DNA from: Brachyhypopomus gauderio | Lineage: Eukaryota; Chordata; Actinopteri; Gymnotiformes; Hypopomidae | Direction: 5' to 3' | Assembly: GCF_052324685.1 (NCBI RefSeq) | Contig: NW_027506894.1 | Location: 615,690 to 679,689 of the forward strand | Length of the DNA stretch: 64,000 bases | In this document: one piece after another, positions 1-64,000 of the stretch | Position numbering within the stretch: the stretch's first letter is position 1 | Layout of the letters: each line of letters starts with the position of its first letter | Notes under the pieces: model-generated | What the model was told of the DNA's origin: nothing | The model's database searches: none | Seen by the model: only the letters and a program-made list of their open reading frames with translations | Made by a program: the position numbers and the translations under genes

Positions 1-717
1 CTGAAGTTTTCAGAGTTCCTTTCACTGGAACTAAGGGGCCAAGCTCAGCTACTGAAAAACAACCCCACACCATAATCCCCCCTCCACCAAACTTTACACT
101 TGGCACAATGCAGTCAGACTCATCAATCAGATTGCCAGATGGAGAAGCGTGATTCGTCACTCCAGAAAACGCACCTCCACTGCTCTAGAGTCCAGTGGCG
201 GTGTGGTTTACACCACTGCATCCGATGCTTTGCACTGCACTTGGTGATGTATGGCTTGGATGCAGCTGCTCGACCATGTAAACCCATTCCATGAAGCTCT
301 CTGCACACTGTTCTTGAGCTAATCTAAAGGCCATTAGGTTTGGATGTCTGTAGTGATTGACTCTGCAGAAAGTTGGCGACCTCTTCACACTATGCACTTC
401 AGCATCCGCTGACCCTGATCCATCAGTTTACGTGTCCTACCACTTCATGGCTGAGTTGCTGTTGTTCCCAAACACTTCAATTTTCTTATAATACAGCTGA
501 CAGTTGACTGTGGAATATTTAGGAACAAGGAAATCCCATCACAGGTCCACACTAGAATTCACTGAGCTCCTGAGAGCGACCCATTCTCTCACAAATGTTG
601 TAAAAACAGTCTGCATGTCCAGATGCTTAATTTTATACACTTGTGGCCATAGAAGTGATCGGAACACCTGATTCCAATCATTTGTATGGGTGAGTGAATA
701 CTTTTGGCAATATAGTG
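1..717 (-). mobile_element. Tc1/mariner-like transposon remnant, cut by the window edge
   Basis: Read on the minus strand, 1-310 encodes broken pieces of a Tc1-like transposase, including the [10 protein letters not shown] block around the second catalytic Asp and a [10 protein letters not shown]-like block. The right end reads cttttggcaatatagtgta, a typical fish Tc1-type terminal repeat, next to a TA. The frame is interrupted, so the copy is dead. The other end lies outside the window. Confidence 0.8.
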
Positions 718-1112
718 TATAACCATAAACAGGTCGAGTGATTATATAGCCAAATACATTAAGCTGTCTGATTATATAGCTGTATACACCGTTGTCTGAT
801 TATGTAACCATATGCATTATGTTGTGTCAGCTTGTAATTTAGGCACTAAAGTTTTTCCTTTTGCTAAAAAATGATTTTAAATTTGTATTGCTTAGCTTAA
901 AGAAAAAATATGAAATGCAAATATGATTTTTTGTTTACAATATTCTCTGAGCGTGTCACTTCCTGTTATGTGCATGCAGACACATGCTTGATTTCTGAGT
1001 GCGAGAACCTCACAGAATGGAGAACTGTGTTAAGCCCAGCCGGCGAATGGCGGCGTTGTGTTGGCTGTATGTTGAGTTCACGAGGAGCTCCGTGCTGCTA
1101 ACCTCTCCGCAG

Positions 1113-1210
1113 TCTCAGACTGTGGGCGGAGCCTTCAGAAAGGCCGCCACCCCCACGTCTGTGCTGGTTTCCAGTCTTAAATCACCCAGGCCGCACAGTG
1201 CTCCATTCGG
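1113..1210 (+). CDS. nhs: nhs, possible small upstream exon
   Basis: A cctctccgcag acceptor precedes this segment and a CGG|GTGAAT donor follows. Ending in phase 1, it is open throughout and joins to the next candidate exon as [17 protein letters not shown]. Phase and splice sites support it, but I cannot match the residues to a known NHS exon with certainty. Confidence 0.4.
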
Positions 1211-4200
1211 GTGAATGTGTCTGTGGGCGTGGCTAGAGGGGGCGTTGACCTGTGCACTGTGTGGTTTTCAGAGGAGGTGCCCATTGACGCTCCTCCCTCG
1301 GAGATGGCAGCCTTCCTCAGTGAGACATCTTTTACCTATCCATTACATCATACGTCTCAGACCACCACCCCCTCCATCTCCCTGACCCACATACCACCAG
1401 AGAGAGAGACAGACATACAGGCAGAGAGAGAAAGAGACAGATAGAGAACAAAAAAAAAAAACAAAACAGAAGCTTGGATCTTTGCTGTAGTAGCAGGACT
1501 TTAAAACAGGACAATTCCAGATCATGACAGTGTTTCATGCAAATATGAATATTCGTTAATACATGAATTAGATTCTTAGATTCTGCGAGTCATGATTTGA
1601 AGCATGTTCTGAGCATTGGCTCTGTGACAGGAAACGGAGTAGAGCCACTGCTCGCCGCATGCTAATCATCTTTATGCTAATCATCGTGGCTAATCAGCCG
1701 TGCAGATTCAGAGGAGCAGATGGATTTGCTCTGGACCAGACTGAAGCCTTCAGACAACACGTACAGCAAAAAATGGACTATGAATGAAAGGAATTAGTTT
1801 GGCATTGCAGCGGTGTGCAGAAAGTTCACCAGTTCACATTCAGTTTAGAGAGTAATGCTAGCTGTTTTTACACTAATCAGTTTAGAGGGTAATGTTAGCT
1901 GTTTTTACTCATCAGTTTAGAGGGTAATGTTAGCTGTTTTTACTCATCAGTTTAGAGAGTAATGTTAGCTGTTTTTACACTCAACAGTTTAGAGAGTAAT
2001 GTTAGCATTGCATGGTGTATAGAAGCACATATTTGTGCTTGACTTCAGTATTAATGGTAGTACATTTTAACAATGAGCCCTGAATGGCTCTAATACATCC
2101 ATTTTTGGTCTGCTGTCTGCCATTTACAGTACTGGGTAGTTTAGCCACTAGGCGGCTGGTAGGTTTAGAGCTGTTTTACGTCTGCTCTGGTGTCTGTTGT
2201 AACTCCATGAATGTACGACTCCCTCTCCCCCTGCATGGAGATGTGTATCATACCCGCTGCCATGGCTACCGTCCCACACCCATCTCTTCAATGAGACTTA
2301 AATGTTCAGTCACTCTGTCCGTTGTGTATTCATGTGAGAAACCCATCTTCAAACGTGTGTAACGTGTGTTGGACGTCCTGTGTGAGGGTCATAGCACACG
2401 TACGAGACCTGTTTCCCCATGTTCACGTGTGGCAGCTTCCCTCGTACGGAGGGAATGAGACTGTGACGTGCTCGAGCCGACAGCTTGTGTGCGGCGCACG
2501 TGAGCGTCGAGGAAGGGTTTGGCAGGCCGCCGTGCTCACGTGTGCCACTCCCCACAGGGGCTGGGTTCGACAGAGAGGCCAGTGTGCGCTACTCGCTGGT
2601 CCACTCACAGTCCGTGCTGCAGCGGAGACGAAAGCCGCGGAGACGGAGGACAGGCGTGGCCGTTCCCAGACGAGGACAGCATGAGGCAGGCATGTACACA
2701 CGCTTCCCAGCCAGATCTTTCTCTCGCTGGGATCTGTTTGAACGTGCGAGTTTCACTGTATTAGCAGAGATTGATGTGTCTCATTTAATCAGGTAAAAAT
2801 TACTGCTATTGATAAATGCTTTAATGAACGTAATACTTTAATACATTGTCAAATTTGTGATTTATATTTGTATTTTGTCAAATATAAAATATATACTACT
2901 ATATACATAAGTCAGTCCTCTTTTAAATTCCTGTCAGGCATTTGGTTTCTAGGGACCCCACAAAAATGACCAGGACATAATTAATAATATAATAATACGG
3001 TTTTCTCCCTTTTCTAGACTCGGACGAGTCTCCAGTAGCTGGAGAACGGACAGTGATCATACACGCCAGTCCTGGTGCATGCGAGGTGGGTCTCACGCTC
3101 TCTCGCCTCAGAACCAGGGACTCGGGCTGTCAGACGGATGAGCTGCTCGCTTCTGTGGGAGCACCATCACGCAGACGGATCAGAGCTCAGAGGGGGCCGG
3201 CGGGGGCCGTACCACTGTCCCATTCCACAGGGAACATCTCCACGCTGCCAGACAACTCGGACGGCACGTATTCGGTCTCCTCCGTCAACCGGTTGCGCTC
3301 CCGTAGCCTGCCTCGTGAGGGGGGGCGGCTGGCTGACGAAGGCCACGATGACAGCAATGACGATGATGAAGAGGAAGAAGAGGAACTTTCCCCCTCTGAG
3401 ACAGAAGACTTCCTTCCGGTACCAGGAGAGCATATGCTGAAAGACGACATAGAGAGTCCAGACGACCAGGTTGCATCAGCGAGGCAGCTAGGTGGATCTG
3501 AGAGGCAGCTAGAGGCCCTGAAGTTCAAGCAATCGTCGGAGAGTTTGGAGCACGTCTGGATGGAGAGGGGCCGGCCACGTCTGACTCGCAAAGCCGACGT
3601 GGAGAGTTGTGAGATTTCATCAAGCTCCGATACGTTCAGCAGTCCCATCCACTCCAACGCTGGAGTGTTGGCCAGCCAGATGGACCACAAAGACGACCAC
3701 CAGTCCTCCAGCGGAAACTGGAGTGGCAGCAGCTCAACCTGCCCGTCCCAGACGTCGGAGACGATGCCCCCTGCTGCCTCCCCCCCGCTGACTGGATCCT
3801 CACACTGTGACTCGGAGCTCTCTCTGAATGCAGCTCCTCATGCCAGTGAAGACTCCACAAGCTTCATGCACGATCCCTACTCCGGAGACCGGCTCCGAGG
3901 TGAACAAATGGGATCGTGCCCTTCCACTGCCACCGACACGCTGGACGACGCCGGATTGGGCACCGCCAGCGAGGGCGAGTGGGGCTATCCTCAGTACAGG
4001 CATCATGTATCCTGCCACTCAGACTTCAGTCCTGAGCCCTCCAGAGCAGAAGAGGGCAGTCTAGAGTGCCCCAGCTTCACCAGCATAGCCACGTTGGAGA
4101 GCTTGGACAGGCCTCCCTCCGAACAGGCCGACACAGTCTCTCACTTCTCCGTGGACGCCGAGGGCTACTACACCTCCATGCATTTTGACTGTGGTCTTAA

Positions 4201-6836
4201 AGGGGGCCTTAAAAACTATGCATTGGCGGACCAGCGCAAAGCGGAGCACAGCGGTCCCGCGACACTCGGGAGACGCAGTCTCTCCTTGCGGAAACCAAAG
4301 GTGAAGCCGTCTCCACCAAAACGCAGCACATCCTTAAAGAAAATCAGCGGCCATGCTGCAGAAGCAAGTGAACCAAAGATTACCGGCGAGCAGCTCCTAC
4401 CAATGTCTTCCAGGGAGAGGAGGGTGCAGTCAGGGCTGAGTGAGGGGGCGGAGCCAGTGGAACCCTGGGCGGTTCAGATCTCTAATGCCACTCAGGATGA
4501 CACTTCGATTGGCTCCCATGAGGCACATTCCTTCAAAGATGAGGGAGCTGTCCAGGCCGACTATGCAGACCTCTGGCTTTTGAAGGATCTGAGGTCCAAC
4601 GATCCTTACCGATCACTGTCGAACTCCAGCACCGCTACAGGTACAACGGTCGTTGAATGCGTGAAGTCACAGGAGAGCTCGGAGTCACAGGCTTCCCAGT
4701 GTGGTTCAAGGGCCACCACTCCATCACTACCGCCTGTAGAGACTGAACTCAAACTGCCCTCTCCAGAGAAGCTAGCAGGTCTGGCATCTCCTTCCAGTGG
4801 ATATTCAAGCCAGTCAGAAACACCAACATCCTCAGTCCCACTGGCCTTCTTCCCCAACCTAAGCCCTCTTTCCCCCCCTCACGGAAAGAGGAAACCAAAG
4901 GTCCCAGAGAGGAAGTCCTCCCTTGCGTCTCTGCAGCAGTACATATCTAAAGGGGACCTCGAACTACCCATTATACCTCCTACACACCTCAACCTAAGTG
5001 CCCTTCAGAACGTCAGCAAGCCTTTAACCTTCAGGAACCACACACCCGTTCTCCACCAGAAGGTCGCAGCTGCCGAGACTGAAACTGGATCTCCATCCAG
5101 CGCAAACGCCCAGCCTGATGGCTGCAGCGTGCTGGTAATCACTCCTACCGCGCTTCGTTCAGTCCGACTACGCTCAGTGGGCAAACCCGTTGAAGGGAAA
5201 CATGATCGCTCCGGTACAGATCCTACCACTAGACCCAAGTGCCCCAGTTTCACTGCTGTTTCTGCAAACACCAGGATCAAATCCAAGGAGTCGACTCCAC
5301 ACGGTACGCTGGCTGCTGAAGCCATCTCTCAGGAGAACTGTGAACCACTGCCTACGCCTGCAGACCCGTCAGCTTCTGCGAGTGCCACCACAAACAGATA
5401 TGACAGATTAGCCCCAGCTCTTCTGAAAATGGCAGCTGTCAGCACGACGTCTGAACAGGCAATCCGAGACGATATCGTTACAGATGTGTCACAATATTCA
5501 GTTGATCAGAACTTTCCTGCCAAACAACAGACAAGCACTCCAAAGGGCCCTTTTCCTCAGAGAAGTATGGAAACAGATGAGGACCAACCTGTAATGTCTG
5601 AGCCACCCGAAGCAGGCACAAAAACAGGGTTCCCACTGGGCCACCATGGTGTTGGCGAGACATCTGATCCGAGTTTTGACCAAGTGCCTGATTTTTTCCA
5701 TCAGTCATCACTCGAATCATCAAAAAATAATCAAATCAGTGATGCCAGTAGTCAAGAAGAGGAATCCATGACATCAGGTGTTCCTACCAGAAGTGCCTCA
5801 GAAGAGAGTGTAGAAGAAGTGTCCACACCAGACACGGAGGGGTACTTCAGCAAAGGTCAGTCACCGAGTAGGTCCATTTGTCCAGTATAATCACCGTTCT
5901 TGGACAAGGCATGTTTTTCATGAGTGTATTTCACTTCATGAGGCAACCAGATTTGTGTTAAAGTTGAACTGAATTGTGTGTGAAATTCCTTTGCAGAATC
6001 CACCCCCAGCGATTCTGCAGTGTCCCCCCTGACGGACGATGTGAGAGCGGAGGACGACGGCGTTTTCCTTTCCCCTAGTAAATCCCGCACAACAGAAGAC
6101 CTCTTCGCCATGATCCACAGGTGAGCTCCGACTACTTCTTGTGATCAGTAGAAAGAATGTTGTTTGAGTCAGAGGTAAGTGATTTTGTTAAAATAAAAAC
6201 TGTAACTAAAAGTAACCGGCTTATTATTCAAGGTCGAAAAGGAAAGTGTTTGGCAGAAAGGATTCTGGAGAGAAACCGTCACGGAGTCGTCCGAGTGCAT
6301 CTTCTGTCTCAGCTAGTCCTCCCACAAGCTCACCCAGCACCCCCGTCTCCCCGACAACCCCAACCAACTCCCAGAAAGCGTCGGGACCAATTTACAGGAG
6401 CATCAAAAAGTCCAGCACCTCCAACGAGGAGTTCAAACTGCTCCTGCTGAAGAAGGGAAGTCGCTCCGACTCCAGCTACCGCATGTCTGCCACGGAGATC
6501 CTCAAGAGTCCCATCGCACCCAAAAGCTTCGGCGAGTCCCTGCTGGAAGGAGGCAGGCAGCCGGAGGAGTTCTCCTCTCCATCACCACTACTGTCTCCTG
6601 AGCGAACACCTGAGCATCTCTCAAGCCCTTACCCCAAAGCCGTGGTGGAGGGCTTCTCCACAAAACCTTTTCCCACAACTGCGTCTTCCCGACAAGGGCG
6701 GTCGAGGATTCCACCGGCGGCGAGCAGCAGTCGGTACAGCACACGCAGCCGTCTGTACACAGCACCTATGCAGGCCATTTCTGAGGGGGAAACAGAAAAC
6801 TCTGACGGAAGTCCACATGATGATCGCTCTTCCTAA
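1113..6836 (+). CDS. nhs: Nance-Horan syndrome protein (NHS family), 3' exons of the gene
   Basis: NHS proteins are cytoskeletal regulators with an N-terminal WAVE-homology domain that control actin remodelling and cell morphology; loss in people causes cataract and dental anomalies. The window holds the C-terminal part. The hallmark 2.8-kb exon (3018-5855) is followed by exons 5997-6120 and 6233-6836. Family-typical blocks include [129 protein letters not shown] and the C-terminal [16 protein letters not shown]. Intron phases are 1, 1, 2 and all join in frame. The N-terminal exons lie upstream of the window. The residue blocks fit NHS better than my recollection of NHSL1 or NHSL2, and a BEN gene next door resembles the human NHS-BEND2 neighbourhood. 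Which teleost co-orthologue it is cannot be told. Confidence 0.9.
1272..1319 (+). CDS. nhs: nhs, possible 48-nt exon
   Basis: The acceptor is tggttttcag and the donor is CTCA|GTGAGA. It encodes [17 protein letters not shown] in a phase 1-1 exon that fits the phase of the exon at 2558. The short acidic, proline-bearing peptide is plausible for the region before the FDREAS block of NHS. Confidence 0.5.
1845..2010. repeat. minisatellite, unit about 37 bp, 4 copies
   Basis: Units of the form cagtttagagagtaatgtta plus gctgtttttactcat are repeated in tandem in an nhs intron. Confidence 0.85.
2558..2689 (+). CDS. nhs: nhs exon with the FDREAS block
   Basis: The acceptor is ccactccccacag. The segment encodes [20 protein letters not shown] followed by a run of Arg and Lys, as in the NHS family. 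The reading frame requires the exon to end at 2689, where the intron starts with GC (AG|GCATGT). The next exon begins with AC, which completes an Asp codon (phase 1). This makes it a GC-AG intron. Confidence 0.82.
3018..5855 (+). CDS. nhs: nhs large exon
   Basis: 2,838 nt, phase 1 to phase 1, with acceptor ttttctag and donor AAAG|GTCAGT. Low-complexity, Ser/Pro-rich and acidic, with an acidic run DDDEEEEEE near 3360 and the conserved NHS blocks listed for the gene. Reading past the donor meets a stop at 5890, which confirms the splice. Confidence 0.96.
5997..6120 (+). CDS. nhs: nhs penultimate exon
   Basis: Acceptor cctttgcag, donor CACAG|GTGAGC. It encodes a short acidic stretch and the family-typical [13 protein letters not shown], phase 1 to phase 2. 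Confidence 0.95.
6233..6836 (+). CDS. nhs: nhs last coding exon
   Basis: It opens with [13 protein letters not shown], continues through [20 protein letters not shown] and [10 protein letters not shown], and ends [19 protein letters not shown] then TAA. The Ser/Pro-rich tail is typical of the family. Confidence 0.96.
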
Positions 6837-7444
6837 ACACCAACACCACGCACCTTCTACGCATCACGGCCACTAAACAAGAACACAAATCCTTTGAATC
6901 TTTGTGGCTGGTTACTTTTTTTTGAAAAGTCAAATTGACTGACAGGCTGTGCTGAATTTTTTACTTTTTAAAATCCCCGGGGGTGGGGGAATTTAAGATA
7001 CAAGTTTGCTGTAACGTCTGAGGCATTTGAGTAGTGCAGTCGGGTTAAGCTGTTCTCCTGCGCCTCTGCTGTCTAAGACGTCTATACTGTAGCTTCAGTC
7101 ACAAACAATGATCATGGAGCTGGAAAAAAAGTTTTAAAAAATATTGTTAACTGTGAAAGAACACTGCCCAAATAGTACTCCAACAGTACTCCAATGAGAT
7201 CCTTAGGACAATCAGATTGTGGCCTTTTACACTGTTTGTTGAGGCAATGATGAGATGATTTGCCCAACAGATGTTTTTAAATAAGGTTTATCTCAGAAGA
7301 GCAGCTGGGATTCATCTGGAACCAACATGCATTTGGCTGAGGGGTTTGTGTAGGTTCATCCACGTGGCGCTCTCTCTCTCTCTCTCTCTCTTTTGCACTT
7401 CTTTTTATTTTTTAAAGAAAATTACATTATGATTTTCTAATAAA
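6837..7444 (+). terminator. nhs 3' UTR with candidate poly(A) signal at 7439-7444
   Basis: Non-coding sequence follows the nhs stop. AATAAA at 7439-7444 is the first canonical poly(A) signal, and further ones lie near 7755 and 7791. A (CT)n run sits at 7371-7392. Confidence 0.5.
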
Positions 7445-10106
7445 AATACTAAAAATTTCTATCTTATATAAATTTAAAAAGGAAAATATATGTTTTAATA
7501 ACAAAAAACAAGCCTTGTTTATGAAGTGTATTCACGATCAGATCACAAAGTACACAACATTTTGACAGATTGCTGGATTTATTATGAAAATTGGTTTAAA
7601 TTTCACAATTGCTGAAGTGTTCTTCACTGGTGTCAGATCACCATGTCATCAGGGTGGCGTCAGATCACTACAGTAAACTGAGAAAGCAAGTATTCTTACA
7701 TTCATTAGTTTCTCATAAAGAAATACTTTAATATAAATTCCACAGTACAGTGCAAATAAACTATAACATATGCAAATATCCTAAGTAGTGAAATAAAAAT
7801 TAGATGCAGTTTATTTATACTTTATTAGCCTGTGGAATGTAATAAATTCAAAAATATATTAAGTGAAAAAACGGCTAATTAAAGACATGAACCAATGATA
7901 AAATAGTAGGGAAACAAAACAACCCTCACCTGTAAATGTTGACACCTGTAAAAGACGTTTAACTCAAACATGTATTACACATGGAACACTTCAGGCAATA
8001 TTTTTGAAGTGTAGTCGATTTATTGTTAAATGTCTGTCAATGTCTGAAGTGTTTTGTTTAAGCAATTGGCCCCCTGATGATTTTGTTGATATTCCAGTGG
8101 CTTCATTTAATTTTTAATTAAATTAAAATTACATTAATTCAAGTACATCTTGGTAGGCCCCCCTACCAAGACTGTTATTATGAAAAAATAGGAATTAATT
8201 TCAAGGCTAAAAGATCACACATTGGGTCAACCAGAATGTCTCGTGGTACCGTTGTGGTTCTCTTACGGCCCTCTAGTGGCCACTGAAGTAACTGCATGCA
8301 ATAAGCGCCTGGATATATAGGTCAAAGGTTATTGTAACATATGTTAATGATCAAAATCATTTCAGATATCTGGTCAGTCCATTTGAATTTGTCCTGCAAG
8401 TTTGTCAAGTAGCTGTAAACATGATTATTGTGTTAATCCTGTAAATTTGTGATTTTATTTTTCAACTGGCAAACAGAAACCTTAGAAATTGCGTAAGACC
8501 ACTGCAGTGGGTTTTAATTAAGTGTAGAAGGGTATCTGAAGTGTTGCTTTAAAGGACTGTGGGGAGAGATGTCTGGGTGGGAGAAATGTGAGTTTAGACT
8601 GGAAGTCTGTTGATAGGGGAATGAATGTGCCACTTTGAGAAGGGAAAGGAATGCTTAAATCAAGGGGGCGGAGCTACAGGACTGCTGCTCCGGTGAGTTC
8701 AGCACTAGCACCCCATGTTCTGACACTCGGGGGCAGCTGAAGACCTCACCCTGTGGCTCAGCTTCAGCTTGGACCTGCCCTGTGAGAGAGATGCTGAGAT
8801 ATGGCCGCATAAAATCAGAACCAGGGGTTTGGCCACACACCAAGCAGCATAGTCATGTCAGACTGGGAAAGAGAAGGGAGATCTCAGCACAGCGTTTGTG
8901 TCCTTTTGATTTTGATTTTATGTTTTTACTGATGACTTTGTCTACTGATCATTTAAAGTATTAATTGTGACACAACGGACAAAGATAAAGTTTAGAAGCT
9001 ACATCATTTATTCACTTCTGAAACAGAATTTACCACTTATTTTAATACAGTTTCAGTTTACGATACTAAGGTGAAAATAAAACAATATATGACATAGACC
9101 ATGAGAAGACAGTTATTAAAATATTAAGGTGAAATGAATTTAAAGACATTTAATTGAACAAAAATTGTATTTATAGATTTTTAAAAAACTTTTTTATTCA
9201 TCAGATGTTTAAGCTTTGCAGAAATAACACTGGCCAAGAGACCAATATAAAAACGTTTAAATCTAATTTAATAATAAGCTATTAGCTAGATCTTCAAATT
9301 CTGTGGTTTTTACGTTGGGGGGCACTGCCAAGTTTGCTATTCTGTGTCCTCGTATAAGAGATGTGAGCAAAGGAGCTTGTGGTCAGCACCATTAATACTC
9401 ATTAATACTCTATTTCTGTGATAGGTCCAGATAGCCACACTACCACTGTACAGCACTACATACATGCGGATCTACAATCACTAACCGCGCCACAACCAGC
9501 ACGGCTAAAACAGAGAAAGAGGAAGAAACGAACACGTCATGACTGTAATGCCAACTGCTGCTTTTAGCACCTTTAGCAGCCATAAGCTAGTTCAGTGGCT
9601 GCTTACCCACAAGCCCTCACGTCAGTCACAGGCTAAGGTAGGGAGGAAGATGAAGGGTAGGGAGGAAGAAGCCTTTGCTTCTGAATGGGACCTTAGGAGT
9701 CTCACGAGCGGGCTGGTTTACTGCCGATTCGCACTGAGCGTGTGCGGCACAGCCGAGACTGTCCATTGGTCTAGTGACGGACGGGGGCGGAGTCAGAACA
9801 GCCACACTGTCCACCATCATTCCAGCAGACACAGCCCTGGTAATGCACTGAAATAGTAGACTATGTGAAGATCATTTTGTGTTTTGTGTACCTAAAACTA
9901 TTTATGTGCGATTTCCTTATGAGACTGTTTAAAATTCATCTGAAAAAGAAACAATCCACATTAAATAACCAAAAGGGGTCAAAGGTCCCGACGCTCACAG
10001 GTGCATTTATGTACTGAAGAGTTCAAGCGTACTGGTGCATGAAACACATTGGTACATGTTGTGTAAGGGCAGTGCCAACACTCATAAAACAAGGAACAGT
10101 GGCTCC

Positions 10107-10167
<61 letters not shown>

Positions 10168-10641
10168 AACTACACCTCACTCTGACCCAAAGCTCTGGAC
10201 AGCCAGTAAGCATCACTTTTGTGGGTTGTTTCTGTTGTTGTTGTTGTTTTGTACAGATTTTGTAAATATGATACCTTTTTAAAATGCTATGATGTTCCTT
10301 TTGTAAAATGTTTTCAAAAGTTTACATGAATTCCAACCCTGTGTGTGTGTGTGTGTGTGTGTGTGTCGGAGCCGTGCACTACGCCAAGTCGTGTATTTAT
10401 TTCTGGAAACTTGGTTGAAGTGTCCCTTGGTGGGCGTGTCCCTCGGTGGGCGTGTCCCTCGGTGGGCGTGTCTCATGATGCTGTAATCCAGCCTCACTGG
10501 CTGATTTGTGCACAAAGGGGGTCAATAAATGTCACTGCTTTGAAAAGGTGATCTGGTGAATTACTGGTGATTAAATAAATGTTAAATGTTGTTAAATAAT
10601 TTATTGTGAATGGGATGGGACCCTCCTCTGTTATACACTTA
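7445..10641. other. intergenic, no gene seen
   Basis: AT-rich sequence with scattered stop codons in every frame. It contains (GT)n runs at about 10108-10164 and 10341-10366, and three tandem copies of a ggtgggcgtgtccctc unit near 10428-10470. Short open frames (for example 9539-9856) show no family resemblance or splice logic. Confidence 0.6.
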
Positions 10642-11223
10642 GGGCGTACTCACACTAGGCTCTGTGATCCGGGCCCGGGCACGGTTGCCTGCCGAAGCAC
10701 GGTTCGTTTGGCTAGTGTGAGCGCTCCAACCGTGCCCGGATCAGTTAACCGTGCTCGGGCCCGCTTGAAGAGGTGGGCCAGGGCACGATTCATGTGGACT
10801 CGGGCACGGTTCGCTTCTAGTGTGAGCGCTATCCGTGCCCGGGCCCGCTTGGTGCCTCGTGTGATTGGTTCATTTAGCTGGAACTCAAACATGACGTCAG
10901 TGATGCGACGCTCACGTTAAACAGTCATAGCGGCAAAGCGATTAGCAGACAATCGTTGTGTTAAATTATCGATAAATCTGTGCTTGCACCGTGTTTCTGC
11001 ACTCCCAAAACGACTCCAAAAATACAATAAAAAGAGAATCGTGAACTCCATAGTGTTGTGCGAGCGCGCTTTTTTTCCAAATAAAGTCACGTTGTGATGA
11101 CGTAAGCGTGCTCGGGCCGGGTTGATAAAGCCAGTGTGAGTACAGGCCAGAGGGGGAGTGGGGAGGGGGGATAACCGGGCCCCAGCACGGAACCAGCAAA
11201 CCGTGCCTAGTGTGAGTACGCCC
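10642..11223. mobile_element. Harbinger-like MITE, 582 bp
   Basis: Perfect 19-bp terminal inverted repeats (GGGCGTACTCACACTAGGC) are flanked by a 3-bp TTA duplication at 10639-10641 and 11224-11226. The interior is GC-rich with several inverted copies of a CGGGCACGG motif. It has no transposase frame, so it is non-autonomous. The TTA duplication fits the PIF/Harbinger superfamily; that assignment is inference. Confidence 0.75.
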
Positions 11224-11226
11224 TTA

Positions 11227-11687
11227 TATATCTAATGTCCATCATCTGCAGACATGCACAAATTGATTAAAAATACATAAACTCAACAGAAACCCACTCA
11301 ATAGAAAGTCGGTCATTGCATTATATATTAGTATTATGTATTTTATTTATATATTTTTCCCTGCAGAGATTGGATTTGAGTCAGCAATAGATTAGCATGT
11401 ACACGATTCTTTACAATTGTTGTAATTTTAAAGCTGAACATGTTAGCACATCTTGTGGTTTTAATTACATTATTATAAATAATTATTAACATAACTAACA
11501 TAACATTAACTTTAGCTGGTTTAGCTATTATAATAGCTTACACTGCATGGTAACTATCAACAAACTAAAATAAACTAAAATGTTATTTTTCATTTATATC
11601 CTGAATTTAGCTGCGCGCTTCAGTTTGAGACTTTAATGTGTAATACTGTAAACCAAATCAGGATCCACAGCTCCAGTTGACAGATCA

Positions 11688-11727
<40 letters not shown>

Positions 11728-11754
11728 TCGCGGAGTGAACCTTTAATGTGGACG
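11227..11754. other. intergenic, AT-rich, no gene seen
   Basis: AT-rich sequence with no supported exon. An (AC)n microsatellite lies at about 11691-11724. Confidence 0.6.
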
Positions 11755-12410
11755 CCTGCACAGCGGGCCTTGGCGTTCCGCGAACGCACAACGCGTAGGA
11801 TGTGCGTCGACGCATGCGCGGAACGTACAGGACGCGCGTCGACGCATGCGCAGAACGCTATACGTAGGCACGTCGGGCGTGTCTGGTCGGGGTGAAAGGA
11901 CAGTTAGCCAGACGTCTTTCCCAAACACGCGCCGTGTGAACACGCGTCGAGGAGCGGCCGCGCTGTAAAGTACGGTCTCTGCACGGTACGAGTGAGCGCC
12001 TCGCGTCCCCCGGTGAGCACGAGCTCTCCGTTAACGCGTTTTCTGCGCGCACCCGCACACAATGAGAGTCGCGGCGTCGTTCCGCCGTTCCGTCCTGGTC
12101 GCGTTTGGTCTGCGCAGTTCCGCTCAAAAACTCGCGCTGCGGTAACGACACGACTGTCCGGTGGTGTGAACACGGTCCTTAAAGCACGGCGTCGGTCCGG
12201 TGGGGACGACTGAAACGCCGCCAGTCTGACGGTCCGCTGGGCTAAGCTGGCTAAGCGCGTTCTCTCCGCGCGCACTCGACGCGCGCGCGCCCGCGCCTTT
12301 AAGCGGAGGTCTCCCGTTATCGCGGCGACGACGCGCACGGTGAAGGCGCGAGCAGCGGAGCGCGCGCACGGTAAAGGCCGGGGCGAATGGGGGGACGGAC
12401 ACGGGCTTTA
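11755..12410 (+). promoter_or_regulatory. CpG island, probable promoter and 5' exon of the (+) BEN gene
   Basis: The sequence is suddenly GC-rich with dense CpG (many cgcg, gcgc and acgcg words), against an AT-rich surrounding. It lies about 0.6 kb upstream of the first recognised BEN-gene exon. That exon (13026) needs an upstream exon ending in phase 1; I could not fix its borders. Confidence 0.65.
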
Positions 12411-12449
12411 ATGTCCCGTTCAGCCTGGCACCTGCTTCAGGGAGGAAAC

Positions 12450-12455
<6 letters not shown>

Positions 12456-12495
<40 letters not shown>

Positions 12496-12817
12496 TGTGT
12501 GTGTGTATGTGTGAGTGTGTATGTATGTGTCTGTGAGTGTGTATGTATGTGTATGTATGTATCTGTGAGTGTGTATGTATGTGTATGTATGTATCTGTGA
12601 GTGTGTATGTATGTATGTATGTATCTGTGAGTGTGTATGTATGTGTCTGTGAGTGTGTATGTATGTGTCTGTGAGTGTGTATGTATGTGTATGTATGTAT
12701 CTGTGAGTGTGTATGTGTATGTATGTATCTGTGAGTGTGTATGTATGTATGTATGTGTCTGTGAGTGTGTATGTATGTGTATGTATGTATGTGTCTGTGA
12801 GTGTGTATGTATGTGTC

Positions 12818-12848
<31 letters not shown>
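12456..12848. repeat. (GA)n followed by a GTATGTAT/CTGTGAGTGT compound microsatellite
   Basis: A GAGA run at 12456-12492 leads into about 350 bp of interspersed gtatgtatgt and ctgtgagtgt units, ending in (GT)n. Long open frames through it on both strands are artefacts of the repeat. Confidence 0.95.
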
Positions 12849-13025
12849 AAAGTGTGTGTTGAGGAGGGGTACGACGGGTGTCCGTGAGGCAGAACCAGGA
12901 GTGTGTGTGTGTTTGTACACGTCCCTTCCGTGAGCGTAATCAACACGCGACTCTCATGTTCAGAACAACCCGCGTGTTGTGTATGTTTCCACTGGAGAAC
13001 TGAACCCTTTTATTTGCCCTTGTAG

Positions 13026-13165
13026 ATACATGTGAGACAGAAACAGAAATCACACCACACAGTGTTGGGGCAGGTGGGGCAGGTGCCACTAAAGAGAACA
13101 CAGAGACCCACACCACCCACACAGAGGCGGAGCGGTGTGTCCCCGTTTCTCCCACCCACAGCGCG
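13026..13165 (+). CDS. BEN gene (+), upstream coding exon
   Basis: The acceptor is tttgcccttgtag and the donor GCG|GTAAGC, both strong. It is open in the phase-1 frame, encoding a Thr/Glu/His-rich stretch ending SPTHSA, and joins in phase 0 to the exon at 13339. No recognised domain. Confidence 0.6.
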
Positions 13166-16100
13166 GTAAGCCGGTCTGGCTGGTGACTACAAACCCTGTA
13201 ATGATAATGCCCTTATAATGGGGAGCTGAGGAGGGGTGTCAGCTTTAATAGGACTCCTGTGGCATGTAGCACACGTGTTTGTCAGAGTATATTAAGGCCT
13301 AATAAACATACCATAACCGGAACTTGGCTTGTTTGTAGATGTCAGAGATCGAGGATGACACCTTCTTGGACGTCACGTGTGTGCAAATGGAGCAAGATTC
13401 ATTTGACTACGTAAGCATTATTAGACGTTTATTAATTATTGTAGTATTTTTACATATATGTGTTAGTGTTGCATTCTCTAAATTGCCCCCTTCAGTTTTT
13501 TTGTATTTATACTTTAAATGTGGATTTTCATTATAATGTCCTTAATGAACAGTGCGTATCTGATGCGTCAGATGTAAACTGTACTCTTTCTGTGAAGGGG
13601 GAGGAGACCTTGGCGTCTCCAGAGAGTTTCGGCACCGATCCTTTACGAACACTGGGAGAGATTCTTGCATATTGCCAGGTATCACATAACAAGGCTAGTA
13701 AAGTCTTACCTGAACTGTTCCCACGTGGGCAGATCCCCTGACCTTCTCAAGCACCTCTGAACAGGCTTTAGGTCTCATGAACGCCTCAGTGGGTCAGAGC
13801 CGTTTCAGCGACACCTGTACAATATTAGGCCAATGGGTTTAATGTTGTGTCTGATTGGTGAAAACTATTAAAAAGACAACAAAAAGCATCAAATATAGTG
13901 AAACTAAAAAGTAATTCCTTATTTACAAGAACAGTTTTTACCTTCCTGTAGACCGGTACGATCTTGCAGGTCAGTCCACATATTGGGCCGATATGTGTAT
14001 ATGCTGCCCAGCCTGTCATGGAGCTGCAGGTGTCTTGTGCACGTGGCTGATTTTAGAGATCTTCAGCGGACATGAAGAGCCTGCAGACGTGATGTACAGG
14101 TGTGAGGGCATCTGAAAGCCAGAGGATCGAGAGGATTTTAAAGTCTGTTCTTAAATATGCAGGTAGCCAGGGCTGCTGTTGGAGACGGGGTCAAGCGAAC
14201 GCCCCCTCGTCCTCGTGCAAGGTCGCCGGTTCACTATATCTCTGTGCACGCTGGAGACCCGGAGCGTCAGGGTAGTTCTGACATCATGACAACACGTGTA
14301 CTTCCTCGTGAAGTCACGGTCCATGGGCAGGTTTAGAAACGTGATTCTGAAACTAAAGGGCAGTAGTAGTCAGATTTCTGGGATGGAGACTTTAGGTAGG
14401 GCCTTAATTAGAAGGGGGCGTAGTCATTGTCATGGTAACAGCAAAACCAGGTCGTACTCTTTAATTCTGAGCTTTTATTGTGAAGCTGAACCAAGGCCCA
14501 TTTCTCCAGGTTATGTACGGCGCCATCCAGAAACTGGACGCCAAGTTTGAGTTGCTGAAGACCTCCGTGACGGGCTTCCAGCAGGCCGAGGATCCGCCCC
14601 AGACGCACACCTCCCCGCCCTCACGCCGGGACCGCTCACCAGCGCTAAACGTGAGGCACGCCCCCGCCAAACACGCATGGCCAGGCGCAAGCTTTCAACC
14701 ATTACTGAAAATATTTCACCCACAACTTACTGGCTTGTTGGTGGGTACCTACACTGTGTTCTCAGTCCTCATGGTCTTCTCTCTCCTCCTGAAGACCCAG
14801 AGCCCAAACAGCGTGGAGAACTTCCAGCTGAAGTTGGAGGCGTCTGAGGCAGCCTCTTACATCCACCCGCTGCAGCAGGGCACCGCCTCTCCCTCTGACC
14901 CCGCCCCCTCCAGTGTCCCGCCCCTCCCAGATGACCTCACAATGACCCCTCTAAAAACCCAGCAGCAAGGCCCGCCTCACATCGTCAGAGAGACGGTCAC
15001 TCAGCAGTGGTCGAATAGCACGGATGGGCGGGGTCATACCCACGGTAACAGGCTGGGTGGGCGGGGCCATGCCTACAGTAACACCAGCGGGGAAGCTCTC
15101 GACCACGTGGGCAACGGCGTGTGCCAGCCGAACGCATCACCAGGCCCGGCATTCACGGTGACAGAAACACCCTCACACCCGCGATGGCGCGCTCTAGACC
15201 AACCCCCTCCTCCTCCTCCTCTTCCTCCTCCCACCACAGCAGGTAACGTGGGTCACCTGCTCCAACACACCTGCTCCGTCTCATTACAGCCACCAAAACA
15301 GCTCTAGGTGAAGCTAGCATTGCACAGCAAGTTACCGTCTAGATACAAACATTTTTAATAATGTCCATTTTGAACATGGAGGCTCCCAACCTATAGCACT
15401 TAGCTAGCAGCTCTAAAACCAGCCAGACAGGTTTTTTGTTAGCATACATGTGACCATGTCCAGTTTAACCGTTTTTTAAATGTTTCTGACTAAAGTTTCA
15501 CTATTTATTTGAATTAACTTCAGCTAAATCAAACAAAATGAACACATGTAAGTCCACACAGTCAGCAGCCTGAGACCTACCCTTCTCTTTCCCGGTGACC
15601 ATCTTTCTTTCCTGCAGGAAACAGGAAGTTCGTCCTCCCGAGCACCTTCCTGCGGAAGGCGGGCACGATGGTGCGGCCCACGTCCGCGGCTCGGTTCCTC
15701 ATGCGCTCCGTCTTCTCCCGCCAAGAGCTTCTCCATAGCAACACCAGGGGCGACCCCAGCAGAGGCCTCCGTCGCCTGGACCCAGAACGCCTCAGCGCCA
15801 TACGGGGTGAGTGGGCAGGACCGCCCCCCCCCCCCCCTGTCTGAGGCGGCGCGAGTTCACAGGTCACGGAGCCCTACTGGAATTGTCCAGTCGTAGTGCA
15901 CCGCACCTGTTCCGTATGTTTGTAGTCTGTCTACCGCATGTCCATCCGTCTGGACAGGTCTGGACTAGGGGTGCACGATATGGACTAGAATTACGATGTG
16001 CGATAACATTGTTGGATATCACGATATCGATGTGAACCACGATAAATTAAGATTAAAATACAGAGATGTAGTGTCTCTCTGAACAGCAGCACTTTAATTC

Positions 16101-18360
16101 GTTTTTTTTTTTTACTGTGTAATGAATCCAGAATAATTCCAAATATTTTGCAGGTTTATTCAACAATAGATTCAATCTAGGTTTATACTTTAACGAGTGA
16201 CCGTAGCGCGACTCCGCACACCTCGCGTAAACCTCCGCGAACGACGGAAGCGTTTAATCTTGCCGTGTCACATTCTTTGCAGTGTTGTCCGAAACGATAT
16301 GTAGGCCTAGTAGTATAGGAAAAACACCCCTAAAATACAGGGGAATGAACATTTACCTGACCAATTTTAATGTTGCTTTGTGTATCAGGTTTGAAAAGTG
16401 CTGGAATTTAGGCTAAAGTACTTGAAATTGTAACTACTTCGTTTCACAACAAATATCTGTCTGACTGAATAGTTCTCTTGTAATTACATTAACAAATACG
16501 AGCCTCTTGTAATTCCAGGACGAAACATGAGAGAACGTGAAGACGTTAAGATTGGGCGTTTTGAAAATAAACAACCATTAAATAATGTGATAAAAAAAGC
16601 GAATTATTTCGAATCATTTAGAGTATATGTATAAATATTTAACTCAATTAAGTTTAACGAGCTGGAAATTATTGAAATGGACCTTGAAAGTGACGTACAA
16701 GTGCTTTAATTCCACCTTGTATAGGTGTATGAACCCGGCAAACATGACTGTTCTCATTGCGCTGAGACGCGGCGCGCGAGAACTTACAAAATTCGAGAGG
16801 TGCACGACCTCGTGAATCAACAGCGCGCGAGACCATCGCGCACGGGCGAAGCCACCGTGATTACGTTATTTTCGCCTTGCGGACCCTCGCGCTGCATCAA
16901 GTGTAAACCAGGCTTAAACCAAATCGCGTGTCTGATGAGCGTGTTCACCTCACTCTGCCTCTTGCCTACTTACGTCACGTGATCATAGTCTGCAGCTCGA
17001 ATAGCTCCCTCTATTGCTGGACGAGGATAATGCAATTTGAGTTTGCTGTTATTCAAGGAGTTATCGTGGCTCTTTCGATGTGTTTATCGTGAAACTTCAC
17101 ATCGCGATAACGATAAAAATACGATTCATCGTGCAGCCCTAGTCTGGACTATGTAGCAGGTCTGGACTATGTCCATCCGTCTGGACTATGTAGCAGGTCT
17201 GGACTATGTCCATCCGTCTGGACAGGTCTGGACTATGTCCATCCGTCTGGACAGGTCTGGACTATGTCCATCCGTCTGGACTATGTAGCAGGTCTGGACT
17301 ATGTAGCAGGTCTGGACTATGTAGCGATCAGGTCTCCTCACACTTGTTTCGTGGTTGTCCACAGAGTGGGTACAGAAGCGGTACCCCAAACACGAACTTC
17401 ACGAGCGGGGCAGGGACTGGCGTGCGTGCCTGGCCGTCATGAACAAAGCCACACGCTACATCCGGCTGATGGACAAGACTCGCAAAGTAAGACATGAGGA
17501 ACCAGACAAGTGTTGAGAACTTTCTATAGTGAGGGTACTACTGTTTACATGTGTAGTATGGGTAACTAGTTTGCAGTATTCATGTGTAGTATGGGTACTA
17601 CTGTATGTGTACAAGTTTAATGTGTATTACGTGCCACTTATATGCAGTTCTGACTAAACACATGAGAAAGTCTGAAGCTGTTTACAGAAAGACCTTCTGT
17701 GTAATTTACCAGCTGACCACGAACACGAACGATGACGCGGCACCCGAATCCTCCAGACCAATCACAGAGCAGGAGCCCAAGCCAGCCGCAGAGATAGACG
17801 TTGAACTGTCGGATAGCGACGCCGATCACCCACAGCGGAGGAGAGCTGCGAAGAGCACGCTGAGAGTTGCTCCCAACGGACACAGAGCATCTAACCAAGA
17901 CGTCTCCAACCAAGAGCCACTTGGTGGGTTCTCTGAACTACAGTTGTACAGTCAGTCAAAATCACAGTATTTAACAACCCCTGATTGGTCCCACGGTTCT
18001 GTTCCCCCAGTGTTCCTGGGTTCTGCGGCCCGCGGGGTGAGGGTGCCCCAGGCGGCCCTGTTCGGGGCATGGCAGAGGCCCCGCCCCCCTCTCGTAGCAC
18101 GCTACCTCATCAGGTTCATGTTCTCAGAAGACGTGCTCGTGCAGAGCAACGTGTACGGCAACACGGAACATGGCATCCAGCCTCTGGACCACAACAAGAT
18201 CTCAGCTCTGCGGGGTAAGATGGGCTCCACCAACACCAACAGCCCCGGGTACAAGAACGGAGGGACAGTACTGAAACAGTACTGAGAATTAGTCAACCTC
18301 AACCAGCATAAACCACAACAAAAGCAAACCCACATCTGAGCACAGGGAGCTGCCCCACTG

Positions 18361-18424
<64 letters not shown>

Positions 18425-18551
18425 ACACCTCTGCGAGCGTTTTCACTGGATGCATCTGCAGGAGGACGGCCAGGACTGGAAGACGTGTGTGGACGCCATC
18501 AACAGCTGCATCCGTAAAACCAGACACAAGCTGAAGAAGACCCGCCGCTGA
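13026..18551 (+). CDS. protein with two BEN domains (BEND2-like)
   Basis: BEN domains are alpha-helical DNA- and protein-binding modules of chromatin repressors. I find ten coding exons: 13026-13165, 13339-13410, 13553-13678, 14510-14650, 14801-15242, 15618-15806, 17365-17486, 17713-17923, 18011-18214, 18424-18551. All phases agree. From the ATG at 13339 the protein is 544 aa; the 13026 exon adds 47 residues if an upstream exon supplies the start. Order: acidic N-terminus with DVTCVQMEQDSF, a helical block (YGAIQKLDAKFELL), a Pro-rich linker, BEN1 (exons 6-7), an acidic/basic linker, then BEN2 (exons 9-10) ending KKTRR. Both BEN domains are split by a phase-1 intron after an A-[IL]-R-G motif. 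Two C-terminal BEN domains and a position beside nhs suggest BEND2, but orthology is not proven. Confidence 0.88.
13339..13410 (+). CDS. BEN gene (+), exon with possible start codon
   Basis: Begins with ATG directly after a gtttgtag acceptor and encodes MSEIEDDTFLDVTCVQMEQ. The donor is TAC|GTAAGC, phase 0. The VTC-x-Q core is shared with the (-) BEN gene near 23400. Confidence 0.75.
13553..13678 (+). CDS. BEN gene (+), exon with LGEILAYCQ
   Basis: 42 codons, phase 0 at both ends. Its end, DPLRTLGEILAYCQ|GTATCA, matches the end of the (-) BEN gene exon at 22835-22900 (EEPEDVLLEVLNHCR). Confidence 0.8.
13679..14509 (+). other. intron of the (+) BEN gene, nothing further seen
   Basis: I see no supported exon, repeat or element here; the flanking exons join in phase 0. 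Confidence 0.6.
14510..14650 (+). CDS. BEN gene (+), short helical segment exon
   Basis: Encodes VMYGAIQKLDAKFELLKTSV then a polar tail. Acceptor tttctccag, donor AAAC|GTGAGG, phase 0. The heptad-like helix aligns with that of the (-) gene exon at 21422-21523. Confidence 0.88.
14801..15242 (+). CDS. BEN gene (+), Pro-rich linker exon
   Basis: Low-complexity linker with a run of Pro near 15205-15235, ending ACA GCA G|GTAACG in phase 1. The acceptor could also be six bases earlier, at 14795. Confidence 0.8.
15618..15806 (+). CDS. BEN gene (+), BEN1 first half
   Basis: Acceptor tttcctgcag, donor G|GTGAGT, phase 1-1. Encodes KFVLPSTFLRKAG...FLMRSVFSRQELL...LDPERLSAIRG, the pattern of the first helices of a BEN domain. 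Confidence 0.93.
15966..17141. mobile_element. non-autonomous hAT element, 1,176 bp
   Basis: The ends TAGGGGTGCACGATA and ATCGTGCAGCCCTA form imperfect inverted repeats. They are flanked by a perfect 8-bp duplication GTCTGGAC at 15958-15965 and 17142-17149. There is no open transposase. It sits in the BEN1 intron, inserted into a GTCTGGAC-containing minisatellite. Confidence 0.85.
17142..17335. repeat. minisatellite of gtctggactatg-type units
   Basis: Mixed tandem units gtctggactatgtagcag and gtctggactatgtccatcc. One earlier unit lies left of the hAT insertion at about 15940-15965. Confidence 0.9.
17365..17486 (+). CDS. BEN gene (+), BEN1 second half
   Basis: Joins in phase 1 and encodes EWVQKRYPKHELHERGRDWR then ACLAVMNKATRYIR, the W...C...N pattern that closes a BEN domain. 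Donor AAA|GTAAGA, phase 0. Confidence 0.93.
17713..17923 (+). CDS. BEN gene (+), linker between BEN domains
   Basis: Acceptor gtaatttaccag. Encodes an acidic patch (ELSDSDAD) then basic RRRAAK, ending in phase 1 at CTT G|GTGGGT. Confidence 0.8.
18011..18214 (+). CDS. BEN gene (+), BEN2 first half
   Basis: Acceptor ctgttcccccag. Encodes VPQAALFGAW...YLIRFMFSEDVLVQSNV...LDHNKISALRG, parallel to BEN1 and ending in the same phase-1 donor. Confidence 0.94.
18363..18421. repeat. (TG)n microsatellite at a 3' splice site
   Basis: About 29 TG units end directly at the TAG acceptor of the last BEN-gene exon. Confidence 0.97.
18424..18551 (+). CDS. BEN gene (+), BEN2 second half and stop
   Basis: Encodes EHLCERFHWMHL...DWKTCVDAINSCIRKTRHKL and ends KKTRR TGA. 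The acceptor AG follows directly on a 58-bp (TG)n tract at 18363-18420, which must serve as the polypyrimidine tract. Confidence 0.94.
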
Positions 18552-18893
18552 GAGCAGAGGCTCCGCCCCCTGGCCTTGGACCACGCCCCCACACGCAGGG
18601 GGCAGTGCTGGGGAAGGCAGGTGGGCGGGGCCAGCAGCAGTTCGGCCCACTGTGGCTCGTGGACTTGAAGCTTTTGCAGCAGACGCAAGGTGGGTGTGCA
18701 GGCCTCACGCCGGAGGCCTGGCCTGCAGTCGCCTTACAGGACATCGTTAACAGGGGCCTTACAGTCAGATGCTCTGTGGATGCATCCTGTTCAGACCAAT
18801 TAACCAGTCAGACTAATCAATAATTGAGCAAAAAGTTTATTTTTATTTGTATATAGAAAGAAATGGCACATTCTAACTTGGTTAAGAAATAAA
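18552..18893 (+). terminator. 3' UTR and poly(A) signal of the (+) BEN gene
   Basis: A canonical AATAAA lies at 18888-18893, about 340 nt after the stop. Confidence 0.7.
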
Positions 18894-19991
18894 AATCATG
18901 TAAAAAGAAAAAAGACGTTATTTTTTTACGTAAAGTTTATATTTACACGAGAAATTAGCACCTTTAACGAAGAAAGAAAGAAAATGACGGACATAAAGCA
19001 AACGTGTTGGAGGTCTTCCACCACCATGCGGTGCCTCCACACCTCCGCACGCTGGGGAGGTAGACGTTAAGGTAAGGTGACACTGTTCTGGTGAGACTGA
19101 GGTCACGTTAAGGTAAGGTGACAGTGTTACGGTGAGACTGAGGTCACGTTAAGGTGCCTGCGTTTAATCCAGTGCTGTGACTGATCCCTCGAGCTGGAGA
19201 AAGGTCTTCCCGTGGTCTGGACCGCGTAAAGTAGCGCTGCTCCTACAGAACGGACGACAACCTGGGCCGCATCAGCGGGGTTATGGGTAGGGGGTGTAGG
19301 TGTAGGGTGTGGTGGTCCACACTGCTACTCTTATCGAACAGGGAGTCTCAATCAGCTTTGGCTTTGCTCTGAAATGGGTCACAAACACAGAATAAAGGCA
19401 GAAAACATGCAACATGTACTCTTTTCTTTAAGAGGCTTCACAGATTTCAGTGTGGACAGTATGTGCAATATGTAGGCCAAATTCAACAATATCGCATTAA
19501 ACATGGGAATGAGCTAGTCTGATTTACTGTGATGAAAACAGAACCAAACTCAGGGCCAGGCTAGCGGATATGGAGCCCGTGTCCATTAGCAGGAACCGAT
19601 TATGTCTATCCGTTACTTTCCAAACAAATAAAATCTTTTTTGTAATGAAGCCTGTTTTGTATGTGATTACAAGTTCAATATGTGCATTTGCAATGTACTT
19701 AGTGGGAAAAGGATTTAATGAATACATTTAAGAGCTGCTGACGTGTGATTATTATTCATTTAATTATGCATTTTTGGCCCATTCTGAACGGTTGACCTCA
19801 CTGGTGTAAAAATGACTGGCCATTTCATTCTCATTTCATTTTCTGTAGTAATGAAAGACTTGTTGAAGTTTCCAAAACTGAAAATCTGGATCATTAGTTT
19901 CCCTTTTAAACACGTGTATACAGGACAGCAGTGGTTGTTCTGGACCTGTGAGCTCAAGTTAATAAGCAGTCCAGAACCTCCTCTCTGCTGG
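18894..19991. other. region between the two convergent BEN genes
   Basis: No exon seen. Two copies of a 41-bp gttaaggtaaggtgac... unit lie near 19069-19152. A minus-strand ATTAAA (plus TTTAAT near 19758) could end the (-) BEN transcript. Confidence 0.5.
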
Positions 19992-20122
19992 TTAAGCAGC
20001 TATGAACATGCGTACCCCTTCATTGTGGAGATCCATGAAGCCCTTAATGACGTCCAGGCACTGGGCCCACACTGAACCGCTCACACTGCAGTCGTACTGG
20101 GGGAACACCTCCTCCAGCCACT
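19992..20122 (-). CDS. BEN gene (-), BEN domain second half and stop
   Basis: Acceptor ttgtgtgtccag, phase 1. Encodes EWLEEVFPQYDCSVSGSVWA then QCLDVIKGFMDLHN and ends FIAA TAA. Confidence 0.93.
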
Positions 20123-21640
20123 CTGGACACACAAACCACAGAGTGCAAGGAGGCGTCACCAGAGGCGGAGTTTACCTCAATGGGGGAGGAGTGGAGGCGG
20201 AGTTTACCTCACAGGGGGTGGGGGGAAGTGAGTGGAGGCAGAGTTTACCTCACGGGGTGGGGGAAGTGAGTGGAGGCGGACTTTACCTCACGGGGTGGGG
20301 GAAGTGAGTGGAGGCGGAGTTTACCTCACAGGATGGGGGGAGTGAGTGGAGGCGGAGTTTACCTCACGGGGGGTGGGGGGAAGTGAGTGGAGGCGGAGTT
20401 TACCTCACGGGGTGGAGGGAGTGAGTGGAGGCGGAGTTTACCTCACAGGATGGGGGGGAGTGAGTGGAGGCTGAGTTTACCTCACAGGGGATGGGGGGAG
20501 TGAGTGGAGGCGGAGTTTATCTGACAGGGGGTGGGAGGAGTGAGTGGAGGCGGAGTTTACCTCGCAGGGCCTCCAATTCGTTGCAGTCGATTTGCCTGAC
20601 AGCTCTTTGCCGGTTGCCAGGGGTGACGCTGCGGGACAAGGCCCCCGTGGGATAAAGGGCGGAGAGCACGGTAACCAGGGCATGCTGAGGCTCCGCCTCC
20701 TCACATGCACGCATGTACATGGAGCCAGGAATCAAGACCTGCCATCTGCCAATCATTACTGAGCAGGAGAAAATGACAAAAAGAATGAAGCCACAATGGT
20801 GAGAGTCAAAGATGCAGAGACAGATCCTACCCATGTACCCCCAGGACATGCCACAACCCCCCCCAAACGACTGTCCTCGTCTCAGTCCTCACCATTCGTG
20901 TTCTCCATGTTGGGGTCCTTAGCAAGAGGCGCGTCCTTCACTGTGACGGGCCCTAAACTGTTGGCCTCCATCTTGGCCACACCCCCAGCCGTGGGGCGTT
21001 TCTTCCCTTTCTTCAGACGGCCACTCTGCCCGCCGGGGCCCCGCCCCTCTGGTCCGGGCTTTGCCGTCAACCCCTCGTCTCGAGGTCCTTCCTGCTGAAG
21101 CTGAACTTGATCCGGTTGGGATCTCTGCTTGGGCGGTCTCCTGCGCTTGCCTTTCCCCCTCCCTCCACCAGGGGGCCTGGACTGCGCCAGGCTTTGAGAA
21201 CTGGGCTGGGGAGGAGGGTGCGGCGGAACGTTCTGGAAAGGGGTCGTCTGAGGGGAGGGGCCCAGACGTTGGGCCAGGGCCCTAGACAGTTGGGCGGCTC
21301 CAACAGGCGGAGGAACCACAGCCTGAAAAACACAACGCAGAAACTGAAGACAATCAGCCAGGGCCAGCAGGTGTGGCACAGGTGGAGAAGGTGTGGTAGG
21401 TGTATTGTAGGTGTGGTTCACCTCCTCCAGGTTCTCCTCCTTCCTGCACACTCCGGCAGCACAGGGGCACGACTGGAGGACGTCAAGCTTCTGCTCCAGA
21501 CGCTGCACCGCGGCCTGTAGGAGCTGACGGAGAAACGAGCTGCATGAGAAACACTGACGGAGCTCGACACCAACACTGCTCACTGAGGGCAGAGTTAGAA
21601 ACGACCAACCTTGCTCTTCAAGGACAGGAAAGACGCCTCT

Positions 21641-21680
<40 letters not shown>

Positions 21681-23414
21681 GAACCCACTCGGTTCAATAA
21701 TACCAAGCTCACAGGAGTCCAGGTCTAGAGGTCATGGGGCTCAACACATCCCACCAGAAATCACTCTGAACAATAACTTCAATAAGGAGTTTGCCCCGCT
21801 ACGCCCCTCACCTCACGCCCCAACCCTCACACCCCTTCCCCTCACATTTTACGGCATTTGGCAGACGCCCTTGTCCAGAGCGACTTGTATAAAAATGAGA
21901 TAAAATGCAAGTGAGCAATTGAGGGTTGAGGGCCTTGCTCAGGGGCACCTCAGTCATGGCCTCAGGTCTGGGAATCAAACCCATGACCCTCTGGTCACAA
22001 GACCAGTTCCCTAACCACCAGGACATGACTGCCCTCACCTCACCTCACACTCCGCCACCTGTGGGATGCAACCACAACTGCTAGAATTCATGTTTCTGCC
22101 CTTAAGCATAAACTATATTTATTACTTACCCAGACATCTGTGTGTAGAGCTGAATGTATATTTAAAGGAGTCCTTCCCACAAAAAGCCTGACACTTCCCC
22201 CCTCATTTGTGTAACCAGTTATTTTAGTTTTACTTGGTACAACCTTTCACATTAAAACCATAAAGCCTACTTTATTCACCTTTAACCTTTTCATACAGCT
22301 GTTTATAAAAACATACAATAATTGTCCTTATATTTAACATGCATCTCTGGTTCAACAAATGTATGATGGTGGATATAACAGTTTTCCTGTTTGAACGCAC
22401 ATTAAACAGTAAAAAGACCAATCAATGATCATCCTAACAAACAGAAGAAAGGTTTCAGTCAGCGCTTTATTTAAATCAGAGAACATCAACCGTGATAAAT
22501 GAATGACAAATAAAGAGGGAAAAAGCCCTTTGTTGCATCGGCTCAATTAACAGTAATAACAGTAAATCAATTATAACTGATTAGCCATTTACCAAAAGTG
22601 TAAAAAAGTAAGTAAAGTTCCCTTAACCCATAACCCTTGTCTACTAGCTGATACATGGGGAGAGGCAGTGGTAAACACCCGACCTACAGGTGTGGGAGGA
22701 GCCTGACCTACAGGTGTGGGACGAGAGGCCCATCAACCCATCAAGTCCAATCCTGTAAAAATGCAAGAAACTGGAGTCCTTGTAAGAGGTGGTGTGTGTG
22801 TGTGACCTCTGCAGTGTGTGAACAGGATGCTCACCCTGCAGTGGTTGAGGACCTCGAGCAGAACATCCTCAGGTTCCTCCAGACCTTGGGCTCGGTCCTG
22901 CTCAAGAAACCGAGAAAACAAAGACGACGTAAAAACCCGCACGTGGGCGGGACTCCAGGCTGGAGGACAAAGTACTGCAAACAGAGACTGGTTGTCACAC
23001 ACAGATTGGTTGTCTCACACAGACTGGTTTTGTAGTTGTGGCTCTCTACCGGAGTACCTCCAACATCAGGGTGCAAAGCCTTTGTGATTGTGCGGTTGGT
23101 GGTAAAACCAGCCAATCATTAATAAGAAGGCTAACAGCACTCCCCAATCACCAATAAGAACACTGGTGGCCATGCATTACTATAGCACCATGATTCAAAG
23201 ATCAGGTTCATCTCAATATATCCACCAGACCAAAAGACTCTACAGCCTTTGTAGGGGTGTGTGTGGCTCCTCCATTCACCAGATATGCACACATTCAGAA
23301 TCAGTGATCTGAAGATTCCTAAAGGAAATCCAGCATTGGTGTGACTAGTGACCACGCCGCCTGCAGACACTCAAGACCATGTCGATCTGTGCCTGCTCAC
23401 AGGTTACAGAGAAG
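19992..23414 (-). CDS. protein with one C-terminal BEN domain, inverted paralogue of the (+) BEN gene
   Basis: Exons 5' to 3': 23371-23414 (uncertain), 22835-22900, 21422-21523, 20893-21322, 20561-20758, 19992-20122. From 22900 on the phases are 0, 0, 1, 1 and the frame stays open to TAA at 19992, giving 308 codons. Order: short N-terminal block, helix LLQAAVQRLEQKLDVLQSC, a long Pro/Gly/Lys/Arg-rich linker, then one BEN domain (WQVLIPGSMYM...LSALYPTGALSRSV...CNELEALRG / EWLEEVFPQYDC...WAQCLDVIKGFM). Each exon has a counterpart in the (+) gene at 13-18 kb with the same phase. BEN proteins usually act as sequence-specific or chromatin-bound repressors; no specific role is claimed. The 5' end and start codon are not resolved, and the next gene upstream on this strand is the BED array. 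Confidence 0.82.
20160..20562. repeat. minisatellite of about 40-bp units, each with a splice-donor copy
   Basis: Eleven units with the core ggcggagtttacctcacag followed by G-rich sequence. On the minus strand each unit reads CTGTGAG|GTAAACTCC or close to it, the same sequence as the real donor of the exon at 20561. Confidence 0.93.
20561..20758 (-). CDS. BEN gene (-), BEN domain first half
   Basis: Acceptor tttctcctgctcag, phase 1. Encodes WQVLIPGSMYMRAC, LVTVLSALYPTGALSRSVTP and QIDCNELEALRG. The donor CGAG|GTAAAC lies inside one unit of the adjacent minisatellite. Confidence 0.93.
20893..21322 (-). CDS. BEN gene (-), basic Pro-rich linker exon
   Basis: Acceptor gtgtttttcag, donor AAT G|GTGAGG, phase 0 to 1. 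Encodes a Pro/Gln/Gly/Lys/Arg-rich linker with basic clusters [11 protein letters not shown] and RLKKGKKRP, plausible nuclear localisation signals. Confidence 0.85.
21422..21523 (-). CDS. BEN gene (-), helical exon
   Basis: 34 codons, phase 0-0, acceptor ctccgtcag, donor GAG|GTGAAC. Helix LLQAAVQRLEQKLDVLQSC matches VMYGAIQKLDAKFELLKTS of the (+) gene. Confidence 0.88.
21640..21680. repeat. (AC)n microsatellite
   Basis: About 19 AC units in an intron of the (-) BEN gene. Confidence 0.95.
21848..22040. mobile_element. SINE-like repeat with conserved LINE tail
   Basis: Contains catttggcagacgccc...gagcgactt, the conserved L2-type tail core of fish, and a tRNA-like part (gggaatcaaacccatgaccc on +). 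A related copy lies at about 28440-28605. Confidence 0.65.
22041..22834. other. intron of the (-) BEN gene, nothing further seen
   Basis: AT-rich, no supported exon. A 26-bp cctacaggtgtggga repeat pair lies near 22681-22720. Confidence 0.5.
22835..22900 (-). CDS. BEN gene (-), exon with VLLEVLNHCR
   Basis: Encodes QDRAQGLEEPEDVLLEVLNH then CR, with donor AGG|GTGAGC in phase 0. It aligns with GTDPLRTLGEILAYCQ of the (+) gene at the same phase. The acceptor may be at 22900 or three bases further in. Confidence 0.65.
23371..23414 (-). CDS. BEN gene (-), possible N-terminal exon
   Basis: After a gttttttgttttag acceptor it encodes FSVTCEQAQIDMVL, similar to DVTCVQMEQDSF of the (+) gene. The donor (TTGA|GTGTCT) is weak and its phase does not match the next exon, so the right border is doubtful. 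Confidence 0.35.
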
Positions 23415-24996
23415 CTAAAACAAAAAACAAGGGGAAACCACACAAAATCCTACAGTATTAATGAACAAAAACCAGAATCCATCTCTTCTAGAACCTTCTG
23501 ACGGAGAGCATTGTGTAGCTTTACGCAAACTTTTCTCTCGTGTTTAAGTGACATCAACTTAACTCCCATGTCTGTATCTATACGTGGTCCCAGGACAGGT
23601 TTAATTCACTCTCACTAATCCAGGACTCCAGTTTAGCACAAGCCAGGAGGCATTGACACGGCAGACAGGCCCCCCGAGTGACGGAATGACCCCAAACCTC
23701 CGACAGCAGAGCTCATCCTGTTTAACGCCGTCTACAGTTCATGAAATTAGGACTTGCACCACATTGGACACACCGTGCCCGTCCCAGAGGTCTTTGCTAG
23801 GAACCTGTCATCTCTCTGGGGCAACATCTACATTTAACGTCCTGTGCCGGTTCAGTGGGACGCTGCCCACACTTCACTAACCGCGCATGGGGAGGGAGGG
23901 AAGGTGGGGGGCTGAGACCCAGGCGGGGGGCTGCTGGTCCGGGCCAGGGCGGGCGGGGTACCGGTCCAACTCCCCGCTCTCCTCCCACCATGCTCGGACT
24001 GGAATGGCCAGTACGACCACTCTTCTGGGGAGGTCGTGCTATTGGTCACCTGTAAATTCACAACGACGACAAGTTTTATTTCTACAATGTTGTCTACCTA
24101 CCTATTGATGGATCATCTGGTCATGGATGTCATGGTATGCACATTGTTTTTACTTAAAAAGGACTTTGTTTTTGCAGCCCCCGCCCAAACACAGCTAGTT
24201 CCCAATTTGGTTTACATTTCACTTTATTTCCAAGTAATATACTCAAGTACTGTAGAGGAGACTCGTCTCGTACTTCTGAGAAAGGCTTCATAAAGCAGAT
24301 TACAAAAACCTTCTTGCAGGCACCTAACTCATAAAATCCCACAGAACCACAAGCTCACATGCCCAACCCCATGTGGCAGGAAAACTTTCAACTGCTCAAA
24401 TCATTTTTTTCAGCTCAAATCATTTTTTTTCAGCTCAAATCATTTTTTTTCAGCTCAAATCATTTTTTGGGATACTGGAATCCCCAGGCCAGATCAGAAC
24501 GCGCGTGAGCTCATGAAGTCTTCATCTGGACACACAGGGAACTCCGATAAACACGCAAGTCTTTTACCTCACAGCCCAAAAGGTGCTTCAGAGCGCCATT
24601 AGAAACTCGTTTTCCCCCTTTGTTCGAATACATGAGGTAATACGTTGACAGAGATTCTAGCACGAGGTATTTGCGTGTCCAGACAACACGGACGTTATAG
24701 TGTCTCTTCTCTCTTATTCAACACAACGGTGTACAATAATCCTGCAGGAGCAACTGATCATAGCAGCATGTTTCTCCTCCAAAAGCAAAAAAATCCTCTT
24801 CCTGCAGATCTTGGAAAAAGAGAAATTCTTAAAAAGCAAAAAACAAACAAACAAACAAAAAAAAAGATAAAAAAGTTTTGTATCCATAGGAACCACGGAA
24901 GTCTACGTCCAGAGTAGAAATAAAAGGTGAGGGGTCGTAGCGATCGATCTCATGCCCGTCCTGGGGCAGGTGTCCCACGGCCGGCCAGACGCGGCT
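23415..24996 (-). other. 3' UTR of the BED gene and unresolved 5' part of the (-) BEN gene
   Basis: No confident exon. Minus-strand poly(A) signals (plus TTTATT) lie at 24223-24228 and 24075-24080. A four-copy cagctcaaatcatttttt repeat lies at 24394-24468. A G-rich, CpG-poor stretch at 23880-23960 shows no recognisable coding. Confidence 0.5.
24223..24228 (-). terminator. candidate poly(A) signal of the BED-array gene
   Basis: AATAAA on the minus strand, about 770 nt after the stop codon at 24997. It is the nearest canonical signal I see. Confidence 0.4.
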
Positions 24997-25239
24997 CTAC
25001 TGACTAATGCCATGCTTGTCTTCAAGATGCTTGAACATGTTTGTGGTGTTGCCACCCTGGCTAGACACCTTCTGAAAGCAGATTTTGCAGATTGGCCGTC
25101 CGTCCACGTTAACAGTTAAGTCTGGATGTTTACGATACCCAAAGTACTCCCAGACGGAGGAGCGAACTTTCTTGGACGGAGGGTGAAGTTCGTTGGGTGC
25201 ACCTGCATCCAGACCCAACTTCGATGTTCGCAGGGACTT
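24997..25239 (-). CDS. BED-array exon 23: finger 22 and stop
   Basis: 80 codons and TAG. Finger SVWEYFGYRKH...PICKICFQKVSSQGGNTTNM then FKHLEDKHGISQ. The protein ends right after the last zinc ligand, with no transposase-like C-terminus. Confidence 0.94.
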   Translation of the reverse strand, partial: KSLRTSKLGLDAGAPNELHPPSKKVRSSVWEYFGYRKHPDLTVNVDGRPICKICFQKVSSQGGNTTNMFKHLEDKHGISQ

Positions 25240-25590
25240 CTGGAATGACAGAACATAGAGGAACCGTTTTCACAACACTCAACGAAGGAGGGAAGATGCT
25301 TACAGCAGGGCGTGAAGTAAAACAACAACAACAACAACAACATTACCTTGAACTCGTCATAAACTTGGACATGGCAGAACTGCAGGTGTCTGATCATTTT
25401 TCGTGTGTCTTGACTTGAAATCTTTTTGCCACAAGTTTTGCAGACTGGGCACCCATCATCTTCAACAACACCGTCGTCATTTTTGGGAATGCCAAAGAGT
25501 TGCCATATGGGAGACAGAGGACGCTTACTCGGGGGGTGGAGCTCCGGAAGATTCTCAGGTGGGACCACCTTTTGCTTTTTTTCAGGAATC

Positions 25591-25655
<65 letters not shown>

Positions 25656-26996
25656 GTAGTGGGTAAGAACTCTGCAGGGTGCTGGGGTTCAATACCCTTT
25701 TGCAAAAATGCTGTGTGCTATACCAATAAGACACTACCAACACTACATTTACCTCCCAACATAACAGGCTTAACATTTGTAAACGGTTCTGAGCATCAAA
25801 CGTGCAAAGTTATTCATAAAAAAGGCATACAGCACATGAACGTGCACACGCACACACCTTGAGATCGAGGTAGACACTTCTGTGGTGATCTTTGAGGTGA
25901 GCCGTCATGTTTGCGGTCACCTTCCCTTTATTGGACACTTTGGCCAGGCAGATTTTGCAGATGGGGAAACCGGTGCAGTTGGTTGGAGCGTCTGCGTCCC
26001 TGACGTAGCCGAAGTGCTTCCACACTGACGACCTCACCTTGTGCTCTGGGGGGTGGAGCTCTGGGAGCTCGGTGGCGCCCCCGATGGTGAAAGGGTTTAC
26101 TGCACTCTGAGGTGACACGATGGGGTATAAGGGTTACCTGGACTAGCACAAACAACTTTCACAGCATTGTATTAATGAGCTTACAACATTACTGAACTAT
26201 AGTGAAGGGTTTTTTTTAGCAACTTCAAACTTTAAAAAGGCCCTTAAAGATAAATAAATAATCACAGCACAGGTCCAAAGCGGAAGGCGGTTACCTGTAC
26301 TTCTGTGTACACAGCACCGTGGTTCTCTTTAAGATGCTGCATCATATTTGCGATGGTTTCGCCCTTGGAGATCAGCTTCCGGAAGCAGAGCTTACAGATC
26401 GGTGCTTCGTCCTCGTCAACGTTGCCCTCTGCAGTTTTCCGATATCCAAAATGTTCCCAGAGCTTCTCGTTGTACTGACCGCTGGGCGGGTGGAGGTCAA
26501 GGGTCAAGCACGCGTCCTCAAACGTCTCGTTCGTAACTGCAGACTAAAAACACGGCGGCTTTGAAACTCACAGCAAAAAAAAAAAAAAAACCTTCATTGG
26601 CATCAAGACCAAAATATGGACCGTGACTTCCTAATCGGCGATGGTAACTAACCCTGATCTCGTCGTAGATGGATCTGTGATAGTCCTTAAGATGTTTGAA
26701 CATGTTTGTTGTACATCTGCTTTTCGAAGCCACCTTCTGCTGACACATTTTGCAGATGGGGAAACCGTCACACACCACGGCCCCCTGTGTGTCTTTAAGG
26801 TAGCCAAAGTACTGCCAGACCGGAGACGTGACGTTCTGCGTGGGAGGGTGGAGCTCCGGGGGCTCGATACCCCACTCCGTCCTCAGAGCCGTAATGGCCT
26901 CCTGAGAGGAACAAGCATACAGCCACATCAGATTTGGTGAAGATCTTGTCTCACCTTCTCTGAACTGACTCAACATTCCAGGAAGGCGCACACAAA

Positions 26997-27029
<33 letters not shown>

Positions 27030-30000
27030 CACACAGTAACACCAAAGGGCCTCTAGAATAAGGGTTGTTCTTAACGAGCGTGTACCTGGACTTCCTCGTA
27101 CACGGCCTGGTGTTTCTTGCGGAGGTGTCGCAGCATGTTGGTGGTGGGGGTCCCATCACTGGAGCCCCTGATTAGCCTCCGCAGGCAGAGTTTACAGATG
27201 GGGGCCCCGTCGTCCTGCAGGACACCCTCAGCGTTCCTGGGGTATCCAAAGTGATCCCACAGCTTTATGTCGCTTTGGCCGTTGGGTGGATAAAGTTCCA
27301 TGGGTCTGTACAGCACCTTTTTCCCAACTGCAGGCTAAACAAACAAAAACAATTGTTTTAATTTCATTAAAGATGTAGGATGAAAATGAGAAAACAGTCA
27401 TGGACTAGGGGTCCAGGAAAAAAATCCTGGATTATTAAAAAAATAATAATAAAAATAAATTTTTTTATAATAAACACCCTTGAGCCAGTGTGTCTTTGGA
27501 CATAGATAATGCCGTGCCGTTTGATGTTATGGATAATTAAAGTCTAGCTCTTATTTATGCATAGAAATGTAAATTGACAATATTATCTGTATCGTCTTTA
27601 TGCGCAGATAAACGAGGGGAGTCGGAATTCGCCACAACACCGGCTGAAGCCAACACTGTCACACATGAAATGCTACAGGCACCGTTTAGAAACTGATCAG
27701 TTCAGTTAAACGTATTCAGTTCAGTAGATATATGCAGAAAAATACGGTGTAATATATATATCTGATTTATTTATCTCAGTAGCTCCTGAGATCTTGAAAA
27801 TCGTTTTGAATCGAGAATCGTTTTTGAATCGGAAAATAATCATTTTTAATCAAGAAAAAAATAATCAAGAATCGGGGGAATAAAATATTGAATCGTGACC
27901 CCAAGAATCGATTCTGAATCGAATTGTGGGATTCCCAAAGATTCACAGCCCAATCATAGACCTCACCTTGACTTCTCTGTAGAGGTCCAGATGGTACGCC
28001 CGTAGATGAATGAGCATGTTGTTCGTGCTTCCAGCTTTTGTCGCCACTTTCTGTTGACAGATTTTGCAGATGGGCATGCCGTCACACACCACATCACCCT
28101 CCGAGTCCTTCAGGTAGCCAAAGTACTTCCAGACGGGGGACATGGCGTCAGACGAGGGTGGGTGGAGCTCCAGAGCCTCCAGCTCACCCTCTGGCCTTGT
28201 GGGAATTGTCTGAGAGGGTAATCATGTCACAAGACCAGTCAATGGAAAGCAACTCGAATTTGCTTAGCATCAAACAAACTTGACAAATGTTAACATCCTT
28301 GGTCTGCATCACTGTCTAATTAAATGAAATGTGCCATATTTTGTCAATTGTGATTTTTACACCCCAATCGAAAATTGTCCTCCGCTTTTAACCCATCTGT
28401 GCAGTCAGAACACACACACACACTAGTGATTACTAGGGGGCTGTGGATCAAACGTGCCCAGAGCGGTGGCCAGCCCTAGCCTGGCGCATGGGGAGCAGTT
28501 GGGGTTAGGTGCCTTGCTCAGGGGCACCTCAGTCATGGCCTCAGGTCTGGGAATCGAACCCACGACCCTCCGGTCACAAGACCAGTTCCCTAACCGCCAG
28601 GTATCAATGTTGTATTCACTTTATGCAAACCACAACTAGGGCAATCTAGTGCAATTAACTTTAAAAAACTAACAAAAAAACAATAACTGGTAAAGCCCTA
28701 CAACAAGTTCATAGCTTATAGTTATAGTTTATCGCCTCGCTTCGCATGCTTGGGGCGTGTTGAAGAAACCGTCCAAAGTTGACGTGGGAGACCTGCTAAC
28801 AGAGGCTACAGGAGCTCGTGTTGTCAATAGAACATCAGTGAGTCCTTATTGACCAAGTTTCACCTGCAATGAGCGCCGGTCCGTATGACCGATAAATGGG
28901 AACCAGAACTTCGTCATATAGCAGGTGAACATGGTACCAGCTACAATGGGATCACCATGAAGATTGCTCCCACAAGCAGACACTGACCACGTGTTAGGAT
29001 AAGGCACCCTTACAAAGAAAACTTATCTTCATGGCATTGACGAGCATCTGTGTCCGGATCTAACTGCAGAAGTCTTACTGAACAGGCTCCGAGTTCTCAA
29101 CATGTGGTATGGCGATTTCACGAACCGACAGGCAGGCGCAATAAGTGTTCATGATTCATGGCCCAGCTTTCCTCGTGGGCATGGTAATACCCACATCACC
29201 AGAGGGGTGGTTACCTTGATTTCATCATAGGTTTTTCGATGGTAATCTCTGAGATGGGTGAACATGTTGGTGGTGTTGCCTCCTTTTGCAGACACTTTCT
29301 TCTGGCAGAGTTTGCAGACTGGGAAGCCATCGCATTTCACAGAGCCCTCCGTGTCCCTGGGGTAGCCGAAGAACTTCCACACTGCAGATTTCACCTTGCG
29401 AGTTGGCGGATGAAGGTTTGGAGGTTCCCCGCCACCCTCCGCGACGAAGGAGCCGACCACCTCCTAAAAACAAACGAGCCATATTCACTTTTTGCCCCTT
29501 CAGCCAACACAGCCGGGTCTGTACCCCAACCTAACCCCCAGTGAAAGGGCCATAATGAAGACTCTTCACTATGAACTCCTGTTATTATTCTAGTTTAGGA
29601 CCAATACTTCTCCACTGTGATGTTTACCTCTGGTTCAGGATGGACAATGTTGTGGATCTCTTTGAGGTGCTGCCTCATATTTTTTGCAGTGTCTCCCTTG
29701 GACACTAATTTCCGAAGGCAAAGTTTACAAAATGGCGCACCGTCCTCTTCCAGAACCCCGTCTGCATTTTTCAAATATCCAAAATGCTCCCACAGCGTCG
29801 GGTCATGCTGATGGCTTGGGGGGTAAATATCTGCAGCTGTACAGAGGTCCTCGAATCTTTCATTTGTAACTGCAGACTGAGAGCAAAACATTTATTAGCT
29901 TAAAATCACTGACTCAATCACATCACCACACAGTATGGCATTTAAGCCCCAAACCCACGCAGCTACGTACCCTGATCTCATCGTAGATGGGCCGGTGGTA

Positions 30001-33000
30001 ATCTTTGAGATGCTTGAACATGTTGGACGTGGTTCCTCCTTTAGAAGCCACTTTCTGACGGCACATTTTGCAGATAGGGAATCCGTCACACACCACAGAC
30101 CCGTCCCCGTCCTTCGTGTACCCAAAGTAGTCCCAGACGGGAGAGGTGATGTTGGCAGTGGGCGGATGGAGGTCCAGAGCGTCTGCTCCGCCCTCGGGCT
30201 GCAGGACGTTGATGGCCTTCTAAGACAGCAGAGTGCCACGTCGACATTCACAGCACGTAGAACGGGGTTCAGCACAGGTGCTCGCACTACACAACACTAC
30301 TTCCAACTAGGGCTGCCATGATTAGTCGACTAGTCACGACTATGTCGACTACTAAAATAGTCGACGACTAATTTATTAGTCGATGCGTCGTTTTTTTTTT
30401 TCCTCTCCAAACTGCTGCGACAGTTTCCACTGCTGTGTCTGCGTTTCTGTCCTTGACGCACATGCGCAGTAGTGGAAACCGGGGTAGACAGTTGACGACA
30501 TCCCAGGACGTTATACAGACAGGTTCTGGTATCGTGGCTACCCGGCTACGGAACACAAAAGTGTGGGATCATTTTCCGTAGTCGGGTTCCGAAACGTGTG
30601 CAATATCTGCAAGGCAGAACTTGCCTTCCACGGCAGCACAACCGCGATGTACGAGCATGTACCTGAAGCATGTCGTGGCTAATTGTGACAACAATGATGA
30701 ATAGGGACCGTCATCTCTGTAATCTAAATTGCTAGTTAGCTGCTAAAGTTACCATAAACAGAGCGTTAACTTGGTACTTACTTATCGCAGGGTTGCCAAC
30801 TTTTCAAGATCACTTGGAGTGAGATTTGATCTTTGGGGGGGGTAAAATGGACACAAATTAAGTATTATATCGCGATCGATTGCCAGTGGTTGTCGCCAGA
30901 GCGAACTAGTAACTCATTGAATCATAGATGTGGATCAGAGGTAAATAAACTAGATTTTTTTTCGGCGTGAGAAATCGGGTGTGTGAGCGTGTGAAGACGC
31001 GTGTGTCTCACTCTCAATGCGTGAGAGTTGGCAACCCTGCTTATCGCTGTAAAAGTTAACATTAGTGATGGCGATTTGTTTCATTAGCCTTAGCACGCAT
31101 TCGTGTATTTTCTGTAACGTCAGTGAGACCAAAACTTTATTTTTGTGAATAACTCCTTAGTTTCAGGTCCCTGCCTAATTTGATTTAAATGTAGCGAAGT
31201 TTGATGCCAGAGACTAATGAAAGAAAGAAAAACCTAAAAAAAAAATTCTTTATTAATGTAGGCCTATTTATTTTTGTGTTTTTTAAGGCAGTGCCTTATC
31301 CTTATTTTAATAATTGTTTGTTGCAACAAGCTGCATATTTCATTAAAGGTTTAATGAACTATGATCTTAATTGTTTTTAATTTTAGTTATAGCTGAAATC
31401 TAATGATGGTTATATAATAGCAGTTGCATTCTAGTGTATGTTTTATATTAAATTAACGTACAATCCGACTAGTCGACTAATCGTAAAAATTAATCGGTGA
31501 TTAGTCGACTATTAAAATTATCGTTTGTGGCAGCCCTACTTCCAACTTAGTGACTGACCTAACGTCAGTTTTAACAGGCATCAAAATCAGTCAGCTGTTG
31601 CTGAATCACATTATGTGCAGACTAAAAATAAACAAGTTAGAGGTCAGCCAAAAACAACGTACCTGGACCTCCTCGTACACGTCCTGGTGTTTCTTGCGGA
31701 GGTGTCTCAGCATGGCGGTGGTGGTGACCCCACCACCCTTGGAGGACGTGGTGAGCTCCTGAAGGCAAATTTTACACACTGGGTTACCGTTGTCTTCTAC
31801 AATGCCATCTGAATTTTTGGGATATCCAAAGTGATCCCATAATCTTTTGTCAATTTGTCCATTTGGTGGTGAGAGCTCAAGTGGCTTGTAGAGCTTCTTT
31901 TGTAGATCTTTCTTTTCTGTAGAGCTACCTGCCAACTAGAGTAAAAATATTGAATTAAAAAATATATATAATTCAAACAGCACTGAAAACGGCACGTGTG
32001 GATCTATTTTAATGGTTTGCAGGTAAATGAGACGTGCTACCTTAATTTCTCTGTAAACGTGCAGATGGTGAACCTTCAGGTGTGAGAACAAATTAGCCGT
32101 GTCCCCATCTTTGAATTTCACTTTCCGTAGGCACATCTTGCAATGAGGGAAGTCGTCAAAAACGACCGATCCTTCCGCGTCCTTGGGGAAGCCAAAGTAC
32201 TGCCAAACGGGAGACGTGACTTCTTCTGCCGGTGGATTCAGCTCTGAAGGGTCCAGCCCACCAGCAGGATCTGAAGAAGTGAGGGCTGCCTATGCCAGAC
32301 ATGGTGGGGTTCAGTCAGTCATGTACCAGTGGGCAAGAACAAATCAATCAATCAATCAATGCCCCCTCCTCCCCCAACACAAACCATCTCTTCATCAAGT
32401 TTACCTGCACTTCTGCATACTCAGCGTCATGACTGTCAAGAAGATGCTTCATCATGTTCGATATGGTTCCACCTCTGGACATCACTTTTTGGAAACAAAG
32501 CTTACACACTGGAGCCCCATTTTCCATTAGGACAGTGTCCACATCTCTGGGGTATCCAAAATAATCCCATAACTTTGAGTTCTGCCCCTCTGGTGCATAG
32601 AGTTCTGAAGGTGGGCAGACACCTGTAACTACTTCAGACGGCTAGGGAGAAACATTTGAAGAGTAGTTTTCATACAACTACCAAAAAAAAAATGGACACA
32701 ATGGCAGTGCTTAAAAGAAAGTATACACACAGTAATTTGTTTTACCCTGATTTCATCATAGACACCCCTGTGATGGTCCTTGAGATGTTTAAACATGTTG
32801 CTGGTATTTCCTCTTTTGGAAGACACGTTCAGTTGGCAGAGTTTACAGATGGGGAAGCCATCACACACCACCGTTCCCTCAGTGTCCTTCAGGTAGCCGA
32901 AGTAGTCCCAGACGGCAGACTTCACCTTCTGTGTCGGCGGGTACAGAACTGGCTCCTCAACACCCTCCTCGAGTCTGAGTGAATTTGTGGCCACCTGAAA

Positions 33001-36000
33001 AGTTCAACACGTGGAACAACCGTTTCATTTATTCATGGTAGATTTGTATTTACTGCCCTGTGCAGGTTCAGCCCATCTCTGGCACACCTAACCCATCTCG
33101 TGATCAAATCCTTGGGAGAGCTGCACCAGGTGTGCTGGAGGCGAGCCCACGTGAACCTGCACGGCGCAGACGTGCTCCAGGACTGGAGGGGAGGGCCGCC
33201 AACCTGAACCACCCGTTCGCTGCAGGAGACGCGAGCACACCTACCTTGACCTCATGGAACACCGAGTTGTGCTTCTTCCACAGGTGTCTGTACAAAAATT
33301 TTGTCTCGTCTCCTACACAGGTGACCTTACTCCAACAGAGTTTACACACAGGGCGTCCGTCCACCTGGATGGCACCATCGGCATCTTTGGGGTAACCAAA
33401 ATGCTCCCAGACCGGCTCCAAGAGGTCTCTTGGTGGGTGAAGTTCTGAGGGTTGGTATGTTTGCTTTGGTACTTGGTCGTCAGTGTCTTCACCACACAGC
33501 TAGAGTAAAGATAAGAAACCTTTAATCGAACCACACCAGTGTTTCAACATTGTTATTTGGAGTTGCGAATACCAGTCACTGTGAATCCACAGTTAGGGAT
33601 TTAAGCAATATAACAATAATGACGGTTGGAAAAAATCAAAGCTGTTGTAAGTGCCGTCACAGGCATAAATCACTCAGAAATGAATGAAATGAGAACAAAT
33701 TTACCTTCATCTCAGCCAACTCAGCGACATGATACCTCTGGAGATGGACCATCATGTTAGTTGTGCTTCCTCCTTGTGCGCTGACCTTCCGGAGACACAG
33801 TTTACAGACAGGGAAACCGTCCGGCACGATTATCCCCTTGGAATTTTTGAGGTATCCAAAGTGTTTCCAAACAACTGACCGGAGAGCCATTTTGGGTGGA
33901 TGAAGTTCGTCTGCTGTGGTGTGAACTGGTGAGGGACGTCTCCTCCTCTTGTACTGCCTGGGACTACCGGTTGTCACCTTCAGCTCGGCAAACAAAGAGC
34001 TGTGGTGGAACTTCAAATGCCTCAACATGTTTCCCAGAATTCCTTTCTTGGAAACGATGGTGCGCCTGCAGGCTTTACATCGGGGGTGATCGTTCTCCTC
34101 GATCACCCCGTCTGCGTTCTTGGGGTACCCAAAGTAGTTCCACACTGGTGACGGGGGCACTCTGGTGGGCGCAAACAGCTCGGGCAAGCCGCCCTCACCC
34201 TCCACAGGCAGCAAACCGGTGGCTAGCTGAAATGTGAACAGAAAGGCTGCCATCAGATCACAAGCAGGTACATTCTGAACACAGGGAACCCTATATAAAA
34301 GGGTTATATATCTTTCAAGTGCACTTTACATAATTATGCTTCGTCTATTGTACTTTATTGTCTCTTTCCTCAGGTGGTTGTTACAGGCATTGCTTACTGT
34401 CTTTTTCTCAGGTATTGTGCATAATTGGGTTATAGGAATTGCTTATTGTCTTTTTCCTCAGGTGATGTGTATATTCAGATATAATAATGACATGGCATAA
34501 TTGTTAGGTATCATATGACTTTCGTCTAGTGGTTTTTCTGGCTTAGAGTACCTTGTGTTCAGGACTATCTATACTACCTTGGAGATTCCAAGCAACTACG
34601 TAGCACTTTTGTAAGTCGCTCTGGATAAGAGCGTCTGCTAAATGCCATAAATATAAATGTAAATGCACCAACGATTCACCTTGACTTCCTCAAACTCGGC
34701 CTGATGGTGGCGCCGTAGGTGGTTCAACATGTTGGAGGTAGTGCCATCCTTGGCGGCCACCTTCCGGAGGCACAATCTGCAGAGCGGATACCCGTCCTCC
34801 CGCACAACACCCTGTGCATCGCCCAGGTATCCAAAGTGCCTCCACGCCGGTGACTTGCAGTTTTTAGAAGGAGGGTGCAGAGACACTGACTCGGGCAGCT
34901 CCTGGAGCTGTTGCGTCCTGCTCGGAGGGATGGTGTCCTACCCGAGAAACACAGAGGAGCATGCAGAAGTCAGACTGGACTAATTATGGCCCCGCTACAG
35001 GGACCACGCACACTCCGTTTAAGCAGATTGATTTGCACATAGACAGCAATCTCTGGCTTGCGTTTAGTCGCACCTTTATTTCGGCGTACACGTCCTGATG
35101 GTGGCGCTGCAGGTGGTTGTACATGTTGGACGTGGTCCCATCTTTGCTGGCCACCACCTGCTGGCACAGTTATATATCTTTCAAGTGCACTTTACATAAT
35201 TATGCTTCGTCTATTGTACTTTATTGTCTCTTTCCTCAGGTGGTTGTTACAGGCATTGCTTACTGTCTTTTTCTCAGGTATTGTGCATAATTGGGTTATA
35301 GGAATTGCTTATTGTCTTTTTCCTCAGGTGATGTGTATATTCAGATATAATAATGACATGGCATAATTGTTAGGTATCATATGACTTTCGTCTAGTGGTT
35401 TTTCTGGCTTAGAGTACCTTGTGTTCAGGACTATCTATACTACCTTGGAGATTCCAAGCAACTACGTAGCACTTTTGTAAGTCGCTCTGGATAAGAGCGT
35501 CTGCTAAATGCCATAAATATAAATGTAAATGCCACTCAACGTTCATTTTGGCATTGATGAGATGAAACGTTAAGAAGGTCAGTTCTAACATGGGTTAGCT
35601 GATCTCGTCTTGTTTATGTTGTCAATGATGTAGGATTGCTTGTAAATTCAGCAAGTCATATTAGTGTATGTAAACGGAGTAAATCAGAGTCAAGGAAGGG
35701 TCAGACTTCCCTAGAGCACAGCCCTCAAAATGATGATCCACATTTTTGCTGCGACTCTCAACACTATTAAAGAGGGATTCTGGGACAGCCCCTACTAGGA
35801 GAGAGCAAAAACGTGGAGTCCCTCAGGATTGGGCTTATAAACACTGAACTGTCCCCAGTGAGGGATAAGTAAGGCTGCGAGATCCTTCACTCGTGTGAAA
35901 GCTGGTGCCTTGTTTTTGCCTGGAGAAGTTTTGGGTTTTTTTTTTGTGCCTACAGGAATAAGTGGCCCACAGCTAATCATCATCATCACCATCGTCATCG

Positions 36001-39000
36001 TCGTCTAGCTAATTAAGCAGTGGAACGGTTTCTAGCCTCACCAGCTCATTGTTAAACTGAAATTAAACACTGTTCCTTGCACCAACGATTCACCTTGACT
36101 TCCTCAAACTCGGCCTGATGGTGGCGCCGTAGGTGGTTCAACATGTTGGAGGTAGTGCCATCCTTGGCGGCCACCTTCCGGAGGCACAATCTGCAGAGCG
36201 GATACCCGTCCTCCTGCACAACACCCTGTGCATCGCCCAGGTATCCAAAGTGCCTCCACGCCGGTGACTTGCAGTTTTTAGAAGGAGGGTGCAGAGACAC
36301 TGACTCGGGCAGCTCCTGGAGCTGTTGCGTCCTGCTCGGAGGGATGGTGTCCTACCCGAGAAACACAGAGGAGCATGCAGAAGTCAGACTGGACTAATTA
36401 TGGCCCCGCTACAGGGATCACGCACACTCCGTTTAAGCAGATTGGTTTGCACATAGACAGCAATCTCTGGCTTGCGTTTAGTCGCACCTTTATTTCGGCG
36501 TACACGTCCTGATGGTGGCGCTGCAGGTGGTTGTACATGTTGGACGTGGTCCCATCTTTGCTGGCCACCACCTGCTGGCACAGTCTGCAGATGGGGAAGT
36601 CGTTCTCCTCCACCAGACCCTCCACGTTCTTCATGAAGCCAAACAGCTTCCACACCGCAGACTTCCGCCGGGTTTTGGGCGGGTGCAGCTCGACAGGCTC
36701 GCCCCCTTGGGACAACGGAGCAACCGGACCTGCAAATATCGCCACCTAGGAGGAGGGAGACGGGGGCAAAGGTCAAAACCGGAGGACAGAAACAGGGGAC
36801 ATGATCTGACGATATAGTAATATAATAAGGATAAACGACAGCATTATGCTATGCTGTCAAGACGAGTGCGGTCGACTCAACACGACCAATCGTCTGAAGA
36901 CGACGTGAAGGCATTGTGCGTCCAGGCAAGGCCCTCACGAGGAGCCTGACGCCGAGAAAAATCTTTTCAAACTGCAAGAGACATTTAGCGCAACATTGCC
37001 AAGGCACAAAACATTCACAAGAGTGTGTGTGTGTGTGTGTGAATTCAGTGCTTTGGATGAGCAGCTGATCTAAAATGCCGGGTGACTAGCCAGTTTCAGG
37101 GCTCTCGTACTGCAAAGCATGCGATGCCTGCAAATCAGAAAGCTGCTGAACTCATTTAGGTTACTGTTCAATAAATAAGATAATAAATGAGATGAAATGT
37201 ATGACCCAAACAGACTTCACTAATGGTAATACAAAGTGTATCCTGTGCATCTGTTTTCTGCAAAAAATAAAAGTATTGGACTGGACTCACACTGGCAGAT
37301 TCTCAATATCAAAGTGTTCAGATCAGGGGAATAAAAAGGACTGGAACATGAATGAATGTTGAATTTATATAGCGCCTTTCATCATACCCAAGGTCACTTT
37401 ACAACTTTAACACAGGTACAAGTCTTACACGACCAATCACACACCGGCGACATGCCTAACTATAGCATCGAAACACGCCCACTCCTCCACCCAAACACGC
37501 CCACTCCTAACTACCTCCTTTGAGCAGCACACGTTCGAACACTAGCGCAGGTGCTCGTACCTGAACCGAGGGACATACGATCTGATGATGGGCTTGAAGG
37601 TGGTAGCGCATGTTGGTGGTGTTGCTGCCCTGGCCCAGAGACGGCCTCCACCCACACATCTTACAGGCGGGGCCCCGGCCCAACTCCATGACGTCATCGT
37701 ACTGGAAGTACTGCCACACAGCCGAACGGACCCGCCTCTTCTGACGAGGCGTCTTCTGGTATCGGCTCTCATCATAGTCAGAATCTTCATCATCATCATC
37801 ATCGTCATCATCATCATCATCATCGTCGCTGTGATCTTCCTGATTTTTCCATTCCTCTCCCGGGTCTTCCTCGTCTTCATCCATGCTCGACTCCTTGTCC
37901 GAATCTGAAGACTCCGACTCGGACCACACAGCGTCCACTTTCTGAGGAACAGGACGAAGACAATGTTGAAGGACCACCAGCAAACACGACACTTGCTATT
38001 CCTCCGAAACCTTACAATGTGCTACTGCACGACCGCCATTCACCGAACCACCACCACCCAAACGACAAGGTGTTTCTGCTCGTGTAAAACAGCAGGTCAC
38101 CTAAACAGAGCACAGGGTGGGGAGCTATGATGAAGGTCTCACCCTACCTCAGCCTTCAGGAGCGGAGGTGGAGATCAGGATGCTGGCCCTACCTTAGCTT
38201 CACGGTAGGCTGCGGCGTGGTGGTCCTGCAGGTGTCTCAGCATGTTGGACGTGTTCCCCCTCTTGCACGCGACCCTCTGCTGACACAGTTTGCACACGGG
38301 GAAGCCGTCGTCCTCCAACCGCCCGTCCGAGTTCGTCAAATGTTCGAAATGTTTCCAGACTCCCGAGCCGGACGCCTTGGGTGGTGGGAGGTCCCAGATG
38401 GTCGACCTGGCACGCTTCTCCGGAGGCGTGCTCCGACAAGGCTCCGCCCCTTCTTCTGCGATCATTTCCATCTATAGTCGCAGCATAGAGTGGGCGATGA
38501 GACAGCAGCAACCTCTACAACCAAAACATCTCACCAACATCTCACAGAGCTCTTCTGCTAGCCTAAAACAAGGTGCGTTCTATCACACGGAGGATCAAAC
38601 TGTTGCTGCCTGAGGCTTAAAGTGTCCGAGTGAGAAGAACTAGCATTACCTTCACATCTGCACCGCAAGGAATGCTGACGCTCCTGGGGCCAAAAAAAAA
38701 AAACAACCAGGGACTGACGTCTGTTTCCGTCTTTTAAGCCACTCTGGGGACTTACTGCTCAGTTCGGCTGTCGCTCCATCTTGTAAAACGGATCTGAGTA
38801 ACGAACTGAACCCAGCCGTGGCAGTTTAAGGGTTAAGGTGCTCTCTGGGCAGGTGGGCATCCTTATTAGACGCAAAGTGCAGATTGTCTCGTCAGTCATT
38901 CAACACGTGAACTTTGAGGGGTAATTATAACGAGAGAGCGAGAGACATTCTCTCAGAAGGAGAACACCACAATAATAGTGACCGCCACACCCAAGTGAGA

Positions 39001-40447
39001 TTCACAGTTAGCAAAAATAAACCAAGTTGAATGCAAATTCCCATGAAGAATTTCAGAAAATTCAGCTTGGTCATACACTCGTGATTTAGAGAAATTTCAA
39101 CTGTGAACATTTAGGCCCAGAGAACCCACACACTGCTTACGTTTAACTGATATTTAAGAGAAGAGGGCATCAGATGAACAACTCATCTGTAGGAGAACCC
39201 TGGTAAGAACGTAAGCATACCATGACATCCTGACTCAACGTGTGCTACTGTACTGTTCTACATTAGAGCACTCTCAGCAGGTCACACACACACGCACGCA
39301 CTTAGACTTCAGGGACATGATCCTCAAGATTTAGAGTTAAAAAAGCCAATTTACTGCAGTAAACCTGAAGGATCAAATTTACTGCAGTAGAACCTCCATC
39401 TGAGGCAGCACGTTTACTGAAGCGACACGTTTACTGTAGTACGCCCGCTCTGCGTGAGCCGTTCGTCCTCGTACCCTGCTGACGGCGCCAGTGTGTGAGC
39501 CGCGTGTCCCCGACAGGGACGCCCCTGGCCTCTTCCGCCGTCCCCTGGGGCCTCGACGTGGACGGTCCACTTGCTCTTCCTGGTCTGCGAAACAGAACAC
39601 ACCAAACACATACGTGGCATTACGAGCCCATCACCCGTGCAAAAGCAGATAGCAGGTCACGCAGGGAGCCGGATGAGGTCACGTGAGGTATTGTGCTCAG
39701 AACAACTTAAAACGGGCTACAACATTTCAGGACATGGAGAAGTCATCCCACAACCGTCCTGCAGTACTGCGGGGTTTGTGGGAGAATCAGTCTACACCTG
39801 AAGGGGTTTTGCAGGAGTAGTTTTATGTTGCACTAGCTTTAGACTCGCTCAGACCCATAACTGTGCTGTTGAGAGCACGAACCCATCAGGATCGGGTCAC
39901 GCACAGCACGTGGCCCTCCTTAGCCCAAAGTCACATGACCACTAATTCAATATCGCGTCTCCTTTCGCAAACAAACATGAATATTTTAGGTATTGATTAC
40001 ACTGCTGCACACATGATTGGACATGACCTGACTGTGCACGCACGGGCGTGTGCACGCACTGCTGCTTAATGAGTTATTAGTTTAACACAGGCTCGTCCCT
40101 GTGCTCGGAGGTTAATAAAGGCCTCTGGAGAGACGAGGCGCATATCCACCTCGCTGGTTCCGCCAACCGCGGCGGTTCCGGCAGCGCGCGCCCCGGCGCA
40201 CGGGCGGCCCGTCGTCCTCGCCGTCCGACGACTCCACGGGCGCCATCAGGCTGAGCTCCGCCTCGGAGGCCGTCTGCGTGTTGGAGGTCTCGCGCGCCGC
40301 GTCCTGCTCCTCCTCCAGCTTGACCACCACGAACGGCGCGGCGCACACGCTCTTCTCCTCCTCCTCCTCCTTCAGCCCCGCGCGCGCCTCACCGGGCGGA
40401 GAACTGTGCGGACACGCGGGTTTCTCCGCGTCTCCCTCCACCTTCAT
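24997..40447 (-). CDS. giant tandem BED-type zinc finger protein, 22 fingers
   Basis: Not recognised as a named gene. Twenty-three exons give about 2,032 codons with no stop. Exon 1 carries the start (MKVEG at 40447) and an acidic N-terminus, and exon 2 is basic. Exons 3-23 carry 22 BED zinc fingers, each with a [LI]-x-PP lead-in, a W-x-x-F aromatic signature (often VWxxFGY), C-x2-C, then H-x4-H. All 22 keep the four zinc ligands. All introns from exon 2 on are phase 0; nine finger exons are exactly 249 nt. There is no hAT transposase catalytic or dimerisation domain, unlike most ZBED relatives. BED fingers bind DNA and are typical of hAT transposases and of host proteins derived from them, so nuclear DNA or chromatin binding is expected. 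That is inference. A start at 40651 would add 68 residues. Confidence 0.88.
25347..25589 (-). CDS. BED-array exon 22: finger 21
   Basis: 81 codons. Finger PIWQLFGIPKN...CPVCKTCGKKISSQDTRKMI then RHLQFCH, a shorter loop than the others. The acceptor TTAG directly follows a (GT)n tract (plus (AC)n at 25590-25652). Confidence 0.92.
25590..25652. repeat. (AC)n microsatellite at a 3' splice site
   Basis: On the minus strand this (GT)n tract leads directly into the TTAG acceptor of BED exon 22. Confidence 0.97.
25858..26106 (-). CDS. BED-array exon 21: finger 20
   Basis: 83 codons. Finger SVWKHFGYVRD...GFPICKICLAKVSNKGKVTA...HLKDHH. Confidence 0.94.
26295..26543 (-). CDS. BED-array exon 20: finger 19
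   Basis: 83 codons. Starts SAVTNETFED; finger KLWEHFGYRKT...APICKLCFRKLISKGETIAN...HLKENH. Confidence 0.94.
26653..26901 (-). CDS. BED-array exon 19: finger 18
   Basis: 83 codons. Finger PVWQYFGYLKD...VVCDGFPICKMCQQKVASKS...HLKDYH. Confidence 0.94.
27086..27334 (-). CDS. BED-array exon 18: finger 17
   Basis: 83 codons. Lead-in MELYPPNGQSDIKLWDHFGY; CKLCLRRLIRGSSDGTPTTN then HLRKKH. Shares its lead-in with exon 13. Confidence 0.94.
27400..27952. mobile_element. probable decayed hAT-like element
   Basis: The right part (about 27780-27950) is rich in gaatcgattctgaatcg palindromic words and ends attcacagccc, as in abundant fish hAT-type repeats. The left end is not clear and I see no convincing duplication. 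Confidence 0.4.
27967..28209 (-). CDS. BED-array exon 17: finger 16
   Basis: 81 codons. Finger PVWKYFGYLKD...VVCDGMPICKICQQKVATKA...HLRAYH. Confidence 0.94.
28380..28605. mobile_element. SINE-like repeat
   Basis: Shares ggggcacctcagtcatggcctcaggtctgggaatcgaaccc-type sequence with 21930-22020. On the minus strand it carries a B-box-like GGTTCGATTCCC, pointing to a tRNA-derived SINE. Confidence 0.6.
28640..29150. other. intron sequence of unknown nature
   Basis: About 500 bp with a more balanced, gene-like composition than the flanking introns. Stops occur in all frames and I find no family resemblance. Confidence 0.3.
29215..29463 (-). CDS. BED-array exon 16: finger 15
   Basis: 83 codons. 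Finger AVWKFFGYPRD...CDGFPVCKLCQKKVSAKGGN...HLRDYH. Confidence 0.94.
29628..29876 (-). CDS. BED-array exon 15: finger 14
   Basis: 83 codons. Starts SAVTNERFED; finger TLWEHFGYLKN...GAPFCKLCLRKLVSKGDTAK...HLKEIH. Closest to exon 20. Confidence 0.94.
29971..30219 (-). CDS. BED-array exon 14: finger 13
   Basis: 83 codons. Finger PVWDYFGYTKD...VVCDGFPICKMCRQKVASKG...HLKDYH. Closest to exon 19. Confidence 0.94.
30308..31538 (+). mobile_element. hAT element, 1,231 bp, with a decayed BED finger
   Basis: Terminal repeats TAGGGCTGCCA and TGGCAGCCCTA, flanked by a perfect 8-bp duplication CTTCCAAC (30300-30307 and 31539-31546). Both ends are rich in tagtcgacta. Inside, on +, 30561-30575 encodes VWDHF and about 30599-30650 encodes a C-x2-C and Y-E-H segment in another frame: a frameshifted transposase BED finger. 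The catalytic part is missing. Confidence 0.9.
31663..31935 (-). CDS. BED-array exon 13: finger 12
   Basis: 91 codons. Lead-in LELSPPNGQIDKRLWDHFGY and a longer loop in CKICLQELTTSSKGGGVTT, then HLRKKH. Closest to exon 18. A hAT element lies in the next intron. Confidence 0.93.
32041..32289 (-). CDS. BED-array exon 12: finger 11
   Basis: 83 codons. Finger PVWQYFGFPKD...CKMCLRKVKFKDGDTANLFS then HLKVHH. Confidence 0.92.
32405..32641 (-). CDS. BED-array exon 11: finger 10
   Basis: 79 codons. Finger KLWDYFGYPRD...GAPVCKLCFQKVMSRGGTIS...HLLDSH. Close to exons 15 and 20. Confidence 0.93.
32746..32994 (-). CDS. BED-array exon 10: finger 9
   Basis: 83 codons (249 nt). Finger AVWDYFGYLKD...VVCDGFPICKLCQLNVSSKR...HLKDHH. 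Close to exons 14 and 19. Confidence 0.94.
33245..33499 (-). CDS. BED-array exon 9: finger 8
   Basis: 85 codons. Finger PVWEHFGYPKD...CKLCWSKVTC...FLYRHLWKKH. Acceptor actctag, donor AAG|GTAGGT. Confidence 0.92.
33705..34226 (-). CDS. BED-array exon 8: fingers 6 and 7 fused in one exon
   Basis: 174 codons. The first 249 nt (33978-34226) are one canonical finger unit ending AELK, directly followed by a donor-like GTGACA that is read through. The former intron now encodes a basic linker (QYKRRRRPSP). It then leads into finger 7, VVWKHFGYLKN...CKLCLRKVSAQGGSTTNMMV, then HLQRYH. Confidence 0.94.
34680..34937 (-). CDS. BED-array exon 7: finger 5, recent duplicate of exon 6
   Basis: 86 codons with intact splice sites and ligands. 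It lies in the 866-bp copy of the recent duplication. Because it is phase 0, using it adds one finger without shifting the frame. Confidence 0.85.
35074..35168 (-). pseudogene. truncated duplicate of BED exon 5
   Basis: It has the donor end and the second half of the finger (QQVVASKDGTTSNMYNHLQR-like). The duplication junction cuts it just after the CQQ codons, so the first cysteine, the W-x-x-F part and the acceptor are missing. Confidence 0.85.
35170..36583. repeat. recent duplication, long copy (1,414 bp)
   Basis: The direct tandem partner of 34304-35169. It carries BED exon 6 and continues into the complete exon 5. It contains the 548-bp stretch 35533-36079 missing from the short copy; no exon is seen in that stretch. 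Confidence 0.93.
36094..36351 (-). CDS. BED-array exon 6: finger 4
   Basis: 86 codons. Lead-in LPESVSLHPPSK, finger PAWRHFGYLGD...CRLCLRKVAAKDGTTSNMLN then HLRRHH. Identical to exon 7 except for one residue (Gln here, Arg there). Confidence 0.94.
36488..36745 (-). CDS. BED-array exon 5: finger 3
   Basis: 86 codons. Finger AVWKLFGFMKN...CRLCQQVVASKDGTTSNMYN then HLQRHH. A truncated copy of this exon lies at 35074-35168. Confidence 0.94.
36746..37560 (-). other. intron of the BED-array gene
   Basis: No exon seen. A tttatatagcgcctttcat motif near 37370 resembles the tail of a common fish interspersed repeat. Confidence 0.5.
37561..37941 (-). CDS. BED-array exon 4: acidic region plus finger 2
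   Basis: 127 codons. A Ser/Glu/Asp-rich stretch with a run of 13 Asp precedes the finger AVWQYFQY...CKMCGWRP...YHLQAHH. This is the only finger with such an acidic leader and the most divergent core. Confidence 0.92.
38193..38471 (-). CDS. BED-array exon 3: finger 1
   Basis: 93 codons, phase 0-0. Finger SGVWKHFEHL...CKLCQQRVACKRGNTSNMLR then HLQDHH. It carries an unusually long lead-in. Confidence 0.93.
38472..39474 (-). other. intron of the BED-array gene, with one cryptic exon candidate
   Basis: At 38650-38683 a strong acceptor (a T-rich tract, then ggccccag) and donor (AAG|GTAATG) enclose 34 nt. Inclusion would break the frame between exons 2 and 3. The remaining sequence shows nothing. 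Confidence 0.4.
39475..39584 (-). CDS. BED-array gene exon 2, basic
   Basis: Acceptor tgtttcgcag, donor AGG|GTACGA, phase 1 to 0. Encodes DQEEQVDRPRRGPRGRRKRP, a likely nuclear localisation signal. Confidence 0.75.
39585..40149 (-). other. first-phase intron of the BED-array gene (exons 1-2)
   Basis: I see no further exon or element here. Confidence 0.5.
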
Positions 40448-40665
40448 GGTTCTGGTGGTTCTTCTACCGATCAGGGCTTCACGGTGTCGCACGTGCGGTT
40501 TGGACCAGGCAGCGCGCGTCACTCCTCCCGATCCGGACCCCCGCGCCGCGTGCGTCTCTCCGGTCCCGGTACAATAAAGACTTATTCCCGCCAAATCTCC
40601 CCGTTCCAAACGTTCCAAATGTTCCAGCGTTGCCCCAGTGGGAGTGGCCATTCCACCGGAAACCG
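40100..40665 (-). promoter_or_regulatory. CpG island, probable promoter and first exon of the BED-array gene
   Basis: Dense CpG and high GC, falling off sharply to AT-rich DNA at about 40680. It contains exon 1, as expected for a broadly expressed vertebrate gene. Confidence 0.75.
40150..40447 (-). CDS. BED-array gene exon 1
   Basis: Starts MKVEGDAEKPACP, with runs of Glu (LKEEEEEK, VVKLEEEQ) and an acidic SSDGEDD patch. The donor is CGAG|GTGGAT, phase 1. It lies within a CpG island. An in-frame upstream ATG at 40651 is also possible. Confidence 0.8.
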
Positions 40666-40689
40666 CTCGCGAATACAGGAAATATTTTT

Positions 40690-42120
40690 TTTTGGCGATG
40701 TAAACAAGATCATTAGTTTCCCCATATTGTGTTTAGCTAACGAGTGAGGAATAAATTAATAATTTATGCAGCGAGTGTGACTGTGTTTGGTAGGTTTGCT
40801 ACTTGTTATTTCTTGCAATTATTATTTACCAATTTATTAAAACTAGCGCATAGCGAATGAAATTATACCACGTAACATGAATTTTTTATTATTATATAGT
40901 ACGTTATTATATAGTACGACCATATTTATAGTGCATATATATGTATATAGTACAATTTATTCGTTTTTAATAACGTAAACAACATCTATGGATCGTCAAT
41001 CGATTGTAAGGACTAGAGACATCGCTTCCGCATTATTACAATACTGACAGAATAAAAGTCACGCGATTGAGCAATTTCATCGTGTGTGGTCATACAAAAA
41101 CAAAACATACGAAAAATAAAAAATACAATTGCGCGTGTTGATATGATGACAAATTTAAATTTTAGACAATTTCACTTGGAATACTTTAATTTTGTGATAT
41201 CGTTTTATGTTAATCTCATTGTTCAAAATTTTACACGTTGTATGTTTAACAGAGAGCCGTTCAAATTGCAAATTTTTATTGTTTCAATCATAATTTAGGT
41301 AACTTGCATACTGTATTTTGTAATAGGCACAACCACACATCGTTTTTATGTTTAACTCCTTTTTCTGAGATCTGTAGGTTACTTAATAAAAGTCCCCAAA
41401 CAATATAAATCCAGCCAGGAAGTCTAGGGTAAGGCACGTAGTTCGTGGCTCTATTTAATAAAAGCCCAACTACTGAAGGAGGGGTCAGTGTCTGAGCGGG
41501 GAGTGAGTGCGCATGCGTCAGCATATCGGAGGTCCGCGTGGATGCACGTGTGCACCAGGGCACAGCTACATTTTGTGGAAAAAATGGACGTGGCAAATCT
41601 TCCAGGAAAAACGAGTGCAAAACACTCGCACACATGCCCACAAGGGGGCGCTACCTGTCTGAACGAGTCATGCCAATGCATGCAGCATCACTTTAGTTTA
41701 ATGTGTTGCCAAATAATGAATTGACCTTGAAAATGTACTTTTAGAGAATATTTAGTTTCTAGTACACACACACCTACCAGAACATGCGATTTGGAATCCA
41801 GACCCATTTCCACGATAGTGAAATATTTTTGAAGTGTTTCGTTTATCATGTTTAAGAACCACCTGCTCTTTGTGTGAAACACCTTGAATTGAGTGTCGTG
41901 ATGTCTCTCTGAATGAGATTGTGAAATGCAGCTAACTCTGCATATGACTTTAGTTTTTCAGGTAATTTAAAGAACATTTATCCTTTCACATCCTGTTATC
42001 TCCACCGATTATATCGATTGCATTAAAATATTCTAGCTAACTCAATCTGTTTGTTTGTCTCTCATTGCAATTGCACAAATATTCCAACTACATCTCGTTA
42101 TCGTTCATGCACTCAACGAT
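40690..42120. other. intergenic spacer between divergent BED-array and scp2 genes
   Basis: AT-rich, no exon seen. About 1.6 kb separates the two divergent start regions. Confidence 0.5.
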
Positions 42121-42292
42121 ATGACATGATTTGATGTATAACGTCTCAAACGAGAGCACCGTGTGGTCCACACCTTCTCCACCAGGGTGGTGGGGAACCC
42201 GGAAGTGCGTTTACTGAGAGATCAGCGACTCCCTCCTCGTCGGTCTTCATCTTTCTGCGTGTTTGGAGAAGGTTTGGTGGTCCACCGACCAG

Positions 42293-42315
42293 ATGCATGT
42301 CCCACAGACCTCACG
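42293..42315 (+). CDS. scp2: scp2 candidate first coding exon
   Basis: ATG followed by six codons and CG|GTGAGA. The phase (2) fits the exon at 44230. Support is only phase and a good donor. Confidence 0.4.
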
Positions 42316-44505
42316 GTGAGACTCGTGTGTGCGGTGATGGGTTAGATGGTGGTCCGTCCACGGCTCTTCTCCACCATCTCGTCTGTTCTTGAGACGCGCT
42401 TGTGTTACGGAGCTTCACCCAACTTTAACAGTTCCGATCTCTCTTTCAGTTAAAGTTAAGATCAAGGGATGAATAACCAACCTACAGCCGTAAGTAACGG
42501 ACGTTTGTGGACAGATAGATGTTGGTGGATCATCTGTCCACGAGTCGCGTTATGCGGGCCGGTTATAGCACAGATCTGATAGCGTGTTTGGGGAGGCGCA
42601 CACACATCGGTACCTGGACCCAGAAGATGAGGAGATGAGTGTCGGTCTGCAGACTGCCGGTCCGGACAAGACCAGCCTACAGGGGATGAATCAGCAGGCC
42701 GGGACATTGCGGGGTGTTGGGTGCGCCGTGGTGGAAGGGTTTAAGGGTTAGGGTTTAGGCTAAGGGTTAAGGTTAGGCACCTGTCGGGTGTTTTACAGTG
42801 TCTAAAGCGCATAAGACCTATTCATTCATTTCCTATTTCGAGAACTTCCCAGGTAACATCACCAATTGTTTCTGTTGGTCCACCACCCCGGAGTCTTTGT
42901 GTTGTTCAAGGTGCTAGTTCAACATTTAGCTCTGGCTTTATCAGGGGGAGGATCAACTTAAAGCTAAAGTGAGTTTTAGGGGGCACTGGAGGTCTTAATC
43001 ATTAGTGTCCGATCAGCTCCGGTTACCTTCACCGTGTGGAGCTATTGAAGGACGCAGGATAACAGACGTCCTCTCTCAGCTATACGAACAATGACAACCA
43101 CACAAAGGCCTTTTGTACGGCTTCCCCGTTTAGATACAGCACCCAGAGCCGGAGTGGCCAATCGGGAGATTCGGGAGGATTCCCGATGGGCCGCCTCATG
43201 TCAGTCTCTAGTTTGGGCCGATTGGGAGGGAAAAATAATTTTGGGCCGGATTTGGGCATGAAACTCCCGGGCGGAAAAAGTGTCCCACTCCGGCCCTGAC
43301 AGCACCCATCTTCAAATCTTCAGTGTTTACCCAGGTGATGCACTGGTGTTTGCGGATGTAAACACCTGTGCAAGTAGACGGTAAAGTGGTACAACATGCT
43401 AAACATGAAATGCAGTGGATGTTTTGAGCACGCATCGTTAATTGATGTGTAATCTGTTTGACTGGATCTGACTGTTCTCAAACTGGTCCTGCCTGACGCG
43501 TCTGTGCTGGCATGTTTTCAGCACCAACCATCTCGGGTCTGTTTTCCTGGCAGAACAGACACAAGCTGTGGTGCGGGTTTGTCTACTGGGTATGCCAAAC
43601 CCAGGCCACCTGTGAGCACAGAGCAGTGCAGCTGACACCCCCCCCCCCGCAAGTCTCTGCTTCTGGTTTTAAGTGGGAAACAGCATAGCATTGTCACCAG
43701 AAGAAAGCGTTAGCCAGCTGTGGAGAAGCAGACATGGAAATGACTCCATTTAAAAGAATGAGATCTTCTAGCAAGGGTCTCTTCCAGTAGGGGTGTTTTT
43801 CCAGTGTGGTGTGGTCTCTTCTCTGTTAGGGGCAGGTGGGTCAGGTGTGTCTCCACCGCGTGGGAACACTCTGCTCTTCACCTCTTCATCTCAAGTTCAG
43901 CGTGTCTGCTGAGGTGGAGTTGAAACAGGAGTTTGCAGACTCATAAATCATCCATACGCAGCAGGGCCTCACCTGTGTGGTGCTCTGAGATCTGACCTCC
44001 TCTGACAGAATCTGTCACTAAAATTATTTTGGTACACAAAACCTTTTGAGTTTGCATAAAGGACACAGCCAGTTTCCCATCTGCAGTATGAAAGTTCATA
44101 AATGTTCAAGTTTTTTTCCCTGTATATCTTTTCTGAATGGATCTAATTCTAGGTCTGGCTTTATCTACCACGTCTTCTAGGTGCGACCCTGTTATTTTTC
44201 TGAATTTCTGAATGTGTTTTCATTAACAGTTCCCAGAAGGTCCAGGCGATGTTAACGAGTGCTTCCACTGGTCTGGAGGGCTTTAAGGTGCACGCAGTCT
44301 TTCAGGAGATCGCTAAGAAGCTGGAGGAGGTATGTTCTCTGCTGTGAACCTGACCAGAGGTGACCAATCACAGAGCACCAGGCTAGAGACGACCAATCAC
44401 AGTGCAGCAGGCTTAGCCTCTGAGGGAGTCACCGTTTCACTCTTGGCCCGTGTACTGTACGTAAACCCAGTCTGGGACGACGAGGCCGTTCAGACAGCAG
44501 CTCCA

Positions 44506-44550
<45 letters not shown>

Positions 44551-45521
44551 CACGTGCACATGCGTGTATTTGTGTGTAGTCCCATGTCACTCTGTGCACT
44601 GCCTGAATTCTTCATGATTTCAGTATGCAGTTGTGTAGCACAAACCTGATTGGCTGTACAAATAAGGGAAGAATTCTCTGAGATGAGAAACGGCCGATGT
44701 TAATGGGAGCCACATGTCCTGAGAGTCCCCACCACAGGCAGCCTGGTCCCCCGCCAGTACAGGCCTCCTCTCCCGTCTTCCTGTGTCTGCTTTAAATCAC
44801 ACCACTTCTACTGTTAGTGTCTGCTGAAGTCGTCCTGCGTGTTCTCACGTCCTGCGTGTTCTCACGTCCTGCGTGCGCCGACGTCCTGCGTGCGCCGACG
44901 TCCTGCGTGTCAGCTCTGCTTTCTTTCACTATTGTGATTTTCTCAACCTGTGGGATCTCCTGGACTTCCTGGAGATATCAGGACTGGGGTTACAGTGACC
45001 GGACTGTGAAATCTTGCAGAGAGAGGACTGGGATTTAGAGGCGTACATATGCGGGACAGTTTTAAATTCAGGACAGTTTTTCAACATGGAACAGAATATT
45101 CATGGAAAATTTATATTTTCAGAAATGTTTTAAAAGATTCTATGATCTTATGGAAGTCTGATTAATTACTATAGATTTGGTTCAGAAGAATAAAAATCTC
45201 ATTCCATAAAGTGCTAAGTCCTTGTGCAGAGAAGTGATCTTGTAAAGAGGGTTGTGTCACGAACAGTACAACACCGAAACCAGCGCAGAGAACGTCTTGC
45301 ACAACGACGTGCACGTTTATGCCTGTAGTGATTGCTGTGGTTGAGCCCATGCATGTACAGACCTAATCAAATGAGTTAGTGTTGTTTCTCATTGGATTCA
45401 GCAGCCACACACCAACCTCCTGCTCACTAGTGTGAGCTTATTTCAGAGCCCTGAAGCGTTCCAGTGGTTATACTAATGAAACAAATACCCAGAATGCATT
45501 GCCTGGCTCTCACGCATGTGG

Positions 45522-45562
<41 letters not shown>

Positions 45563-47480
45563 CAGGAGGGGGAGCAGTTTGTGAAGAAGATCGGGGGTGT
45601 GTTTGCCTTCAAGGTGAAGGATGGCCCGGGCGGTGGAGAAGCCATGTGGGTCGTAGACGTTAAGGAAGGAAAAGGCTCCGTTAACAACGACAGCTGTGAG
45701 TGTGTGTGACATGGACTAAATAATGAAGAGTGTGAATATTCCATACAGTACAGTAACAATCTAAGCTAAAAATATAAATATTAAAACTGCATGGTCGTAC
45801 CTATCAAGTATAGAATAGGTACTGTGATTTCTTCTTAATAAAAATCTCTTTCTCTGTACCCCCCCGTCCCCCCCAGCCAAGAAGGCAGACTGTACTATCT
45901 CCATCACGGACTCGGACCTGCTGGCCTTAATGACCGGGAAGATGAACCCTCAGACAGTGAGTCAGATGGTGGATGTATAAATGCAGCAACACTGGCGTCT
46001 TTTATATGATTATTTATGACTGTACGTGTGTACAATAGTATGCACAAAGGGCACATCAGCACCATACAATGTGATCTGAATATGTGTACAGAATTCCTCT
46101 ATGGGGGAAGAGACGTGTACAGAAGGTTCCGGTGAGGGTATAAAAGACTCGGGTGGCCTTGTGTGGTGTTTCTGTGAAGAGAGAATTGCAAAAAGAAATT
46201 GTATGATCCTTGGAAACACCTGCTGTAGGGTTTCAACAGAGACCTTTACAAGTAGCTCCATTCTGCTGTATTGAAGGGTCTGATTATGTCCGAGCTGAAT
46301 GCCGCACCAGGGCTGATGGCATCGCTGCCACTGGCGTGTGTGAAACGCTCGAGACCCGGGGGGACGTCTGTCCTCCAAGAAGCCAGTCTGGTTGGAACGG
46401 ATATGGTGGACATGACTCCAACCTCTTAGAACGTAGCTTTAGCCTCACGACATGTTGGCGTAACCCATGACCCCATGACCCCCGTTCTGACACTGATTGA
46501 GAGTGTAAAGCGCGTCCAGCACTGAGAGAGGACTAATAAAATGAGATGAATTGGTCGAGTATTTGAGGCTCCTGTATGATTGTTTCTGTAACTTCACGTC
46601 TGTGTGAACCGTGGGCACTAGTTGTTCTTTACAAACGTGTGTCAATAGCCATATGGAGGTCACCTCCACGTCTCCACGTATTCACGTCCCCACAACTCCA
46701 CGTCTCCACACCTCCACGTCTCCTGCTCCTGCTCACTCCATCTGCTCTGTGCTTTCATTGGGGGAGGGGAGGACTGAGATTATCCTGCCACTCTGGAAAA
46801 TTCTTTCTGTGCTTCACATCTGAATGTAAAATCATTCCTCAGTCAACCACTGTTTTCCAATCCCCTGCACCACTGGTAGGTTAGTCCTGCCTCTGCTGGT
46901 CTTACCCCCCCCCCTCGTCTGAGGAGTTTGGTATGACCCGCCACGTTAAGCCTGCTTATGATTGAGTGCTTGACCCTGGGCTTGGTGCAAACAGTTTTGA
47001 CATGGGAAGATCACACGGTTCATCCGTTTGGGGTAAACGAGATCAGCTACACGTCAGAGCCATGTTGCGGTCTGGAGGAGACGCAGGTCGTCTCTGAGAG
47101 AGCGGGCAGTGTGTGTCCTACAGGCCAGTGGAGTGATCTCTGCACCACACTGGGATCACACCGTCCAGCCACAACCAAGATCCGTCTAGAACCAAAAGTC
47201 TTGACAGGATTCCTGTTCTCTTCACCGTGGGGTTTGTCATTTACTTCATGGAAGAAGTAAAGAATAATTCCAGATATGCTGCAGATATAAATAAAGAAGC
47301 AGCTTCTACACCTCATGTTCACCCCTCTCCCCTCCCTCTCTCACACTCGTTTTTCCTCCCCCTCTCTCCTCCCTCCTCCTCCAGGCGTTCTTCCAGGGCA
47401 AGCTGAAGATCATGGGGAACATGGGTCTGGCCATGAAGCTCCAGAACCTGCAGCTGAAGCCGGGTCTGGCCAGGCTGTGA
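42293..47480 (+). CDS. scp2: sterol carrier protein 2, short SCP2-domain-only form
   Basis: SCP2 is a small peroxisomal carrier of sterols and other lipids. Exons 44230-44329, 45566-45695, 45877-45956 and 47385-47480 encode the full SCP2 domain: [79 protein letters not shown] and [13 protein letters not shown]. The C-terminus ARL fits the PTS1 peroxisomal targeting rule (mammalian SCP2 ends AKL). A candidate first exon (42293-42315, MHVPQTS) joins in phase 2 and would give a 142-aa protein. No thiolase domain (SCPx form) is seen upstream. The gene is divergent from the BED-array gene. Confidence 0.93.
42316..43143 (+). other. putative scp2 intron 1, left part
   Basis: No exon seen. It includes gggttagggtttagg-like words near 42740-42780. 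Confidence 0.4.
43144..43298. mobile_element. hAT MITE, 155 bp
   Basis: Ends CAGAGCCGGAGTGG and CCACTCCGGCCCTG, flanked by a perfect 8-bp duplication ACAGCACC (43136-43143 and 43299-43306). Confidence 0.88.
44230..44329 (+). CDS. scp2: scp2 exon, start of SCP2 domain
   Basis: Acceptor cattaacag, donor GAG|GTATGT. Contains an internal ATG ([13 protein letters not shown]) that could itself be a start. Confidence 0.93.
44330..45565 (+). other. scp2 intron with (GT)n tracts
   Basis: (GT)n at 44508-44542 and 45525-45558; a short cctgcgtg(ttctcac/cgccga)gt repeat near 44833-44912. No exon seen. Confidence 0.7.
45566..45695 (+). CDS. scp2: scp2 exon, central SCP2 domain
   Basis: Encodes [20 protein letters not shown] then [16 protein letters not shown]. 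The acceptor gtgcgtgcag follows a (GT)n tract. Phase 0 to 1. Confidence 0.96.
45877..45956 (+). CDS. scp2: scp2 exon, SCP2 domain
   Basis: Encodes [20 protein letters not shown] then KMNPQT. Acceptor ccccccccag, donor ACA|GTGAGT. Confidence 0.96.
45957..47384 (+). other. scp2 last intron
   Basis: No exon, element or long repeat seen; a short cctccacgtct repeat lies near 46660-46730. Confidence 0.6.
47385..47480 (+). CDS. scp2: scp2 last exon with PTS1
   Basis: Encodes [20 protein letters not shown] and ends PGLARL TGA. Acceptor cctcctccag. Confidence 0.96.
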
Positions 47481-47719
47481 GGGGCGTGAGGCCCTGTGGG
47501 TGAGCCGCTCCCACCAGCGCCAGTGCTGGGACCCAGTACCCCGCACCTCCGTCATCTCTGGGTCCAGTCCTGAGATCAGGAGCACCTGTAGAACAGGAGA
47601 GCTGATCTCAGATCAGTGGTCTTCCCTGTAGGACTTCAGTGCATAATCTTCATCATCATTAGAATTTTACTGGACTGATATCACAAAAAAGATTCAAATG
47701 ACTCCTCTCACAAACCTTT

Positions 47720-47725
47720 AATAAA
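47720..47725 (+). terminator. scp2 poly(A) signal
   Basis: AATAAA, 240 nt after the stop. A second one lies near 48587. Confidence 0.6.
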
Positions 47726-48283
47726 TGTGTGTTATAAGTGTTCTGACATCTTAGACATGACAAGTTTTTTATTTAGTGTTTACCTCATTCATTAAACTGT
47801 TCATTGTGGTTAAATTCTGGTTTGAGTGAAAGCAGACGTGGCTTCTCCATGTCTCCTGCGAACTGATGCCTGGTTGAGGGGTTTTAGGAGACACTGGATT
47901 CGTAAAAGCCCGCGATCTTCTTGAGTATGAGAAAGGGGCTAATTAATTAAACTTATCATTTTTAGTAGTTCTACTGTATTGTTTAGTCTTTCGCTCCCAC
48001 TGAGCAGTGCGGGTCTGACCACTGTTTGGTTGTGTGTTGGGTCAGCTCTCCTGCTGGGCTGTGTGTTGGGTCAGCTCTCCTGCTGGGCTGTGTGTTGGGT
48101 CAGCTCTCCTGGCCGTACTGACTGTAGGGAGGGTAATCCTGTAATCCTGTGTTCTAATCCTGTTCTAATCTGGAGTTCAGCCCCCTCTGTCACTTTCAGT
48201 CGTCACCTGTGAATTATCTTAATTGGACTGGGTGGTGATGGGTGTGTACAGGTTAAAACGCATTTGTTACTGGAAGGGAACGT

Positions 48284-48360
<77 letters not shown>

Positions 48361-49330
48361 CTCCAGCCTTCTCTGTTGGATGTGCCCGTGCTGGTTCTGT
48401 AGGTGGGGGTAGTCAGGACTCAGGACCCTGTCCTGGTGGTGATATCAGGACTCTTTCAGGACTCTTTCATGTCTGTAGTATGTAGTATAGTTTGGGATGT
48501 ATAACCTGTTTCCTAGAAATGTATGTGTGCATTCACACATTTCTGTGCACACAAGGTTAATGTTTTTTGTTTGTTTGTTATAACAAAATAAATGCTTCTT
48601 GTTAACAATGATTGGTGGGCAGAGTTATTATTGCTCCTTTGTGGCTGTGTGGGCGTGGCTGTGTGGGCGGGGTTCCATAGTTACAGGTCGGTGAGGTTTC
48701 TGCCCAACTCCAGACCCTTCATGACACCCACTGACCTCAGCCTTCAGTGTGGTACGTGTACCGCACACTTCACTGTGGTACAGGTCCCGCACGGCCCAGT
48801 GTGATACAGGTCCTGCACGCTCCAGTGTGATGCAGTACAGGCTCATTTTGAAACAATAATCCATAATAAATCATAATGCTGAACAGAAGGGTCTGTGTAA
48901 GTTGGGGGTTGCTGTTCCACACGTCACCAGCAGGGGCTGCTCATGCACCAGTGTTGCCATTTCACCTGTTCAACACAGAAGAGGAAGAAAGTTTAGCAGA
49001 TGCTGGTCCCTGTTGGCCCAGAAGGTTCAGACGTCCACTCACATGGCGCTCTTCCTCTTTCCCACCTTCTCCTCTCCGTCTCTGTTGTTGTTGTTGTTTA
49101 CCCTTGTTGTTTTTACTCCGCCCTTGTTGTTGTTTTTGTTTACCCTTGCCGGTGCCTCTCTGCCCGTGCCCGGTTGGTCCCCTGGCGGTCCACCTCCACC
49201 CAGCTGAGGGTGGAGTGAAGGATGGAGTGTAAGAGGCGGCTTTCACTTTATTCCTTTTGTATCAAAAACATATTTCAGACTCAGAATGTTCTCACCGATG
49301 TTCTGCAAATCAAATTCTGTTTTGTTGTTT
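47726..49330. other. intergenic, microsatellite-bearing, no gene seen
   Basis: Three tandem copies of a 29-bp gtgtgttgggtcagctctcctgctgggct unit at 48031-48115; (GT)n at 48284-48358; ttgttgttg runs near 49085-49140. No exon with splice logic. Confidence 0.6.
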
Positions 49331-49560
49331 TTGGTTCTAGGTACCCATGTCTGTTTTAGGTGAACATGTCTGTTTTAGGTGAACATGTCTGTTTTAGGTG
49401 AACATGTCTGTTTTAGGTGAACACGTCTGTTTTAGGTGAACATGTCTGTTTTAGGTGAACACGTCTGTTCTAGGTGAACACGTCTATTCTAGATAAACAC
49501 GTCTGTTCTAGATAAACACGTCTGTTCTAGGTGAACATGTCTGTTCTAGATAAACACGTC
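49331..49560. repeat. minisatellite, unit about 20 bp
   Basis: About 11 copies of tctgttttaggtgaacatg with variants tctgttctagataaacacg. Confidence 0.92.
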
Positions 49561-49774
49561 TAACTGCAATTCCAGAATTCACCAGGGTGCTATTAGAGTA
49601 TCAGGGCTTGCTGACAACTTCTCCTTCAGTCCAGAAAAGCCAAGAATGCAGTCTCTCCTTGTACTGAGTGTAGCTGTGTAGCATGCTGCATCTCTGGGGG
49701 GCGGGGCTATGTGTGTGTCCAGAACTCCAGGGTGACTCATTCTTTATTCCCACCCAGGGACGTTGTGTGTGTCT

Positions 49775-49815
<41 letters not shown>
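49775..49815. repeat. (GT)n microsatellite
   Basis: About 20 GT units. Confidence 0.95.
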
Positions 49816-49818
<3 letters not shown>

Positions 49819-49946
49819 GAGGAGACCCAGGGCTGGAGGTCCTCGTCCTCCGTGCAGCTGTGCAGTCATGGAGGATGTTTATCTTCTACAGCTGAGAGAG
49901 TGGTGGAGCGCCCACAGCAGCACTAACAGGGCGCTGAGCCTCTATT

Positions 49947-50828
49947 CTCCTCTCCCCTCCTCTCCTCTCCTCTCCCCCTCCTCTCCCCTCCCCTCCCCTC
50001 CTCTCCTCTCCCCCTCCTCTCCTCTCCTCTCCTCTCCCCTCCTCTCCCCTCCCCTCCCCTCCACTCCTCTCCTCTCCTCTCCTCCCCTCTCCTCTCCTCT
50101 CCCCTCCTCTCCTCTCCTCTCCTCTCCTCCCCTCTCCTCTCCTCTCCTCTCCTCTCCTCCCCTCTCCTCTCCTCCCCTCTCCTCTCCTCCCCTCTCCTCT
50201 CCTCTCCTCTCCCCTCCTCTCCTCTCCCCCTCCTCTCCCCTCCCCTCCCCTCCTCTCCTCTCCTCTCCTCTCCCCTCCTCTCCCCTCCCCTCCCCTCCAC
50301 TCCTCTCCTCTCCTCTCCTCCCCTCTCCCCTCCTCTCCTCTCCTCTCCTCCCCTCTCCTCTCCTCTCCTCTCCTCTCCTCCCCTCTCCTCTCCTCCCCTC
50401 TCCTCTCCTCCCCTCTCCTCTCCTCTCCACTCCTCTCCTCTCCACTCCTCTCCTCTCCTCTCCTCCCCTCTCCTCTCCTCTCCCCTCCTCTCCTCTCCTC
50501 CCCTCTCCTCTCCTCTCCTCTCCTCCCCTCTCCTCTCCTCCCCTCTCCTCTCCTCCCCTCTCCTCTCCTCTCCTCTCCCCTCCTCTCCCCTCCTCTCCTC
50601 TCCCCTCCTCTCCCCTCCCCTCCTCTCCCCTCCTCTCCTCTCCTCTCCTCCCCTCTCCTCCCCTCTCCTCTCCTCCCCTCTCCTCTCATCCCCTCTCCCC
50701 TCCTCTCCTCTCCCCTCCTCTCCTCTCCCCTCCTCTCCTCCCCTCTCCTCTCCTCCCCTCCTCTCCTCTCCCCTCCCCTCCCCTCCTCTCTCTCCCTCTC
50801 CCCTCCTCTCCCCTCCTCTCTCTCCCCT
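49947..50828. repeat. polypyrimidine tract, (CCTCT)n-like, about 880 bp
   Basis: Almost pure C and T on +, in irregular cctctcctcccctcc units with a few A. Duplicated blocks such as ccactcctctcctctcctctcctccc recur. Long open frames on both strands are composition artefacts. Confidence 0.97.
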
Positions 50829-51144
50829 CACATCTGCCTCCAGATCAAGACCACATTCATTGCTGTTTCATGTAACTAATGTAAGAAACAGTCCTCACAC
50901 ACTCAGAGTTCATGGCTGTCTGTATTTACATGGACATATTTTCCGTAAGTCTTGGGTGTGTTTGCAGGATGTGTTTGGACTTCTGATTCTGCTGTAGTTA
51001 TTTACGCTATAGTGGAGGCGACTGGGGACTGCTCTGTTGGGCGGATTAGAGCGGGTTTAACTGGTGGGATTCATTATCAAGTTGTGAAGGGGAATTTTCA
51101 CGGTCAAGTTGAATACAGCATTCTAATTCTCACTGTGCTGCACC

Positions 51145-51625
51145 TTAGGAGAGTTGCCAGATTAGAGAATTGCCAGATTAGAGAGTTGCCAGATTATGAG
51201 AGTTGCCAGATTATGAGAGTTGCCAGATTATGAGAGTTGCCAGATTATGAGAGTTGCCAGATTAGGAGAGTTGCCAGATTAGGAGAGTTGCCAGATTAGG
51301 AGAGTTGCTAGATTATGAGAGTTGCTAGATTATGAGAGTTGCTAGATTATGAGAGTTGCTAGATTATGAGAGTTGCCAGATTAGGAGAGTTGCCAGATTA
51401 GGAGAGTTGCCAGATTAGGAGAGTTGCCAGATTAGGAGAGTTGCCAGATTAGGAGAGTTGCCAGATTAGGAGAGTTGCCAGATTAGGAGAGTTGCCAGAT
51501 TAGGAGAGTTGCCAGATTAGGAGAGTTGCCAGATTAGGAGAGTTGCCAGATTAGGAGAGTTGCCAGATTAGGAGAGTTACCAGATTATGAGAGTTGCCAG
51601 ATTATGAGAGTTGCCAGATTAGGAT
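51145..51625. repeat. minisatellite, 17-bp unit, about 28 copies
   Basis: gagagttgccagattag and its variants gagagttgccagattat and gagagttgctagattat, arranged in homogeneous blocks. Confidence 0.96.
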
Positions 51626-51868
51626 AGATTTGTGCTGTGCCTCTCCTGATCTCATATGAGGTTTATTGCAATGACCAGGTAAATGTCCTGTGTTGGCAAG
51701 GCCATACAATAGATGAACCACAACAGACTATAATAATGGAATAATAATATAATAATAATAACAGACTAACAATTTTAATAACAGAACAACAATAATGGAA
51801 ACTGAGCAAAGGAAATTAGATCAGAAACAGTCTAGATAGTTGTGCTTGTATCTGTTAACATACTAAAT

Positions 51869-52108
51869 CTACAGTGTTTCCCCCAGTGATATGTTCAGCG
51901 TTTCTGTGACGGTGTGTGGGGAAAGATGGGGGATTTGGGGAGTAATTCTGTTCAGAAAGGATTCTCTGATGGTTTCATATTTTGGACATGACTGAATGAA
52001 GTGACTCTCAGTGTCGGTCTCCTCCTGGTGGTGGTGGGTGTAGCTCCGGTCCTCTGGACACATGGCTTTATCTGGTACTTCCTGTCTCAATGGTGAGCGT
52101 CTGGTCAT
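51869..52108 (-). mobile_element. probable LINE reverse-transcriptase C-terminal fragment
   Basis: Encodes DTESHFIQSCPKYETIRESF, the E-x2-HF...CP-x-Y pattern found at the C-terminus of many non-LTR retrotransposon polyproteins. Only this fragment is visible. Confidence 0.5.
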
Positions 52109-52109
52109 T

Positions 52110-53098
52110 CATTATGGAGTTTACCTTTTTTTTGTTTGTTCTGTGTAATTTAATTTTTCCAATACATAGTACATCTCAAATGCGTGCTCACATATATTAT
52201 GCATCTACTTTTCTGTAATATATCTCTTTCAGTAGTCCGTGGTTTCAAACGTCTCCATTTGATCAGATAAAGAATGTGTCATACTTACAATTTATGGAAC
52301 ATTTGGTGTTCTGTTGAGCTATAAATGTATTCTTACTGCCACATTTTAAAAACATCATACATTTTCATTTAACAGTTGACATACATCAAACGCTACCACG
52401 AATTGGTTAATATTTCTTTGCAACCAGGCTGAATGACTGACAGGGTTATTAGTCACATCAAGACTCTGCCTACATGAGATTTATGCAAGAATGCTTCAGA
52501 ACGTAGCAGTGGGAAGTGAAGACATTTATCAAAATGATTACAGGTGACATAACTAGCTTGTTGTAGCTGTGTAACATTAGCCATATTGGCTGATGTTACC
52601 TAGTTAGCTAGCTAGCGATCTGATTAATTAAGGCATTCAGCAAACTAACATTAAAAAAGAATGAATTCATATTTTTCTGTAAATATACCGGTGTCCCATG
52701 AACCATCCACAGTGTTCTCTTTTTGGAAGGGTAGTAGAATGAGGATTGACCCACCAGAGCTGAAGCTGAAGAATACTGGGACAGTATATGGGTGGAGGCA
52801 TTACTGCCCAGTGGTTACTGAACCTGAGATCAGACTTGAGATCAGACCACAGTAACCTCTCTGAACAGGGTCCAGTAACCATCAGGCACCCAAGAAAGGG
52901 TCTCAGGCATGAAGAGCATCCTTGCCCCGCTCCAAGGCCCCTAAATGGCGTGGTGTGAGACACATCATTTTGTGAATGGCGATAAAGCAGCAGCAGTATT
53001 GGCAATAGTGATTTTATTTATTATTTTTAGCAAATTTGACTAACATTTTTGGTTTACTGTGAAAACTGAGTGCCAGGAAGCACAAATGCACCAACTGT
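52110..53098. other. intergenic, no gene seen
   Basis: AT-rich; the open frame 52661-52855 lacks family resemblance or splice support. Confidence 0.5.
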
Positions 53099-53425
53099 TA
53101 ATAGATGGAACCCACTCTGATTGGATGGAACCCACTCTGATTGGATGGAACCCACTGTGATTGGATGGAACCCACTGTGATTGGATGGAACTCACTTTGA
53201 ATGGATGGAACCCACTCTGACTGGATGGAACCCACCCTAATTGGATGGAATCCACTCTGATTAGATGGAACCCACTCTGAATGGATGGAACTCACTCTGA
53301 TTAGATGGAACCCACTGTGAATGAATGGAAACCACCCTAATTGGATGGAACCCACTCTGATTAGGTGGAACCCACTCTGAATGGATGGAACTCACCCTGA
53401 TTGGATGGAACTCACTTTGAATGGC
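53099..53425. repeat. minisatellite, 22-bp unit, about 15 copies
   Basis: Units of the form gattggatggaacccactct(ga), with slight variants. Confidence 0.95.
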
Positions 53426-53493
53426 TGACTGAAGGCCGGACAGCCTTGATCGTGAAGGACCTCCAGAAAGGAGCAGCCGATAACCTGATAACC

Positions 53494-53495
53494 TG

Positions 53496-53534
<39 letters not shown>
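53494..53534. repeat. (TAA)n microsatellite
   Basis: About 13 units. Confidence 0.95.
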
Positions 53535-53535
<1 letters not shown>

Positions 53536-54120
53536 ATTTTATTTATATTGCCCTTTACATCACAGGATCTCAAAGGGCTACAGGTTAAAAAAGGGAGAAA
53601 CAAATATGTCATTAGCAATAAAAATAAGTAGTTTTAAAAGTTTGAGTTTATATACATATATATACACATATATACATGTATATATTTTAAAAAAGGGGTG
53701 AACCATACGTTCTGCTAAAAAGAAACGTCTTTAGGCCCCTTTTAAAAGAGTCAATGGATTGTGGTGCCCTCAGGGGGTCGGGGAGGGCATTCCACAAGCA
53801 TGGGGCAACAGCAGAGCCCTATATCCCATGGTCCTCAGTCTGGTTCTGGGTAGATGGAGGAGGTTTAGATGAGTGGAGCGGGAGGAGCGCGTTGACTTTT
53901 GTGGGATGAGAAGTTCTTTGAGATAAGGGGGCGCATGTCCATGGTAGCCTTGGCACAACATAGAAGCTCCTCGCAGGTGTCTCTGCAGCTAAGACGAGTA
54001 GTCACATGACTGAATACATGAGTGGGGCCCAAAATGGCACTGGACAAGAACACTAGAGACGCCAAGTGACAGCTGCTGGTGGATAAAAGAGTCACTTGAG
54101 AATGTAAAACCAGACAGACC
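53535..54120. mobile_element. probable LINE 3' region
   Basis: Starts tttatttatattgccctttacatc...caaagggctacagg, a motif typical of an abundant fish interspersed repeat, continuing through gagggcattccacaagcatggggc. No intact frame; family not determined. Confidence 0.45.
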
Positions 54121-54724
54121 AACCTGACTAACTACAGGAAGACCTACGAGTCAATGCCCATTCATGGACCCTAGAGCCCGAGGCTGTATAACATCAACCT
54201 TCACTGAAAACACGATGAGGCTATGGAAGATGACGCTCGAGGCCATGGCCTTCACTGCACTCATGGTTTGAAATAAGCACGAGTTCATCAGTATATAGCT
54301 GATTCCTCTGGGTCTCTAGTAGATCAGTGTACTGACTCTTATATCCATATATCTCTCTAAATAATAATGATAATGTAACGTAGTGGGGGTGTGATGTGGG
54401 TGCTTTAAAGGTGGTTGAGATGTGGCCCTCTCATGGCTGTGAACTGGTTCCAGTAACCGTATATGGTCCATTGTTTCAGGCCATGTTTGGGCTGGGGCCC
54501 AGATTCAGGCTACACCACTTTACATCATGTTTATTACATTTTCTATCAGAGTTGCTTCCCTTGTTTTGTTGTGTTTTAAATACTCTGTGTGTTTATTTAC
54601 TAATTCTTCACATTTGTGGGTTTTGGCTTTTACTAATTCGTCACATTTGTGTTTGTTTGTTTGCTAATTCTTCACATTTCTCCATTTCTTGTTTCTATGA
54701 CGTATTCCACAGGTCAAAGGTCAA

Positions 54725-57493
54725 TAGATGAGGCGTTCATGGGAGAGTTGCTCGTAGGAAGCTTCTGCTCTCAAGAAAGATCACAGTTGTCCATTTAAAC
54801 TTTGCCAAAGAGCACTTGGACAAACCAGATGCTTTCTGGAAGTCCGTTCTCTGGACAGATGAGTCCATTATTGAATTATTTGGCCACAATCACAGGCGCC
54901 GTGTTTGAAGAAAAGTAAACACTGCATATAAAGAGAAGAACCTCCTCCTCCTCCCAACAGTGAGGCATGGTGGTGGAGATGTAAAGGTCTGGTGGTGGAG
55001 ATGTGAAGGTCTGGTGGTGGAGATGTGACGGTCTGGTGGTGGAGATGTGAAGGTCTGGTGGTGGAGATGTGAAGGTCTGGTGGTGGAGATGTGACAGTCT
55101 GGTGGTGGAGATGTAAAGGTCTGGTGGTGGAGATGTAAAGGTCTGGTGGTGGAGATGTGACGGTCTGGTGGTGGAGATGTGACGGTCTGGTGGTGGAGAT
55201 GTGAAGGTCTGGTGGTGGAGATGTGAAGGTCTGGTGGTGGAGATGTAAAGGTCTGGTGGTGGAGATGTAAAGGTCTGGTGGTGGACATGTGAAGGTCTGG
55301 TGGTGGAGATGTAAAGGTCTGGTGGTGGAGATGTGAAGGTCTGGTGGTGGAGATGTGACGGTCTGGTGGTGGAGATGTGAAGGTCTGGTGGTGGAGATGT
55401 GAAGGTCTGGTGGTGGAGATGTGAAGGTCTGGTGGTGGAGATGTGAAGGTCTGGTGGTGGAGATGTGAATGTCTGGTGGTGGAGATGTGAAGCATGGTGG
55501 TGGAGATGTGACGGTCTGGTGGTGGAGATGTGACGGTCTGGTGGTGGAGATGTGAAGGTCTGGTGGTGGAGATGTGAAGGTCTGGTGGTGGAGATATGAA
55601 GGTCTGGTGGTGGAGATGTGACGGTCTGGTGGTGGAGATGTGACGGTCTGGTGGTGGAGATGTGACGGTCTGGTGGTGGAGATGTGAAGGTCTGGTGGTG
55701 GAGATGTAAAGGTCTGGTGGTGGAGATGTAAAGGTCTGGTGGTGGAGATGTAAAGGTCTGGTGGTGGAGATGTGACGGTCTGGTGGTGGAGATGTGACGG
55801 TCTGGTGGTGGAGATGTGACGGTCTGGTGGTGGAGATGTGAAGGTCTGGTGGTGGAGATGTGAAGGTCTGGTGGTGGAGATGTGAAGGTCTGGTGGTGGA
55901 GATGTGAATGTCTGGTGGTGGAGATGTGAAGCATGGTGGTGGAGATGTGACGGTCTGGTGGTAGAGATGTGAAGGTCTGGTGGTAGAGATGTGAAGGTCT
56001 GGTGGTGGAGATATGAAGGTCTGGTGGTGGAGATGTGACGGTCTGGTGGTGGAGATGTGAAGGTCTGGTGGTGGAGATGTAAAGGTCTGGTGGTGGAGAT
56101 GTGAATGTCTGGTGGTGGAGATGTGAAGCATGGTGGTGGAGATGTGACGGTCTGGTGGTGGAGATGTGAAGGTCTGGTGGTGGAGATGTGAAGGTCTGGT
56201 GGTGGAGATGTGAAGGTCTGGTGGTGGAGATGTGAAGGTCTGGTGGTGGAGATGTGAAGGTCTGGTGGTGGAGATGTGAATGTCTGGTGGTGGAGATGTG
56301 AATGTCTGGTGGTGGAGATGTGAAGCATGGTGGTGGAGATGTGACGGTCTGGTGGTGGAGATATGAAGGTCTGGTGGTGGAGATGTGACGGTCTGGTGGT
56401 GGAGATGTGAAGGTCTGGTGGTGGAGATGTAAAGGTCTGGTGGTGGAGATGTAAAGGTCTGGTGGTGGAGATGTGAAGGTCTGGTGGTGGAGATGTGAAT
56501 GTCTGGTGGTGGAGATGTGAAGCATGGTGGTGGAGATGTGACGGTCTGGTGGTGGAGATATGAAGGTCTGGTGGTGGAGATGTGACGGTCTGGTGGTGGA
56601 GATGTGAAGGTCTGGTGGTGGAGATGTAAAGGTCTGGTGGTGGAGATGTAAAGGTCTGGTGGTGGAGATGTGAAGGTCTGGTGGTGGAGATATGAAGGTC
56701 TGGTGGTGGAGATGTGACGGTCTGGTGGTGGAGATGTGAAGGTCTGGTGGTGGAGATGTAAAGGTCTGGTGGTGGAGATGTAAAGGTCTGGTGGTGGAGA
56801 TGTGAAGGTCTGGTGGTGGAGATGTGACGGTCTGGTGGTGGAGATGTGACGGTCTGGTGGTGGAGATGTGACGGTCTGGTGGTGGAGATGTGACGGTCTG
56901 GTGGTGGAGATGTGAAGGTCTGGTGGTGGAGATGTGACGGTCTGGTGGTGGAGATGTGAAGGTCTGGTGGTGGAGATGTGAAGGTCTGGTGGTGGAGATG
57001 TGAATGTCTGGTGGTGGAGATGTGAAGGTCTGGTGGTGGAGATGTGAAGGTCTGGTGGTGGAGATGTAAAGGTCTGGTGGTGGAGATGTGAAGGTCTGGT
57101 GGTGGAGATGTGAAGGTCTGGTGGTGGAGATGTGAAGGTCTGGTGGTGGAGATGTGAAGGTCTGGAAGTAGAGATGTGAAGGTCTGGTGGTGGAGATGTG
57201 AAGGTCTGGTGGTGGTTACAGAAGACGTTTGGTTGAAGTAACGGCTGCAAAAGCCGGTGCCACAAGCTACTAACTAAAATACTTCACATACTTTTGCATT
57301 TGGAATATTTTCAGTTTTTTGAGAGAGGTTTGTTCTCTTCAACATTTGTTGAAGAAGTAATGAAAATGTATCTTTTCCTGTGTGCTTTATTTAGATGTTA
57401 ATTTCATAATTATTAGATATTTTTTAAACACTGTGAACCAACATTGATGTCCAATGTTTGGGTGGTTCACAAACGTTTAGGCAGCACCGTATA
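54725..57493 (+). mobile_element. Tc1-like transposon disrupted by an internal minisatellite
   Basis: The left part encodes HLDKPDAFWKSVLWTDESII and ELFGHNHRRRV, a Tc1-family catalytic region. The right part ends in cacaaacgtttaggcagcaccgtata, a typical Tc1 terminal sequence. Between them lies a 2.2-kb array grown from the HGGG-coding stretch. Not functional. Confidence 0.8.
54965..57213. repeat. minisatellite, 22-bp unit, about 100 copies
   Basis: Unit ggtctggtggtggagatgtgaa with variants at one or two positions (tgaa, tgac, taaa; cggtc, aggtc, atgtc). A variant longer block with gcatggtggtgg recurs about every 200-440 bp, showing higher-order duplication. Very long open frames on the minus strand are artefacts. 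Confidence 0.97.
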
Positions 57494-58189
57494 TTGAAGC
57501 AAAGCAGCATAACTATCCCTCCCCTTCCTGTATATACTCTCTCCTCATTATTCATCCCTCTCTACAGAAATGCTGCATATGAATGAAATGAATCGATCAT
57601 TCTTGACTATGACTCAGTGGCTTTGACAATGAACACAGTTTATACACAATCAGACCCACTAAAATTTGCTTCCAACCATGTGCATCTGACCTTTTGTTGC
57701 TGATTCATTCTGTCATTTGCTGAAATGCCAAGTGCCTCTCTAGTTTCTCAAACTTCTAAAAGCCTTTTTAGCACGAGCTATATTTAACTACTCTTGTAAA
57801 AGCAATTCACGGAATTCTTAGTACTGATAAAACTGAAATGGGACAAGAAATGACTTCACCTCCTGCGTCTCTGTTCCTCTCTGGGCTTTCAGTTCCGGAT
57901 GTCGTGAAGTGGTTGCAAGAATAATCAGTCATTCAAAAATGAATAATGTTTTTTTATTTTATTTATGAAACATGCAGTTACTTTTCCTTTGCTTTGTTGG
58001 TGGACAAACTTTTGAATGAGTGTATGTGTGTTCATGTGATCTGGTGATTTTGTAAGAATCCAGGTTGGTGTGAGAAGTTATTATAATATATTATATATTA
58101 TTATATATTATTATATATTATATATAAAATAATTATATCTCAGACAAGGGAATTCATCTGAAACATTATTTTTTTATAATTTAATTAAC
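57494..58189. other. intergenic, no gene seen
   Basis: AT-rich; a tattatata run near 58080-58130. Confidence 0.6.
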
Positions 58190-58835
58190 GTACTTAATGC
58201 TAATTCCCGACTTGCAGGTCTTCCTCTACGGGTCATCAGACCTCTACAACTAATTCAGAATGCTGCAGCACGACTGGTCTTCAATCTCCCCAAGTTCTCA
58301 CATGTGACTCCTCTGCTACGCTCTCTTCACTGGCTTCCAGTAGCGGCACGTATCAGATATAAAACATTGATTCTTGCTTACAAGGCCAAAAATGGACTGA
58401 CCCCTCCCTACATGATGTCCATGGTCAAAAGCCGATCCGTACAGCAAACACTCAGAACTTCAAGCTTGGCTCGACTCGAAACTCCACGCTTAAAGTCTCA
58501 TGGAAGACAAAGCTTCAGTCTATTCTCCATCCTGGCTCCAAGATGGTGGAACGATCTTCCATTAGCTGCTCGGACTGCAGAGTCTATTGCTATCTTCAAG
58601 CATAGACTGAAGACCTACCTGTTTGTTGAGTTCTTACCAGAGCACTAACTCAGCTGATACCACTTGCCGTTGTTCTTAAATTGTATGTGTGTCTATGGTT
58701 ATAGTTTAGTAGTAGTCTGACTCAATGGTGTCTTGAATTCTGTCCTATTTGTACTATTACGTAGGATGAATTCTGTGAACAGATGCAAAGCACTTTGTAA
58801 GTTGCTCTGGATAAGAGCGTCTGCTAAATGTGATT
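58190..58835 (+). mobile_element. 5'-truncated L2-like LINE
   Basis: Encodes the C-terminus of a reverse-transcriptase polyprotein: LQLIQNAAARLVFNLPKFSH, LLRSLHWLPVAARIRYKTLI, NDLPLAARTAESIAIFKHRL then KTYLF, stopping at 58648. The 3' tail gttgctctggataagagcgtctgctaaatg matches the tail at 34610-34660. Confidence 0.88.
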
Positions 58836-60156
58836 GTTTACATGCTAACACCTGGTCAGCTTGGCCCCGCCCACTTCTCCCTCCTGGAAGTCCTCCAGAA
58901 CGTTCTGAGAAACATCACACCTGGAAAGAGCAGCCCATCAACCAGAGCCATGTTGTTTACTAGGAGGAGAATATAAGTAATCTTATTTTCTAAATGGACA
59001 ACACTCCCGCAGGGTGCAGAGGTTTCTTTCACATTACAGCTCCATTATCAACAGAGGAACCTGCAAGGCCCAGCAATCTAGTGTTTGTGGACAGCAAGAC
59101 GGCGCATGAAAACAGCTCTTAACCTGAAACACACAGCAAAATGCTGCAATTAAAATGAAAGGAAACATCTTGACCCTTGAGTCTTCATGCAGTGTGGCTC
59201 TCCAATTGCTCGCATAGAGAAACCTGTGGGACTTTTGAATGGACATGAGTTTGAACATAAACGTCTTAGTCTAGCGCGCTTCACGGGAGATGTGCACTTT
59301 AGCATTATGACCTAGGACAAGAATTAGCAAGTCAAAACCAGGAGTGTTTACAGACTGGGGGAGCTACAACGTTTTGAGGGTACTTACCTGCAAAGTGGGC
59401 TCTTGTGTGAGCTGGGGCTAAAATGTCGAGAGAGATGGACAGAGATTTTCTTTAGTAATGATAAAAATATGTTTGAATGCTCCTGTCTGATCTGCCCAGT
59501 CTGACTGTGGAAGATAAAATCACGCAGTTATCACAGGGGTTCTACAGAGGAAGAGTGCAGATTATCAGAGGAAGGACCCAGATCATCAGAGGAAGAGTCC
59601 AGATCATCAGAGGAAGAGTCCAGATCATCAGAGGAAGAGTCCAGATCTGTCACAGGGGTTCTACAGAGGAAGAGTGTAGATGATCACCAGCACTTGTGGG
59701 TTTGCTTCTCGAAATCCAGAGGCAGAAGTAGCGGCTGTTCTTTCTGCTCCTGACTTGATCCTGTGGTACATTTATTAGCAAAATGCTCATGGCTGAATTT
59801 TCTGCTTGGTTTCTTCTGTCAACTGATTAAAGTTAGACGGTGTTTAAGATAAGCGTGTTCATTCAGGGGCCAAAGGGACCACTTTCTCACAGACGTTTAC
59901 ATGATGTCTTTGAAGCTGTGTGTTTGGTCAGGCTAAACTGACCATGTGGTTAACACAGGAACAAAGTGAGGGGGAGGGGCCTATAATTGAATTATTTAGT
60001 GGTGCTTAAGAATGAGTGGTGTAATAAAGACACATCGGGTGGTGTTGTGAGTGGAGAGCGTGGTGTGTACGACGCCCTGTCAGGAGTGATGGATGAAGGC
60101 TCAGAGCACTGTAAAGACCCTCCTCTTCCTCTCCAGCTCGGCATCACTGTTAATTA
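58836..60156. other. intergenic, no gene seen
   Basis: A short cagaggaagagtccagatcat repeat at about 59545-59650; no exon supported. Confidence 0.55.
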
Positions 60157-60642
60157 CACAGGTCAACAAAAAAAAAAATTTACTGGTGCTCAAAATATTT
60201 TAATGAATTTGGGGTATTTTTGGGGTGCTGATTCTGAATATGCTATCAGTTTTGCCAGATTGGCTCAAGTTTTTGAGATTTTTGGTATCTTATTTATAGC
60301 ACTTATATAGCATTAGCATATAGCATTTATAGCACAAGAAGAAGTTGTAATAACGATCCAGACACATTCTGTTACATTTGTGGTGAATATACACGGCAAA
60401 AACATAGAAGAAACATAACAGACTTCATAAAAAAAGTGTATTTGGCCAATTTTGGGGTTATGCTTGGGGACCAAGACAAGTCTTGGGCACCACACATAGT
60501 GTGTTTTTTTTACACATTTCACGAAAAATCTCAAAAACTTGAGCCAATCTGGCAAAACTGATGACATATTCAGAATCAGCACCCCAAAGTTACCCTAAAT
60601 TCGTTGAAATATCTTTGGCCCCAAAAATGCTGTTGACCTGTG
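60157..60642. mobile_element. foldback-type MITE, 486 bp
   Basis: Long imperfect inverted repeats (about 60157-60290 against 60520-60642) starting CACAGGTCAACA and ending TGTTGACCTGTG, flanked by TTA on both sides. Arms share gattctgaatatg...gccagattggctcaag. No coding. Confidence 0.82.
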
Positions 60643-61139
60643 TTATGGGAGTGTGGTGTAGTCTTAGCAATAGGGTGATGGGTATCTTCCATGCACTGGT
60701 GATCCTGCCTTATTTCTGTCTTTCTGTTTGACAAATTGCATCTTAGCTCACTGTGTGCTCAGCGGACGAAGTGACAGTTTTGCGTGTTCGTGTGTCTGTC
60801 ACTGAACTGACACACTAGGGGTCTCTCGTTATCAGTCCCAGCTGACAGGCGTTAGTATGACTGATATATGAATCGACTGCACAGTGTGTCTGTCCTTCTG
60901 ATTGGTTTAGGCCTGACGGTAATGGTGAGATGTGTAGGTTATAATGTCTAGGGCTGGGTTATAATTAGCTTAAACACCATATGTGCTCTTCTGTGACTTA
61001 TCTCCTATTTCTTACTTGATTCTTATCTCAATTGTAGCATTTAGCAATAGCAATTGTAGCAATAGTTTTTCTATTTTTAATTAATTCTCTTCTTTGTTAT
61101 TTATGCAAATGTATGAAATGTGCTATATAAATAAATCCT

Positions 61140-61475
61140 GCCTTGGGTTTATGTTAATAAGGAGGTGTTTAACGTTTGGGATTGGGTTTAAGTTAATAAG
61201 GAGGTGTTTGACGTTTGGGATTGGGTTTATGTTAATAATGAGGTATTTAATATTCACGATTGGGTTTATGTTAATAAGGAGGTGTTTAATACTCATGATT
61301 GGGTTTATGTTAATAAGGAGGTGTTTAACGTTTGGGATTGGGTTTATGTTAATAAGGAGGTGTTTGACGTTTGGGATTAGGTTTATTTTAATAATGAGGT
61401 ATTTAATATTCGTGATTGAGTTTATGTTAATGAGGTGTTTAATATTTGTTATTGGGTTTATGTTAATATGTTGTT
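61140..61475. repeat. minisatellite, unit about 39 bp, 9 copies
   Basis: Unit gggtttatgttaataaggag plus gtgtttaacgtttgggatt, with variants. Confidence 0.93.
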
Positions 61476-61697
61476 CTAATCCCCTGCTTCCTCTGCTTGG
61501 TTTGCTCTCAACACTCAGCAGACTGGTGACTTCACCCCTGGAGCCTCAGACGTCTCTGATTTAAATCAACATTGGCTTGTTTTTTCGGTTTTCTTCCAAA
61601 AGTGAAACGTTACGCTGTCATTTCCAGCACTATAGTGGAAATTCTGCTGACGACTGCAACGTGTACTTCTGGCTGAACTGTTTCAATCTGTCTGTCT

Positions 61698-61698
<1 letters not shown>

Positions 61699-61736
<38 letters not shown>

Positions 61737-61795
61737 CCTCTCTTTATCCCTCTCTGTCCCTCTTTCTCTCTCGCTCTCTCTCTGTCTCTGCCCCC
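61699..61795. repeat. (CT)n microsatellite
   Basis: ctctct runs with interspersed tgtccctct. A second (CT)n lies at 62018-62057. Confidence 0.93.
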
Positions 61796-62015
61796 CCAGT
61801 TATCCTCCTTTCTCCTACCCTCAGAGTCCACACATCTGGACGGTGCAGGAAGACCTGTGTCTCTCCTGCGTGGAGCTGCTCTCACTGCAGTGTGACCAGC
61901 TACCTTTCACCTGTTTGGACTGTCAAAGTTTTTCCTTCAGCTGAACCCGGCTGGACATTATTACAGGCAGAGAGGTACAGCACCTATGTGTTTTATCCTA
62001 TATAGACTGCTATCT

Positions 62016-62060
<45 letters not shown>

Positions 62061-62579
62061 GTGTGCTACTCCGTTGTATCGTTTCCAGTTTTCCAGATAC
62101 ACAGAGCACGCTGACCTTCTCCAGCTGCTGAGATGGTTTTCAAGCTGTTGCTACTTTGCTGTGAATAAAGGGTGTACGTTAGACCTGCTGTCTTCTGTCT
62201 GGGTTCCTCCCACCTCTACCAAGCTGTTGTGTGGTGTCAGGTACACTGTGTGGTGTCAGGTACGCTGTTGTATGGCCCATATTAGGTCAAACATCAGTCC
62301 TACTAATGTTGCCAAACTTTAAATGTGACCCACTTGTAAAAACAAGGGTTGTGTGATCAGCCCATTATCAAATGCTTGAGCTTAGTATTAAAGTATGTGT
62401 AACATATAAAACTTGACAAGCAATGCTAACTTTTAGTCTTTTAGTCTTTACTAGCGGTGTTCAAGATTTGAAGCTGATTGATTAAAGCTTTAGTAAACCT
62501 TTGGATTACAGGCATTCTTTATTAACAGAACACACATCCTCAAGTCTCAATGTTTTTGTTGTGTCATTTTATTTTTTTG

Positions 62580-62955
62580 TTGTGTGTTATTTAGCTGCAG
62601 TATTATTGTCTTTGTTGTGGTGTTTTATTTTGTTGTGGTGTTTTATTTAGCTTCAGTATTATTGTCTTTGTAGTAGTGTTTTATTTTGTTGTGGTGTTTT
62701 ATTTAGCTGCAGTATTATTGTCTTTGTTGTGTTTTATTTTGTTGTGGTGTTTTATTTAGCTGCAGTATTATTGTCTTTGTTGTGGTGTTTTATTTTGTTG
62801 TGGTGTTTTATTTAGCTGCAGTATTATTGTCTTTGTTGTGGTGTTTTATTTTGTTGTGGTGTGTTATTTAGATTCAATATTATTGTCTTTGTTGAAGTGT
62901 TTTATTTTGTTGTGGTGTTTTATTTTGTTGTGGTGTGTTATTTAGCTGCAGTACT
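62580..62955. repeat. minisatellite, unit about 60 bp
   Basis: Units combining ttgttgtggtgttttattta and gctgcagtattattgtcttt are repeated about six times. Confidence 0.9.
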
Positions 62956-64000
62956 ACTAATCCTCTCAGGTATTGGGACCTCTCCCATTAAGACAGCCGT
63001 TATCATGCAACACCACCAAACCGTCATCAGACTTCTCCGCTCATGTCTAAAGTGGCATCCCCATGCCTACGCGTTGTTTTCATAGCGCCACCACCTGGTG
63101 GCTGACATTATGTCCTTGGTTTCCTCTGTAGTTGCAACACAGACGTGGTTACAGCAGGTCCCATGAGGACACGAGCTGTTGTGTGTAGTGAACACTTCTG
63201 TTCAGACAGCGCTGAACCTACTAATGTCTGCTGGGTCCTTCACTGATCATCCAAACACCATGAGAAGTCACGAGATGCTTCTTGAAATAACAGGAAAATG
63301 TAAAACTAATGTAGACTCTTATCAGTCAGCTCATCTGATGTTCTGGTCCGCATTTGGTCTTTTGGGGTTTCAGGTCTCTGTGTTTCCATAGCCGTCAGCT
63401 GCCTGTTCACTGCTGTTTGTGGCCCACTTCCACTTTCTCTTCAAACATGATTTGTTTTGTTTATTTTCTGGCTTGGGATCAGAAACACAAACAGGATGCT
63501 GTAGGAATCTGAACTGAAAAAAACAGACTCCAACTGCATTTAAGACATGGAGCTTCACATTTGTATCAGAATTATGTATAAAACTATATTTCAAATAGTT
63601 TTCTTTACATCCAGACTTACATCCAGACTCTAGTGGGAAAACTAACCTTTGCTTTCTCTTGGAACCAGTTCATATTCATACTCAAATTTAAACTCTTAGT
63701 TTCAAAAAGATATCTAAATAAATTCAAAATATGGTGTCCTTTGACCCTGGGGTGCAGGACAGCGGGGTCAGGACAGCTGAGTCCGTCTGTGAGGTGGGAC
63801 AAGGGTGTGGAGGTGGTTGTGGATGAAGAGTCTGTCCTCTCCTGCTGAAGATGTTGAAGACAGCTGTGTTCACCCTGTGGCAGCAGAACACACACTCACT
63901 GTGAAAACACACCTCCCATCTGGAACTAGACTACAGCGTTTCCAGAATGTACTGCAACACACTCACGCACAAGCACACACACACACATGTATGCGCACTC
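62956..64000. other. intergenic to the window end, no gene seen
   Basis: No supported exon. An (AC)n run lies close to the window end. Confidence 0.5.

What the first reader, a model, noticed from the sequence alone, without database searches (positions are those of the whole stretch)
24997..40447. A single gene that appears to encode 22 tandem BED zinc fingers
Twenty-three exons on (-) can be joined with consistent phases into about 2,032 codons, and 22 BED fingers all keep C-x2-C...H...H. The BED proteins I know have one to a few fingers, usually attached to a hAT-type dimerisation or catalytic region. Here there is an acidic/basic N-terminus and then only fingers. The design recalls C2H2 poly-zinc-finger proteins built from another finger class. 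Retention of ligands in every copy argues for selection.
Basis: partly seen in the sequence, partly recalled or inferred. Interest (0 to 1): 0.93.

Follow-up and report, generated by a model that had tools for sequence, protein, structure and literature searches.

The report
Conserved fish protein with 21-22 BED fingers
A fish gene encodes a very long protein made almost only of 22 repeated DNA-binding modules of a kind found in jumping genes, and the same array of about 21 modules is present in database proteins of catfishes, characins and electric fishes, which suggests an unstudied kind of DNA-reading protein.

Summary
On the minus strand 23 exons (40447..24997) join in frame into 2,032 codons with 22 BED fingers; 21 of 22 introns are phase 0. 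Eleven database proteins from gymnotiforms, characins and catfishes are 64-81% identical; zinc ligands are kept in 986 of 988 cells. Their names say only "uncharacterized", "hypothetical" or "BED-type domain-containing". The ancestral count is 21: the 22nd finger is a 99.4% identical local duplication beside LINE pieces. In a tree, 18 of 21 finger positions form clades across species, and an older five-finger block duplication (F11-15, F16-20) shows. No hAT body domain was found. The column matching Hermes' base-contacting Arg70 ranks 1 of 68 for differing between fingers yet not within them; other Hermes contact columns rank 7, 23 and 44. Best reading: a host gene built from the BED part of a ZBED1-like hAT gene, acting as a multivalent DNA reader whose fingers kept distinct preferences. 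DNA binding and expression are untested. BED proteins in the papers seen have at most four fingers.

The parts
40150..40447 (-). exon 1: ATG start, acidic leader with a VKLE (psi-K-x-E) motif; ends in phase 1
   Evidence: leader present in 10 of 11 orthologs
39475..39584 (-). exon 2: basic, AT-hook-like stretch (RRGPRGRRKRPG)
   Evidence: AT-hook likeness is recalled, not searched
38193..38471 (-). exon 3: finger F01
37561..37941 (-). exon 4: acidic stretch (Asp run) and finger F02
36488..36745 (-). exon 5: finger F03
36094..36351 (-). exon 6: finger F04 (one copy of the recent duplicate pair)
   Evidence: absent from the 11 orthologs
35074..35170 (-). truncated copy of the 3' half of the F03 exon: own acceptor lost, donor kept; probably not spliced in (inference)
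34680..34937 (-). exon 7: finger F05 (other copy of the pair)
   Evidence: 1 of 258 bases differs from exon 6
33705..34226 (-). exon 8: fingers F06 and F07 in one exon
   Evidence: two zf-BED stretches
33245..33499 (-). exon 9: finger F08 (zf-BED 20.5 bits, cut-off 20.6)
32746..32994 (-). exon 10: finger F09 (class A)
   Evidence: fold model
32405..32641 (-). exon 11: finger F10 (class B)
32041..32289 (-). exon 12: finger F11 (class A); first of block 1
31663..31935 (-). exon 13: finger F12 (class B)
29971..30219 (-). exon 14: finger F13 (class A)
29628..29876 (-). exon 15: finger F14 (class B)
29215..29463 (-). exon 16: finger F15 (class A); last of block 1
27967..28209 (-). exon 17: finger F16 (class A); first of block 2
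27086..27334 (-). exon 18: finger F17 (class B)
26653..26901 (-). exon 19: finger F18 (class A), highest mean identity between species (92%)
26295..26543 (-). exon 20: finger F19 (class B)
25858..26106 (-). exon 21: finger F20 (class A); last of block 2
25347..25589 (-). exon 22: finger F21
24997..25239 (-). exon 23: finger F22 and stop codon
34303..35545 (.). recent duplication: 34664-35170 matches 36078-36584 (99.4% over 507 bp); LINE pieces with UnaL2 3' elements at 34303-34678 and 35169-35545 (99.2% alike)

Best explanation
This is one host gene whose product is a nuclear, multivalent DNA-binding protein: a short acidic/basic leader followed by about 21 BED fingers. It arose when the BED-encoding stretch of a ZBED1-like (Ac-family hAT) gene became a phase 0-0 exon and multiplied, probably first as alternating A/B fingers and then by a five-exon block duplication, before catfishes, characins and electric fishes separated. 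Each finger is inferred to place its third helix in the major groove, as the Hermes BED does. The residue at the position of Hermes Arg70 differs between fingers but is nearly fixed within 17 of 21 of them, so neighbouring fingers are inferred to read different short motifs, and the whole array to hold clustered or composite sites through many weak contacts. A psi-K-x-E site in the leader is a possible SUMO acceptor that could recruit a repressor. Shown here by computation: gene structure, BED fold by model, orthology, conservation, duplication history, and the pattern at position 70. Inferred: nuclear location, DNA binding, finger-by-finger specificity, regulatory output.
Confidence: 0.6

Rival explanations
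1. Scaffold reading: the fingers are mainly protein-interaction modules, and the array is a long multivalent scaffold (for example in egg or chromatin structures) rather than a sequence reader.
For: A solved mouse egg complex contains ZBED3, and its chain is among the nearest structures (title of 9l4j). Val, Leu, Ile and Ala occur at position 70 in some fingers, and other columns (ranks 2-6: linker columns and helix positions 69 and 74) also vary between fingers.
Against: Asn at the place of Hermes Asn67 is the majority residue in most fingers, and position 70 is the top-ranked column.
Confidence: 0.2
2. Transposon-defence reading: the array descends from a hAT transposase and represses hAT elements by binding their subterminal repeats, like KRAB zinc-finger proteins against retroelements.
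For: Likely origin from a hAT-type BED. The own genome holds many zf-BED places (150 scored, the cap, of 4,902 candidates). A psi-K-x-E site is in the leader of 11 of 11 sequences that have one, the window's included.
Against: Finger identity and order are kept across three fish orders, unlike the quick turnover expected of an arms race; only one recent finger gain is seen.
Confidence: 0.12
3. Splice-tuned reading: because 20 of 21 finger exons are symmetric phase 0-0 (the last carries the stop), the gene makes a family of proteins with different finger subsets, and the full array is only one isoform.
For: Phase 0 at 21 of 22 introns. Some gaps in other gene models fall on exon limits: P0011 lacks exons 6-8, P0007 starts at exon 3, and P0014 joins F10 to F16. 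Several database entries are called isoform X1, X2 or X3.
Against: These are database models; gaps may be annotation or assembly faults. The large gaps of P0009 and P0001 do not fall on exon limits.
Confidence: 0.35
4. Model artefact: several separate genes or decayed exons strung together by prediction in this and other species.
For: No RNA was read; models of other species may share prediction methods. The ends differ between models: P0007 lacks the leader, and P0001, P0002 and P0010 do not share the common C-terminal end.
Against: Intact frames and ligands in each finger of the window and 986 of 988 ligand cells overall; leader in 10 of 11 and the common C-terminal end in 8 of 11 orthologs.
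Confidence: 0.05

Closest known systems
ZBED family (ZBED1, ZBED4, ZBED6)
   Same: Same finger type (Pfam zf-BED); nearest relatives outside the array gene are ZBED1/4-like proteins. ZBED4 has four BED domains, and the authors infer duplications within ZBED genes (PMC3606216, passages).
   Different: About five times as many fingers, mostly one per exon; no hAT RNase H-like or dimerisation region found.
ZBED2, ZBED3 and CGGBP-type proteins without a transposase body
   Same: BED without catalytic part; [quoted passage not shown]
   Different: One finger each (ZBED2/3 recalled), against 21-22 here.
Poly-C2H2 zinc-finger proteins (KZFP, CTCF type; recalled)
   Same: Layout: a leader and a long tandem finger array with variable helix residues and conserved ligands.
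   Different: Different finger class; 79-91 residues per repeat with one step of 130 instead of about 28 (recalled); mostly one finger per symmetric exon; order kept across three fish orders.
Hermes transposase BED
   Same: Fold by model; base-contact positions 64, 66, 67, 70 map onto the array.
   Different: One BED per chain, ligands CCHC instead of CCHH, joined to a catalytic body.
Engraulis protein P0012 and unnamed proteins P0017, P0018
   Same: Other multi-BED arrays: 33, 9 and 7 fingers by motif count.
   Different: Each array forms its own clade (P0012 by nine rows, every fourth motif), so these look like separate expansions; the fork between these three and the window's array is weakly supported (98/60).

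Membership tests
zf-BED domain proteins | Match to Pfam PF02892 above cut-off | tested here: met
   19 of 20 single-finger exons at or above 20.6 bits, one at 20.5; two stretches in the two-finger exon
zf-BED domain proteins | C-x2-C...H-x3-5-H zinc ligands | tested here: met
   22 of 22 motifs in the window; 986 of 988 filled cells over 12 sequences
zf-BED domain proteins | BED fold | tested here: met
ZBED family proper (hAT-derived with transposase body) | hAT RNase H-like and C-terminal dimerisation domain behind the BED | tested here: not met
   No such hit in the 21 finger-bearing exons or in P0001; in P0022 the same library finds Dimer_Tnp_hAT above and hAT-like_RNase-H just below cut-off (24.9 against 27)
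ZBED family proper | One to four fingers, as in the members described in the papers seen | tested here: not met
   22 fingers against one to four in passages of PMC3606216 and PMC9859435
Active hAT transposon | Transposase body, terminal inverted repeats, multiple copies | tested here: inconclusive
   No transposase body in the exons scanned; introns present; inverted repeats not searched; genome copy search not answered
Sequence-specific DNA-binding protein | Binds defined DNA motifs | not testable with these tools
   Only fold model and position-70 pattern
Poly-C2H2 (KZFP-like) arrays | C2H2 (zf-C2H2) fingers with a KRAB or similar domain | tested here: not met
   Two weak C2H2-type hits in one exon, both below cut-off; no KRAB in the 21 finger-bearing exons or in P0001; exons 1 and 2 of the window not scanned

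The most novel reading that the evidence does not exclude
A second kind of polydactyl DNA-reading protein, built from BED instead of C2H2 fingers, in which a long array with finger-specific recognition residues was fixed early and then kept across three fish orders; such arrays arose several times independently (otophysan fishes, an anchovy and two unnamed lineages).
Probability: 0.35. Interest if true: 0.82.

Novelty: new variant of a known kind. Interest (0 to 1): 0.64.

Why it matters
BED fingers have been domesticated from transposases repeatedly, yet the proteins described in the papers seen carry one to four. A conserved array of 21 offers a natural set of diverged, position-labelled BED fingers in which a BED recognition code could be read: the residue at position 70 varies between fingers and is nearly fixed within 17 of 21. 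It would also show that polydactyl architecture is not special to C2H2 fingers and that such an array can be held constant instead of turning over, and it illustrates how a jumping-gene part can become a long modular protein by symmetric-exon duplication.

Tried and rejected
Chance or pseudogene reading: rejected by the orthologs and ligand retention. Several separate genes: not favoured. P0014 as a separate paralog: it matches the same array with F10 joined to F16. A second array on contig C12 of the own genome: looked possible, but searches show only two loci with two BED stretches each, about 10 kb apart. P0002's C-terminal extension and P0004's inserted transposase-like part: treated as a fused neighbour and an inserted element, not as parts of the array. 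Pfam P_C10, OrsD and DUF4428 hits in P0001 overlap the fingers and were set aside as spurious; P_C10 and OrsD there score above their cut-offs. The two-finger model is weak (best of five pLDDT 72.7, the others 38.8-41.1; Foldseek best E 8.6e-3, none at 0.001), so I rely on the single-finger model. dN/dS against another species was not done: the DNA collections on hand hold no other fish. For the recent pair F04/F05, NG86 gave dN 0.023 and dS 0.011 over the compared stretch, which runs past the exon end; within the exon there is one difference. Some dS values of the old pairs are above 1 and so near saturation. Cypriniformes: only ZBED-like hits (the cyprinids examined have one finger) came up and no array; a search by shared words cannot exclude a diverged one. 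The A/B alternation test (6 of 792 arrangements as extreme) was set up after the pattern was seen. Slips (F01 His, F21 Cys) were put right. One search had donor ends off by one and was replaced.
Full report
WHAT IS THERE. A six-frame motif scan of the 64 kb found 22 BED-type motifs, all on the minus strand, none on the plus strand. Exon ends were set by splice-site inspection. The resulting gene has 23 exons from 40447 down to 24997, 6,099 coding bases including the stop, 2,032 residues and no internal stop; all 22 introns are GT-AG, 21 in phase 0 and the first in phase 1. Twenty exons carry one finger each, exon 8 carries two, and exons 1 and 2 form a leader. The repeat is even: 79-91 residues from one lead Trp to the next, apart from one step of 130 where an acidic stretch lies between F01 and F02. 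Pfam zf-BED reaches its cut-off in 19 of 20 single-finger exons, is at 20.5 against 20.6 bits in F08, and gives two stretches in exon 8. No hAT catalytic or dimerisation domain was found in the 21 finger-bearing exons; exons 1 and 2 were not scanned.

IT IS AN OLD GENE. A protein search returned 13 proteins; 11 are long array proteins of 1,670-2,488 residues from Electrophorus, Acnodon, Salminus, Pygocentrus, Hemibagrus, Astyanax, Silurus, Clarias, Ameiurus, Trichomycterus and Ictalurus. Their identity to the window's protein is 64-81%. NCBI taxonomy places Gymnotiformes, Characiformes and Siluriformes together in Characiphysae (apart from Electrophorus, which genus belongs to which order is recalled). 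At 81% the window's species is nearest to Electrophorus, so it is probably another gymnotiform; its name is not known. The four zinc ligands are kept in 986 of 988 filled cells; both exceptions are in F22 of the Electrophorus model, whose last part departs from the others. The aromatic pair is kept in 495 of 495 cells. Mean between-species identity is higher in the finger than in the stretch before it in 20 of 20 comparisons (for F01 that stretch is the leader; F03 and F04 gave none). Not all models agree at the ends: the leader is present in 10 of 11, the common C-terminal end in 8 of 11. On the same strand after the gene, three stretches between 22.9 and 20.0 kb match the C-terminal extension of the Acnodon protein P0002 (E 5e-8, 2e-6, 3e-4); a fourth match lies on the plus strand at 17364-17480 (E 1e-4). 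This suggests a shared neighbour.

TWENTY-ONE, THEN TWENTY-TWO. Nine of the 11 orthologs lack exactly one finger of the window (residues 443-528, exon 6), P0007 lacks 443-526, and P0011 lacks 443-788, that is this finger and three more. In the window, 34664-35170 and 36078-36584 are 99.4% identical over 507 bp, intron included, and 34303-34678 and 35169-35545 are 99.2% identical. Both of the latter carry a UnaL2 LINE 3' element. The copy also holds the 3' half of the F03 exon without its own acceptor. The exon pair differs at 1 of 258 bases. So the 22nd finger is a very recent local duplication, a polymorphism or an assembly fault; it stays in frame because the exon is symmetric.

HOW THE ARRAY GREW. 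In a tree of 135 finger sequences (few columns, 68), with fingers from the window, Electrophorus, Hemibagrus, Astyanax and Clarias, 18 of 21 positions form a clade; F10 and F13 are unresolved, and F12 of Astyanax falls outside the other F12 and F17. F11/F16 (99/88), F12/F17 (100/97), F14/F19 (94/89) and F15/F20 (89/83) pair up, and F13/F18 are each other's best match at 80% identity: a five-exon block was duplicated before the three orders split. Two finger classes alternate from F09 to F20 with one same-class neighbour pair of 11; 6 of 792 arrangements are as regular (tested after the pattern was seen). NG86 for the five block pairs gives dN 0.14-0.38 and dS 0.85-1.94, in keeping with purifying selection, though some dS values are near saturation.

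WHERE THE FINGER CAME FROM. A search with eight fingers (F13-F20) returned 20 proteins. Three are pieces of the array gene in other fishes. Outside it and the two unnamed arrays, the best named hits are ZBED1- and ZBED4-like proteins of cyprinids, amphibians and others; the six examined (P0019, P0021, P0022, P0024, P0027, P0028) have one finger by motif, with a lead-in like that of the array, and P0022 has the hAT dimerisation domain. The array is best read as the BED part of such a gene, freed from its transposase body and multiplied as an exon. The single-finger proteins are not cleanly separated from the array in the tree. No array was found in Cypriniformes; a diverged one cannot be excluded.

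OTHER ARRAYS. The searches also brought up an anchovy protein with 33 BED fingers by motif count plus C2H2 fingers (P0012), and two unnamed database proteins with nine and seven (P0017, P0018). Each forms its own clade (support 100/87, 100/85, 100/90; P0012 by nine rows, every fourth motif), so several separate expansions are likely, although the fork that sets these three apart from the window's array is weak (98/60). A search with P0012 found itself and six of the Characiphysae proteins, no second clupeiform.

LITERATURE. Ten searches of the held PMC library found no description of this gene; only 30 of 569 papers were listed, most of them on hospital beds and the like; six LOC names gave no paper. 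Seen as passages only: PMC3606216 (ZBED4 four BEDs, ZBED6 and ZBEDX two), PMC9859435 (zebrafish ZBEDs one or two), PMC10368747, PMC8097297, PMC10027918, PMC9296551. The other papers were seen as search listings. Most papers of subscription journals and all preprints are missing from that library.

LIMITS. No RNA, no DNA from other fish species, no binding data. The own-genome search for the parent hAT gene or a second copy of the array did not complete after repeated tries. The one answered search shows that zf-BED places are many (150 scored, the cap, of 4,902 candidates; the window's own fingers are not among the 150; the tool's control search of 14 other genomes rang in none) and that a gene with four zf-BED matches in one open frame of 1,274 codons, ZBED4-like by finger number, is present.

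Noticed in passing
P0012 (Engraulis encrasicolus, 3,242 aa): A database protein with 33 BED fingers by motif count followed by C2H2 fingers; the nine rows used form a clade apart from the otophysan array.
   Followed up: partly
P0017 (921 aa) and P0018 (731 aa), unnamed sources: Two further multi-BED proteins (nine and seven fingers by motif), each its own clade; organism unknown.
   Followed up: partly
window 34303-34678 and 35169-35545: Two 99.2% identical LINE pieces with UnaL2 3' elements frame a fresh exon duplication inside the gene; a possible case of LINE-linked exon gain.
   Followed up: partly
window 20046-22900 (-): Stretches homologous to the C-terminal extension of the Acnodon array protein P0002 (fused gene models or shared neighbour).
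   Followed up: partly
window 2996-6833 (+): Large open frames of an NHS-like gene (Pfam NHS, E 5.2e-252 and 4.1e-88).
   Followed up: no
window 17590-18282 (+): Open frame with a weak BEN-domain match just under its cut-off (21.9 against 23.2 bits).
   Followed up: no
window 54968-57215 and 49946-50829: Long minisatellites: a 22-bp unit in 102 copies and a CT-rich 5/10/15-bp array, with strong GC skew.
   Followed up: no
P0004 (Pygocentrus nattereri, about alignment columns 435-947 of A1): A transposase-like stretch (Pfam PF13843 precomputed) lies inside the array protein between F02 and F03; probably an inserted element taken into the gene model.
   Followed up: no
L010 and L011 (own genome, contig C12 near 23.331 and 23.341 Mb): Two loci about 10 kb apart, each with two BED stretches of another subtype, much alike.
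   Followed up: partly
L013 (own genome, contig C5 near 1.797 Mb): A gene with four zf-BED matches in one 1,274-codon frame, ZBED4-like by finger number.
   Followed up: no
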